Assembly: GCA_031288475.1 (NCBI GenBank)
Contig: JAITRJ010000038.1
Location: 1 to 43,671, forward strand
Origin: Helicobacteraceae bacterium
Lineage (GTDB): Bacteria > Campylobacterota > Campylobacteria > Campylobacterales > SZUA-545
Direction of reading: 5' to 3'
Length of the DNA: 43,671 bases
Part shown: positions 1 through 43,671 of the stretch, in pieces
Numbering within the stretch: position 1 is the first letter of the stretch
Layout: each line of letters opens with the position of its first letter
Made by a program: the position numbers and the translations under genes
The notes under the pieces: model-generated
The model's input: the letters and a program-made list of their open reading frames with translations, nothing else
Databases searched by the model: none
What the model was told of the DNA's origin: nothing

Positions 1-273
1 CAAACTTTTGCCATAACAATAGCCGTTTTGCTGATTTTTCTGTCCATAATGGCAATTGTATATAGAATAATAGATGCTTATAGCAAATTGCAAAAGAAAA
101 CAATGCCTAAAATACCATCTCTATTACTGGCTCAAATAACCAGAGGCGATCAGAACAATCAGAATCAGCGGATCGTGGAGCAATACCAATACGATCATCA
201 GGGCAACAGAATAGTTTCTGCCATCTATGGAAAGACAGAACGGCTCAATACACGACGACAAGTATATTCGTAG
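1..273 (+). CDS. C-terminal part of an unknown membrane-anchored protein (cut by window edge)
   Basis: The frame is open from base 1 to the TAG at 271-273, giving about 90 residues without a certain start, so this is probably the end of a gene that begins before the window. The first 25 or so residues are strongly hydrophobic and look like one membrane helix. A polar, Gln/Asn-rich tail follows, ending in a basic stretch. The gene is convergent with ftsK, whose stop lies 21 bases away. I recognise no family. An internal TTG at 28 could also serve as a start for an 81-residue protein, but it has no clear ribosome binding site. Confidence 0.4.
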   Translation, partial: QTFAITIAVLLIFLSIMAIVYRIIDAYSKLQKKTMPKIPSLLLAQITRGDQNNQNQRIVEQYQYDHQGNRIVSAIYGKTERLNTRRQVYS

Positions 274-294
274 GCAGTCCAACTTCTTTTGGCG

Positions 295-2481
295 CTACAA
301 AATTTCCCTCTGACCTTTGCTATTCTGCTCGCCAAGCACGCCATGTTTCTCAAGCTGTTCAATAATCCGGGCAGCGCGGTTGTACCCTATTTGCAAACGG
401 CGCTGAATGTAGCTGATCGAACTTTTCCTTTCGCTCAAAACAATCGCCTTTGCCTCCTCAAACATATCGTCAAGCGGCTCGTTAGGATCGATCTCTTCGC
501 TTGCGGACGATAGATCTCCTCCCTCCGCCAAAAAGCTATTGTCGTATTCGGGCGGACGCTGCGCCTTCAGAAATTCAGTAACCTTTTCAATCTCCTTTTC
601 TGTGCTGAACGGCGCGTGCAGCCTGACCAGCCCAACGCTCGAAGGGGGTGTAAAAAGCATATCGCCGCGCCCTAAAAGGCTCTCCGCTCCCTGCGTGTCA
701 AGGATCACCTTGGAGTCTATCTTGCTGCCGACCCGGTAGCTTATGCGGCTTGGAAGGTTCGCCTTGATAAGTCCTGTGATCACATCGACGCTGGGGCGCT
801 GTGTGGCAACGATAAGATGAATGCCGCTTGCCCTCGCCATCTGCGCCAGCCGCGCTATTGATATTTCCACCTCTTTACCGCCCGTCATTATCAGATCCGC
901 CAGTTCGTCAATTACCACCACGATAAACGGCATCGGATCAAACTTTTCCGCGACTGCCTTTTGGTTATAACTTTCAATGTTTTTGGTTTTCGTTTTACTC
1001 ATCATTGCGTAACGGCGCTCCATCTCCAGCACCATATTCGCAAGCGCCGCGATTGCCTGCTTTGGTTTAGTGATCACGGGCGTTAAAAGGTGCGGAATGT
1101 CGTTATAGACGCTGAATTCCAGCATCTTCGGATCGATCATCAGCAGCCGCAACGTGTCGGGAGAGTTGCGATACAGAAGCGAAAGGATCATAGCGTTTAT
1201 ACCCACGCTCTTCCCGCTGCCAGTCGTGCCAGCGATCAGCAGATGCGGAAGCTTTTTTAAGTCGGTGATAAACGGGTTGCCGACAATATCTTTCCCAAGC
1301 ACAATCGTAAGCTCGCTTGCCGCCTCCAAAAACAGCCTGCTTGAGAGAAGCTCGTGCAGATAAATAGTCTCTATCGTCTGATTTGGTATTTCAATTCCTA
1401 CGACGTCTTTGCCCGGTATTGGCGCCTGAATCCTGATCGTCTGCGCTCGAAGCGCCATCGCTATGTCGCTTTCCAGACTCAGAATGCGCGAAACCTTCAC
1501 ATGCGCGGAAGGCTTAAACTCAAAGGTGGTCACCACCGGTCCGGTGTAGGTGCGCACTACGTCGCCGTCGATCTTAAACATTCGCAGCTTCTCCAGCAGA
1601 TCGGCGATTTTCGCGTCTATGTCCGCCTCGTTAATCTCGCTCTTTCTGGTCGGCGCGATGGCGAGAAACTCCAGCGCGGGCAGCTTAAAATCCTTAGGTT
1701 TTTCGGTCTTGCCCTTCTCCACTAGTTCCAGCAGCTTTTTATTCTCTTCCAATTCGCGGACAACCGTAGCTTTGCGGATATCCTCCCGTATAGAGCCCTC
1801 CAGCACCGCTATACGCCGCTTGTCGCTCGGATCAAGCTCGATCTGTTCGCTGAACTCCTCCATTTCGCGCCGTTTGCCCCTAAGATATTCGTCGATTTCC
1901 TGCGTAGTAACGCCGCGAGGCTCAAACGGAGGAATATCGTCAAGCTCCTGCAGATCCCTGCCGTTCGTAAGCAGATTCTCAAATGAGTCCCTTGTCGCTT
2001 CCTTGAACACCTTCCAGCGCGCGAAAAGTTTTGAGTTTGGAAACGAACCCGCCAGAAAGCGCAAAACGCCGAGCACGGTAACGCGGAATGAGAGCAGCCA
2101 GCCGTTTACGATCAGAAAAAAGGCAAAAATCAGAATGCCGCTCTTACCAATGTAAGGATGCATCGTCTCGTACAAGGCGTTGCCGATCATGCTGGCTTGA
2201 AAGAGCATCGCCTCAAAGATCGCGCCTGCTGCGCCAAAAAGCAGGATCGCCGCGATCACCTCAAGCCATCTGCGCGGCGCAGGCGGGTACTTGTAAGCGC
2301 GATAGATCGCCCAGAATCCCGCAGGCGGCGCAAAATAGATCAGATTGCCAAAGAGCCGCTTTAAAATATCGGCAAGTTTGTTGCCAAATATGCCCACCGG
2401 CGCATCGTCGCCCATATAAAGCGCAAAAGAAAGATAAACAAACACGCCCACGCCTAAAAGAAAAAAAGCCTCTCTTTTCAC
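295..2481 (-). CDS. ftsK: DNA translocase FtsK
   Basis: FtsK/SpoIIIE-type DNA pump that moves chromosome termini through the closing division septum. The 728 residues show an N-terminal membrane domain with about four helices (residues 5-145), a short linker, then the RecA-like motor. Walker A (GTTGSGKS) is at 418-425 and Walker B (VVVIDE) at 521-526, followed by the ATQRP segment typical of the family. A winged-helix gamma domain (about 665-728) would read polar DNA motifs. The linker is short, as in other Campylobacterota, and lacks the long Pro/Gln region of E. coli FtsK. The start is GTG, preceded by AGGGA overlapping the end of flgL, whose stop is only 7 bases upstream, so the two are probably co-transcribed. 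The ftsK-flgL neighbourhood is known from Campylobacter. Confidence 0.95.
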   Translation of the reverse strand: MKREAFFLLGVGVFVYLSFALYMGDDAPVGIFGNKLADILKRLFGNLIYFAPPAGFWAIYRAYKYPPAPRRWLEVIAAILLFGAAGAIFEAMLFQASMIGNALYETMHPYIGKSGILIFAFFLIVNGWLLSFRVTVLGVLRFLAGSFPNSKLFARWKVFKEATRDSFENLLTNGRDLQELDDIPPFEPRGVTTQEIDEYLRGKRREMEEFSEQIELDPSDKRRIAVLEGSIREDIRKATVVRELEENKKLLELVEKGKTEKPKDFKLPALEFLAIAPTRKSEINEADIDAKIADLLEKLRMFKIDGDVVRTYTGPVVTTFEFKPSAHVKVSRILSLESDIAMALRAQTIRIQAPIPGKDVVGIEIPNQTIETIYLHELLSSRLFLEAASELTIVLGKDIVGNPFITDLKKLPHLLIAGTTGSGKSVGINAMILSLLYRNSPDTLRLLMIDPKMLEFSVYNDIPHLLTPVITKPKQAIAALANMVLEMERRYAMMSKTKTKNIESYNQKAVAEKFDPMPFIVVVIDELADLIMTGGKEVEISIARLAQMARASGIHLIVATQRPSVDVITGLIKANLPSRISYRVGSKIDSKVILDTQGAESLLGRGDMLFTPPSSVGLVRLHAPFSTEKEIEKVTEFLKAQRPPEYDNSFLAEGGDLSSASEEIDPNEPLDDMFEEAKAIVLSERKSSISYIQRRLQIGYNRAARIIEQLEKHGVLGEQNSKGQREIL

Positions 2482-2488
2482 CTAATCC

Positions 2489-5347
2489 CTATTGCAGATA
2501 GTTTACTAAACTCATTGAATGGATGCGGTTTAAAGTAGCTAAAAGCGCCTGATAAGCCACGCTTAGCTGATTCATCTTTACCGCAACTTCGCCGATGTTG
2601 GCATCCAGTACTTCGGATTTTAACGTTTTAACGTTAAGAATCAGCATCTGCGACTTTTCATAGGTCAATTCCAGCGTAGTACCGATCGAACCGTTTTGCG
2701 TCTGCATCTTGATCAGGTGGTCCAACAGATGATCGACGGCGGCTATGGCGTTTTGAATGCCTGTATTTCTCGCTCCTTCAGTACTGTTACCGTCAGGTCT
2801 GGTCATGCCCATTCGCACCGCGTCGATCGCCTCCTGAAGTTTATCAAAGAGATGCACGCGTGGTTCGTCGATCGTAAGGGCGTTATTAGCGCTGAACGTC
2901 CATGCGGAAGAGTCGTCCTGCGGTTTTTCAATCTGAGCGTCCTGAAAGAGAAAGCCAATCGACACAAGAGAGGCGTCAGGGTTGGTGTTGTCCCTCGTGA
3001 TCAGCCTGCCATCAATGATCTGCGTAACAAATCCGCCAATTCCCGCGCCATCGCCAAATGTGGCGTCAACAGCGTCCATCAGATCTTGCAGCGCGCTGCT
3101 TTCAGTCAGCGTTGAATAGGATACGGCGGCGCCGTATATGCTGGTGCCGCTTAAAACCAGATTGCCGCTGAAGTTAAAGCCGAACACTTCGCTTAATGGT
3201 CGATCTGTGTGCGTTTCCAGCAAGTTCCATCCGGGTTCGCCTTTCGCGCCGCTGTATGTTTGCAGGATCGTTTTGTCCGCAACGTATGTATAGCCGCCGA
3301 AACGATCGGTGTCGGCGTCAAAGAGAGATATCTGCATCTTGCTTTCACTCGTAGTCTTATCTTTAATCACAAAGTGCCCGCCGCTGTCTAGCTCCACGCT
3401 TACTCTATTCTGCGCCTGCTCAAGAGCGCGGTTGAAATCCTCAAAGCTGCCGCCCGCTGGCGTCGCGCCGCTTAGTACGATCGTCATTACGTTCATCATC
3501 TGCTGGTAGGTTACCCCTTTATGATCCTCGTTTTTGATCACAAGCCCATCGCTGTACGACAGGAGCTCCTCGGAAGCGTAGCCGCTTGCGGTTGTTCTGT
3601 TGCCGTTTTGATCAAAAATATCGTAAATCGCGCCCGCGCTGGGTTCAATCACCTGAAAGGTGGAGAGTCTGCCGTTCTCGTCAGGTATGTCGCGAAGAGT
3701 GATCTCCGCCAGCTTGCGGACTCCGTTGATGTCGATAAACTCCAGATGAAGCCGCGTTTCATCCATATTTCGCGCTCCGCTCGTCTCTTTCAATTCCGTT
3801 ACGGCGGTCGCGTAACTGCTGTCGCTTCGCACCACCTGAGCAACCGTTGATATAAAAGTCGCCCCATCTTTCTCAAAATGGGCGCGATCATAGCCTACCG
3901 CGTCAGACGGGGCAAAGGCAAGCGCCTTTTCGCCCAAGCTGTTTTCAGCGGTAATCGTAATGCCGCTTAAAAGAGACGGCACAAACTCGTCGGCGATCGG
4001 ACTGCTCGCGTTGTTGTCAAAAACGGCAAGCCTGCCGTCTCTCAGATCGACATCAAACGATCCGCCGAGAGAACTCTCCAGTTCGCTTTTGATCGTCTCC
4101 GTCAAATCGCCCATCGTCATAGTCGCGCTGATCGCGATTGTGTGGGCCGCGCCATTTATGGTATAAGTTACCTGATCTACATTCGCCCCCATTACGTCGC
4201 GCGCTGTGTCAAGCTTCTCCGCTTTCGCCTCCGTATCCTGCCGCCGCAGCGTAGTCTCAAATACGAACGATCTCTGATCGTAGAAATCCTGTGCGGAAGC
4301 GATCGAATCCTGTGTGCGAACGTAACTGTAGCCGCTCTTGTTGAACGCGAATATATGGGCGTTTTCCGTCTCGCCAAGCGTGTTTATATCGTCCGTTTCG
4401 GCATCACTGGCAAAGAGATGAAAGTCGGTGAGCATCTGCCCGCTCTTAATATCCTTCACTTCGATGTGCCCCAGACTGCTAAGGGACACCTCCACCGACT
4501 GATAGACGCTGGTATTGCCCATCTCGCGCCCTATCTGATCAAGTAAATCCTGCACCGTCGCGTAGTTTGTAAACTCAAACCGAGACTTGAAAGACTCGCC
4601 ATCCGGTCTGCTCCCTCTGATATAAAAATAGGTCGGCTTTGAGTCGTCCGGCTGCCCGATCAGATCGCGGATTGTATCGCCCGCCGTGATCGGCGTCTCA
4701 ACGTCAAGCCCCATAGGATCATCAATGCTGAGCGTCCTGTGATGCAGAAGCGTCTGATTGTAAAGCTGCATATTGGTCGTAATACGTTTGCTGTAATCGC
4801 TGTCAAAACCCTGCGCCAGCGTATAGCCATCAATGTTGTATGCGATCTCCACCCGATCTCCCGCCTGCGCCTTGATCTGCTGATCATTTCCGTAATAATT
4901 TCCGTCTTTGTCAAACGGCTTCTGTTTCATATCGGTACCGGAAAATAGAAAGTTGCCATTGATTGAAGTATTCGCCATATCGCGGATATTAAACATAAGC
5001 GCCTCAAGATTGCTGGCAAGCGCAGCATAGCTGGTGATGGAGTGAACGTCGTTTGCCGCCTGCACCAGTTTCACTTTAAAGGTGTCAAGCGTCTGAATCA
5101 TTGAGGAGATCGCTACGTCGGTGTTGTCCGAAAATGTCTTTGCCTTCTGCACGTTATCCGATACCTGCGTAAGCTCCGAACGCTCGCTAATCAGGCGCAG
5201 CGCGTCCTGATAGATAGTGCTTTCCTCGTAACCGTAATGTATCCTCAGCCCGCTGGACATCTGATTATTGACATCCAAAAGAGCGCTCAGGTTGCGTTGC
5301 TGATTGATGATAAAACCGCCGTAAATAGCCGAAGTACTGACACGCAT
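2489..5347 (-). CDS. flgL: Flagellar hook-associated protein 3 (FlgL/FlaD type), very long
   Basis: Hook-filament junction protein, exported by the flagellar type III system and placed between FlgK and the filament. The N-terminal 120 residues (beginning MRVSTSAIYG) and the C-terminal 90 residues form the flagellin-like D0/D1 coiled-coil ends; the final stretch has the heptad pattern and ends in NYLQ. Between them lie about 700 residues of Ser/Thr/Asp-rich beta-type sequence, the surface-exposed part. At 952 residues it is far longer than enterobacterial FlgL (about 317) and also longer than the roughly 750-830 I recall for Campylobacter and Helicobacter. Start is ATG with a strong AAGGAGAG site. 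A sigma-54-like promoter sits immediately upstream, matching the RpoN dependence of this gene in Campylobacter. It could alternatively be called FlaD. Confidence 0.88.
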   Translation of the reverse strand: MRVSTSAIYGGFIINQQRNLSALLDVNNQMSSGLRIHYGYEESTIYQDALRLISERSELTQVSDNVQKAKTFSDNTDVAISSMIQTLDTFKVKLVQAANDVHSITSYAALASNLEALMFNIRDMANTSINGNFLFSGTDMKQKPFDKDGNYYGNDQQIKAQAGDRVEIAYNIDGYTLAQGFDSDYSKRITTNMQLYNQTLLHHRTLSIDDPMGLDVETPITAGDTIRDLIGQPDDSKPTYFYIRGSRPDGESFKSRFEFTNYATVQDLLDQIGREMGNTSVYQSVEVSLSSLGHIEVKDIKSGQMLTDFHLFASDAETDDINTLGETENAHIFAFNKSGYSYVRTQDSIASAQDFYDQRSFVFETTLRRQDTEAKAEKLDTARDVMGANVDQVTYTINGAAHTIAISATMTMGDLTETIKSELESSLGGSFDVDLRDGRLAVFDNNASSPIADEFVPSLLSGITITAENSLGEKALAFAPSDAVGYDRAHFEKDGATFISTVAQVVRSDSSYATAVTELKETSGARNMDETRLHLEFIDINGVRKLAEITLRDIPDENGRLSTFQVIEPSAGAIYDIFDQNGNRTTASGYASEELLSYSDGLVIKNEDHKGVTYQQMMNVMTIVLSGATPAGGSFEDFNRALEQAQNRVSVELDSGGHFVIKDKTTSESKMQISLFDADTDRFGGYTYVADKTILQTYSGAKGEPGWNLLETHTDRPLSEVFGFNFSGNLVLSGTSIYGAAVSYSTLTESSALQDLMDAVDATFGDGAGIGGFVTQIIDGRLITRDNTNPDASLVSIGFLFQDAQIEKPQDDSSAWTFSANNALTIDEPRVHLFDKLQEAIDAVRMGMTRPDGNSTEGARNTGIQNAIAAVDHLLDHLIKMQTQNGSIGTTLELTYEKSQMLILNVKTLKSEVLDANIGEVAVKMNQLSVAYQALLATLNRIHSMSLVNYLQ

Positions 5348-5370
5348 ACTACTCTCCTTATTTTCCGAAT

Positions 5371-5388
5371 AAGCAACTTTAATTCCTT
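5371..5388 (-). promoter_or_regulatory. Candidate sigma-54 (RpoN) promoter of flgL
   Basis: Read on the minus strand, a GG dinucleotide (5386-5385) is followed by exactly ten bases and then GC (5374-5373), with TTGCTT around the -12 element. This is the GG-N10-GC spacing of RpoN promoters. Transcription would start near 5361, just in front of the AAGGAGAG ribosome binding site, giving a leader of about 14 bases. It lies in the 70-base gap between ispA and flgL. A single match by eye; a chance match is possible. Confidence 0.5.
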
Positions 5389-5417
5389 ACCCTAAATCGG
5401 CGGCGCGTGTCGGCAGT

Positions 5418-6272
5418 TTAATTGTGATGCGGCAATGGCTGCAGATAGCCCTTCAGCGCGTTTGAGATCGTAGCGGGCAGATTGTATGGAAGCGATCGCG
5501 TCTTTTCCCTGATCTCCTCTGCGGATCGATCAAGCCGTTCTTTTGCCCCCTCCAGCCCCAGCAGCGTTACATAGCTGTTTTTGCCGCTGTCCTGACGGAC
5601 GCTTTTACCCGCACTCTTTTCATCTTCGGTCGCGTCGATAATGTCGTCGCGAATCTGGAAAAAGAGACCTATTCTCAGCCCCAGATCGTAAAGTTTGCCG
5701 CACAGCGCCTCCGCCGCCAGCGCCACAATCGCCCCCATCTTCAGACTGGCGGCGATGAGCATTGCGGTTTTGTGAATATGGATAAACTCCAAACGATCAA
5801 GCGGCAGCCTTACCCCCTCAAAATGGCAGTCAAGCGCCTGACCAAGCACCATTCCGCCAGCGCCGCCGTTAAAGGAAAGCGTTTCAATCAGCGCTGTTTT
5901 GGTCTTGTCGGGCAGATTGGAAGCGGCAAGCACATAAAAACTGTGCGTATTCAGCGCGTCGCCCACCAGAATTGCCGTAACCTCGTTGTAGGTTTTATGC
6001 AGAGTAGCGCGTCCGCGCCGCAGATCGGCATCATCCATCGCAGGCAAGTCATCATGTACAAGCGAATAGGTGTGAAGCATCTCCACCGCAAGCGCGGCCG
6101 GAAATGACGATTCAACTGATTCAGGCGCTATTCCTCCGCAGGCGGCAAAAACCAGCGCGGGGCGAAAATATTTGCCGCCGCAGAGCATCGTCTCTTTCAG
6201 CGCCTTTTGATAATGAGGGTGAAAGCTTTCAACCGCAGGCAGATTTGCCCTCAGATACTCTTTAAAATCCAT
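5418..6272 (-). CDS. ispA: Polyprenyl diphosphate synthase (farnesyl/geranyl type)
   Basis: Trans-prenyltransferase that condenses isopentenyl diphosphate with allylic diphosphates to make the C15 (possibly C20) precursor for quinone side chains and undecaprenyl phosphate. The 284 residues carry the first aspartate-rich motif DDLPAMDD at 74-81 and the second, DDIID, at 210-214, followed by the GKSVRQD segment typical of bacterial FPP synthases. The residue pattern before the first motif (MLHTYSLVH) fits the short-chain IspA group, but product length cannot be read with certainty. Its ATG overlaps the end of the PDZ gene by 11 bases and lacks a strong ribosome binding site, suggesting translational coupling. 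The gene pair is conserved in Campylobacter. Confidence 0.93.
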   Translation of the reverse strand: MDFKEYLRANLPAVESFHPHYQKALKETMLCGGKYFRPALVFAACGGIAPESVESSFPAALAVEMLHTYSLVHDDLPAMDDADLRRGRATLHKTYNEVTAILVGDALNTHSFYVLAASNLPDKTKTALIETLSFNGGAGGMVLGQALDCHFEGVRLPLDRLEFIHIHKTAMLIAASLKMGAIVALAAEALCGKLYDLGLRIGLFFQIRDDIIDATEDEKSAGKSVRQDSGKNSYVTLLGLEGAKERLDRSAEEIREKTRSLPYNLPATISNALKGYLQPLPHHN

Positions 6273-7263
6273 AACTATCTATATCGACATTTATGAAAAA
6301 CTGAAAATCACTGCGCTGCATCAGCAGCCTTATTTGACCTTTGAATGCCGAAAGCGCCGCCCTCGCCTCACGATCTTCGGCGACCTGCGCTCCGTTTATG
6401 GAGATCAGGCGGTCATTTTGAACAATCGGCAACGTCCTGCCGCTTACGCTCTCCACGCCGCAGACAACAAGTGCTTTGTCAAAACGTATCCCCAAACGCT
6501 CCAAAAAGGTATCGGCAAAAAGAAAACCGCCCAAACGACGGTAAACAGGCGATTGAAGCTCAATCCGCCTGCCGCCGCGCTCAATTGCGATCGCCGCCGC
6601 TGTTCCAGGCTCCAGCAGCAAAATGGCGCGTTCCAGATCATAGCCGCCGTTAAACGAAACGCCGTTGATCGATACAAGCTTATCACCCGCCAGAAGCGGA
6701 GATTCGCGCGCGAACGGATCGATAAACTCAACGGTAAAACCATTCAATCGTATGCCCAGATCGCCCCAAAAGAAGCGTCCGTTCTGATCGCTGTCGACAA
6801 ACCGCCGCAGAAATTCGCTCTCTATAAAACCCGCATCCGTCGCAATCGCGGTAACGCCAAAGCATGGAGATGTAAGCAATGTTCCAGCGCCCCATCCGTT
6901 TTTAACAGGTGCCGCGCCGTTCTGCCGCTCTATGCTCCGCGCTGGGACAATTGATATGCCGCTCTTGTCAAAGAGCGCCGTCTCCTTGTGTTCGTTTATA
7001 CGATCGGCGTCGCGCAGGACAATCGGCAGCATCGTATGAGCCGCCTTTGCCAGCCTCAGACCGGCGAGCGGATCGTAACGCAGAAGCTCCCACCCTTTAG
7101 GAAGCGGAGAGTCACCGATCACAAGCAGGCGTTCTCTATCAATCGCGACCGCAAAAAGCGTTCCTTCGTTTGCCACCGAGAGACGGTGACGCTCAAGGCA
7201 GGCGGCAAATTCGTTGGCTCGCATAGCGACAAAGAGAGCGCAGAGAAAAAATGCCGCCTTCAA
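6262..7263 (-). CDS. Secreted PDZ-domain protein of unknown function
   Basis: A 333-residue protein with a short N-terminal signal-like hydrophobic segment (residues 1-16), so probably periplasmic or inner-membrane anchored. The middle region (about 160-235) has the PDZ pattern, with a carboxylate-binding-like turn followed by SPLLAGDKLVSING and a hydrophobic beta edge. The C-terminal part (about 270-320) looks like a second, weaker PDZ repeat with LPIVQNDRLISING. No protease catalytic triad is seen, so this is not a DegP or RseP protein. An uncharacterised periplasmic PDZ protein occupies the same place beside ispA in Campylobacter. It lies 2 bases after ebfC and overlaps ispA, inside a housekeeping operon. 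Confidence 0.75.
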   Translation of the reverse strand: MKAAFFLCALFVAMRANEFAACLERHRLSVANEGTLFAVAIDRERLLVIGDSPLPKGWELLRYDPLAGLRLAKAAHTMLPIVLRDADRINEHKETALFDKSGISIVPARSIERQNGAAPVKNGWGAGTLLTSPCFGVTAIATDAGFIESEFLRRFVDSDQNGRFFWGDLGIRLNGFTVEFIDPFARESPLLAGDKLVSINGVSFNGGYDLERAILLLEPGTAAAIAIERGGRRIELQSPVYRRLGGFLFADTFLERLGIRFDKALVVCGVESVSGRTLPIVQNDRLISINGAQVAEDREARAALSAFKGQIRLLMQRSDFQFFINVDIDSYGF

Positions 7264-7265
7264 CG

Positions 7266-7586
7266 CTATCCCTGTCCTGAAAGATTCGGTATAAAACTCG
7301 CCGCCATCTCAAACGCCGCTTTCTGCTTGGCGTCGGCGGATAGCTTGATCGCGTCGTTTACCGCGCCGATGAGCAGAATGATCAGCGCTTGCTTATCGGA
7401 TAACAGCGAATCGTCAATCTCAAGGTCTAAGAGTTCCGAATTGCCGTTGACCTTTGCCCTGACCATACCCCCGCCGCTTTTGCCGTCAAAAACCTTGCTT
7501 TCGTTGGCTTCCTCCATCGCGCGAGCCTTCGTCTGCGCCTCCTGCATCATCTGAGAAAGTTTGCCAAAATCCATACCTTCAAACAT
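7266..7586 (-). CDS. ebfC: YbaB/EbfC family nucleoid-associated protein
   Basis: Small dimeric DNA-binding protein of the YbaB/EbfC family, 106 residues (usual length about 100-110). The MFEGMDFGKLSQMMQEAQ-type start, the helix-rich first 40 residues and the GGGMVRAKVNGNSELLDLEID beta core are characteristic. I chose the ATG at 7584-7586 because it has an AAGAAGG ribosome binding site, lies 10 bases after panD and matches the family N-terminus; the frame is open further upstream but that part overlaps panD and is not protein-like. In many bacteria the gene sits with recR/dnaX; here, as in Campylobacter, it lies between murE and the PDZ gene. Confidence 0.88.
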   Translation of the reverse strand: MFEGMDFGKLSQMMQEAQTKARAMEEANESKVFDGKSGGGMVRAKVNGNSELLDLEIDDSLLSDKQALIILLIGAVNDAIKLSADAKQKAAFEMAASFIPNLSGQG

Positions 7587-7596
7587 AGCGACCTTC

Positions 7597-7962
7597 TTAT
7601 ATTTCGCGCAGCATCTGCGTGAGCTTGTTATTTTCATCAACCATAACGATATTTGGGCTGTAACCTTCAAGCTCGTTTTGCGCGTATATGCCGTACGCCA
7701 CGATAATAACGCGATCTCCGACACAGGCGAGTCGCGCCGCCGCGCCATTTATGCATACCTTGCCGCCGTATCTTTCGCTTTTGATCGCGTAGGTGGTAAA
7801 CCGCGCTCCGTTATTGACGTTAAGCACTTCTACCTTTTGCCCCGCTAATATGCCGCTGGCGTCCAGCAAAGCTTCGTCGATCGAAATTGATCCAACATAG
7901 TTGAGATTCGCCTCCGTTACCGTCGCGCGGTGAATTTTCGCAAATACCATTTCTCTTAACAT
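7597..7962 (-). CDS. panD: Aspartate 1-decarboxylase proenzyme
   Basis: Pyruvoyl-dependent enzyme converting L-aspartate to beta-alanine for pantothenate and coenzyme A synthesis. The 121-residue protein has the self-cleavage site Gly-Ser in YVGSISID (residues 24-25), from which the pyruvoyl group forms, and the catalytic-core elements INGAAARL and GDRVIIVAYG. I place the start at the ATG at 7960-7962: it has AAAGGA upstream, matches the family N-terminus (M-L-R-E-M) and overlaps the murE stop by 7 bases, which suggests coupled translation. A start ten codons further upstream is possible but lies inside murE. panD between murE and ebfC is an insertion relative to the Campylobacter order I remember. 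Confidence 0.93.
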   Translation of the reverse strand: MLREMVFAKIHRATVTEANLNYVGSISIDEALLDASGILAGQKVEVLNVNNGARFTTYAIKSERYGGKVCINGAAARLACVGDRVIIVAYGIYAQNELEGYSPNIVMVDENNKLTQMLREI

Positions 7963-9251
7963 ACGCAATCCTTTAACAACTCCCGAACGCACTCCTCATC
8001 GCTGAACGGATAGAGAGTATCGCCGATCTGCTGAGTTGTTTCATCTCCTTTTCCAAGTATAATCAAAATTTCATCATTTTCCATACTCGCCAATGCTTTC
8101 CTGATCGCTTCTTTGCGATCCGGCTCTATATGCAGATTGCCGTGATCGCCGCAACCCGCCGCAATATCATTTATTACAGCGAGCGGATCTTCGTTTCTTG
8201 GATTGTCGCTGGTGAGAAATATCCTGCGGGCGTATCGCGCCGCCTCGCGCCCCATCTGCGGGCGTTTGGTGCGATCCCTATCCCCGCCCGCGCCGAACAC
8301 AGCAACGAGTTTGTTCGGCTCAAGCGCCGAGAGAGCCTGCTTGATCCCGTCCGCCGTGTGCGCGAAATCGACAATGACCAGCGGCTTTTCGCTTACGATC
8401 TGCATACGCCCCTTTACGCCACCGAAGTTTTCAATACAGCCGCATATATCTTGCAGCGATCGGTTGGTAAGCAGCTTCACTGCCGCCGCCGCAGCTAAAA
8501 TGTTGTAGAGGTTGAAATAACCGATCAGCGTCGAGTGAAAAACTCCTCTTTCCTCCGCGAAAGCAATCACGCCGCTTACCGTTCCATGTCTTGAGTAGGC
8601 CTCCAGCGTAAAGGTGGCGTTTTGATCTATCGCGTAGGTACGGGCATTCTGAATGTTAAACCGGACATTTGGATCGTCCTTGTTTATAAGTTTGAGCGCG
8701 CCATCGGCAAAGAAGCTGTTCTTTACATCGCGATAGCTCTCAAAGCTCCTGTGAAAATCCAGATGATCGCCGGTGATGTTGGTATGAATCTTAAGCGCGA
8801 AGCCGATTTCTTCAAGCCGTTTCTGCGCGATCGCGTGCGAACTGACCTCAGTGATAAAAAAATCGCACCCCTCTTTCTTCGCCTGATCAATACGGGCGTA
8901 GTTATCCAGCAGCATAGGTGTCGTAAGATGTTTTTCGCCTCGTTTCTGTCCGTTGACAAATAAGCCGCGCGTTCCCTGCATAGCGGCTTTACAGCCCAGA
9001 TCAAGCATAATGGAGTAGATTAAGGCTGCGGTTGTCGTCTTGCCGTTTGTGCCGGTGATACCAACGATCGGCAGATCAATGTCAAAATGCGCCTTCAGAT
9101 CGGCGGCGTACAGTATCCCCTTCGCTCCGCGCTTTTTTGCGTCGTCAATAAATCTCTGAGAGTACCAATCCACGACAAACGCCGTATTCTCCGTTACTTC
9201 TCGTGAATCTGCGGTGATGAATCCGTATGGCGCGTTAGCGCTGTAAAGCAC
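7956..9251 (-). CDS. murE: UDP-N-acetylmuramyl-tripeptide synthetase (meso-diaminopimelate adding)
   Basis: Cytoplasmic ATP-dependent ligase adding the third stem-peptide residue to UDP-MurNAc-L-Ala-D-Glu. The 431 residues include the P-loop GTNGKTT (67-73), the SSH-containing central domain, the lysine likely to be carbamoylated (K177 in DVKNSFF) and the DNPR signature (349-352) that marks meso-diaminopimelate rather than lysine specificity. It is shorter at the N-terminus than E. coli MurE (495 residues), as is usual in Campylobacterota. Start is GTG with AAGGAAGA upstream, overlapping the upstream hypothetical gene by 17 bases. Downstream it overlaps panD. Confidence 0.94.
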   Translation of the reverse strand: MLYSANAPYGFITADSREVTENTAFVVDWYSQRFIDDAKKRGAKGILYAADLKAHFDIDLPIVGITGTNGKTTTAALIYSIMLDLGCKAAMQGTRGLFVNGQKRGEKHLTTPMLLDNYARIDQAKKEGCDFFITEVSSHAIAQKRLEEIGFALKIHTNITGDHLDFHRSFESYRDVKNSFFADGALKLINKDDPNVRFNIQNARTYAIDQNATFTLEAYSRHGTVSGVIAFAEERGVFHSTLIGYFNLYNILAAAAAVKLLTNRSLQDICGCIENFGGVKGRMQIVSEKPLVIVDFAHTADGIKQALSALEPNKLVAVFGAGGDRDRTKRPQMGREAARYARRIFLTSDNPRNEDPLAVINDIAAGCGDHGNLHIEPDRKEAIRKALASMENDEILIILGKGDETTQQIGDTLYPFSDEECVRELLKDCVC

Positions 9252-9810
9252 TCTCTTCCTTCGCCTTCAGCTTATTCAGCAAAGTCCGCGTGCGTTCGTC
9301 CGCGCCCCAGAGCGGCAGCGCTTCCTCTAAATAGAAATACGCCATATCTGTATAGCCGTGTTCGATCAGTCTTTCCAAAAAATCGAGCCACTCGCTTTTG
9401 TGGGAGATAAAAACGTTTGTCGACCACACCGTCTTTTCGTAAATGGAGGAGAAGGTGTCGCTCTTTATCAGCCGCTTAAAGTCGTCATAGGCGATCCCGT
9501 CCTGCGGGTCGATCGACTCGTTTTCCGATTGCAGGGCGATCTCCTCTTTCTCCGCCGACTCTATAAGGTTTATCACCATACTTTTCGCCTCTTTTGGTCG
9601 ATCGCTGCGCAAAATCTCGTAAAGCTCAAAGATCATAAGAGCCACGTCGGGGCGTAATTTTGCATAATTGCACAGCATAATGCCAATCACCGCATCTTCG
9701 TTGTCTGGTTTTTGCGCGATCGAAAGGTTGTAATTGAGCATAGCTCTCTCAAAATCGGACGACGACAGCGCTCTCTCGGCTTTCGCAATAAAACTTTTCG
9801 CTTTTGTCAA
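9235..9810 (-). CDS. TPR-like protein of unknown function
   Basis: A 191-residue, helix-rich, acidic cytoplasmic protein. Its first 60 residues (AKAERALSSSDFERAMLNYNLSIAQKP) have the tetratricopeptide-repeat pattern, and the C-terminal part (HGYTDMAYFYLEEALPLWG) looks like another helical repeat. No catalytic motif is visible. A protein of similar size lies between murE and the nifU-like gene in Campylobacter, so it is a conserved lineage gene of unknown role. It overlaps the nifU-like gene by 4 bases (ATGA type) and murE by 17, so the three are translated as a unit. A scaffold role is only an inference from TPR repeats. Confidence 0.7.
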   Translation of the reverse strand: MTKAKSFIAKAERALSSSDFERAMLNYNLSIAQKPDNEDAVIGIMLCNYAKLRPDVALMIFELYEILRSDRPKEAKSMVINLIESAEKEEIALQSENESIDPQDGIAYDDFKRLIKSDTFSSIYEKTVWSTNVFISHKSEWLDFLERLIEHGYTDMAYFYLEEALPLWGADERTRTLLNKLKAKEESALQR

Positions 9811-10055
9811 ACGTATTCCTCTACGCGTATATCAGGGTGAATGTTCGCTTTCAGCGTGTTCTCCACCAAATATTTTAGCGTGGAGGAGCTGGAAACGCAA
9901 CCTCTGCACGCGCCCGTCAGGCGCACATAAACCACCGCTTTCTCAATTTTTACCAATTCGACATTGCCGCCATCGCGTAACAACATAGGACGCACTCCCT
10001 CCAGCAAACGCTCCACAGCGCCGATCATCTCCTCGTCCGAAAACGGAAAAAGCAT
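9807..10055 (-). CDS. NifU C-terminal-domain protein (iron-sulphur carrier)
   Basis: An 82-residue protein consisting only of the NifU C-terminal (NFU) domain, with the CxxC at C50/C53 (GACRGCVSSS), which in the family binds a bridging 4Fe-4S cluster for delivery to apoproteins. Full NifU scaffold and ferredoxin domains are absent, as in other stand-alone Nfu proteins. Such a supplier fits the many iron-sulphur subunits of the complex I operon in this window, but that link is inference. First gene of the minus-strand run towards ftsK, 12 bases after rplQ, so it could be co-transcribed with the ribosomal cluster. Confidence 0.88.
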   Translation of the reverse strand: MLFPFSDEEMIGAVERLLEGVRPMLLRDGGNVELVKIEKAVVYVRLTGACRGCVSSSSTLKYLVENTLKANIHPDIRVEEYV

Positions 10056-10067
10056 AAGGAAAGGGAT

Positions 10068-10418
10068 TTAAATAAGTGTCAGAATAGCCAGAGGCGCGCC
10101 ATCGCCGCGCCGTATTCCTGACTTCTGGATCGATACATAGCCGCCCTTGCGCTCAACATATTTCGGAGCTACTTCCGTTACCAGCTTGTGCGTTATCTCC
10201 TTTTCCTGTAAGGCGCTGAAAACCGCCCTGTGCGCATTGCTGTCGCCCTTCTTCGCCCGCGTAATCAGCTTTTCCACATAGCTTTTCAGCTCTTTCGCCT
10301 TCGGTTCAGTCGTCTCAATTTTTCCCTCGCGGATCAGGGCAATACTCATGTTTTTAAGCAGTGCTTTGCGGTGCGTAGATGTTCTGCCAAGTTTTCTATG
10401 CGCTTTTAAGTGTCTCAT
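10068..10418 (-). CDS. rplQ: 50S ribosomal protein L17
   Basis: L17, 116 residues, with the conserved start [19 protein letters not shown] and the usual central helix ([16 protein letters not shown]). The C-terminus ends at the family core without the long extension of some species. It overlaps the end of rpoA by 4 bases and is the last gene of the ribosomal cluster, the standard alpha-operon position. Confidence 0.97.
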
Positions 10419-11419
10419 TCTTCGCCTTTTTTTAATTCTGCAATTCTAACCCTCAACGACTCGGCCATATCGCTTGGCAGAGTTTCGCCTGCGGGATAGC
10501 CAAACTGCTCCAGCTTCTCCTTAATCTCATCAAGCGATTTCTTGCCTAGGTTTTTAACTTTGGTAAGCTCGCTTTCGTCCATCAAAACGATCTCCCCTAA
10601 AAACCGAACGCCGCTTCTTGCCAGACAGTGATGGCTTCGCGCGGAAAGACCCATATCCTCCACCTTTGTCAAAAGTGTCTTAAGATTATCATCAGCGGCG
10701 GTCGATTTCAGCGACATTGAGCTGCTCTTGATTCCAAACGAGGTGGATAGAATCTCCATCTGCTTAAAGAGAGCGGCGACGCCGCTTGCGAATACCTCGA
10801 TCGGATCCGCCTGCCCGTAGGTTGACACCTCATAGACGATCTTTTCATAGTTGGGGTTATCCTCAACAAGCATCTTTTCGGTCGTGTAGTTGACCTTTTT
10901 AATCGGCGTAAAAATTGCGTCCATCGGCAGATAGCCCTCCGGCGTAACGTCTCGGATCTCCTCGCTTGGAACATAGCCCATCCCCTTCTCCATAATGATG
11001 GAGAGTTTAAGTGCGCCATCTTCGTTAACGGTGGCGAAATGCGCCTCCGGCGTTACAACATCCACCCCTTCGGCAGTCAGATCGGCTCCAGTTATCTCTT
11101 TGGGCCCTTTAAAAGAGAGAGATAGCTCCGCGCGTTCAAGGCTGCTTTTGAAGCGGATATTTTTGAGATTCACGATGAGTCTAGCCACGTCTTCCACTAC
11201 CCCACGCACGCTGTCAAACTCATGAACGGCGCCCTCAATTTTGATCGCGGTAGGAGCAAAACCGACCGTGCTGCTTAGAATCAACCGTTTGATCGGGTGC
11301 GCCAGAGTGATGGCGTAGCCCGGCTCAAACGGATATATTTCTAAAACGGCGCGATCTTTTTCGCTTTTTACAACAACAAACTCGCTAGGCACATGGGGTG
11401 CTGTCTTGATCTTTTTCAT
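10415..11419 (-). CDS. rpoA: RNA polymerase alpha subunit
   Basis: Alpha subunit, 334 residues. The N-terminal domain (about 1-235) carries the dimerisation and beta/beta-prime assembly elements, including [21 protein letters not shown]. After a linker, the C-terminal domain (about 255-320) has the helix-hairpin-helix core ([38 protein letters not shown]) that contacts UP elements and activators. It lies between rpsD and rplQ as in the alpha operon. Confidence 0.97.
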
Positions 11420-11436
11420 AATCGTCCCATCGTTTT

Positions 11437-12063
11437 TTATTTAGAGTACAACTCAATGATCAGCCGCTCTTCGATCGGTACGTTTAACTCGTCTCGATCG
11501 GGGAAGCGAGTAAAGACTCCTTCGGCTTTCTCTCTATCCACGTCAACCCACGCAGCAATACCGGTCTGGTTTGTCAATTCCAGCGAGCGTTTGACCTGCT
11601 CGTTGCCCTTCATCTTCTCTTTCAGCGAGATCTTCGACCCAGCCTTGATCAGCGCGGATGGGATATTCAGCGTCTCTCCATTGACAAGGATATGCCCATG
11701 AGAGACAAGCTGCCTTGCCAAACGGCGCGTTGTGGCAAAGCCCATTCGGTAAACAACGTTGTCCAGCCTCTGCTCCAGCAAACGCATAAAGTTTTCGCCT
11801 GTGTTGCCAGCCAAACGGCTTGCCTCCCTATAGGCTCTCACGCACTGCTTTTCACTGATGCCGTACATATAGCGCGCTTTCTGCTTCTCGCGCAGTTGCG
11901 TGCCGTACTCGCTCAGCTTGCTGCGGCGCTGTCCATGCTGTCCCGGCGCAAACGGACGTTTCTCCAGCGCGCTCTTGCCCGCAAGCCGACGCTCGCCTTT
12001 TAAGTTAAGACTGACGCCTAGCCTTCTTTCTATTTTCTCAACAGGTCCTATGTATCGCGCCAT
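11437..12063 (-). CDS. rpsD: 30S ribosomal protein S4
   Basis: S4, 208 residues, starting [16 protein letters not shown]. The frame continues 11 codons further upstream, but I choose the ATG at 12061-12063 because it matches the family start and lies 2 bases after the rpsK stop. The RNA-binding S4 domain is clear ([19 protein letters not shown], then [11 protein letters not shown]). There are no N-terminal zinc-binding cysteines, so this is the C-minus form. S4 initiates small-subunit assembly and in many bacteria represses the alpha operon; no operator is identified here. Confidence 0.96.
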
Positions 12064-12065
12064 CT

Positions 12066-12464
12066 TTACACCCTCCTTCGTTTCGGAGGTCTGCATCCGT
12101 TGTGCGGCAGAGGCGTTACGTCTTTGAGGCTTGTTACCTTTATTCCCTCTGCCGCACCGACCGATTTAATTGCCGTCTCTCTGCCGCCGCCCGGTCCTTG
12201 AACGCGTATGGCAAGCTCTTTGATGCCGCTCTCTTTCGCCTTTGAAAGCGCAGCCTCAACCGCCTGCTGCGCTGCATACGGCGTTGATTTCTTGCTGCCT
12301 TTAAAGCCTAAACTGCCGGCTGTCGTCCAGCATATCACATTGCCCATCTCGTCTGTGATGGTAACGGTGGTGTTGTTGAAGGAGGCGGCGATATGCACCA
12401 CCCCTTTGGCGATACTCTTTCTGATCCGCTTGCGTGTCGTAACCCGCTGTTTTGATACTGCCAT
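12066..12464 (-). CDS. rpsK: 30S ribosomal protein S11
   Basis: S11, 132 residues. The [16 protein letters not shown] segment, the GPGGGRE loop and the basic C-terminus [13 protein letters not shown] are diagnostic. It lies between rpsM (12 bases upstream) and rpsD (2 bases downstream) in the alpha-operon order. Confidence 0.97.
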
Positions 12465-12476
12465 TCGTTCTTGTCC

Positions 12477-12848
12477 TTATGCCGTTTTTGGCTTTGCGCC
12501 GATCGTTTTGCGCTTGCCCTTCCGGGTTCTCGCGTTGGTTTTGGTGCGCTGTCCGCGAACGGGCAGTCCTTTGCGGTGGCGGATGCCGCGTGTGCTTTTT
12601 ATGTCGATCAGGTTTTTGATGTTCATTGCGATCTCTTTTCGTAAATCGCCTTCAATCATGTGATTACGCAGTTCCTTCGTAAGCGACGCGACATCGCCCT
12701 CGCTCAACTCATATACCCGCTTATCGGGCGATATTCCAGTTGCGCTCAACACTCGCAGCGCCAATGTATGCCCTACTCCGTAAATGTAAGTGAGGGCAAA
12801 CTCGATCCGCTTCTTCTTCGGCAGGTCTACGCCAGCAATACGTGCCAT
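12477..12848 (-). CDS. rpsM: 30S ribosomal protein S13
   Basis: S13, 123 residues, with the start [20 protein letters not shown] and the C-terminal [16 protein letters not shown] tail that contacts tRNA at the P site. The frame is open for 53 more codons upstream, but that part is a frame-shadow of rpmJ; the ATG at 12846-12848 lies 2 bases after the rpmJ stop and fits the family start exactly. Confidence 0.96.
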
Positions 12849-12850
12849 CT

Positions 12851-12964
12851 TTATCCTTGTCTCTGTTTGTGTTTTGGGTTTGCGCATATAACGCGGACAA
12901 CCCCTTTGCGTTTGATCACTTTGCAATGATCGCACATCTTCTTGATACTTGCTCTGACTTTCAT
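12851..12964 (-). CDS. rpmJ: 50S ribosomal protein L36
   Basis: A 37-residue L36, found by reading the gap between infA and rpsM. It starts [11 protein letters not shown] and ends HKQRQG, with zinc ligands C11, C14, C27 and H32 all present, so this is the zinc-binding (C-plus) form. An AAGAAGG ribosome binding site precedes the ATG. The order infA-rpmJ-rpsM-rpsK is the common one. Confidence 0.95.
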
Positions 12965-13031
12965 TGTTTTTTTCCTTCTTCTTAAACACCGTCAATGAAG
13001 GGCGCAATTCTAAAACAGGTTTGATTAAAAA

Positions 13032-13250
13032 CTACTTATACCTGTATGTGATCCTGCCCTTGTCCAAACTGTAGGGCGTTAATTCAACTTTTACCTTATC
13101 ACCCGGAAGTATCCGTATATAGTGCATACGCATCTTCCCCGCGATATGACATAAGATCACAAGCTTATTCTCTAGTTCCACACGAAACGTTGCGTTCGGC
13201 AGAGCTTCGATCACGATGCCGTCAATCTCAATCACATCATCTTTTGCCAA
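13032..13250 (-). CDS. infA: Translation initiation factor IF-1
   Basis: IF-1, 72 residues, an OB-fold protein that blocks the ribosomal A site during initiation. The family core ([19 protein letters not shown], then [20 protein letters not shown]) and the C-terminal GRITYRYK are clear. The start codon is TTG at 13248-13250, supported by AAAGGAGAA just upstream and by alignment of the next residues (AKDDVIEI) with the usual start. A 67-base gap follows before rpmJ. Confidence 0.96.
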
Positions 13251-13262
13251 TCCAATTCTCCT

Positions 13263-14024
13263 TTACGCTACGGATAAAATTTCCGCCTCTTTGCCTACGA
13301 CAGCAACCGCATGCTCGTAGTGGCTTCCGTTCAAGCCGTCTTCGCTCACAACCGACCATTTATCCGCCGAGATTCTGTATTCGCCTCTCTCTTGGCATAT
13401 CATCGGCTCTATGCAGAAGACCATTCCCTCCTTGATTTTTGGTCCCTGTTTCGGCTTACCCTCCACATAGTTCAAAATCGAAGGCTCCTCATGCGGCGAT
13501 CTGCCTATACCGTGCCCGCAGTAACCTTTCAGCGGCACAAAACCTCTCGTTCTGATCGAGCGCTCCAGCGTTTCGCTCAGCTCTTTGAAGTGCATCCCTG
13601 CTCTGATCGCCTCAATCGCCTCATAGAGCGCGTCTTTAGCGCACTCTACCAATCTAGCGTCCCGCTCGCTTATTTCCCCCACTGGAAAAGTTACCGCCGC
13701 ATCGCCGTACCAGCCGCGAAGCTCGACACCTATGTCAAGGGTAACGATATCGCCCTCTTTCAGCGGCGTCTGCGCTGGAATACCATGTATGATCACCTCG
13801 TTTACAGACGTGCATATCGCTCCGGGAAACGGAGGTTTGTAGATGCCTTTGAAAGAGGCTCTTCCGCCGTTCCCAACGATAAACCTCTCCGCTTCATCGG
13901 CGAGAAATTTTGTCGTAACGCCCGGAGCGATCATCGCACCGGTATGCTTTAAGGTACGCGCCACAAGGCGATTTGCCTCTCTTATAGCGGCAATTTCACC
14001 CATTTTGCGAAGCGCTATGCCCAT
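13263..14024 (-). CDS. map: Methionine aminopeptidase, type I
   Basis: Removes the initiator methionine from new proteins. The 253 residues contain all five metal ligands of the pita-bread fold: D97, D108, H171, E206 and E237, with the substrate-contacting H80. No N-terminal zinc finger or SH3 extension is present, so this is type Ia. I place the start at the ATG at 14022-14024, 2 bases after the secY stop, because MGIALRK resembles the family start in Helicobacter and Campylobacter; the frame is open 51 codons further upstream, inside secY. The ribosome binding site is weak, so translation may depend on coupling to secY. Confidence 0.94.
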   Translation of the reverse strand: MGIALRKMGEIAAIREANRLVARTLKHTGAMIAPGVTTKFLADEAERFIVGNGGRASFKGIYKPPFPGAICTSVNEVIIHGIPAQTPLKEGDIVTLDIGVELRGWYGDAAVTFPVGEISERDARLVECAKDALYEAIEAIRAGMHFKELSETLERSIRTRGFVPLKGYCGHGIGRSPHEEPSILNYVEGKPKQGPKIKEGMVFCIEPMICQERGEYRISADKWSVVSEDGLNGSHYEHAVAVVGKEAEILSVA

Positions 14025-14026
14025 TG

Positions 14027-15286
14027 CTACAAACCGATCGCGCTTAGCGTTTTGAAACGGCTCATATAAATCTGCGCCTCGATCTTGCGCATAGTATCCA
14101 GCGCTACCTGCACCGTAATAAGCACCGCTGTCCCACCGAAAGCAAATGGAATACCCATGCTTTTTACAAGTACCCATGGAAGCGTGGAGATGATCGCGAG
14201 ATAGATTGCGCCCGTGAGTGTCAACCGACTTGCAATCTCACCCAGATACTCCGAACTGTGCTGACCGGGTCTTACGCCTGGGATAAAGCCGCCCTGTTTC
14301 TTGAGATTTTCTGCGATATCCTTTGGATTAAACACGATCGACGTGTAGAAATACGCAAAAAAGATCACGAACACAAAAGTCAAAAGATTGAAAGTATACC
14401 CATTCGGATCGAGTATGTCACGCAGCCCTCCAAGATACCCGCTGGGAGCCGCTTGCAACACCGTAGCCGGAAACATCAGTATTGCCGATGCGAATATCGG
14501 CGGAATCACGCCGCTTAGGTTGATCTTGATCGGAATGTAATTCATCACCCTCTTGTTTTGACTTTCGATCATCACTTTGCGCGAATAGCTGATCGGCACC
14601 CTCCGCTCCGCAAGCTCCACATATATAATGGCGCCGACCGTAGCAATGACGATCGCCAACATCGCCAACAAGGCGATAAAGTTTATTTCGCCGCCGTTTA
14701 CCAAACCAATCGTGGTGTCAATGGCGCCTGGAATGCCCGCAACGATGCCGCCAAATATGATCAGGCTGGTGCCGTTGCCGACGCCGCGCTGCGTGATCTG
14801 CTCCCCAATCCACAGAAGCAGCATCGTGCCGGTCGTCATAGAGACCGACGCAAGCACGATGAATGTCATATTATCAATCATAACCGCGCTTCTGCCGTTG
14901 CTGTCAAAAGCGTTAAAACCGATCGCCACGCCAATCGACTGCACCAGAGCGATGCCAACTGTCATATAGCGGATGATCTGCATATACTTCTGCATACCGT
15001 CACGCTCCTTTTTCAGTCTGCCCAGATCAGGATAGGCTGCCCCCAGCAGTTCCATGATGATTGCCGCGGTGATGTAGGGCATAATACCCAGCGAAATGAT
15101 GCTCAATCTCTCTAGAGCGCTACCGCTGAACATATTGAGAAGTCCCAGCGCGTTTTTGGAGTTTTCCGTAAAAAGTTCCTTTACAACCTCCACGTCAACG
15201 CCGGGCGTTGGCACATAGGCAAGCACGCGGAAGACCAACAAAAACCCAAGCGTAATCAGAATCCGCGTAGCTAACTGTTTGTCCAT
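14027..15286 (-). CDS. secY: Preprotein translocase subunit SecY
   Basis: Central channel of the Sec translocase, 419 residues with ten predicted membrane helices. The plug-region pattern after the first helix (TPGVDVEVVKELF), the cytoplasmic C4 loop (VELAERRVPISYSRK) and the C5 loop (FNPKDIAENLKKQGGFIPGVRPG) are characteristic. It shares one base with the start of rplO's stop region and sits between rplO and map, without the adk gene that follows secY in many bacteria. Confidence 0.97.
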   Translation of the reverse strand: MDKQLATRILITLGFLLVFRVLAYVPTPGVDVEVVKELFTENSKNALGLLNMFSGSALERLSIISLGIMPYITAAIIMELLGAAYPDLGRLKKERDGMQKYMQIIRYMTVGIALVQSIGVAIGFNAFDSNGRSAVMIDNMTFIVLASVSMTTGTMLLLWIGEQITQRGVGNGTSLIIFGGIVAGIPGAIDTTIGLVNGGEINFIALLAMLAIVIATVGAIIYVELAERRVPISYSRKVMIESQNKRVMNYIPIKINLSGVIPPIFASAILMFPATVLQAAPSGYLGGLRDILDPNGYTFNLLTFVFVIFFAYFYTSIVFNPKDIAENLKKQGGFIPGVRPGQHSSEYLGEIASRLTLTGAIYLAIISTLPWVLVKSMGIPFAFGGTAVLITVQVALDTMRKIEAQIYMSRFKTLSAIGL

Positions 15287-15684
15287 TATTTTCTGCCCGA
15301 CGTTGTTACAAGCTCGTCTTTGATCTTAGGAGCAAGATCGCCCGCGCCCGCGCCGATTATCTTCGCTCTTTTCGCGTTCTTGGGCGCTAAGCCGGCGGCT
15401 TTAAGCGCCTCCAGCGTTATCTCCTGAAGCCCCTTCACGGCTGGAAAGCGATCAACGCTGATCGCGTACGGCTTCTCAACGCCTGAATTGAACCCTACCT
15501 TTGGAAGGCGACGATAGAGCGGTTGCTGTCCGCCTTCAAAGCCTACTTTGCGCTTGTTCCCTGCGCGTGCGCGCTGACCCTTGCTACCCCTGCCAGCCGT
15601 TTTGCCATGCCCGCTTCCCCGACCGCGCCCGATACGCTTGATGCTGCGGGAAGAACCCGCCGACGGATTTAAATTTTCCAACAT
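15286..15684 (-). CDS. rplO: 50S ribosomal protein L15
   Basis: L15, 132 residues. The Gly/Arg/Lys-rich N-terminus (residues 10-45, with GRGRGSGHGKTAGRGSKGQ) reaches into 23S rRNA, and the C-terminal globular part begins near residue 75. It directly follows rpsE with no rpmD (L30) between them, consistent with loss of L30 in Campylobacterota as I recall it. Confidence 0.96.
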   Translation of the reverse strand: MLENLNPSAGSSRSIKRIGRGRGSGHGKTAGRGSKGQRARAGNKRKVGFEGGQQPLYRRLPKVGFNSGVEKPYAISVDRFPAVKGLQEITLEALKAAGLAPKNAKRAKIIGAGAGDLAPKIKDELVTTSGRK

Positions 15685-15693
15685 AACCGCTCC

Positions 15694-16152
15694 TTATTTC
15701 TTCAGCTGTTCCAGCGCAAGGCAGGTTGCCCGCACCACATTCGCCGCGTTGTTTGATCGAAGGGATTTCGTCAGAATATCTTTTACGCCAGCCAATTCCA
15801 AAACGGGACGAACAGCGCCGCCGGCAATCAAACCGGTACCTTCGGCAGCGGGTTTGAGCAATACGATGCTGGCGTTAAACTTCGCCTGAACCTGATGCGA
15901 AATAGTAGTTTTCTTCAGATCTACCAGCACCATGTTTTTAAACGCGTCGTCTACCGCTTTGCGAACGGCGTCTGGAATCTCCTTCGCCTTCCCCACGCCG
16001 TAACCCACATGCCCTTTTTTGTCGCCGACGACAATCAGAACGCTGAAACGGAATCTGCGCCCGCCTTTTACGACTTTGGTAACACGCCCGATATTGACGA
16101 TAACTTCTTCAAAATCCTCTCTGTTTAACGCTCTTCTCTCTTCCTGACGCAT
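15694..16152 (-). CDS. rpsE: 30S ribosomal protein S5
   Basis: S5, 152 residues. The double-stranded-RNA-binding-like N-terminal part ([38 protein letters not shown]) and the C-terminal [25 protein letters not shown] are diagnostic. It starts [14 protein letters not shown], slightly longer than the Campylobacter form. It lies between rplR and rplO in spc-operon order. Confidence 0.97.
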
Positions 16153-16160
16153 CTTTGCCC

Positions 16161-16517
16161 TTACAGTTTAATTGCGTTTGAGCGCAAAGCGTCAGCAAAC
16201 GCGGCGATAACGCCATGATACAGATAGCCATTGCGATCAAAAACAACCTCTTTGATCTTCTTTGCCTTCAGCGATTTAGCGAACTCTTTGCCCGCCGCCT
16301 CAGCGCCCGTCTTGTTGGATCTTGCGCCTGCTTTCGCGCCATCAAATGCAGCCAATGTTACGCCTCTCGCGTCATCGACGGCTTGCGCGTAGATAAACCG
16401 ATTCGATCGAAAGATACTCACTCTGGGCTTTGCGGCGTTACCGCAAATTCTCGAACGAATAGCTGTTTTACGCTTCAGCCTTGTCTGGGTTTTTCTCTTT
16501 TGAACGTTTCTTGTCAT
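16161..16517 (-). CDS. rplR: 50S ribosomal protein L18
   Basis: L18, 118 residues, which binds 5S rRNA. The basic N-terminus with [25 protein letters not shown] and the C-terminal [22 protein letters not shown] match the family. It is 12 bases after rplF and 8 before rpsE. Confidence 0.96.
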
Positions 16518-16529
16518 AATAACTGCCCC

Positions 16530-17069
16530 TTATTTTTTGGCTGTTTTGCCGGCTTTTTTCAGGATCGTCTCATCGGCATAGCGAACGCCTTTGCCCTTGT
16601 ATGGTTCCGGCGGCCTAAACGCACGGATTTCGGCGGCTACCTGACCCACCTTCTGTTTATCCGAGCCCTTTACCACCAATGAAACGTTCTTGTCGACCAA
16701 GATTTCAATTCCTTCCGGTATGACAAAGTTTATCGGATGCGAATAACCCAACAACAGCTCCAGCACCCTGCCTTTCACCGACGCACGATAACCAACTCCC
16801 GTAATCTCCAGCTTTTTTTCAAAGCCTTTGATAAGTCCCGTAACGATGTTGTTCGCCAGCACGCGATAGGTACCCCAGAAGGCTTTGGAACGCGCTGTGT
16901 CGTCTTTTGGAGAAAAGATTACTCTTCCTTCATCAATCGCCATATTGACGTGTCCCAGCGTATCAAGTTTCGCGGAACGCTTACCATCCTTAAACTCAAT
17001 CGTATCTCTCTCTATCTTTGCCTCAATACCCTTTGGAAGGACAATCGGCAGTTTTCCCACTCTTGACAT
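16530..17069 (-). CDS. rplF: 50S ribosomal protein L6
   Basis: L6, 179 residues, built of two repeated alpha/beta domains. The start [17 protein letters not shown] and the C-terminal signature [14 protein letters not shown] are typical. It lies between rpsH and rplR. Confidence 0.97.
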
Positions 17070-17078
17070 GCCGTCTCC

Positions 17079-17471
17079 TTACCAAACGGTGCACAGCACT
17101 TCGCCGCCCACGTTCAGGTTATGCGCGTCGTCGTTGCTTAAAACGCCCTTTGACGTGGTGATGATGATCGTGCCATAGCCGTGTTTGAATTTCTTGATCT
17201 GGCTCGCCGAGCGGTACACTCTGCGCCCTGATTTGCTGACGCGCTTGATTTCCGATATAACCGAACGCCCCGAATCGTCATACTTCAGAAATACGTCTAT
17301 ATACCGTCTGGTGTCAGCCTCGTCCGTTTTATAAGACGCGATATAGCCTTTTGCCGCCAGCACATTCAGGATCGCTTCGACGGTTTTAGAAAAAACCAGT
17401 TTGGTCGATTCTTTACGCCGCCCCGCAGCGTTTCTGATCCGCGTAATCGAATCCGCAATTACATCATTCAT
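17079..17471 (-). CDS. rpsH: 30S ribosomal protein S8
   Basis: S8, 130 residues, starting [15 protein letters not shown] and ending with the STSKG-like motif ([26 protein letters not shown]). S8 binds the central domain of 16S rRNA and in E. coli represses the spc operon at a hairpin near L5; I did not identify such a site here. Confidence 0.96.
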
Positions 17472-17480
17472 ATTCTTCCC

Positions 17481-17666
17481 TTACCAACTTGCTTTTCTGA
17501 CGCCCGGAAGCAGTCCCTCGTTCGCCATCTTGCGAAGACATACGCGGCATATGCCAAAATCGCGATAAACGGACTTAGGTCTGCCGCATATCTGACAGCG
17601 GGTATAGCCTCTAACGGCGAATTTCGGCTTACGCAACGCCTTAACGATGATCGATTTCTTTGCCAT
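17481..17666 (-). CDS. rpsZ: 30S ribosomal protein S14, zinc-binding type
   Basis: Short S14 (61 residues) with two CxxC pairs, C24/C27 and C40/C43, forming the zinc ribbon. This is the C-plus form often named rpsZ or rpsN type Z; the long zinc-free form of E. coli is about 100 residues. It sits between rplE and rpsH. Confidence 0.96.
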
Positions 17667-17669
17667 TTA

Positions 17670-18212
17670 TCAACCCTTCTTCGCAAACGGAAAACCGAGC
17701 GATTCTAAAAGCAAAAACGCCTCTTTATCGCTTCTGGCCGTTGTAACGATCGAAATATTCATACCGTGAATCTTTACGATGTCGTCATAATTTATCTCTG
17801 GGAAAATGAGCTGTTCGCTCAAACCTAAATTGTAGTTTCCAGCCCCGTCGAAACCGCTTCTGGAAAACCCCCTGAAGTCCTTGATCCTAGGAACCGCGAT
17901 CGAGATGAGTTTCTCAAGAAAGTTGTACATCTGATTGCCGCGCAACGTAACCCGTACGCCCACGTTCATACCTTGACGAATTTTAAATGTCGCCACCGAT
18001 TTCTTCGCCTTCGTAATTACCGTCCTCTGTCCCGCGATCAGCGTAATCGTATCGGCGATATTCTGAAGCAGTTTCTGATCTTTACTCCCCTCGCCCGCTC
18101 CTACGCTGATAGCGATCTTTTCGGGTTTTGGAAGAAGCATCGGATTGGTTAAGCCCAGCGATTTCATCAAGTCGGCTTTTTTGGAGGCGTATCGTTCTTT
18201 TAATTGCAGCAT
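17670..18212 (-). CDS. rplE: 50S ribosomal protein L5
   Basis: L5, 180 residues, a 5S rRNA-binding protein. The segments [24 protein letters not shown] and [27 protein letters not shown] are characteristic, as is the [20 protein letters not shown] end. It lies 3 bases after rplX and 3 before the S14 gene. Confidence 0.97.
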
Positions 18213-18215
18213 CGA

Positions 18216-18446
18216 TCAACCCTCCGCTTTCTTGACGTTTGAAACGTGAAAGGGAAGCTCTTTTGAGACAAATCCGCCCTCCTTGTTATTTTCGCTGGGC
18301 TTTACCGCCTTCTTTGCCACATTGCAGCCCCTTACGATCACCTGGAATTTTTTGGGCAGTACATGCAGTACTTCGCCTTCCCTGCCTTTGTCGTCTCCGG
18401 CGATCACAATCACCTTATCGCCTTTTTTTATCTTAAATTTCGCCAT
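18216..18446 (-). CDS. rplX: 50S ribosomal protein L24
   Basis: L24, 76 residues, with the KOW motif ([22 protein letters not shown]) near the N-terminus. Two in-frame ATGs lie two codons apart; I choose the second (18444-18446), because GAGGA stands 6 bases ahead of it, while the first directly abuts that site. It lies 9 bases after rplN. Confidence 0.94.
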
Positions 18447-18455
18447 TGACATTCC

Positions 18456-18824
18456 TCACAATACTTCCGGCGCGAGCGAAACGATCTTCATAAAGTTCGC
18501 ATAGCGAACCTCGCGGCCTACCGGTCCGAAAATGCGCGTTCCGATCGGCTCTCTCTTCGCGTCTATGATCACCGCAGCGTTGTCGTCAAAACGGATAAGA
18601 GAGCCGTTGTCGCGGTGTACCTCTTTGCTGGTACGCACAACCACAGCCTTGACTACCTGTCCCTTTTTGACTTTGCCGTTCGGAATAGCCTTTTTTATGC
18701 TCGCCACAATCACGTCGCCGAGCGTCGCGTAGCGGCGTTTGCTACCGCCAAGCACTTTGATACACATAATTTCCTTAGCTCCGCTGTTGTCGGCGACATT
18801 CAAGCGTGTAAAGCTCTGTATCAT
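18456..18824 (-). CDS. rplN: 50S ribosomal protein L14
   Basis: L14, 122 residues. The start [19 protein letters not shown] and the end [23 protein letters not shown] are typical. It overlaps the rpsQ stop by 4 bases, in the normal spc order. Confidence 0.97.
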
Positions 18825-19090
18825 ACGACCTCCTCCGGACGAACGTAGGATTTGAGCCTGAAGTTCTTGTTTTTAGCAAGCGGTCTGCACTCAATCGCCG
18901 TAACCTTATCGCCTACCTGCAACTCGCTCTTTTCGTCATGAACCTGAAAGTTTTTAAACCTTCTTACAATCTTGTGGTAGCGCGGGTGAAGCACCCGTTT
19001 TTCAACGCGGATCTTTACGCTTTTCTCTCCACTTTTGCTCACTACGATCCCTTCGATCATACGCTTGCGCGGTTGTTTTGTCTCGCTCAT
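18821..19090 (-). CDS. rpsQ: 30S ribosomal protein S17
   Basis: S17, 89 residues, an OB-fold protein binding 16S rRNA. The core segments [19 protein letters not shown] and [29 protein letters not shown] are clear. Its start is immediately adjacent to the rpmC stop (zero spacing). Confidence 0.96.
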
Positions 19091-19324
19091 CTACTCCCCT
19101 TTGGCGTTAATCGCCGTCAAGATACGCGCAATCTCCTTGCGTTTCGCGCCAATCTCGTTGGAATTGCTCAGCTGCATCGTTTTGAGCTTTGTCCTCAAGG
19201 AAAAAAGCTGTTTTTTCTTCTCTTTCAGCTCTTTTTTTAACCCCTCTTTGCCCTTTGCTCGTATTTCGACGTTGAGTTTCTGTCTTTTAGTCAGATATTC
19301 TTTGCCGCTTTTTTCAGTATTCAT
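19091..19324 (-). CDS. rpmC: 50S ribosomal protein L29 with N-terminal extension
   Basis: L29, 77 residues, against about 61-65 for the family. The L29 core runs from about residue 26 ([27 protein letters not shown]) and the first 25 residues are an extra basic stretch. No usable start codon lies nearer the core, so the extension appears real. I choose the ATG at 19322-19324, 5 bases after a strong GGGAGG; a GTG two codons upstream is less favoured. The start overlaps the end of rplP. Confidence 0.92.
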
Positions 19325-19736
19325 ATTCACCTCCCGCGCTTACGATCTTCGTTTTTAGCGGCAGCTTACTCGCCGCGATCAGAAGCGCCTCCTTCGCCAG
19401 CGTAGCCTCTATCCCAGCTATCTCATAAAGTATGCGCCCGCGCTGAATGTTCATCACCCATTCCTCCACGCCGCCCTTGCCTTTGCCCATACGGGTTTCA
19501 AGCGGTTTTTTCGTCAGCGGCTTGTCTGGAAAAATTCTTATCCACACTCTTCCCTGCCGCTTGATATGCCTTGTCATCGCAACGCGCGCCGCTTCGATCT
19601 GGCGCGAATTGATCCTGCCGTTTTCCAGAGCTTTCAGTCCCAGATCGCCAACGGACAAATCGACCCCGCGGGTTGCCGCGCCTCGGTTGCGCCCTTTCAT
19701 CTGTTTGCGATATTTAGTTCTTTTGGGCATTAACAT
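19314..19736 (-). CDS. rplP: 50S ribosomal protein L16
   Basis: L16, 140 residues. The first residues [19 protein letters not shown] align with MLQPKRT of E. coli, which supports the ATG at 19734-19736 over the internal ATG two codons later; GGGGA precedes it. The RGGRIW-like region ([21 protein letters not shown]) near the A-site tRNA is present. The end overlaps rpmC by 11 bases. Confidence 0.96.
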
Positions 19737-19741
19737 ACCGG

Positions 19742-20488
19742 TTATTCCCCTTTATCCTCTGTTTTTTTACGTCTTGAGCGCGATCTTCTTTCCGACTGCT
19801 CTTCTTTTGGTTCTTCGCTCAAAACCGCCTCGCTCTCGTGCTGGTTCTCCCTCTCTCCTTTGCGAAGTACCTCGCCCTTGAAGATCCACGCTTTAATTCC
19901 GATCACTCCGTAGGTGGTGTGCGCTTCCGCGTAACCGTAATCGATCTTTGCCCGGAGCGTATGCAAGGGAACGCGCCCCTCCAAATACCACTCGCGCCGC
20001 GCGATTTCAGCGCCGCCCAGACGGCCGCTTACCTGAATGCGAATACCCTTCGCGCCACCCTTTAACGCCGCCTGCATCACCTTTTTCATCGCGCGACGGA
20101 AGGCGACGCGCTTTTCAAGCTGCAAACCGACGTTTTCCGCCGCGAGCTGCGCCGAAAGCTGCGGCTTGCGCTCCTCCTTGATGTTGATAATCACCTCTTT
20201 GTCGACCAAATCGGCGACTTCTTGCTTGATCTTGTCGATCTCGCCGCCCTTTTTGCCGATCACGACGCCAGGTTTCGCCACGGAAAGAGTAACCTTGAGT
20301 TTTCTGATCGTCCGTTCAATAACTACCTCGCTGATGCCGGCATAGTAAAGTTTTTTCTTCAGGAAGGCGCGAACCTTGTAATCTTCGCCGACGTTGCCCA
20401 CCCTATGCCCTCTGCTGGGGAACCAGCGGGACTTCCAATTTGTGATAATTCCAAGCCGCAGACCGATCGGATTTGTTTTCTGACCCAT
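19742..20488 (-). CDS. rpsC: 30S ribosomal protein S3
   Basis: S3, 248 residues. A KH domain (about 60-110, with [15 protein letters not shown]) is followed by the C-terminal S3 domain ([23 protein letters not shown]). After the core, near residue 210, there is a charged tail of about 38 residues rich in Glu, Arg, Ser and Lys, longer than in E. coli (233 residues in all). It shares one base with the rplV stop. Confidence 0.97.
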
Positions 20489-20820
20489 TACCGATCACCT
20501 TCCTTCGCCTGTTCAACCTCCACTAAAATATGAGATGTGGGCTTTCGTATCGGCGTCGCCCTGCCGCGCGCGCGCGGAGTGAAGCGGCGTAAAGCGGGAC
20601 CTTTGTCAATGCGGCAGTCGCTGACCGTCATCTTCGCCGCGTCCTGCCCGCTGTTTGCTACCGCGCTTGCCAGCGCTTTATAGATCAGCCGCGCTGCCTT
20701 ATTGGGCATAAATTGGAGACTCGCGAGCGCTTTTTCGGCGTTCATACCGCTTACCTCGACAGCTATAAGGCGCGCCTTTGTCGGAGAGAGGCGGACAAAT
20801 TTAAATAGTGCTCTGCTCAT
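20488..20820 (-). CDS. rplV: 50S ribosomal protein L22
   Basis: L22, 110 residues. The core [26 protein letters not shown] and the exit-tunnel loop with [20 protein letters not shown] are diagnostic. It lies directly after rpsS (1 base gap) and abuts rpsC. Confidence 0.97.
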
Positions 20821-20821
20821 C

Positions 20822-21103
20822 TTACTTTCCTATCTTTTTCTGCACAGTTCCCTTGTGTCCGTGAAAAGTGCGGGTCGGAACAAATTCGCCCAACTTGTAA
20901 CCAATGTGATTTTCGGTGATATATACGGCGACGTGATCGCGGCCGTTATGCACCAAAAACGTCAAACCCACAAAATCGGGGGGAATCGTGCTGCGGCGCG
21001 ACCATGTCTTGATCGGCTTGTTTGAGTTCTCTTTTTTTGCCTTGAGCGCCTTTTTCAGAAGATGCCCATCAATAAACGGACCTTTTTTTGTTGATCGTGC
21101 CAT
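20822..21103 (-). CDS. rpsS: 30S ribosomal protein S19
   Basis: S19, 93 residues, starting [18 protein letters not shown], with the conserved [19 protein letters not shown] segment of the 30S head. It lies 3 bases after rplB. Confidence 0.97.
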
Positions 21104-21106
21104 TTC

Positions 21107-21946
21107 CTACCTTACCCCTTTCTTACGGCGAGTAACGATGTATTTATTCGACGCCTTTGTTTTACTGCGGGTTTTCAACCCTTTGCACTGCTGTCCCCAC
21201 GGGGATACCGGCGGTCTGTGACCGTTGGACTTGCCTTCGCCGCCGCCGTGGGGGTGATCGATTGGATTCATCGCACTCCCTCTTGACTGCGGGCGTATGC
21301 CCAAATGCCGTGCCCTGCCCGCTTTGCCAATTACCCTGTTTGCGAAATCTGAGTTGCCCACCTGCCCAATTGACGCCATACATTCCGAAAAAATGTAGCG
21401 CACCTCGCCGCTGGGCAGACGTACGATCGTGTATTTACCTTCCCTGCCCATAAGCTGAGCATAACCGCCCGCCGTTCTGGCAAGCTGCCCCCCCTTGCCG
21501 GGCTTCAGCTCAATGTTGTGAATGATCGTACCAACGGGAATCGATTTGAGCTTGAGAGCGTTGCCCGTAACAATATCCAATCCCGCTTCAGCCGCCTCGA
21601 CCCTGTCGCCCACCTTCAACCCTTCGGGCTGAATAATGTAACGCTTATCGCCGTCCGCGTAGCTGATCAGCGCGATTCTCGTATTGCGGTATGGATCGTA
21701 CTCGATCTCCCGCACCTTTCCAGGCACACTGAATTTGTTGCGCTTAAAGTCAATGATCCGATATAACTTTTTCGCCCCGCCCTCTTTGTGACGCGAAGTG
21801 ATCCGCCCTCTGTTGTTGCGTCCCGCTGTTACCGGCAGCTTGACGAGCAGCTTGGAAACGCTCGGCTTCGCCGTAATATCCTTACTTTCCAGCGTCGTCA
21901 TATAGCGGCGCGACGGGGTGTATGGTTTGTATGTTTTTAATGCCAT
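21107..21946 (-). CDS. rplB: 50S ribosomal protein L2
   Basis: L2, 279 residues, at the peptidyl-transferase centre. The OB and SH3-like domains are followed by the C-terminal [18 protein letters not shown], with the conserved histidine implicated in peptidyl transfer. It starts [19 protein letters not shown] and lies 10 bases after rplW. Confidence 0.98.
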
Positions 21947-21956
21947 CTCTTATCCT

Positions 21957-22238
21957 TTATACCGCCAGCGCTTCAAGAGCTGTACCTTCCGGCAGGGTTA
22001 CAAAGAACTTTTTCAGTTCGTCTCTCTTGCCGGCTACGCCTCTGAAGCGTTTTGTCTTCGCGTGCACCCTTGTGGAGTTTATGCTCTTTGGCAGAACGCC
22101 GAAATACTCTCTGAATACCTCTTTGAGCGTGTTCTTCGTCATTCTCGGCGACGTCTGCACGACAACGACCCCCTTCTCCTGAAGGGCAAGTGTCTTTTCC
22201 GTGTAAAGAATCGATTTGATATCGGTGATGTCCGCCAT
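21957..22238 (-). CDS. rplW: 50S ribosomal protein L23
   Basis: L23, 93 residues, a docking site at the tunnel exit for signal recognition particle and trigger factor. The pattern [41 protein letters not shown] matches the family. It follows rplD by 1 base. Confidence 0.95.
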
Positions 22239-22239
22239 A

Positions 22240-22854
22240 TCAGCCCTCTTTTATGATCTGTTCAAGCGCCGCTTTCTCGATCACGATAACGCGGTAGCTC
22301 GCTGCGATGTAAGCGTTGATTTCTCCCGCTTCCATCAGGTAATGATGCGGCAGATTTCTAAACGCGCGAAAGCTGTTTTCGTTGATGTTCAGCACAACAA
22401 ACAGCCCGTCCCTTGGAGCGAGTCTTGCCGCGATCTTAAACGCCTCTTTTGTTTTGGGGGTCTCAATTTTAAGCGAGTCGATCACCAGCAGGGAGCCTTC
22501 GCTTGCCTTTCTGTTAAGTACGTACAGAAGCGCCAGCCGCTTCTGCTTCTTGTTGACCTTTTGAATGTAGTTGCGGCTGTTTTTTGGACCAAACGCGACA
22601 CCTCCGCCTACGAATGTCGGCCCTTTGAGCGAACCCTGGCGGGCGCGCCCGCCGCCCTTCTGGGCAAACGGCTTTTTATCCGTACCGCTTACGGCCGCTC
22701 TGGTTTTGGTGTGAGCGCCATTCTGACGGATAGCGCCAAGAAAAGACTTCACGTAAAGATAGAGATTCTGTTCGCTGATGCTTTCATATGCCTCCGGCAG
22801 CGCGAAATCGCCGATCGGCTCATACTTTTCGTTTAACGTCACAGCTTTGTTCAT
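22240..22854 (-). CDS. rplD: 50S ribosomal protein L4
   Basis: L4, 204 residues. The extended loop [32 protein letters not shown] lines the exit tunnel, and the globular domain follows. In E. coli L4 represses the S10 operon by binding its leader; whether it does so here is unknown. It overlaps rplC by 4 bases. Confidence 0.96.
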
Positions 22855-23426
22855 TGTGCGACCTTAATGCGCCCTAGCGCGCCCTTGGCTCCCGGAACGC
22901 TCCCTTTAACCACAACGATTCTGTTTTCTGGATCGAAGCTGTAAATCCTGCTTTTTACGCTCACCGTTTCGACCCCGTAATGACCCGCCATTTTTTTACC
23001 CTTAAAGACCCTGCCCGGTTCCTCCCTGTTACCAATCGATCCGCTGGTGCGGTGAAAGCGGCTGCCGTGCGCACCTGGCCCACCCTGAAAGTTCCACCGC
23101 TTGATCAAACCGGTAAATCCGCGCCCTTTGGTAAGAAACACCGACTTTACGATCAAGCCTTCTTTTAAGAGCGAATAATCCTGATCGCCTACGGCTACTC
23201 CTTTGGCGCTGACGGTGGCGAAGCGGTTAAACTCTTTGCTCAAACCGTATTTCTTCTGATTGCCGCCGATCGTTCTGTTGTGCCTTTTACCATTTGCGTA
23301 GGCAATCAGCGCTCTGTCTGCGTCCGCCTCCAGCACTTTGGCGGCGCGCACCTGTAACAGCGTTACCACGAAAGAAGGGTTTGTCAGCGTGCGGCTCATC
23401 CCGATTTTTTCTACTATATATTCCAC
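22851..23426 (-). CDS. rplC: 50S ribosomal protein L3
   Basis: L3, 191 residues. The conserved GFTGLIKRWNFQGGPGAHGSRFHRTSGSIG segment, reaching into the peptidyl-transferase centre, is present. The N-terminus begins MEYIVEKIGMSR and lies 3 bases after the rpsJ stop. Confidence 0.97.
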   Translation of the reverse strand: MEYIVEKIGMSRTLTNPSFVVTLLQVRAAKVLEADADRALIAYANGKRHNRTIGGNQKKYGLSKEFNRFATVSAKGVAVGDQDYSLLKEGLIVKSVFLTKGRGFTGLIKRWNFQGGPGAHGSRFHRTSGSIGNREEPGRVFKGKKMAGHYGVETVSVKSRIYSFDPENRIVVVKGSVPGAKGALGRIKVAQ

Positions 23427-23429
23427 AGA

Positions 23430-23768
23430 CTACGCCTTTTGATTCATTGATCTCACCTCGACATCCACTTCCGGAGCAAGGTCCAGCTTCATCAGCGATT
23501 CAACCGTGTCGCCAGTGGCAAAAGTGATGTCGATCATTCTCGAATGAACACGAATCTCAAACTGTTCCCGCGAATCCTTGTTTACGTGCGGAGAACGTAG
23601 GACGGTGTAGCGCCTGATCTTCGTAGGCAGCGGCACCGGGCCGATCAGATTCGCGCCGGAACGTTTAACCGCCTCTACAATCGCTCTGACCGACTTATCC
23701 AGAACGCGGTGGTCGTAAGCCTTGAGCTTCAGTCGTATCTTTTCCAGCGACTCTTTTTTCTTTTCCAA
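23430..23768 (-). CDS. rpsJ: 30S ribosomal protein S10
   Basis: S10, 112 residues; the family core begins [19 protein letters not shown]. The start I propose is TTG at 23766-23768, preceded by GAAGGAAAA at good spacing; this gives eight residues more than the usual start. A CTG seven codons later would give the standard length but has a poorer ribosome binding site. First gene of the S10 operon, behind a leader of about 135 bases. Confidence 0.95.
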
Positions 23769-23794
23769 CGGCTTTTCCTTCTCTAAGTTGATAG

Positions 23795-23816
23795 GCGGGA
23801 AAACCGAACTTCCCGC
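23795..23816 (-). promoter_or_regulatory. Leader hairpin upstream of rpsJ
   Basis: A perfect 7-base-pair stem (GCGGGAA with TTCCCGC) closes an 8-base loop, about 14 bases upstream of the rpsJ ribosome binding site and inside the presumed leader. Its position suits translational or attenuation control of the ribosomal operon, but no ligand-binding similarity to the E. coli L4 leader could be established by eye. Confidence 0.35.
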
Positions 23817-23910
23817 AACAGCGGCATACCGCTAACGCCCGTCTTGCTGCTTTGCGCAAACGCCCCTAAAATGTCAATAACGCAAGATTATTGCCAAAAA
23901 CGGAAGCGGA

Positions 23911-23916
23911 ATTCTA
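23911..23916 (-). promoter_or_regulatory. Candidate -10 element of the S10 operon promoter
   Basis: On the minus strand TAGAAT is preceded by TGA, giving an extended -10 (TGnTAGAAT), with AT-rich sequence upstream where a -35 would lie, as in many Campylobacterota sigma-70 promoters that lack a firm -35. The start point would be near 23904, leaving a leader of about 135 bases before rpsJ. It is the best -10 in the 225-base divergent gap. Confidence 0.45.
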
Positions 23917-23993
23917 TCACATAATTACGAAATTAAAACTTTCTTTAGACATTTTGTTTCCTTTGCATAAGGAAATGAGTACAATGCCAAACG

Positions 23994-25016
23994 ATGGAAG
24001 CGCTCTCTCATCTGTTCGCCGTAAAGTTTAAAAGGCAGGATATACTGCCGCGCAAAGCCTCGCCGCGCGGAGATCGGGTGGCGATTTACGGAGCGCCGAG
24101 ATCGGGCAAAACATCGCTGCTTTTAAGCGGTGCGCAAAACGAGCCTTTTTTGTACATTGATTTGGAGGACAGGCGTGTGTCGATCGAAGCGCTCAATAGA
24201 GAGCTGCCCGCCTTCGCGGAAAGTAACGGGATCGCCTTTCTGGCGGTGGATAACTATGATCGACAGCTTATCCTTCCTAAAAACCTGTCCCGTATATGGA
24301 TCGCCCAGAACGAAAAAAGAGATCTCCATGGATTTAAGCCGCACAGGATCGCTCCGTTTGACTTTGAAGAGTTTCTGGCTGTCTCAAAAAACCCCGATCC
24401 GGGGATTACATTTAATGAATTTTTACGCGGCGGCGCGCTCTTTGAGCCGCACGACGAACCTCAGCGCACGGTCGCTCTGCGCCGCCTGCTGGAGATGATC
24501 GCAAAGCGGCGGCTGCCCGTTATGGAGTTTATGGTTCTTCACAGCGCTGACAGGCTGACGCCGCATCAGGTTTACGGCGCGCTTAAAAAAAAAGTTAAAA
24601 TCTCCAAAGACACGTTGTACGCCTTTTTGCGCGAGGCGCTGGATCGCGAAATTCTTTTCACGGCGCAAAAGTGGAATTCGGCAAATGCCCCCGTCAAGTT
24701 CTACGCCTTCGATCACGCTCTGCGCGACGGCGTAACGTTCGACAAATCGCTGTTAAAAACATTTGAAACGATGATCGCGCTGGAAATGTTTAAGCATAAC
24801 GAGACGGTCTGTTACGACGATGGAATTGATCTCTTCCTGCCAGAAGGCGCCGCCGCCGTGATCGCGGCGCCATTTATCACAAAAGAGACAATGATCGAGC
24901 GGACAAAACGGATCGCGCATAAAGTAAAACGGATAGAGTTTGTGACGATGGGGTTTGAGGCGCAATATAAAACTGCCGAAGCCGCCCCTTTCTGGGACTG
25001 GGCGCTGAGGGCGTAA
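23994..25016 (+). CDS. AAA-type ATP-binding protein, unknown function
   Basis: A 340-residue P-loop ATPase related in layout to the AAA_14/DUF4143 group. Walker A is G33-x4-G38-K39-T40 (GAPRSGKT); a Walker-B-like strand FLAVDNYD is at 82-89 and a sensor-like Q/N follows in RIWIAQNE. The middle (about 195-232) has a winged-helix pattern. The C-terminal part (about 250-335) occupies the place of the DUF4143 nuclease-like fold, but the expected catalytic E/D/K set is not clearly present. The ATG at 23994 is the first after an in-frame stop and has no evident ribosome binding site. A gene for an ATP-binding protein beside rpsJ is also known from H. pylori. Function unknown. Confidence 0.75.
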   Translation: MEALSHLFAVKFKRQDILPRKASPRGDRVAIYGAPRSGKTSLLLSGAQNEPFLYIDLEDRRVSIEALNRELPAFAESNGIAFLAVDNYDRQLILPKNLSRIWIAQNEKRDLHGFKPHRIAPFDFEEFLAVSKNPDPGITFNEFLRGGALFEPHDEPQRTVALRRLLEMIAKRRLPVMEFMVLHSADRLTPHQVYGALKKKVKISKDTLYAFLREALDREILFTAQKWNSANAPVKFYAFDHALRDGVTFDKSLLKTFETMIALEMFKHNETVCYDDGIDLFLPEGAAAVIAAPFITKETMIERTKRIAHKVKRIEFVTMGFEAQYKTAEAAPFWDWALRA

Positions 25017-25018
25017 AT

Positions 25019-25042
25019 GGATCGTTGCGTGCGAAGCGATCC
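25019..25042. terminator. Weak hairpin between convergent genes
   Basis: GGATCG at 25019-25024 can pair with CGATCC at 25037-25042, extended by one G-U and one A-U pair, leaving a loop of about ten bases. It lies in the 40-base gap between the ATPase gene and the end of nuoN and could stop transcripts from either side. No T-run follows on either strand, so a factor-independent terminator is not well supported. Confidence 0.25.
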
Positions 25043-25056
25043 GTAGCGAACAAGAC

Positions 25057-26520
25057 TCAGTACCCGCTGGACGTCAGAAGCGGCGTCAGTATCCGCATCA
25101 GCGGCTCGATCCAGAAAGCCGCGGCAGTAACAGCGGCGGCGGCGACGCCTAAAACCGCCTTGATAGCCGTCGTGCCATTCTGATAGTAAATTGTGCCGTC
25201 GTTATCCGACGGATCGTGCAGGAACATATAGATGATCAGTTTCAAATAGTAATAGACCGCGATCGCGCTGTTAACAAGCATAATGATCGCCAGCGCCAGA
25301 TGATCGTTTCTGATCGCCTCACCGATTAAAAATATTTTGCCGAAAAAAAGCGCGAACGGCGGAATGCCCGCTAAGGAGAGCATAAAGATCGCCATAATCA
25401 CGGCGCCCATCGGGCTGAGCCGTACCATGCCCGAAAACTTGCCGTAGGGGTGATCGAAACGAATATCCCACACCTTGCTCGGGTGGCGCGAAATCCAAAG
25501 CATCACGAAAGCGCCAAGATTCGTAAACAGAAAGAGCGCCCAGTACAAGAACAGCCCGACATGAGCGTCTGTTGTGCCGATCACCAACACGCTCATTACG
25601 AAACCGGCGTGGCTGATCGAACTGTACGCTAGCATACGCTTTACTCCCTCCTGCACCAAAGCCAGCAGATTGCCCAGCGTCATCGTGGCTACGACGGCGG
25701 CGAAGAGCATCCAATAGACGACGCGATCGGGGCTTTGCGCGAGAAAATCAAACAGCCTGATCGCCACGGCAAAACCCGCGATCTTTGGCACGATCGACAT
25801 ATAGCCCGCCATAGGCGCGCTGGAACCTTCATAAACGTCGGGTGTCCAAGTGTGAAACGGCACGATCGAAAGCTTAAAACCAAGCCCCGCGAGGATAAAC
25901 GCCGAAGCCGCCAATGTAAGAGGCAGGTTTTGAAAGTCGCTTGCCGCCAGCGCTAACTTGATCTCGGCGATATCTACGCTGCCTGCCGCCGCGTAAAGAA
26001 GCATCGCGCCAAAAGCGATCATAGCCGCCGCCATGCCCCCCATCGTGTAGTACTTAATCGCCGCCTCCAGAGACTTGTCGCGGCGGTGCATGCTGATGAG
26101 CGTGTAGAGCGCCAGCGAAGCGGTCTCCAGCGACAGAAGGATCACAATCAAATTGTTGGAGCTGACCATCACGGCAAAACCAGCCACCATAAACAAAAAC
26201 AGCGCATACATTTCGGCAAACTGATACTCAATAAAGCGCATGCCCGTAAGCGCGAGCGGAATAAAGAAAATCGAAGCGCACAGAATGACGCCGAGCGAAG
26301 CTAAGGAAAGCCCGTCGGCAAGCACCATATTAAAAAACCCGTTTCCCTCAACGTTTCCGTAGATTAAGAGCAGCGACGCGGCGATAAGCGATACTTCGGT
26401 CAAAGCCACCAGCAAAGCGCGGCCTGGCTTAGAAAAGAGTTCCAGCAGAAGTATCGCCACGCCGCCCGCAGCCAGCGTAATGACGGGCAGAAACGCCCCG
26501 AAATTCAACAGATCAAACAT
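25057..26520 (-). CDS. nuoN: NADH-quinone oxidoreductase subunit N
   Basis: Antiporter-like membrane subunit of complex I, 487 residues and about 14 helices. The key glutamate in the fifth-helix region (LLSLETASLALYTLISM) and the charged residues of the central proton path (GFKLSIVPFHTWTPDVYEGSS) are present. The start shares one base with the nuoM stop. Last gene of the operon; 40 bases separate it from the convergent ATPase gene. Confidence 0.96.
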   Translation of the reverse strand: MFDLLNFGAFLPVITLAAGGVAILLLELFSKPGRALLVALTEVSLIAASLLLIYGNVEGNGFFNMVLADGLSLASLGVILCASIFFIPLALTGMRFIEYQFAEMYALFLFMVAGFAVMVSSNNLIVILLSLETASLALYTLISMHRRDKSLEAAIKYYTMGGMAAAMIAFGAMLLYAAAGSVDIAEIKLALAASDFQNLPLTLAASAFILAGLGFKLSIVPFHTWTPDVYEGSSAPMAGYMSIVPKIAGFAVAIRLFDFLAQSPDRVVYWMLFAAVVATMTLGNLLALVQEGVKRMLAYSSISHAGFVMSVLVIGTTDAHVGLFLYWALFLFTNLGAFVMLWISRHPSKVWDIRFDHPYGKFSGMVRLSPMGAVIMAIFMLSLAGIPPFALFFGKIFLIGEAIRNDHLALAIIMLVNSAIAVYYYLKLIIYMFLHDPSDNDGTIYYQNGTTAIKAVLGVAAAAVTAAAFWIEPLMRILTPLLTSSGY

Positions 26521-28052
26521 CAGCGTCCCCTTTCGCCCGGCGTAGTCAGATATCTCAGTCTATCCAGTGTGTCTCTTGACAAAAGCGATTTATCCGCCAT
26601 AAAAGTAACCAAGTTTTTTGAGCTTGTATCAATCGGCTCCAGCACGGGTTTTGGATAGACGCCAAGCCATATTACGACCAAAACCAGCGGAATCAGCGCC
26701 GCAAGTTCCCGTTTATTGAGATCGCTTAGCGTTTTATTAGCCTCGATCGTAACCTCGCCGTAGAAGGTTTTCCGGTATAGGTTAAGCATATAAACCGCGC
26801 CCAGAATAATTGACGTTCCCGCCAAAAGCGCCATAATGGGGCTCGCGCGGAAATAGCCCAGCAGCGATAAAAACTCGCCCACAAAACCCATCGTCAGCGG
26901 CAGCCCAGCCGAAGCCATCGCCATAAACATAAATATCGCCGCGTAGATCGGCATAACGGAGGCGATTCCGCCAAACTCGCTCATCAGCTTCGTATGACGA
27001 CGATCGTAGATTACGCCCACAAGCATAAACAGCGCGCCGCTGATAATGCCGTGGCTGAGCATAAAGAACACCGAGCCGCCGATCCCCTCCGCGTTCAGCG
27101 CGAACGTTCCCAAGATAATCACTCCCATATGACTAATCGAACTGTAAGCGATAATCTGTTTAATATCCTTTTGCGCAAACGCCACCATCGCCGCGTAAAT
27201 AACCATAATAATCCCGATCGCGCCCATAAACGGCGCGAAATAGACGCTCGCGTCGGGGAAAAGCGGCAGGCTGAAGCGCACAAAGCCGTATGTCCCCATC
27301 TTCAGCAGTACGGCGGCAAGCAGCACCGAACCGATTGTCGGAGCCTGCCCGTGCGCGTATGGTAACCATGTGTGAAAGGGAAACACAGGAACTTTCACCG
27401 CAAAACCAATTCCCATTGCGACAAAAAGCCAGAGCTGATGCTCAAAACCGATACGGAACATAAACCACTGTATGATGTTGAAGGTGAGAACGCCGGTCTG
27501 CTGATAATAAAGCCACGCGAAATACAGGATTGCTAAAAGCAGCAGAAGCGAACCACTAAAGGTATAGATAAAGAATTTCACCGCCGCGTAGATTCGGTTG
27601 CCGCTGCCCCATGCGCCGATAATATAGAGCATCGGCACAAGCGAAAACTCCCAGAAAAAGTAAAAAACTATCGCATCCAGCGCGGCGAATACGCCGATCA
27701 TAGTCATTTCTAATATCAAAATTGAGGCGACAAGATTTTTAAGCCGCTCCGTTTCGCCAAGCGCGATCAGGGCGATGAGCGTGATAAAGGCGCTCAGCAG
27801 AATCATAAAGAGCGAAAAACCATCCACGCCGACCGTATAGGAAACGCCAAACGATTCGATCAGCGGTACGCTGACGTAGAATTGCATAGTCGGATCGGCG
27901 GGATTGAACATAAACCAGACTAAAAGCGAGAGTGTCAGCTCGACCGCCGCCGCCGCGATCGCGTAACCCCGTATGCGGTCTTTGGGGATTCCAAAACCGA
28001 CGAGCGCCGCCAGAAGCGGAAAAAATATAAGAATTGAGAGAATGTGATCCAA
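26520..28052 (-). CDS. nuoM: NADH-quinone oxidoreductase subunit M
   Basis: Antiporter-like proton-pumping subunit, 510 residues with about 14 helices. The essential glutamate E135 (FWEFSLVPMLYII) and the half-channel lysine region (AVKVPVFPFHTWLPYAHGQAPT) are visible, as is the broken-helix pattern around KQIIAYSSISHMG. One base separates it from nuoL. Confidence 0.97.
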   Translation of the reverse strand: MDHILSILIFFPLLAALVGFGIPKDRIRGYAIAAAAVELTLSLLVWFMFNPADPTMQFYVSVPLIESFGVSYTVGVDGFSLFMILLSAFITLIALIALGETERLKNLVASILILEMTMIGVFAALDAIVFYFFWEFSLVPMLYIIGAWGSGNRIYAAVKFFIYTFSGSLLLLLAILYFAWLYYQQTGVLTFNIIQWFMFRIGFEHQLWLFVAMGIGFAVKVPVFPFHTWLPYAHGQAPTIGSVLLAAVLLKMGTYGFVRFSLPLFPDASVYFAPFMGAIGIIMVIYAAMVAFAQKDIKQIIAYSSISHMGVIILGTFALNAEGIGGSVFFMLSHGIISGALFMLVGVIYDRRHTKLMSEFGGIASVMPIYAAIFMFMAMASAGLPLTMGFVGEFLSLLGYFRASPIMALLAGTSIILGAVYMLNLYRKTFYGEVTIEANKTLSDLNKRELAALIPLVLVVIWLGVYPKPVLEPIDTSSKNLVTFMADKSLLSRDTLDRLRYLTTPGERGR

Positions 28053-28053
28053 T

Positions 28054-29946
28054 TTACGCTCCTTGTATCAGCAGTCCGATATAGGCTATCAGCAGCAGAA
28101 CGATCAAACCCGCCGTCATCCAGCGCAGCATAGGCGAAAGGCTGCCATTGTGCATCTTGCGGCACCTTCTGCCCGCCGCGTAAGTAGCTTTGGCGATCAA
28201 ATCGACTACGAAATCCACGATTTTGAGATCGATCTTTCGCCATAAAAAATCACTTGCCGCCATATACGGCGAGATAATCGCTTTTTTATATAACGCGGGG
28301 ATATACCACTCGTTACTCAAAAACTTATAGAGCGGAGAGTTTTGCCAATTCGGACTGAAGCCGCCTCTGGCATATTTCCAAACGGCAAAAGCTATGCTCG
28401 CGATAACCAGCGTCAGCGTCGTGCCGATCAACGCGTATTCAATCGAATGCTCTAAATGCGGCGTGTCTGTGCGCAGCATTTTGGAAACGAGGTTGGTATA
28501 GCCCGCCTCAAACAAGCCCGCGATAATTGCTAGTAGCGCCAGCGGCGACATAGCCGCAAGCATAAGCTTCGGCGCTTCGTGCGGATGAATGCGCAGTTTT
28601 TCGTAGTTTGCCTCTTTACCGAAAAAGACGACCATCACGACGCGGAAGCTATAAAACGCGGTCATCGCTGCCGTTATCAGCAATACCGCCCATATAACAT
28701 AGTGCGAGCTTCCAAACGCGACTTCGAGTATTTTATCTTTGGAAAAAAAGCCAGCGAAAGGATAGACGCCCGCAAGCGCGATCGAGGCGATCGTCATCAT
28801 AACTGCCGTCGGTTTCATCGCCGACCATAATCTGCCCATCTTGCGGATATTAAGTTCGTCGCGCATAGCGTGCATCACGTTACCCGCGCCTAAGAACAAA
28901 AGCGCCTTGAAAAAGGCGTGCGTCGCAAGGTGAAACAGCGCCACCCAGTAGTAACCAAGCCCAGTCGCAGCAAACATATAGCCAAGCTGAGAAAGCGTCG
29001 AATAGGCGATGATCCGCTTAAGATCGGCAGCGACAAGCGCCATGGAAGCGGCAAAAAACGCCACGAACGCGCCCAGCGCCGCCACGAACGCGCCGACTTC
29101 ACTTACCGCGCTATAGAGCGGACTAGCGCGAACCAGCAGATAAACGCCTGCCGTAACCATCGTCGCCGCGTGGATCAGCGCCGAAACGGGCGTGGGCCCC
29201 TCCATAGCGTTGGCAAGCCACGTGTGCAACGGAAACTGTGCTGATTTGCCCATCGCGCCGATAAACAGTAAAATCGCAATCCATATCAAAACGCCGCGCT
29301 CCACAAAACGGAGCGCCGCGAAAACATCGTCGTAGCGGAGCGATCCGATCTGCCAATAGATTAAAAATATGCCAAGCAGCATTCCCAGATCGGCTACGCG
29401 GTTCATAATGAACGCTTCGTTTGCAGCCCACGAGGCAAACGGCTTGCGATACCAAAAGCCGATAAGCAGATAAGAGCACAGTCCAACCCCCTCCCAGCCT
29501 ACAAACAACCCCAAAAAGTTGTCGCTCATCACCAGAACCATCATCGAGAAAACAAAAGCGCTGAGGTAGCTGAAAAAGCGGTTGAAGCTTTTATCGTGCG
29601 CCATATAGCCGATCGAGTAGATATGAACGACAGTCGAGACGAGCGTAACGACGCACATCATAACGGCGCCAATCTGATCGGCGGCGAAGCCGAACTTCAG
29701 ACTCAGCCGTCCAGAGACGATCCAGTCAAAAAGTACGACGCTAACCCGCTCGCCTTGCGTATAGACAAAATACAATAAGGTTAAAGAGGCGGCTAACGAG
29801 AGGGCTAACAGAGCGGTTGGCACAATTCCCGCTGCGATCCTTTTTTCTTTCGCGCCGAAAAACAGGCCCGCGAACAGCGAGCCCGCGAGCGGTGAAAATA
29901 ACGCGAACAGCAGTAACGCTTCCATCGCAAAAGTATGTAAAGTCAT
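28054..29946 (-). CDS. nuoL: NADH-quinone oxidoreductase subunit L
   Basis: Distal proton-pumping subunit, 630 residues: about 14 core helices (GWEGVGLCSYLLIGFWY with the key glutamate, and SAQFPLHTWLANAMEGPTPVSALIHAATMV), followed by the long lateral helix and a final membrane helix at the C-terminus. An AAAGGAG site precedes the ATG; the 54 bases to nuoK hold nothing else that I recognise. Confidence 0.97.
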   Translation of the reverse strand: MTLHTFAMEALLLFALFSPLAGSLFAGLFFGAKEKRIAAGIVPTALLALSLAASLTLLYFVYTQGERVSVVLFDWIVSGRLSLKFGFAADQIGAVMMCVVTLVSTVVHIYSIGYMAHDKSFNRFFSYLSAFVFSMMVLVMSDNFLGLFVGWEGVGLCSYLLIGFWYRKPFASWAANEAFIMNRVADLGMLLGIFLIYWQIGSLRYDDVFAALRFVERGVLIWIAILLFIGAMGKSAQFPLHTWLANAMEGPTPVSALIHAATMVTAGVYLLVRASPLYSAVSEVGAFVAALGAFVAFFAASMALVAADLKRIIAYSTLSQLGYMFAATGLGYYWVALFHLATHAFFKALLFLGAGNVMHAMRDELNIRKMGRLWSAMKPTAVMMTIASIALAGVYPFAGFFSKDKILEVAFGSSHYVIWAVLLITAAMTAFYSFRVVMVVFFGKEANYEKLRIHPHEAPKLMLAAMSPLALLAIIAGLFEAGYTNLVSKMLRTDTPHLEHSIEYALIGTTLTLVIASIAFAVWKYARGGFSPNWQNSPLYKFLSNEWYIPALYKKAIISPYMAASDFLWRKIDLKIVDFVVDLIAKATYAAGRRCRKMHNGSLSPMLRWMTAGLIVLLLIAYIGLLIQGA

Positions 29947-30000
29947 AAAATCTCCTTTTTGTAGAAAGAAAAATACCTGACAGATTTACAGGATTGTCCC

Positions 30001-30303
30001 TTACCCATTCATATTCTTGATAACGTTGAGATCCAAAGAACCTTTGCGCTTATACAGCAAAATTAACAGCCCAAGCCCCACCGCCACTTCCGACGCGGCG
30101 ATCGCGATAATAAAAAAGGCGAACACTTGACCGGTCAGATCGCCTATATAGCGCGAAACAGCGACAAGCCCTACGTTTACGCTGTTTAACAGAATCTCGG
30201 TAGAGAAAAAAAGCAGAAGAAGATTCTGTCTGCGCATAACCCCAATCAAACCGATCGCGAAAAGGATGGCGCTGAGTGTCAGATAATGCGTCAAAGTAAT
30301 CAT
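30001..30303 (-). CDS. nuoK: NADH-quinone oxidoreductase subunit K
   Basis: Three-helix membrane subunit, 100 residues. Both conserved membrane glutamates are present (FFSTEILLNSVNV in helix 2, and IAIAASEVAVGLGL in helix 3), forming part of the central hydrophilic axis. Its start overlaps the nuoJ stop by 4 bases (ATGA). Confidence 0.96.
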   Translation of the reverse strand: MITLTHYLTLSAILFAIGLIGVMRRQNLLLLFFSTEILLNSVNVGLVAVSRYIGDLTGQVFAFFIIAIAASEVAVGLGLLILLYKRKGSLDLNVIKNMNG

Positions 30304-30818
30304 TTCTTTCTCTCCTCGCTATGCGTATATTCCATCTTTCTGCTTGCCAGAAGAATGCCCGCAATCATAGCCGTAAGCAGCAGCAGCCCCGAAAGCTCGA
30401 ATGGCAGCAGATATTCGGTAAAAAGCGCGACGCCAAGCGTTTTCACGTTGTTCTCCCCCGCAATGCCGCCGCCTTCGATCAAAACGGACGGCGCGGCGAT
30501 CATCAGCGCCGCCACCAGCGCGGTAAAGGCGCTTAGCACAAACACTAACCGCTCCGCCGCAATCTCCTCATAAACAGGCTTGGACGCGTCAAAAAACATC
30601 ATGCCAAAAGCGTACAGCGCAACCACCGCGCCCGTATATACGACAATCTGCACGACTCCCATAAAGTCCGCGTCCAGCAGGAAGAAAAACGCGCTGATAA
30701 AGATCATACCGGCCGCAAGCGCGCTGAAACTGTATACGATCTGACGGCTCATTACCGTAATTGTAAAGCAGCCGATTACCAAAGCGGCGAAAAGATAAAA
30801 AGCGATTGTTTCAAACAT
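30300..30818 (-). CDS. nuoJ: NADH-quinone oxidoreductase subunit J
   Basis: Membrane subunit with five helices, 172 residues. The helix-3 segment MGVVQIVVYTGAVVALYAFGMMFF, which contains the pi-bulge region gating proton transfer, is well conserved. It lies 9 bases after nuoI. Confidence 0.95.
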   Translation of the reverse strand: MFETIAFYLFAALVIGCFTITVMSRQIVYSFSALAAGMIFISAFFFLLDADFMGVVQIVVYTGAVVALYAFGMMFFDASKPVYEEIAAERLVFVLSAFTALVAALMIAAPSVLIEGGGIAGENNVKTLGVALFTEYLLPFELSGLLLLTAMIAGILLASRKMEYTHSEERKK

Positions 30819-30827
30819 CTCTCTCCT

Positions 30828-31406
30828 TCAGTAAGCAAGCGGGGTTTGCTTGACGTTTTTGTCCGCGTCGGCGCCGATCGCGCCGAAACCATCAAACTCT
30901 TTTTGCAGCCTGATCGCCTCTTTCTGAGAGAGCATGTCGTCCTTAATGGAAAAGTGTGCTCTCTGTTCGCTGGCGTTTTCAAAGCGATCTCCATGAACAA
31001 TCGCGAGTTCGGGGCAGACCTCGGCGCATAAGCCGCAATAGATGCACCGTCCAAAGTTAATCGTGTAATCCCTCACTTTCTTACGGGAATCCTCGCCCAG
31101 ATACGTCTCAATGCGAATCGACTTCGCCGGGCATATCTTTTCGCACAGACCGCACCCAATGCAACGCTCCGCGCCGCTTTCAAACAGGCGAAGAAGCTTG
31201 TGAATAGCGCGGTAGCGTTTGGAAATCGGCAGCCGCTCTTTTGGATAAACAGTCGTATGAGTAGGATCAGCGGCAAAAACCTTAAATACAACCCACAACC
31301 CTTTCAGCAGCTCAAATTTCAGCGATCGTCTGACAAGCTGTTTGAAGCGCTCAAAACCGTTCTGTGGACGCGCCGCCGATTTAATCTGAATATATCCGTT
31401 TTTCAT
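30828..31406 (-). CDS. nuoI: NADH-quinone oxidoreductase subunit I
   Basis: Peripheral-arm subunit with two 4Fe-4S clusters (N6a and N6b), 192 residues. The ligands are C82/C85/C88/C92 (CIGCGLCEKIC) and C121/C124/C127/C131 (CIYCGLCAEVC). I choose the second of two close ATGs (31404-31406), since TAGGAG lies 6 bases before it but directly abuts the first. It passes electrons from NuoG to the NuoB N2 cluster. Confidence 0.96.
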   Translation of the reverse strand: MKNGYIQIKSAARPQNGFERFKQLVRRSLKFELLKGLWVVFKVFAADPTHTTVYPKERLPISKRYRAIHKLLRLFESGAERCIGCGLCEKICPAKSIRIETYLGEDSRKKVRDYTINFGRCIYCGLCAEVCPELAIVHGDRFENASEQRAHFSIKDDMLSQKEAIRLQKEFDGFGAIGADADKNVKQTPLAY

Positions 31407-31415
31407 CGTCATCTC

Positions 31416-32411
31416 CTACATTATCACCAAGGCGGTAATCAGAATATTGGCAACCGCCAGCGGCATTAAAACCTTCCAGCACAGCCACATCAACTGATCG
31501 GGGCGGATATGCGGCCATGCGCCGCGTACGAGACAGAACATAAAGAAAAAGAAAGCCACCTTCAGAAATATGGCGAGTGTGCCCGGTATGAAGTAAAAAT
31601 CGTTGTAACCGCCTAAAAATATCAGCGAGATCAAAAAACAGATCGTAAACATATTGGCATACTCGCCGATCGCGAACAACCCCCAATGAATGCCCGAATA
31701 CTCCGTCGCGTAGCCGGTAACCACCTCCGCCTCGTGTTCAAGCAGATCAAAGGGAGTACGGTTGGTTTCGGCGTAACCTGCCATCATAAAAAGCGCGAAG
31801 GCAAGCGGCTGCTTGAAGATCATCCAGTCAAACAGCCCGCCCGCCTGATAGTCATTCAGGTGTATAAGCGAAAGCGAGCCGACCAGCAAAATAGGGCTAA
31901 GCAAAGCAAGTCCGCTGATCACTTCGTAACTGATCAGTTGAATCGCCGTACGCGCGCCGCCCAAAAGCGAGTATTTATTCACAGACGCGATCCCGCCAAG
32001 CAACGGACCGTATAAACCGCTCGCCATCACGCCAAGAACGAATAAAACGCCGACGTTTATATCCGCCACAATCGGTTTGATCGTGTGTCCGAACATCTCG
32101 AAAGGTGCAAAAAACGGTACGGCGGACATCGCTATGAACGCCGTGGAGGCGGTGATGACCGGCGCGATAAAGAAGATAGGTCTGATCGCGTGGCGCGGAA
32201 TGATATTCTCCTTTGTGAACATCTTGATCCCGTCCGCCACGATCTGCAAAAGCCCCAGCGGACCTACGTGCATAGGACCTTTGCGCCGCTGCATAAACGC
32301 GAGCAGCCGCCGCTCGAAATACGTCCCATACCCCGCTAGTGCGGAAAAGAACAAAACTACGACGATCGCTTTAATAATGGTTTCAATCACAAAAAAAATT
32401 AAATCGCCCAT
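31416..32411 (-). CDS. nuoH: NADH-quinone oxidoreductase subunit H
   Basis: Membrane subunit that forms the quinone chamber together with NuoB and NuoD, 331 residues with eight helices. The segments FMQRRKGPMHVGPLGLLQIVADGIKM and NRTPFDLLEHEAEVVTGYATEYSG carry the conserved charged residues of the family. It lies 2 bases after the second nuoG. Confidence 0.97.
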   Translation of the reverse strand: MGDLIFFVIETIIKAIVVVLFFSALAGYGTYFERRLLAFMQRRKGPMHVGPLGLLQIVADGIKMFTKENIIPRHAIRPIFFIAPVITASTAFIAMSAVPFFAPFEMFGHTIKPIVADINVGVLFVLGVMASGLYGPLLGGIASVNKYSLLGGARTAIQLISYEVISGLALLSPILLVGSLSLIHLNDYQAGGLFDWMIFKQPLAFALFMMAGYAETNRTPFDLLEHEAEVVTGYATEYSGIHWGLFAIGEYANMFTICFLISLIFLGGYNDFYFIPGTLAIFLKVAFFFFMFCLVRGAWPHIRPDQLMWLCWKVLMPLAVANILITALVIM

Positions 32412-32413
32412 CT

Positions 32414-34645
32414 TTATCCTTTTGTAATTTTCGCTGAAATAAAGCGGTAGCCGTCGGCGCTGCCATCAAAATCCGGAAGGAAAGCGAAGCTGCCGCCAAT
32501 AAATCTGTCAAGCACAACCGGCAGAGCCGTTTTGATGTCACCCCCGATCACAGCCGTTTCTCCCTCTTCAAGTGCGTTGGCTCTTATAAACTCCGCGCTA
32601 GCGTGGAGCGCCGATCTGATATCCAGAGCCTTCGCGCCAAAGGGGTTAAAAGCGTCGATTGGGTTTGCGCGGTAGATCACACTCCCTGTAAGCGGCGGCA
32701 GACTGGAAACGGCCGCGGACGTATTTTTGATCGCCACGTTCTCTATTGCCAGCGCGTAACCCCTAACTTCCCTGCCGTCAGCGTCAAAGCTGTTTTTCAG
32801 ATCGTCGTATGAAACACCCTTTGGCAGCTCGGCGGTTAAGTCTGCCGTTTTTTCAATCTCGCACCCCAATCCATTTGCCAGATCGGTAAGCGTATAGCCG
32901 TCATACGGCAGGGCGGGCGCGATTGGCAGAACGCGCCGATCAATATTTACAACTGTCCCCTCCTGCTGATTGAGCGGCGGCATATCAAGATTTCCACCAC
33001 CAAGCGCGCTCAAGGTAAAATCCCCTTCCGCGTTGTAGCCAACCGTAAAACCTCCGCCTTTTTCGTCCAGATCGGCAAATAAAGCCGCACCCAAAGAATT
33101 TACAAAGCGGGGGGAGATGATCACGCTGAATGGCGTAGCGCGTTCAATCGTTCCAAGCAGCGTGGCGATGTTCTCCCATTGCGGATGAAAGATCAGATCG
33201 CTTCCAGCGATCAGCGTGAATCGCTCTCTGCCCTCCGCCAGCTTGTCGATCGCCTCCAGCTCCTCGCCGCCAAATACGATTTCCTCGCCGCCGAAATCGT
33301 GGATTTTCTTCCTGTCGGCGAAACGGTTTAGTATCTTGAAAAGAATCTCTGCTTCGCCTAGCGGCGCGGCACGCATAGGTAAAAAGTTTTTGTGAAGCGA
33401 ATCGAGCAGTTTATCCCCTACGGGATGAAAGTCGATCGCCGCCGCCTTTCTAACCATAACGGCGTTGACCACTGCCGATCGCAGCGCTGGGTTGTCGTTG
33501 CCAAGCCTGCATCCGATCGAAACGATGAAGTCGCCAAGATCGCGCTTGCTCCCGCTGTAAAGCGATCTCCCAGCCGCCAATGAAAAAAGCCGTAAAAAAC
33601 ACTTATATGAGAACGCGTCTTTATTGATAAGTTTTACGCCAAGCAGTGCCTTGAGCCTGTTTAGGATCAAAATCTCCTCGTTGGTGATAAGCGACGAAAA
33701 GCGGATCGTTTCCGCTTTTTTAAGCGCCTTAACTGCTTTCTCAAACGCGCCGCTATCTTTTTTAGCGCCGTTTGAGTAATTAAACGCGAAACGTCCCGCT
33801 CCGCAGAGAGTCTCAAAATGAAAATCGCTGGTAACGCGGTAGATCGCGTCGTGCGGATCGTCTATGCCGCCCTGCTTCACATCGTAAAAAAGGTGGCACG
33901 CGCTGGGGCAATGCACGCAACTCGAGACGATGCGTCTCAGCTCCCACGCGTTGGAGCGGTATTGAAAATCGGCGGTTATCATCGCCCCAGTTGGGCAGAC
34001 TGCCGCGCACTCGCCACAATTGACGCAGTTGTCGTACTTCGGCGATTGTGAGATCAGCGATTTGTTCAGCTTATTCCACACAGCATAGGCGTCTTTGGGC
34101 ATAGACTCTTTATACCCCTCCGCGATCGCTTCCGATCCGCGCGGCGACGTGGCAAGCGCCACAGCCCCAACCCTATCCTTGCAAACCGTAACGCACCGCT
34201 CGCAGACGATGCAAAGAGCGGGATCGTAGCGGGTCCGTCCCCAGATAACAGCTTTTTTGGCGGTATCCCTGATCGCGTAGTTCTGGGAGTTTACCTCCTG
34301 AAAAAGCGTATTGTCCTGCAGTTCGCACTCGCCCGATTTATCGCACACGCCGCACTGAAACGGGTGGTTTACCGCATACACCTCCATAATGGCAGCGCGA
34401 TCTTTGCGCATCTCCTCGCTGTCCGTAACGATCGCCATTCCCTCTTTTGCTTTCGCGTTGCAGGAATAAACCCGCTTGCCGTCGGCCTCAACCATGCACA
34501 GCCTGCACGCGAGCGTGGGCGAACAGCGCGTCAGGCAGCAGATCGCGGGGATAAATATGTTGTTGGCGCGGGAGATCGAAAGGATCGTCTCTCCCTCCAT
34601 CGCCTTTATCTGTCTGTTGTTGATTGTTAATGTGATCTCCGCCAT
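32414..34645 (-). CDS. nuoG: NADH-quinone oxidoreductase subunit G, second paralogue
   Basis: Large iron-sulphur subunit, 743 residues. The N-terminus has the 2Fe-2S set (N1b), then the HxxxCxxCxxxxxC motif (HPFQCGVCDKSGEC), two ferredoxin-type 4Fe-4S sets (CIVCERCVTVC and CVNCGECAAVC) and the CxxCxxxC plus distant C of N7. The C-terminal molybdopterin-oxidoreductase-like part is degenerate, as in all NuoG. Start is the ATG at 34643-34645, one base after the upstream nuoG stop and behind GGGAG; the frame is open 24 codons further upstream. It follows a shorter NuoG paralogue. I recall two nuoG genes in some free-living Campylobacterota. Confidence 0.92.
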   Translation of the reverse strand: MAEITLTINNRQIKAMEGETILSISRANNIFIPAICCLTRCSPTLACRLCMVEADGKRVYSCNAKAKEGMAIVTDSEEMRKDRAAIMEVYAVNHPFQCGVCDKSGECELQDNTLFQEVNSQNYAIRDTAKKAVIWGRTRYDPALCIVCERCVTVCKDRVGAVALATSPRGSEAIAEGYKESMPKDAYAVWNKLNKSLISQSPKYDNCVNCGECAAVCPTGAMITADFQYRSNAWELRRIVSSCVHCPSACHLFYDVKQGGIDDPHDAIYRVTSDFHFETLCGAGRFAFNYSNGAKKDSGAFEKAVKALKKAETIRFSSLITNEEILILNRLKALLGVKLINKDAFSYKCFLRLFSLAAGRSLYSGSKRDLGDFIVSIGCRLGNDNPALRSAVVNAVMVRKAAAIDFHPVGDKLLDSLHKNFLPMRAAPLGEAEILFKILNRFADRKKIHDFGGEEIVFGGEELEAIDKLAEGRERFTLIAGSDLIFHPQWENIATLLGTIERATPFSVIISPRFVNSLGAALFADLDEKGGGFTVGYNAEGDFTLSALGGGNLDMPPLNQQEGTVVNIDRRVLPIAPALPYDGYTLTDLANGLGCEIEKTADLTAELPKGVSYDDLKNSFDADGREVRGYALAIENVAIKNTSAAVSSLPPLTGSVIYRANPIDAFNPFGAKALDIRSALHASAEFIRANALEEGETAVIGGDIKTALPVVLDRFIGGSFAFLPDFDGSADGYRFISAKITKG

Positions 34646-34646
34646 T

Positions 34647-36677
34647 TTAATCTCCCGCTTTTGATAGCTTAACCGACTCAAACCTATAGCCGTTTTGGAT
34701 ATGCTCCTGCAAGTCAAAGACCTCTAGATCGGCAATCGTGCCCTTCAAATTCTTATCCACAATAAAACGCCGCTTGAAAACGCTCTCCCTCGCCCTTACC
34801 GTAATCAGATCACCATCACTGATACCGCCGGAAATCGCAAATTGAACCGAACCGCGCAAAAAACCCTCTTTTTTATAACCGCGGCTGACAAAATGCACCA
34901 CCGTCCCGTTGAACTCCCCGATCGGCGCAACCTGTTCCGGCAAGTGGACGCTTATTACGCACCGCTTCGTTTTCAGCGTATACGTTTCTATGCGGTCAAA
35001 GGCGATCTGCTTAAAGCCTTTCTCAGATGGCAGTCTCTCCGTGCAATCGATCGTCCATCTGATCTTCTCGCCGAGCTTTCTGGCAATGGAACCAAGCGTT
35101 TCGCCGCTGTATGCGAGCGCCGCATGGAGCGGCTTAACTTCTCTGTCAATCGTCGCAATTGTTCCCTCCTGATAAATCGCGGGAATATACGGCAGCCTTA
35201 CGGCGTTCTCAGCCGGAACAAGATTGCACAGCAGCGCGATGCCAAGAGCGTTGGCTGAGGGCGGGATCATCAGCGTCTCCATACCCGCCCTGCGCAGAAA
35301 GCCTACAAGCTTGGCGATCGCCTCCGATCGTACGTGGGAATACATCTCGCTGCCAACGATCAGCGTGGTCTTGAGGGCAATCTTGCCTCGTAAAATTTCT
35401 ATCTCCTCCTCGCCTACGTTCGATTCGGCGCAGATGTTTCCGTAATCAAGCGCGTCAGCCCATTTTTGAACGCCCGCGCGATCGGCAAAAAGACTCAAAA
35501 TCAGCGCTAAAACTCCCTCCTCCGCGCCAGCCTCGTAGCGAATTCTCTGCGTACTGATCCAATCCGCGCGATCGATCGGGCTGATCGTGATCACCTCCGC
35601 GCCGTTCATCGAAGCGTGACAAATAGCGCTGTAAAGCAGGGGAACCTCCGTCATAAGACTGGATGAGACGATCAAAACCGCGCCGCTTGTACGCACCGCA
35701 TCGATATCGGCGCTGTAAAGCGATTCGCCGCACACCGCGCCGTACACGCGTAAAAAGCTCTGAAACGCCCGTACGCTATCGTTGGCGATCAAAAAGCCAA
35801 GTTTTTCCGACAACAGATTAAGCAGATACGCCTCTTCGTTGCTGCTGCGGCCATCAATTTCAACGACCCCGCACAGCGCCTCGGCGGAAGGGGCGCCGTT
35901 TAACCAAAAAAGAGCGTAGCGCCCAAGCGCACAGAGAGGGAGTGCTTCCACGTCGTTCGTAACGCGTGTAAGCCGATCTCGTTTGGTTTCGTAAAAAAGA
36001 TCGCAGCCGCACGGACACACCGCGCATGTCGAAGGCGTTCTGGTAAGTTCCCACGCGTTTACACGGCACTTAAATGTCATAGAAACGATCGCGCCGACAG
36101 GGCAGACTGCCGCGCATTCGCCGCAGTCGGAACATCGGTTTTGATCGAACTCGATCTTTGATCGATAGCCGTTCGCCCGTATCTTAAGCGCGTTTAGCCC
36201 CACCGCCTCGTTGCAGACGCGCGCGCACCGCTCGCACATGACGCACAGCGCGGGATCGTAGGAAAGCGTCGCCCACGTTTCGACTGTCCGCTTAGGCTCT
36301 CTGGCGAAAAACCGCTGTTCGCTCAAGCCGAACTCCAGCGCTTTATTCTGCAATTCGCACTCGCCCGATTTATCGCACACGCCGCACTGAAGCGGATGGT
36401 TGACGCAGAGCATTTTGATTACTTCGCCTCGTATTCCGCGCAGTTCCTCCGAATCAGTCTCTACGATCAAGCCGCCGATCACCTTTGTCTGGCAGGCGCG
36501 GACGAAGCCGATGGAACGATCAGTCTTAACGAGGCAAAGCCCGCACGAACCGCTCGCGCTCACCTTTGAGAGATAGCACAGCGCGGGGATATACACGCCG
36601 TTTGCCCGCGCCGCCTCCAATATCGTCGCCCCCTCCTGCGCTCTGATTGTCTTGCGGTTCATCACCAGCGTTATCAT
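34647..36677 (-). CDS. nuoG: NADH-quinone oxidoreductase subunit G, first paralogue
   Basis: A 676-residue NuoG paralogue, only distantly similar to its neighbour in the C-terminal half. It keeps the N1b cysteines (CYLSKVSASGSCGLC and a later C), the His/Cys3 motif (HPLQCGVCDKSGEC), two 4Fe-4S sets (CVMCERCARVC and CSDCGECAAVC) and the N7-type CAVCPCGC with a distant cysteine. The start is the ATG at 36675-36677, which overlaps the stop of the fused oxidoreductase as ATGA; an upstream start is less likely. Perhaps one paralogue binds the special input module, but this is inference. Confidence 0.9.
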   Translation of the reverse strand: MITLVMNRKTIRAQEGATILEAARANGVYIPALCYLSKVSASGSCGLCLVKTDRSIGFVRACQTKVIGGLIVETDSEELRGIRGEVIKMLCVNHPLQCGVCDKSGECELQNKALEFGLSEQRFFAREPKRTVETWATLSYDPALCVMCERCARVCNEAVGLNALKIRANGYRSKIEFDQNRCSDCGECAAVCPVGAIVSMTFKCRVNAWELTRTPSTCAVCPCGCDLFYETKRDRLTRVTNDVEALPLCALGRYALFWLNGAPSAEALCGVVEIDGRSSNEEAYLLNLLSEKLGFLIANDSVRAFQSFLRVYGAVCGESLYSADIDAVRTSGAVLIVSSSLMTEVPLLYSAICHASMNGAEVITISPIDRADWISTQRIRYEAGAEEGVLALILSLFADRAGVQKWADALDYGNICAESNVGEEEIEILRGKIALKTTLIVGSEMYSHVRSEAIAKLVGFLRRAGMETLMIPPSANALGIALLCNLVPAENAVRLPYIPAIYQEGTIATIDREVKPLHAALAYSGETLGSIARKLGEKIRWTIDCTERLPSEKGFKQIAFDRIETYTLKTKRCVISVHLPEQVAPIGEFNGTVVHFVSRGYKKEGFLRGSVQFAISGGISDGDLITVRARESVFKRRFIVDKNLKGTIADLEVFDLQEHIQNGYRFESVKLSKAGD

Positions 36678-38662
36678 AACGCCACCATAGCTATGTAATA
36701 ACAGCGCATACAACGATCGCTTTCATCAAAAGCATCCCGCGCCATCAGACCGCGGCTTACTTCCCGATTGCCGCCTCTGCGCTCGTCAACAGAAAGCTTT
36801 TTTGATTCCAACCGTTCCATGCCGCCCAAAAATCCCTCTATGTCCCCCTTGTGATAGACGCGGAAGGTACGCAGCAACTCGTCCATAATCTCATCGCTGT
36901 CTCGTACGATCTCGCCCGTTCGCAGAAAACGCGCGATCACGCTCGCAGCGCGTCTTGCCTGACCTACGGCGTTAACGATCGTCATCGGCCCGTACTCGCA
37001 GTCGCCCGCCGAAAACACCCCCATTTTGGTGGTAGCGTAGGTTTTGCCATCGGTCCTGATCGTTCCCCAGCTTGTCATAGCGATTTCCCATTCGTCGGGG
37101 ATATACGAAAGATCGGGCGACTGGCTCACGGCAGGGATCAGATAGTCGCATTCAATTTCAAAGTCCGCGCCCTCCACCTTGAAAAGCTGCGCTCTGTCTC
37201 CTGGTCCCTCCCGAAACTCGTAGCGGTTGCACAAAAGCTTTTTGATCATCCCGTCATTATCTTCAATGCGATCGATTGCCGAGTGAAAGATAAACTCCAC
37301 TCCCTCCTCGACCGCCTCCTTGTACTCTTCCAGCGAGGTGTTGCCTACAATCGTCCGCTCATCACGGCGGTATAGCATAATAGCCCGCGTCGCGTTCGCC
37401 CTGATCGCGCAGCGCACCACATCCATAGAAGTAAATCCGCCTCCCACGCAGACGACGGTTTTATCGGAGAGATCGACTTTTTCGCCGATTTGGAATTTCT
37501 CCCAGAGATTCACCCGATCAAGAAAATCGATCGCCCCCCAGTATCCTTTCAATCCCTCGTCTTCATTTTCACAACGTATCTTTTTGGAGAGTCGGGCGCC
37601 TGTGGCAAGCAAGATCGCGTCATAGTCTCTCTCAAGCTCCCTCATCTTTTCTTTACCGATCTTGCTGTTCAGATAAATCTTGGCGCCGCCCGATTTGACG
37701 AATTCAATATCAGCAAGGTATTGCTTGTACGGCATACGATACTCCGGCACGCCTACCATTACCTCGCCGCCGGCGACGGGCAGACTCTCAAATATGTCGC
37801 ACTCCACGCCATTTATGGAAAGAAAGTAGCCTGCTGTCAATCCGGCCGGACCGGCGCCAATAACAGCAACTTTTTTACCAATCGAATCTTTTTTATCAAA
37901 CGGCTGCGTAAACTCCATACGATGCCTGAACTCGTAATCAGCGCCTACGCGTTTAAGCTCCATAATGTTCAGCGGCTTATCTATATCCTTCCTGCGGCAA
38001 ACCGCCTCACACGGGTGCGGGCAGACGCGTGAGCAGGTATGCGCAAGCGGCATCGTCCTGCGCACCGCCCGCAGACTTTCGATCGGCTGACGATCCCTGA
38101 CCCCTTCAATATAGGCGGGAATATCGACGCGATTAGGGCAAGCGTCAATACACGGCGCGGTAATTCTGGCGCGGTTTTTCCGATTTTTCGCGTAATCTCT
38201 GCTCTGCCTGCGCCCCGATATGCAACCGTTAAAACTGTCGGGAAAGTACTCAAGCAGATGTAAAACTGCATTTGGCGTCGTGCGCCCGATCTCACACTTG
38301 GAAGCCGATCTCATAACGCCTGCGGTTGCCCTGAGCCGAGCTATGTCCTCCTTCTCGCCCTCGCCTCTTGCTATTTTGTCAAGAATGTCAAACAATACCT
38401 GCCCGCCCGCTCTGCCGGCGGCGCAACGTCCGCACGCCTCCGTGTAGTTCTGATACTGAAAAACGTAATCCAGCGCGAGCGTCAGTACGTCAATCGAGCC
38501 GTCAAAGATCGAAACGCCGCCCCAGCCGATAAACGCCCGTACCGCATGGTTGCGATCGAACGTCTGCGGCATCTTGAGATCACACTTTAAGTAATCGCTG
38601 TCGGCGCGGTAGCGGTTATCCAGCACTTCGCCGCGCCATGTGCTAAACCAAGGAGCGCTCAT
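36674..38662 (-). CDS. NuoF-like / GltD-like fusion oxidoreductase, predicted complex I input subunit
   Basis: A 662-residue fusion. Residues 40-150 resemble the C-terminal 4Fe-4S domain of NuoF (GWGGVSIFDG, EACGRC, KIARGEGEKEDI, GRTTPNAVLHLLEYFPDSF), but the third cluster cysteine is glycine: C77, C80, G83, with C123 kept. Residues 165-235 form the double-cluster domain of GltD-type enzymes (C171, C175, C210, C214, C218, C222). Residues 260-570 carry two dinucleotide-binding folds: GAGPAG at 269-274 for FAD, and GGGFTSMD at 407-414 with YRR downstream for NAD(P)H. A CxxC stands near the C-terminus. No FMN/NADH domain of true NuoF is present. The start, 38660-38662, overlaps the NuoE-like stop as ATGA. 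By position it takes the place of NuoF. Confidence 0.85.
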   Translation of the reverse strand: MSAPWFSTWRGEVLDNRYRADSDYLKCDLKMPQTFDRNHAVRAFIGWGGVSIFDGSIDVLTLALDYVFQYQNYTEACGRCAAGRAGGQVLFDILDKIARGEGEKEDIARLRATAGVMRSASKCEIGRTTPNAVLHLLEYFPDSFNGCISGRRQSRDYAKNRKNRARITAPCIDACPNRVDIPAYIEGVRDRQPIESLRAVRRTMPLAHTCSRVCPHPCEAVCRRKDIDKPLNIMELKRVGADYEFRHRMEFTQPFDKKDSIGKKVAVIGAGPAGLTAGYFLSINGVECDIFESLPVAGGEVMVGVPEYRMPYKQYLADIEFVKSGGAKIYLNSKIGKEKMRELERDYDAILLATGARLSKKIRCENEDEGLKGYWGAIDFLDRVNLWEKFQIGEKVDLSDKTVVCVGGGFTSMDVVRCAIRANATRAIMLYRRDERTIVGNTSLEEYKEAVEEGVEFIFHSAIDRIEDNDGMIKKLLCNRYEFREGPGDRAQLFKVEGADFEIECDYLIPAVSQSPDLSYIPDEWEIAMTSWGTIRTDGKTYATTKMGVFSAGDCEYGPMTIVNAVGQARRAASVIARFLRTGEIVRDSDEIMDELLRTFRVYHKGDIEGFLGGMERLESKKLSVDERRGGNREVSRGLMARDAFDESDRCMRCYYIAMVAL

Positions 38663-38892
38663 CCGCCGGTTTTCCTTACAACGTGCATCCAATCGACCTC
38701 GTTGTACTTCAGCGAGTTAAGCAGCTCAAAACCGCTTTCCTTGATCGCCTCCGCGCTCCGCTGGACAGAGGAAAAATCGCTGATCTCAAATATAAAAACA
38801 GCGCTTTCACCAGCCTCAACGCCGTTGTTGATCATATCTATCATCCTCTCCGTAAAATTGTTTTTCAGCTCTCTTAAATCGTAGCGCTTCAT
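38659..38892 (-). CDS. Small NuoE-position protein of complex I
   Basis: A 77-residue protein with no cysteines and hence no cluster, unlike true NuoE, which has four. It is alpha/beta (VFIFEISDFSSVQRSAEAIKESGFELLNSLKYNEVDWMHVVRK). A protein of about this size occupies the same place between nuoD and nuoG in H. pylori and C. jejuni, where it is thought to help accept electrons from a donor other than NADH. It ends in an ATGA overlap with the fused oxidoreductase, so the two are probably made in equal amounts and may bind each other. Confidence 0.75.
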   Translation of the reverse strand: MKRYDLRELKNNFTERMIDMINNGVEAGESAVFIFEISDFSSVQRSAEAIKESGFELLNSLKYNEVDWMHVVRKTGG

Positions 38893-38903
38893 CCTTCTCT
38901 CCC

Positions 38904-40133
38904 CTACCGATCGATTTCGCCGAAAATCACGTTTGTGTTGCCAATAATCGCCACAACGTCCGCGAGTTGCGATCCAACAAGCAGATCTTCCAGCATCCCA
39001 CAGTGAAAAAAGCTTGGACCTCTTACCTTCACCCTGTTTGGATATGGATCGCCCAGCGACGAGATGAAGAATCCCAACTCCCCTTTGGGCGATTCTGTGG
39101 CGACATAAACCTCTCCTTTGGGAGGGCGCATGCCCTGCGTTACAAGAACGAAATGCTGCATCAAAGAGTAGTTCTGCGTCATCAGTTGCTCTTTGGGCGC
39201 GCTGATATATTCCGGTTCATTCGCCATTAGTTCCGGCGGCGTGTCCGCGTAGATTTTAAGTCCCTGCCGCACAAGCCTGATCGACTGCCATATCTCCTCT
39301 ATGTAGAGACGGTATCTACCGTAACAATCGCGGGAGTCGGTTACGGGCACGTCAAAATCAACCTCGCCGTAAAGCTCATAAGGCTGCTCTTTGCGCAGAT
39401 CCCACTCAAAACCGCTTCCGCGCAGCATTACGCCGCTTAACCCCCAGCTTTGGGCAAGTTCGGGTGAGATTACCCCGACATTCTCCAGCCGCATACGCCA
39501 GATGCGATTTTCCTTCAAAAGCGCGTCGTACATTTCGATCTGTTTTGGTAAAAAATCCAAAAACGCCCTGCACTGCTTGATCCATTCCGCCGTGAAATCC
39601 AATGGAACGCCGCCGATTCGTATCGCGTTATGCGTCATTCTCGCCCCGCAATATTCCTCAAAGAGATCCAGCGCGTACTCCCGTTCGCGGAACGGATAGA
39701 GCATCATACTCATTGCCCCGACATCCAGCGCGTGGGTGGAGAGAAAAAAGAGGTGGCTTGCTATGCGGCTCAACTCCAGAAGGACAAGACGGATCGCCTG
39801 CGCTCTCCTGGGTGCCGCGATTCCAAGTAGCGTCTCCACCGCCAGCGCGAAACCATAGTTGTTGCTGGTGGCGTTGATGTAATCCATACGATCGGTCGTC
39901 GGCAGAAACTCGTTGTAGATCATGTTCTCAGCCATCTTCTCCACACCGCGGTGTAAAAAGCCGATATTTGGACTGGATTTAACCACCATCTCACCCTCTA
40001 GCTCCAGAATCAGATTCATCTGACCGTGCGCGCTGGGGTGCTGTGGTCCAAAGTTTAAGATCATCCGGTTGCTGTCGCGCTCGAAGGATATGTTGTCGTA
40101 AAATGGTCTAAGTCTGTTAGGCGTCTGTGTCAT
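38904..40133 (-). CDS. nuoD: NADH-quinone oxidoreductase subunit D
   Basis: The 49-kDa-type subunit, 409 residues, which with NuoB forms the quinone reduction site. The N-terminal [22 protein letters not shown] loop contains the quinone-binding histidine; the hydrogenase-like cysteines are absent, as expected. The C-terminus ends [17 protein letters not shown]. It is separate from nuoC (5-base gap), not fused. Confidence 0.97.
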
Positions 40134-40138
40134 AGCTG

Positions 40139-40933
40139 CTACTTTCTCTTGTCCAGCACTTTTTGCTTTCGCGGATCGAAATCACTGTGCAAAATAGGCA
40201 GACGGCGCTCAAGATAAACGATGGGGGTAGCCTCGTCGCTTGGCGGGAAACCAAACGGCACTTCGTACCCAAGCCGCGCGTAGTTTTTCGTATCGTTTCG
40301 ATCGATCCTGCCAGCGTCGCGGTTTTCTTCGCCTACAAGATTCCTATTCTCCTGACCGTAAATTTTATCCACCTCATACCAGCGGGCAAACTCGTCGCCC
40401 TGCAAGGGATAGGTTTTACGTAGCGGGAAACCTACCCAGTCGTCCGGCATCAAAATCCGCTTCAGACGCGGGTGGTTGTTGAAAACAATCCCGAACATAT
40501 CGTAGCATTCGCGTTCCGACCAATTCGCAGAACGCCACAGATCGGCAACGCTTTCAATACATTCCCTCTCTTTAATCGCCGTTTTGAGACGCAGCCGGCG
40601 GTTTTTGGAAACGCTAAGAAGCTCGTAAAATATCTCAAACTCCCCGCGCGCGGCAAGAAAATCAATCGCGCTCATCTCCATAAGCTCCGTATACCCAACC
40701 GACTTTAAAAACGCCAGAGCCTTCTTATTGTCGGCAGCCTTAACGATCGATACGGCTTCGTTGCGCATAAAATAGCTTTCAACAACTAAAAGCCGCTTGC
40801 TAAGCGCTTTCACATCGGCGCTTACGATTTCATCACTGATCTCCGTTTTCTCAATCTCCTTCGGCACATAGAAACGATCGGTGTGATAGGAGCGCTTTTG
40901 TACGTTGTCTTTCGGGGTGTACGGTCTGAACAT
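40139..40933 (-). CDS. nuoC: NADH-quinone oxidoreductase subunit C
   Basis: The 30-kDa-type subunit, 264 residues, long for the family. The signature [44 protein letters not shown] is at about 135-180. An N-terminal extension and a long C-terminal tail are typical of the Campylobacter and Helicobacter forms. Its start shares one base with the nuoB stop (TGATG). Confidence 0.95.
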
Positions 40934-41442
40934 CAGATAAACCTTTTCGCGCTTTTTTTGCGGTTTTTCGGCTCGCTTCTGATCTTACGCTGAAGCATCA
41001 TCGTAGCATAGATCAGTGTGTCGGGGCGCGGAGGACAGCCGGGCAGATAAATATCGACCGGAATGATCCGATCGACACCCTGCACGGTAGAGTACGTGTT
41101 AAACAGCCCGCCTGTGTTGGCGCAGCTACCCATTGAGATCACCCATTTCGGCTCCGCCATCTGATCGTAAAGACGGCGGACAAACGGCGCATGCTTTTTG
41201 CTCACCGTGCCCGCTATGCACATCACCTCTGCCTGACGAGGAGAAGCGCGGAAAATAGTGCCGAGCCTGTCAAAGTCGAAACGACCGCCGCCTGAAGCCA
41301 TCATCTCAATCGCGCAGCAAGCCAAGCCGTAGGTCAAAAACCACAGCGAATTACTACGCCCCCAGTTCACGAGCCGATCAACCGTCGTCAGAGCGACGGG
41401 GAATCCAAAATCCTTCAGATAGTTTATTTGATGGTATGCCAA
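40933..41442 (-). CDS. nuoB: NADH-quinone oxidoreductase subunit B
   Basis: Subunit holding cluster N2, about 169 residues. Ligands are the CC pair ([11 protein letters not shown]), the cysteine in GSCANTGG and that in GCPPRPD. I favour a TTG start at 41440-41442: AAAGGGAG lies 7 bases before it and the resulting MAYHQINYL matches the family start. An ATG seven codons upstream (41463) is possible but has no good site. Either way the start lies within the end of nuoA. Confidence 0.93.
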
Positions 41443-41813
41443 TTCAGCGCTCCCTTTCTCCATTCATATATAAAGCCCACAGCGAGAATTAGCAAAAAGA
41501 CGACCATTCCTCCGAAGGCAAGCGCCCCGTTACCCTTTTCCACAAGTTCCCTGAACCCGACAGCCCACGGAAACATAAAGATAATCTCGACATCAAACAG
41601 TATAAATAAAAGAGCATAGAGGTAGAACTGCGGGCTTATGCGGTTTGGCTGCAACGACGTTTCGGGACCGCACTCGTAAATTGACAGCTTGAGCTTGAGA
41701 TCATCCCTTCGCGCGAGCGTGTTGCCGCACCACGCGGATAACAGCACGGTCGCGGTAAACGCGCCAAAGGTCAATACAAACAAAAAGGCAACGCCAAAGT
41801 ATTGGTGTTCCAA
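41424..41813 (-). CDS. nuoA: NADH-quinone oxidoreductase subunit A
   Basis: Three-helix membrane subunit, 129 residues. The loop [35 protein letters not shown] carries the conserved cysteine and acidic residues near the quinone cavity. The start is TTG at 41811-41813, preceded by AGGGGGG; no ATG lies suitably near. First gene of the operon, divergent from the hsrA-like gene by 170 bases. Confidence 0.95.
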
Positions 41814-41853
41814 GCGACCCCCCTAATTTATGGTTTAGGAAAATTCTGCAATG

Positions 41854-41859
41854 ATTGTA
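41854..41859 (-). promoter_or_regulatory. Candidate -10 element of the nuo operon promoter
   Basis: On the minus strand TACAAT lies 41 bases before the nuoA start, within an AT-rich stretch (CATAACATACAATCATT). A sequence TCTAAGTTTTTAAA sits about 15-25 bases upstream, where a -35 or an activator would bind; it resembles the TAAG-type half-sites described for HsrA, but the match is loose. Confidence 0.35.
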
Positions 41860-41942
41860 TGTTATGGGCGTTTAAAAACTTAGAAAATGGGCGTCCTGAA
41901 TAATTTCTGATCGGCTTTAGGCTTAATATTGGCATAAGTTAT

Positions 41943-41948
41943 GATAAT
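41943..41948 (+). promoter_or_regulatory. Candidate -10 element of the hsrA-like gene
   Basis: GATAAT on the plus strand, inside TTATGATAATATT, lies 35 bases before the ATG. Upstream are the segments CTTTAG, GCTTAA and CATAAG, a run of loosely similar blocks about one helical turn or half a turn apart, possible autoregulatory sites. Read by eye only. Confidence 0.35.
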
Positions 41949-41983
41949 ATTGCGTTTCAAGTCCAGAAACTCACAGGGAGCTT

Positions 41984-42706
41984 ATGTCAAAACATCTGTT
42001 GATCCTTACCGGCACGGAGTCTCACGTAAAGTGGTTCTCAGCCAAACTAAACAGCCGTGTCTACGTCTACACGTTTGTCAGCAATATCAGCCATGCGAGA
42101 GAGATAGCCCAAAAAAATGCAATTGATTTGTTTATCGCGGACTACAATCTGATCAAAGAGCATATTACGGAAATTGCCGTTGCTATCAAGGGTGGGCACC
42201 GGAACGTTTCCTTGGTGATATATACCGAGAACTACCATAAAGAAGCGCTGATCGACGCGCTGTCGAAAGGGGCAGACGATTACTGCGCCTCGCCGTTTAT
42301 CGGCGCCGAGCTTGACAAAACGCTTTACCGCGTGCTTATGGCGCGGGTGGAAGCGAGGCTGCGTTTTGGCGGAACCAACATAATCGACGTTGGCGAATTG
42401 CTGATCGATCCCGACGAAGAGAAGATATATTATCTGCAAAGAGAGATCGAGCTGAAGGGCAAACCCTTTGAGGTACTCACTCATCTTGCGCGGCATAGGG
42501 ATCAGATCATCAGCAAAGAGCAGCTATTGGACGCCATCTGGGAGGAACCGGAATTGGTTACGCCCAACGTGATTGAAGTCGCAATCAATCAAATCCGTCA
42601 AAAAATGGATAAGCCGCTGGGTATTAACACAATAGAAACCGTCAGGCGGCGCGGTTATCGCTTCTGTTTTCCAAACTGCAGCGGTCAGACAATAATGGAC
42701 AGGTAA
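41984..42706 (+). CDS. hsrA: Orphan OmpR-type response regulator, HsrA/CosR-like
   Basis: A 240-residue regulator. The C-terminal winged-helix domain (about 130-230), with LTHLARHRDQIISKEQLLDA, VEVAINQIRQKMDKPLG-like and ETVRRRGYRFC segments, is almost the same as I remember for H. pylori HP1043 (HsrA) and C. jejuni CosR. The N-terminal receiver is divergent: the acidic pair is missing (T9/G10), the conserved lysine is S103 (ASPF), while the aspartate at the phosphoryl site (D53) and T81 remain. It therefore probably works without phosphorylation, as HsrA does. GGGAG precedes the ATG. No histidine kinase gene is nearby. In relatives it is essential and controls oxidative-stress and energy genes. 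Confidence 0.9.
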   Translation: MSKHLLILTGTESHVKWFSAKLNSRVYVYTFVSNISHAREIAQKNAIDLFIADYNLIKEHITEIAVAIKGGHRNVSLVIYTENYHKEALIDALSKGADDYCASPFIGAELDKTLYRVLMARVEARLRFGGTNIIDVGELLIDPDEEKIYYLQREIELKGKPFEVLTHLARHRDQIISKEQLLDAIWEEPELVTPNVIEVAINQIRQKMDKPLGINTIETVRRRGYRFCFPNCSGQTIMDR

Positions 42707-43671
42707 AGAACCATCCGCCTCCCTCTCTTCATCGCGAGCCGATGAAATCGGCAAAGCAATTTACGCTCTCGCTACCTCTACCGTCAATCACACCGCCCAT
42801 CGCCTCACTCGCTCAACCGCGCTCGCTGCCACACCCCCCCCCCTTACGGCAAAATCCCAGAGCGCGAAGGAGAAAAAATCAGGCGGATACTGCGCTGGCA
42901 ATAGGGACGGGGTTGGGGGCTTATGGATTTTGAGCGCCCGCGCTGCGTTTAGAGCCGCTGTTGTTCACGCCCGCGCCGTGTATCAAACGGCGCTGTCACA
43001 GCCGCCATCAAGCTGCCTTCTCTATAGTCTTTATATCTTGCTTTTTCGGCTTACTTGCGCTGCCTCGAACGCTATCAAGCCGCCGACCAGCGTGAAATCC
43101 AGCGCCAGCTTGCTTACTTGCGCCGCCGCGTAACGCCCAAATCCGCGCGCGTCAAGCTTAAAAAACGGCAGAAAAACGCCGAAAATCCGCTTAAGTTTGC
43201 GCACTGTGCAAAAATCCGTGTGTTTGCGCTCACGCCGCAAAGCCAACAAACCCGTTCCACTACAGCAACCGCCGCAAACCGACACACATAAACACTCACG
43301 ATTAAGATAATCGCGCCCTCTATCCACGCCGCCATCCGCCGCGCCCAGACGCCAACATCCCAGCGCCGCCGCGCCCGAAATCCGCCCGAAACCTCCCGCG
43401 ATCATCTCCCGCATCCCGCAGGACGCCAAAACCGCCTGAAAACAACCAAAAAACACGATAATTACTATCTATAAGCCTGATATACAGGCAGAGAGATAAG
43501 TAAAACAGCGAAAATACCGCAAAGGGGGCGCGAAAAGGCGGGCGCAAGCCAGAAACATCCGCAAAAAGGGCGGCAAACGCGGCGCGGAAAGACAGCAAGG
43601 CGCAAAGCGAAGCGGCAAGCTGGCGTAACGACTCGATCACGCCAAAGAAATCAAGACCTCGATCGCTCCAA
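42707..43671. other. About 965 bases without a convincing gene
   Basis: Several short open frames exist on both strands, none with a recognisable family. Plus: 42742-42933, 42930-43133 and 43055-43291 (a charged, partly coiled frame). Minus: 43031-43456 and a hydrophobic frame below 43640 that is open to the right edge. Composition differs from the rest: only one GATC occurs between 42707 and 43620, the first part is rich in C and poor in G on the plus strand, and there is a ten-C tract. A weak hairpin, GCCGAT-GAA-ATCGGC, lies at 42738-42752, 31 bases after the hsrA-like stop. No terminator with a T-run, tRNA or insertion element was seen. Confidence 0.5.
42834..42843. repeat. Homopolymer tract of ten C
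   Basis: Ten consecutive C on the plus strand (poly-G on the minus). In Campylobacter and Helicobacter tracts of this length slip during replication and switch genes on and off. Here it lies inside the plus frame starting at 42742; at ten C the frame stops at 42933, and with one extra C it would run on to 43133 (about 131 residues). Whether this frame is a gene is doubtful. Confidence 0.75.

Follow-up and report, generated by a model that had tools for sequence, protein, structure and literature searches.

A NuoF-Remnant/GltD-Type Fusion Protein and Tandem NuoG Proteins in the Complex I Operons of Campylobacterota

Many Campylobacterota carry a complex I operon in which nuoE and nuoF are replaced by genes for two other proteins, here named E' and F', followed by two nuoG genes (nuoG1 and nuoG2, encoding G1 and G2). 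F' combines the C-terminal bundle of NuoF with a GltD-type module bearing [4Fe-4S] clusters, FAD, and an NAD(P)H site. Our favored reading, to which we attach moderate confidence, is that E'-F'-G1 forms an alternative electron-input module of Campylobacterota complex I, with an FAD/NAD(P)H entry and docking on NuoG. This F'-type complex I with tandem NuoG is found in most of the sampled families of the phylum, including vent and sediment chemolithoautotrophs, and it suggests that the complex I of Helicobacter and Campylobacter, the usual description for the phylum, is a reduced state. The electron donor of complex I and the source of NADPH in chemolithoautotrophs become directly testable. Within the literature searched, outside which most subscription papers lay, we found no earlier account of the GltD fusion, of the tandem NuoG, or of the origin from G1 of NuoY, the small protein of the reduced operons.

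The nuo operon and the proteins E' and F'

The window, that is the whole stretch of DNA analyzed, comprises 43,671 nucleotides of a Helicobacteraceae bacterium (contig JAITRJ010000038.1). The 15 genes of a nuo operon lie on its minus strand, starting at position 41813 and ending at 25057, and follow one another as A, B, C, D, E', F', G1, G2, and H to N (table 1). A first-pass annotation made from the letters of the sequence had reported that no canonical nuoE or nuoF lies between nuoD and nuoG, and that a 77-residue protein without cysteine is coupled by ATGA to a 662-residue protein, itself coupled by ATGA to nuoG. Both ORFs were confirmed on the minus strand, as were the 4-bp overlaps at the E'/F' and F'/nuoG1 junctions. 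The second NuoG, at which this annotation had hinted in passing only, turns out to be central; F' is paired with two NuoGs. Three other ORFs of the window deserve mention. One, at 41984-42706 and divergent from nuoA, resembles an OmpR-type response regulator; another, downstream of nuoN (23994-25016, plus strand), encodes 340 aa with no Pfam match; the third, at 2489-5347 and adjoining ftsK, encodes a protein with a flagellin N-terminal domain that is, at 952 aa, longer than flagellins usually are.

Table 1. Features of the nuo Operon in the Window and of the F' Protein
Feature	Position	Strand	Evidence or remark
nuoD, nuoC, nuoB, nuoA	38904..41813	-	Upstream of E', same operon
E' (nuoE position), 77 aa, no Cys	38659..38892	-	Pfam PF16514 NADH-UOR_E; 2LXR match
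F' (nuoF position), 662 aa, NuoF-remnant/GltD-type fusion	36674..38662	-	Pfam domains, homolog alignment, structure matches
F' residues 74-144, NuoF C-terminal four-helix [4Fe-4S] (N3) domain, PF10589, third Cys = Gly	38231..38443	-	
F' residues 77-83, CGRCAAG, remodeled N3 motif (canonical CGxCxPC)	38414..38434	-	117/117 homologs; HoxF comparison
F' C123, further N3 Cys	38294-38296	-	117/117 homologs
F' residues 168-247, Fer4_20, six Cys (171, 175, 210, 214, 218, 222) of two GltD-type [4Fe-4S] clusters	37922..38161	-	
F' residues 263-569, FAD + NAD(P)H Rossmann module, R309 (= NfnL R201), Y431-R432-R433	36956..37876	-	
F' residues 651-654, CMRC, GltD CxxC pair, C-terminal here, N-terminal in GltD/NfnL	36701..36712	-	
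nuoG1, 676 aa, extra NuoG with N1b, N5, N4-type, and N7 cysteines	34647..36677	-	
nuoG2, 743 aa, core-complex NuoG, the one retained in reduced operons	32414..34645	-	
nuoH to nuoN, downstream, same operon	25057..32411	-	nuoH = PF00146; nuoI-N by position and matches of fetched operons

The Pfam family PF16514 (NADH-UOR_E) covers the whole length of E' (E = 4e-32), which is therefore a member of a named family; it is homologous to HP1264 of Helicobacter pylori, whose structure has been solved (PDB 2LXR; phmmer, E = 7e-20). Of 298 evenly sampled Campylobacterota genomes, 242 contain E', and it is absent from all 14 control genomes of other groups. A member of this family adjoining nuoD is also a feature of the epsilon-type complex I, and E' is common to the operons with F' and G1 and to those with NuoY. 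In one genome of family f11 (G262, locus L193, 4211-5266), a single 351-aa protein is a fusion of E' and NuoY, which suggests that E' contacts the C-terminal domain of G1.

Searches of F' against Pfam detected NADH_4Fe-4S (PF10589, E = 7e-18), Fer4_20 (PF14691, E = 4e-18), and Pyr_redox_2 (PF07992, E = 2e-24), and no Complex1_51K domain. These profiles bear out the earlier description of F' as a NuoF-like C-terminal domain joined to a GltD-type double 4Fe-4S and FAD/NAD(P)H module in which the NADH/FMN fold of NuoF is missing. The "cluster domain" of that description needs a correction: PF10589 is present, but it retains merely three of the four N3 cysteines. Among 117 distinct F' homologs, C77, C80, and C123 are invariant and the third N3 position is always Gly83. 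The HoxF proteins of relatives read ESCGKCxPCRVG...SLC(A/G)LG, and F' reads EACGRCAAGRAGG...SKCEIG at the same place. As K122 and E124, which flank C123, are also invariant in the homologs, the N3 site has been remodeled in a set manner and is not drifting. Because the third cysteine is lost, a cluster at this site is uncertain: it could be a [3Fe-4S] cluster or a [4Fe-4S] cluster with another ligand, or the site could be empty. Of the GltD-type cluster cysteines, all eight are retained across the 117 homologs, one truncated row excepted, and both the GxGxxS loop and the YRR motif (Y431-R432-R433) are invariant. Such conservation of architecture and ligands excludes chance. The predicted structure of F' is of moderate quality (pLDDT 76), weakest around the GltD clusters. 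At four loci of family f14 (L167, L169, L179, and L180), F' is 890-960 aa long, with an N-terminal region that is much longer and has diverged; it still has the three N3 cysteines and both clusters of the GltD type.

Two types of operon and the origin of NuoY

F' was found in 81 of the 298 genomes. Full-length homologs with 55-66% identity occur in most related families, and the best 80 matches of a scan of genome contigs are all from Campylobacterota as far as their titles show. Related fusions in other Campylobacterota, which the first-pass annotation had considered possible, therefore do exist, and with so wide a spread F' is a conserved feature of the phylum and neither an oddity of one genome nor an assembly error.

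According to their gene order, two types of operon are distinguishable among those compared, which came from about 20 families. Type I operons are organized as E'-F'-nuoG1-nuoG2-nuoH, and the order E'-F'-G1-G2 is found in nearly all loci long enough to judge. Type II operons read E'-NuoY-nuoG-nuoH, with a NuoY of 230-340 aa, and occur in families f11 and f20 and in parts of f9 and f14, taken as relatives of Campylobacter, Sulfurospirillum, Arcobacter, and Helicobacter. The NuoG N5 motif (PF10588) is present in at least two copies in 79 of the 81 genomes with F', the other two being G023, where the locus is cut by the contig end, and G308. Both G1 and G2 harbor the N1b, N5, and N4 ligands of a canonical N-module and additional ferredoxin-type cysteines; all G1 proteins have the N7 cysteines, as do 12 of 17 G2 proteins. 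At locus L149 (3425-5689), F' is followed by a single NuoG with a G1-like N-terminus and a G2-like C-terminus, then by nuoH. Either the tandem copies have recombined, in which case two NuoGs are perhaps not strictly needed, or the assembly has collapsed. At locus L086 (3234-4465), two overlapping ORFs make up nuoD, probably through an assembly frameshift.

NuoY is not found at the window locus: F' and G1 stand where an epsilon-type operon has this small protein in place of NuoF. Blast already linked NuoY to the C-terminal part of G1. Using hhalign, it aligned over nearly its full length to G1 positions 342-750, with one central segment skipped (probability 100, E = 9.6e-57), compared with E = 1.1e-23 against G2. 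These profile comparisons identify NuoY, which replaces F' and G1 in the Helicobacter/Campylobacter-type operons, as a remnant of the C-terminal half of NuoG1, and on this ground we rejected NuoY as a substitute for NuoF or NuoE. A tree was built from NuoY and the corresponding part of G1. In it, the NuoY of f14 groups with the G1 of f14, and those of f9, f20, and f11 lie beside the G1 of f9 and f7. This topology suggests that at least two parallel truncations gave rise to NuoY; a single origin is disfavored by the tree but not formally rejected (AU test, P = 0.0504). The equivalence of NuoY with Cj1574c and HP1265 rests on position and family rather than on direct sequence comparison; the remnant reading would give these proteins an origin.

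In reviews, the epsilon-type Nuo is described as having nuoXY instead of nuoEF and as receiving electrons from flavodoxin or ferredoxin (PMC6682613), an account given likewise for Sulfurospirillum (PMC4585668), and genome papers list a plain nuoABCDEFGHIJKLMN (PMC4584990). The C. jejuni complex takes flavodoxin as donor according to work cited in PMC6682613 and PMC4178425. The first-pass annotation had drawn on this background, stating that two small proteins replace NuoE and NuoF in H. pylori and C. jejuni. This account is incomplete, and the two proteins are not simple replacements: E' occurs in operons of either type, and NuoY derives from NuoG1.

Electron input and alternative readings

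Neither PF01512 (NuoF) nor PF01257 (NuoE) is found in the window's own genome, a 1.25-Mb assembly that is 71% complete; the canonical nuoE-nuoF pair elsewhere in the genome, which the first-pass annotation had named as fatal to its proposal, is therefore missing from this assembly. The NuoF NADH/FMN domain PF01512 is also absent from 18 of the 24 F' genomes checked, all at least 90% complete and most finished. In the remaining six, the match lies within a frame of 545-583 aa, which at the two loci read (L175 and L176) is part of a hox-type operon, as judged by a PF10588 neighbor and by the lengths and arrangement of the ORFs for the small and large subunits. Most F' species thus have a complex I without the canonical NADH door. 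At L175 and L176, which belong to relatives of the window's organism, the operon is apparently that of a soluble NAD-reducing [NiFe] hydrogenase (hoxEFUYH) whose HoxF is the sole PF01512 match; it was not found in the incomplete window genome.

We infer the substrate, the electron path, its direction, and the docking of the module as follows. NAD(P)H, and most probably NADP(H), would exchange hydride with the FAD of F'. Electrons would then pass one at a time from the FAD through the two GltD-type [4Fe-4S] clusters to the Fe-S chain of NuoG1, from there to NuoG2, directly or via the remodeled N3 site (C77/C80/C123), and through NuoI-NuoB to menaquinone, with proton pumping. In StnC, a NuoG scaffold surrounds a GltD domain, and by analogy a NuoG should be the docking site for the GltD part of F'. 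The N3 bundle may bind the next NuoG in the way the NuoF C-terminus does in ordinary complex I, which would explain its retention without the FMN domain. Type II operons would have arisen by loss of F' and of the Fe-S half of G1, with NuoY, E', and a NuoG2 supplied by flavodoxin or ferredoxin remaining. The module may run in reverse in autotrophs and use the proton motive force (pmf) to reduce NADP+. Among genomes having E' or F', ATP-citrate lyase (PF16114) is found in 62 of the 81 with F' and in 6 of the 162 without it (Fisher's exact test, P = 2e-33). On the NuoD tree, few independent events underlie this association: the four pairs available gave about two concordant cases, no discordant case, and two ties, which falls short of significance once relatedness is taken into account. 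The family of the window has F' and lacks PF16114. We therefore rejected the idea that F' is strictly tied to the reductive TCA cycle; the association hints, without proving it, that autotrophs use the module to supply NADPH. Genomes of family f15 (e.g., G028, G045, and G059) encode ATP-citrate lyase and show no E', F', or NuoG motif, in keeping with the truncated complex I reportedly described for Nautilia.

The NAD(P)H-type flavin module makes the GltD-like part a likely entry point for electrons, as the first-pass annotation had proposed. Its further suggestion of electron bifurcation fares less well. F' would in that case split or merge electrons among NAD(P)H, ferredoxin or flavodoxin, and quinone, as NfnB does. 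R309, the equivalent of NfnL R201 near the FAD N5, is invariant (117/117), the nearest solved relatives of F' are NfnAB and NfnABC/StnABC, and the extra ferredoxin-type cysteines of both NuoGs could be taken in the same sense. However, StnC has the NfnB arginine and its GltD-type FAD is reported to be non-bifurcating (PMC10482914). In addition, the NuoF-type FMN domain, the proposed bifurcation site of Stn/HydABC, is absent, position 210 of F' is a cysteine where PfNfnL aligns a threonine, and no NfnA-like partner is encoded between nuoD and nuoG. We regard bifurcation as quite unlikely; an ordinary two-electron/one-electron gate, reversible in principle, is favored because the StnC-type FAD is described as non-bifurcating despite its arginine and because F' has no FMN domain. 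The nucleotide itself is probably NADP(H), judging from family resemblance, since Y431-R432-R433 and the GxGxxS loop both conform to the GltD/NfnB/StnC type. A swap of flavoenzymes restoring an ordinary NADH dehydrogenase would agree with the production of NADH by a Hox-type hydrogenase in some relatives and with the serine of GxGxxS in F' where GltD has GxGxxA. The invariant YRR argues against NADH, as does the use of NADP(H) by the best-characterized relatives, namely GltD, DPD, and, as given in PMC10482914, StnC and NfnB. We give the NADH alternative a low probability.

That F' and G1 are vestigial or structural, with G2 receiving electrons from reduced flavodoxin or ferredoxin as happens in C. 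jejuni and with no respiratory use of the FAD module, would account for their repeated loss while E', G2, and a G1 remnant stay; the flavodoxin dependence of the C. jejuni complex and the missing N3 cysteine of all F' point the same way. Yet the FAD/NAD(P)H motifs and all GltD-type cluster cysteines are invariant across divergent lineages, and a decaying module would not retain them, so that this explanation appears unlikely. As a member of the GltD family, the module could also be a glutamate synthase small subunit that came to lie in a nuo operon by chance. This was rejected, its probability being close to nil: a separate GltD-type gene elsewhere in the genome (L002) makes F' unneeded for glutamate synthesis, nearly every locus has F' placed between E' and nuoG1, and F' carries a NuoF domain. 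We thus retain E'-F'-G1 as an input module. The more complete scheme, a proton-pumping complex I with two NuoGs in series, NADP(H) as substrate, the three-cysteine former N3 site as a bridge, and reversible activity as a pmf-driven quinol:NADP+ reductase, of which the Helicobacter and Campylobacter enzymes would be parallel reductions, is a tentative proposal.

Comparison with known systems

Chains of NfnABC/StnABC are the nearest solved relatives of F', in sequence (9bov_A, E = 2e-73) as well as in fold (E = 5e-36 with the pLDDT 76 model; 8oh5_C among the best). Residues 96-567 of 9bov_A, within a NuoG chain, match the GltD part of F', and the G1 profile (94-488) aligns to residues 562-974, on the far side of the GltD part; a second stretch was also found. 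In StnABC, electrons of NADPH pass through the FAD and the clusters of StnC to a cluster of the NuoF-like StnB (PMC10482914). Like F' and G1, StnABC and NfnABC (8oh5, 9bov, and 9n5u) combine a GltD-type FAD/NADPH module with a NuoG scaffold. They differ in being soluble, in having complete NuoE and NuoF (FMN) subunits, neither of which is found here, and in carrying GltD inside the NuoG chain. The window has the GltD part joined to a NuoF remnant and encodes NuoG as a separate protein in two copies, all within the operon of a proton-pumping complex.

NfnAB (5jca and 4ylf) shares with F' the NfnB-type FAD module, the two [4Fe-4S] clusters, and the conserved arginine near the FAD N5, an arginine also present in the non-bifurcating StnC. 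Unlike NfnAB, the F' locus has no NfnA partner, C210 stands in place of the threonine of PfNfnL, and there is no sign of bifurcation. GltD itself has a partner GltB gene and an N-terminal CxxC, and F' matches it in neither respect, the GltD-type gene of this genome being L002 and the CxxC of F' being C-terminal. SfrAB of Geobacter also consists of GltD-like and NuoG-like subunits; as described in PMC7483475, it is soluble, lies outside complex I operons, and has no NuoF bundle, and it is set apart here by description only.

With the canonical NuoEFG N-module, the window shares the operon position, the NuoF C-terminal bundle, and the NuoG clusters. It differs by the absence of the NADH/FMN domain and of the NuoE [2Fe-2S] thioredoxin fold, by three of four N3 cysteines, by two NuoGs, and by an FAD module instead. 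The epsilon-type complex I of C. jejuni and H. pylori (NuoXY; Cj1575c/Cj1574c and HP1264/HP1265) has the same operon and the same E' family, likewise without NuoE or NuoF. Its operons, however, encode neither F' nor a full G1, and their small second protein NuoY corresponds, by profile comparison, to what is left of the C-terminal half of G1.
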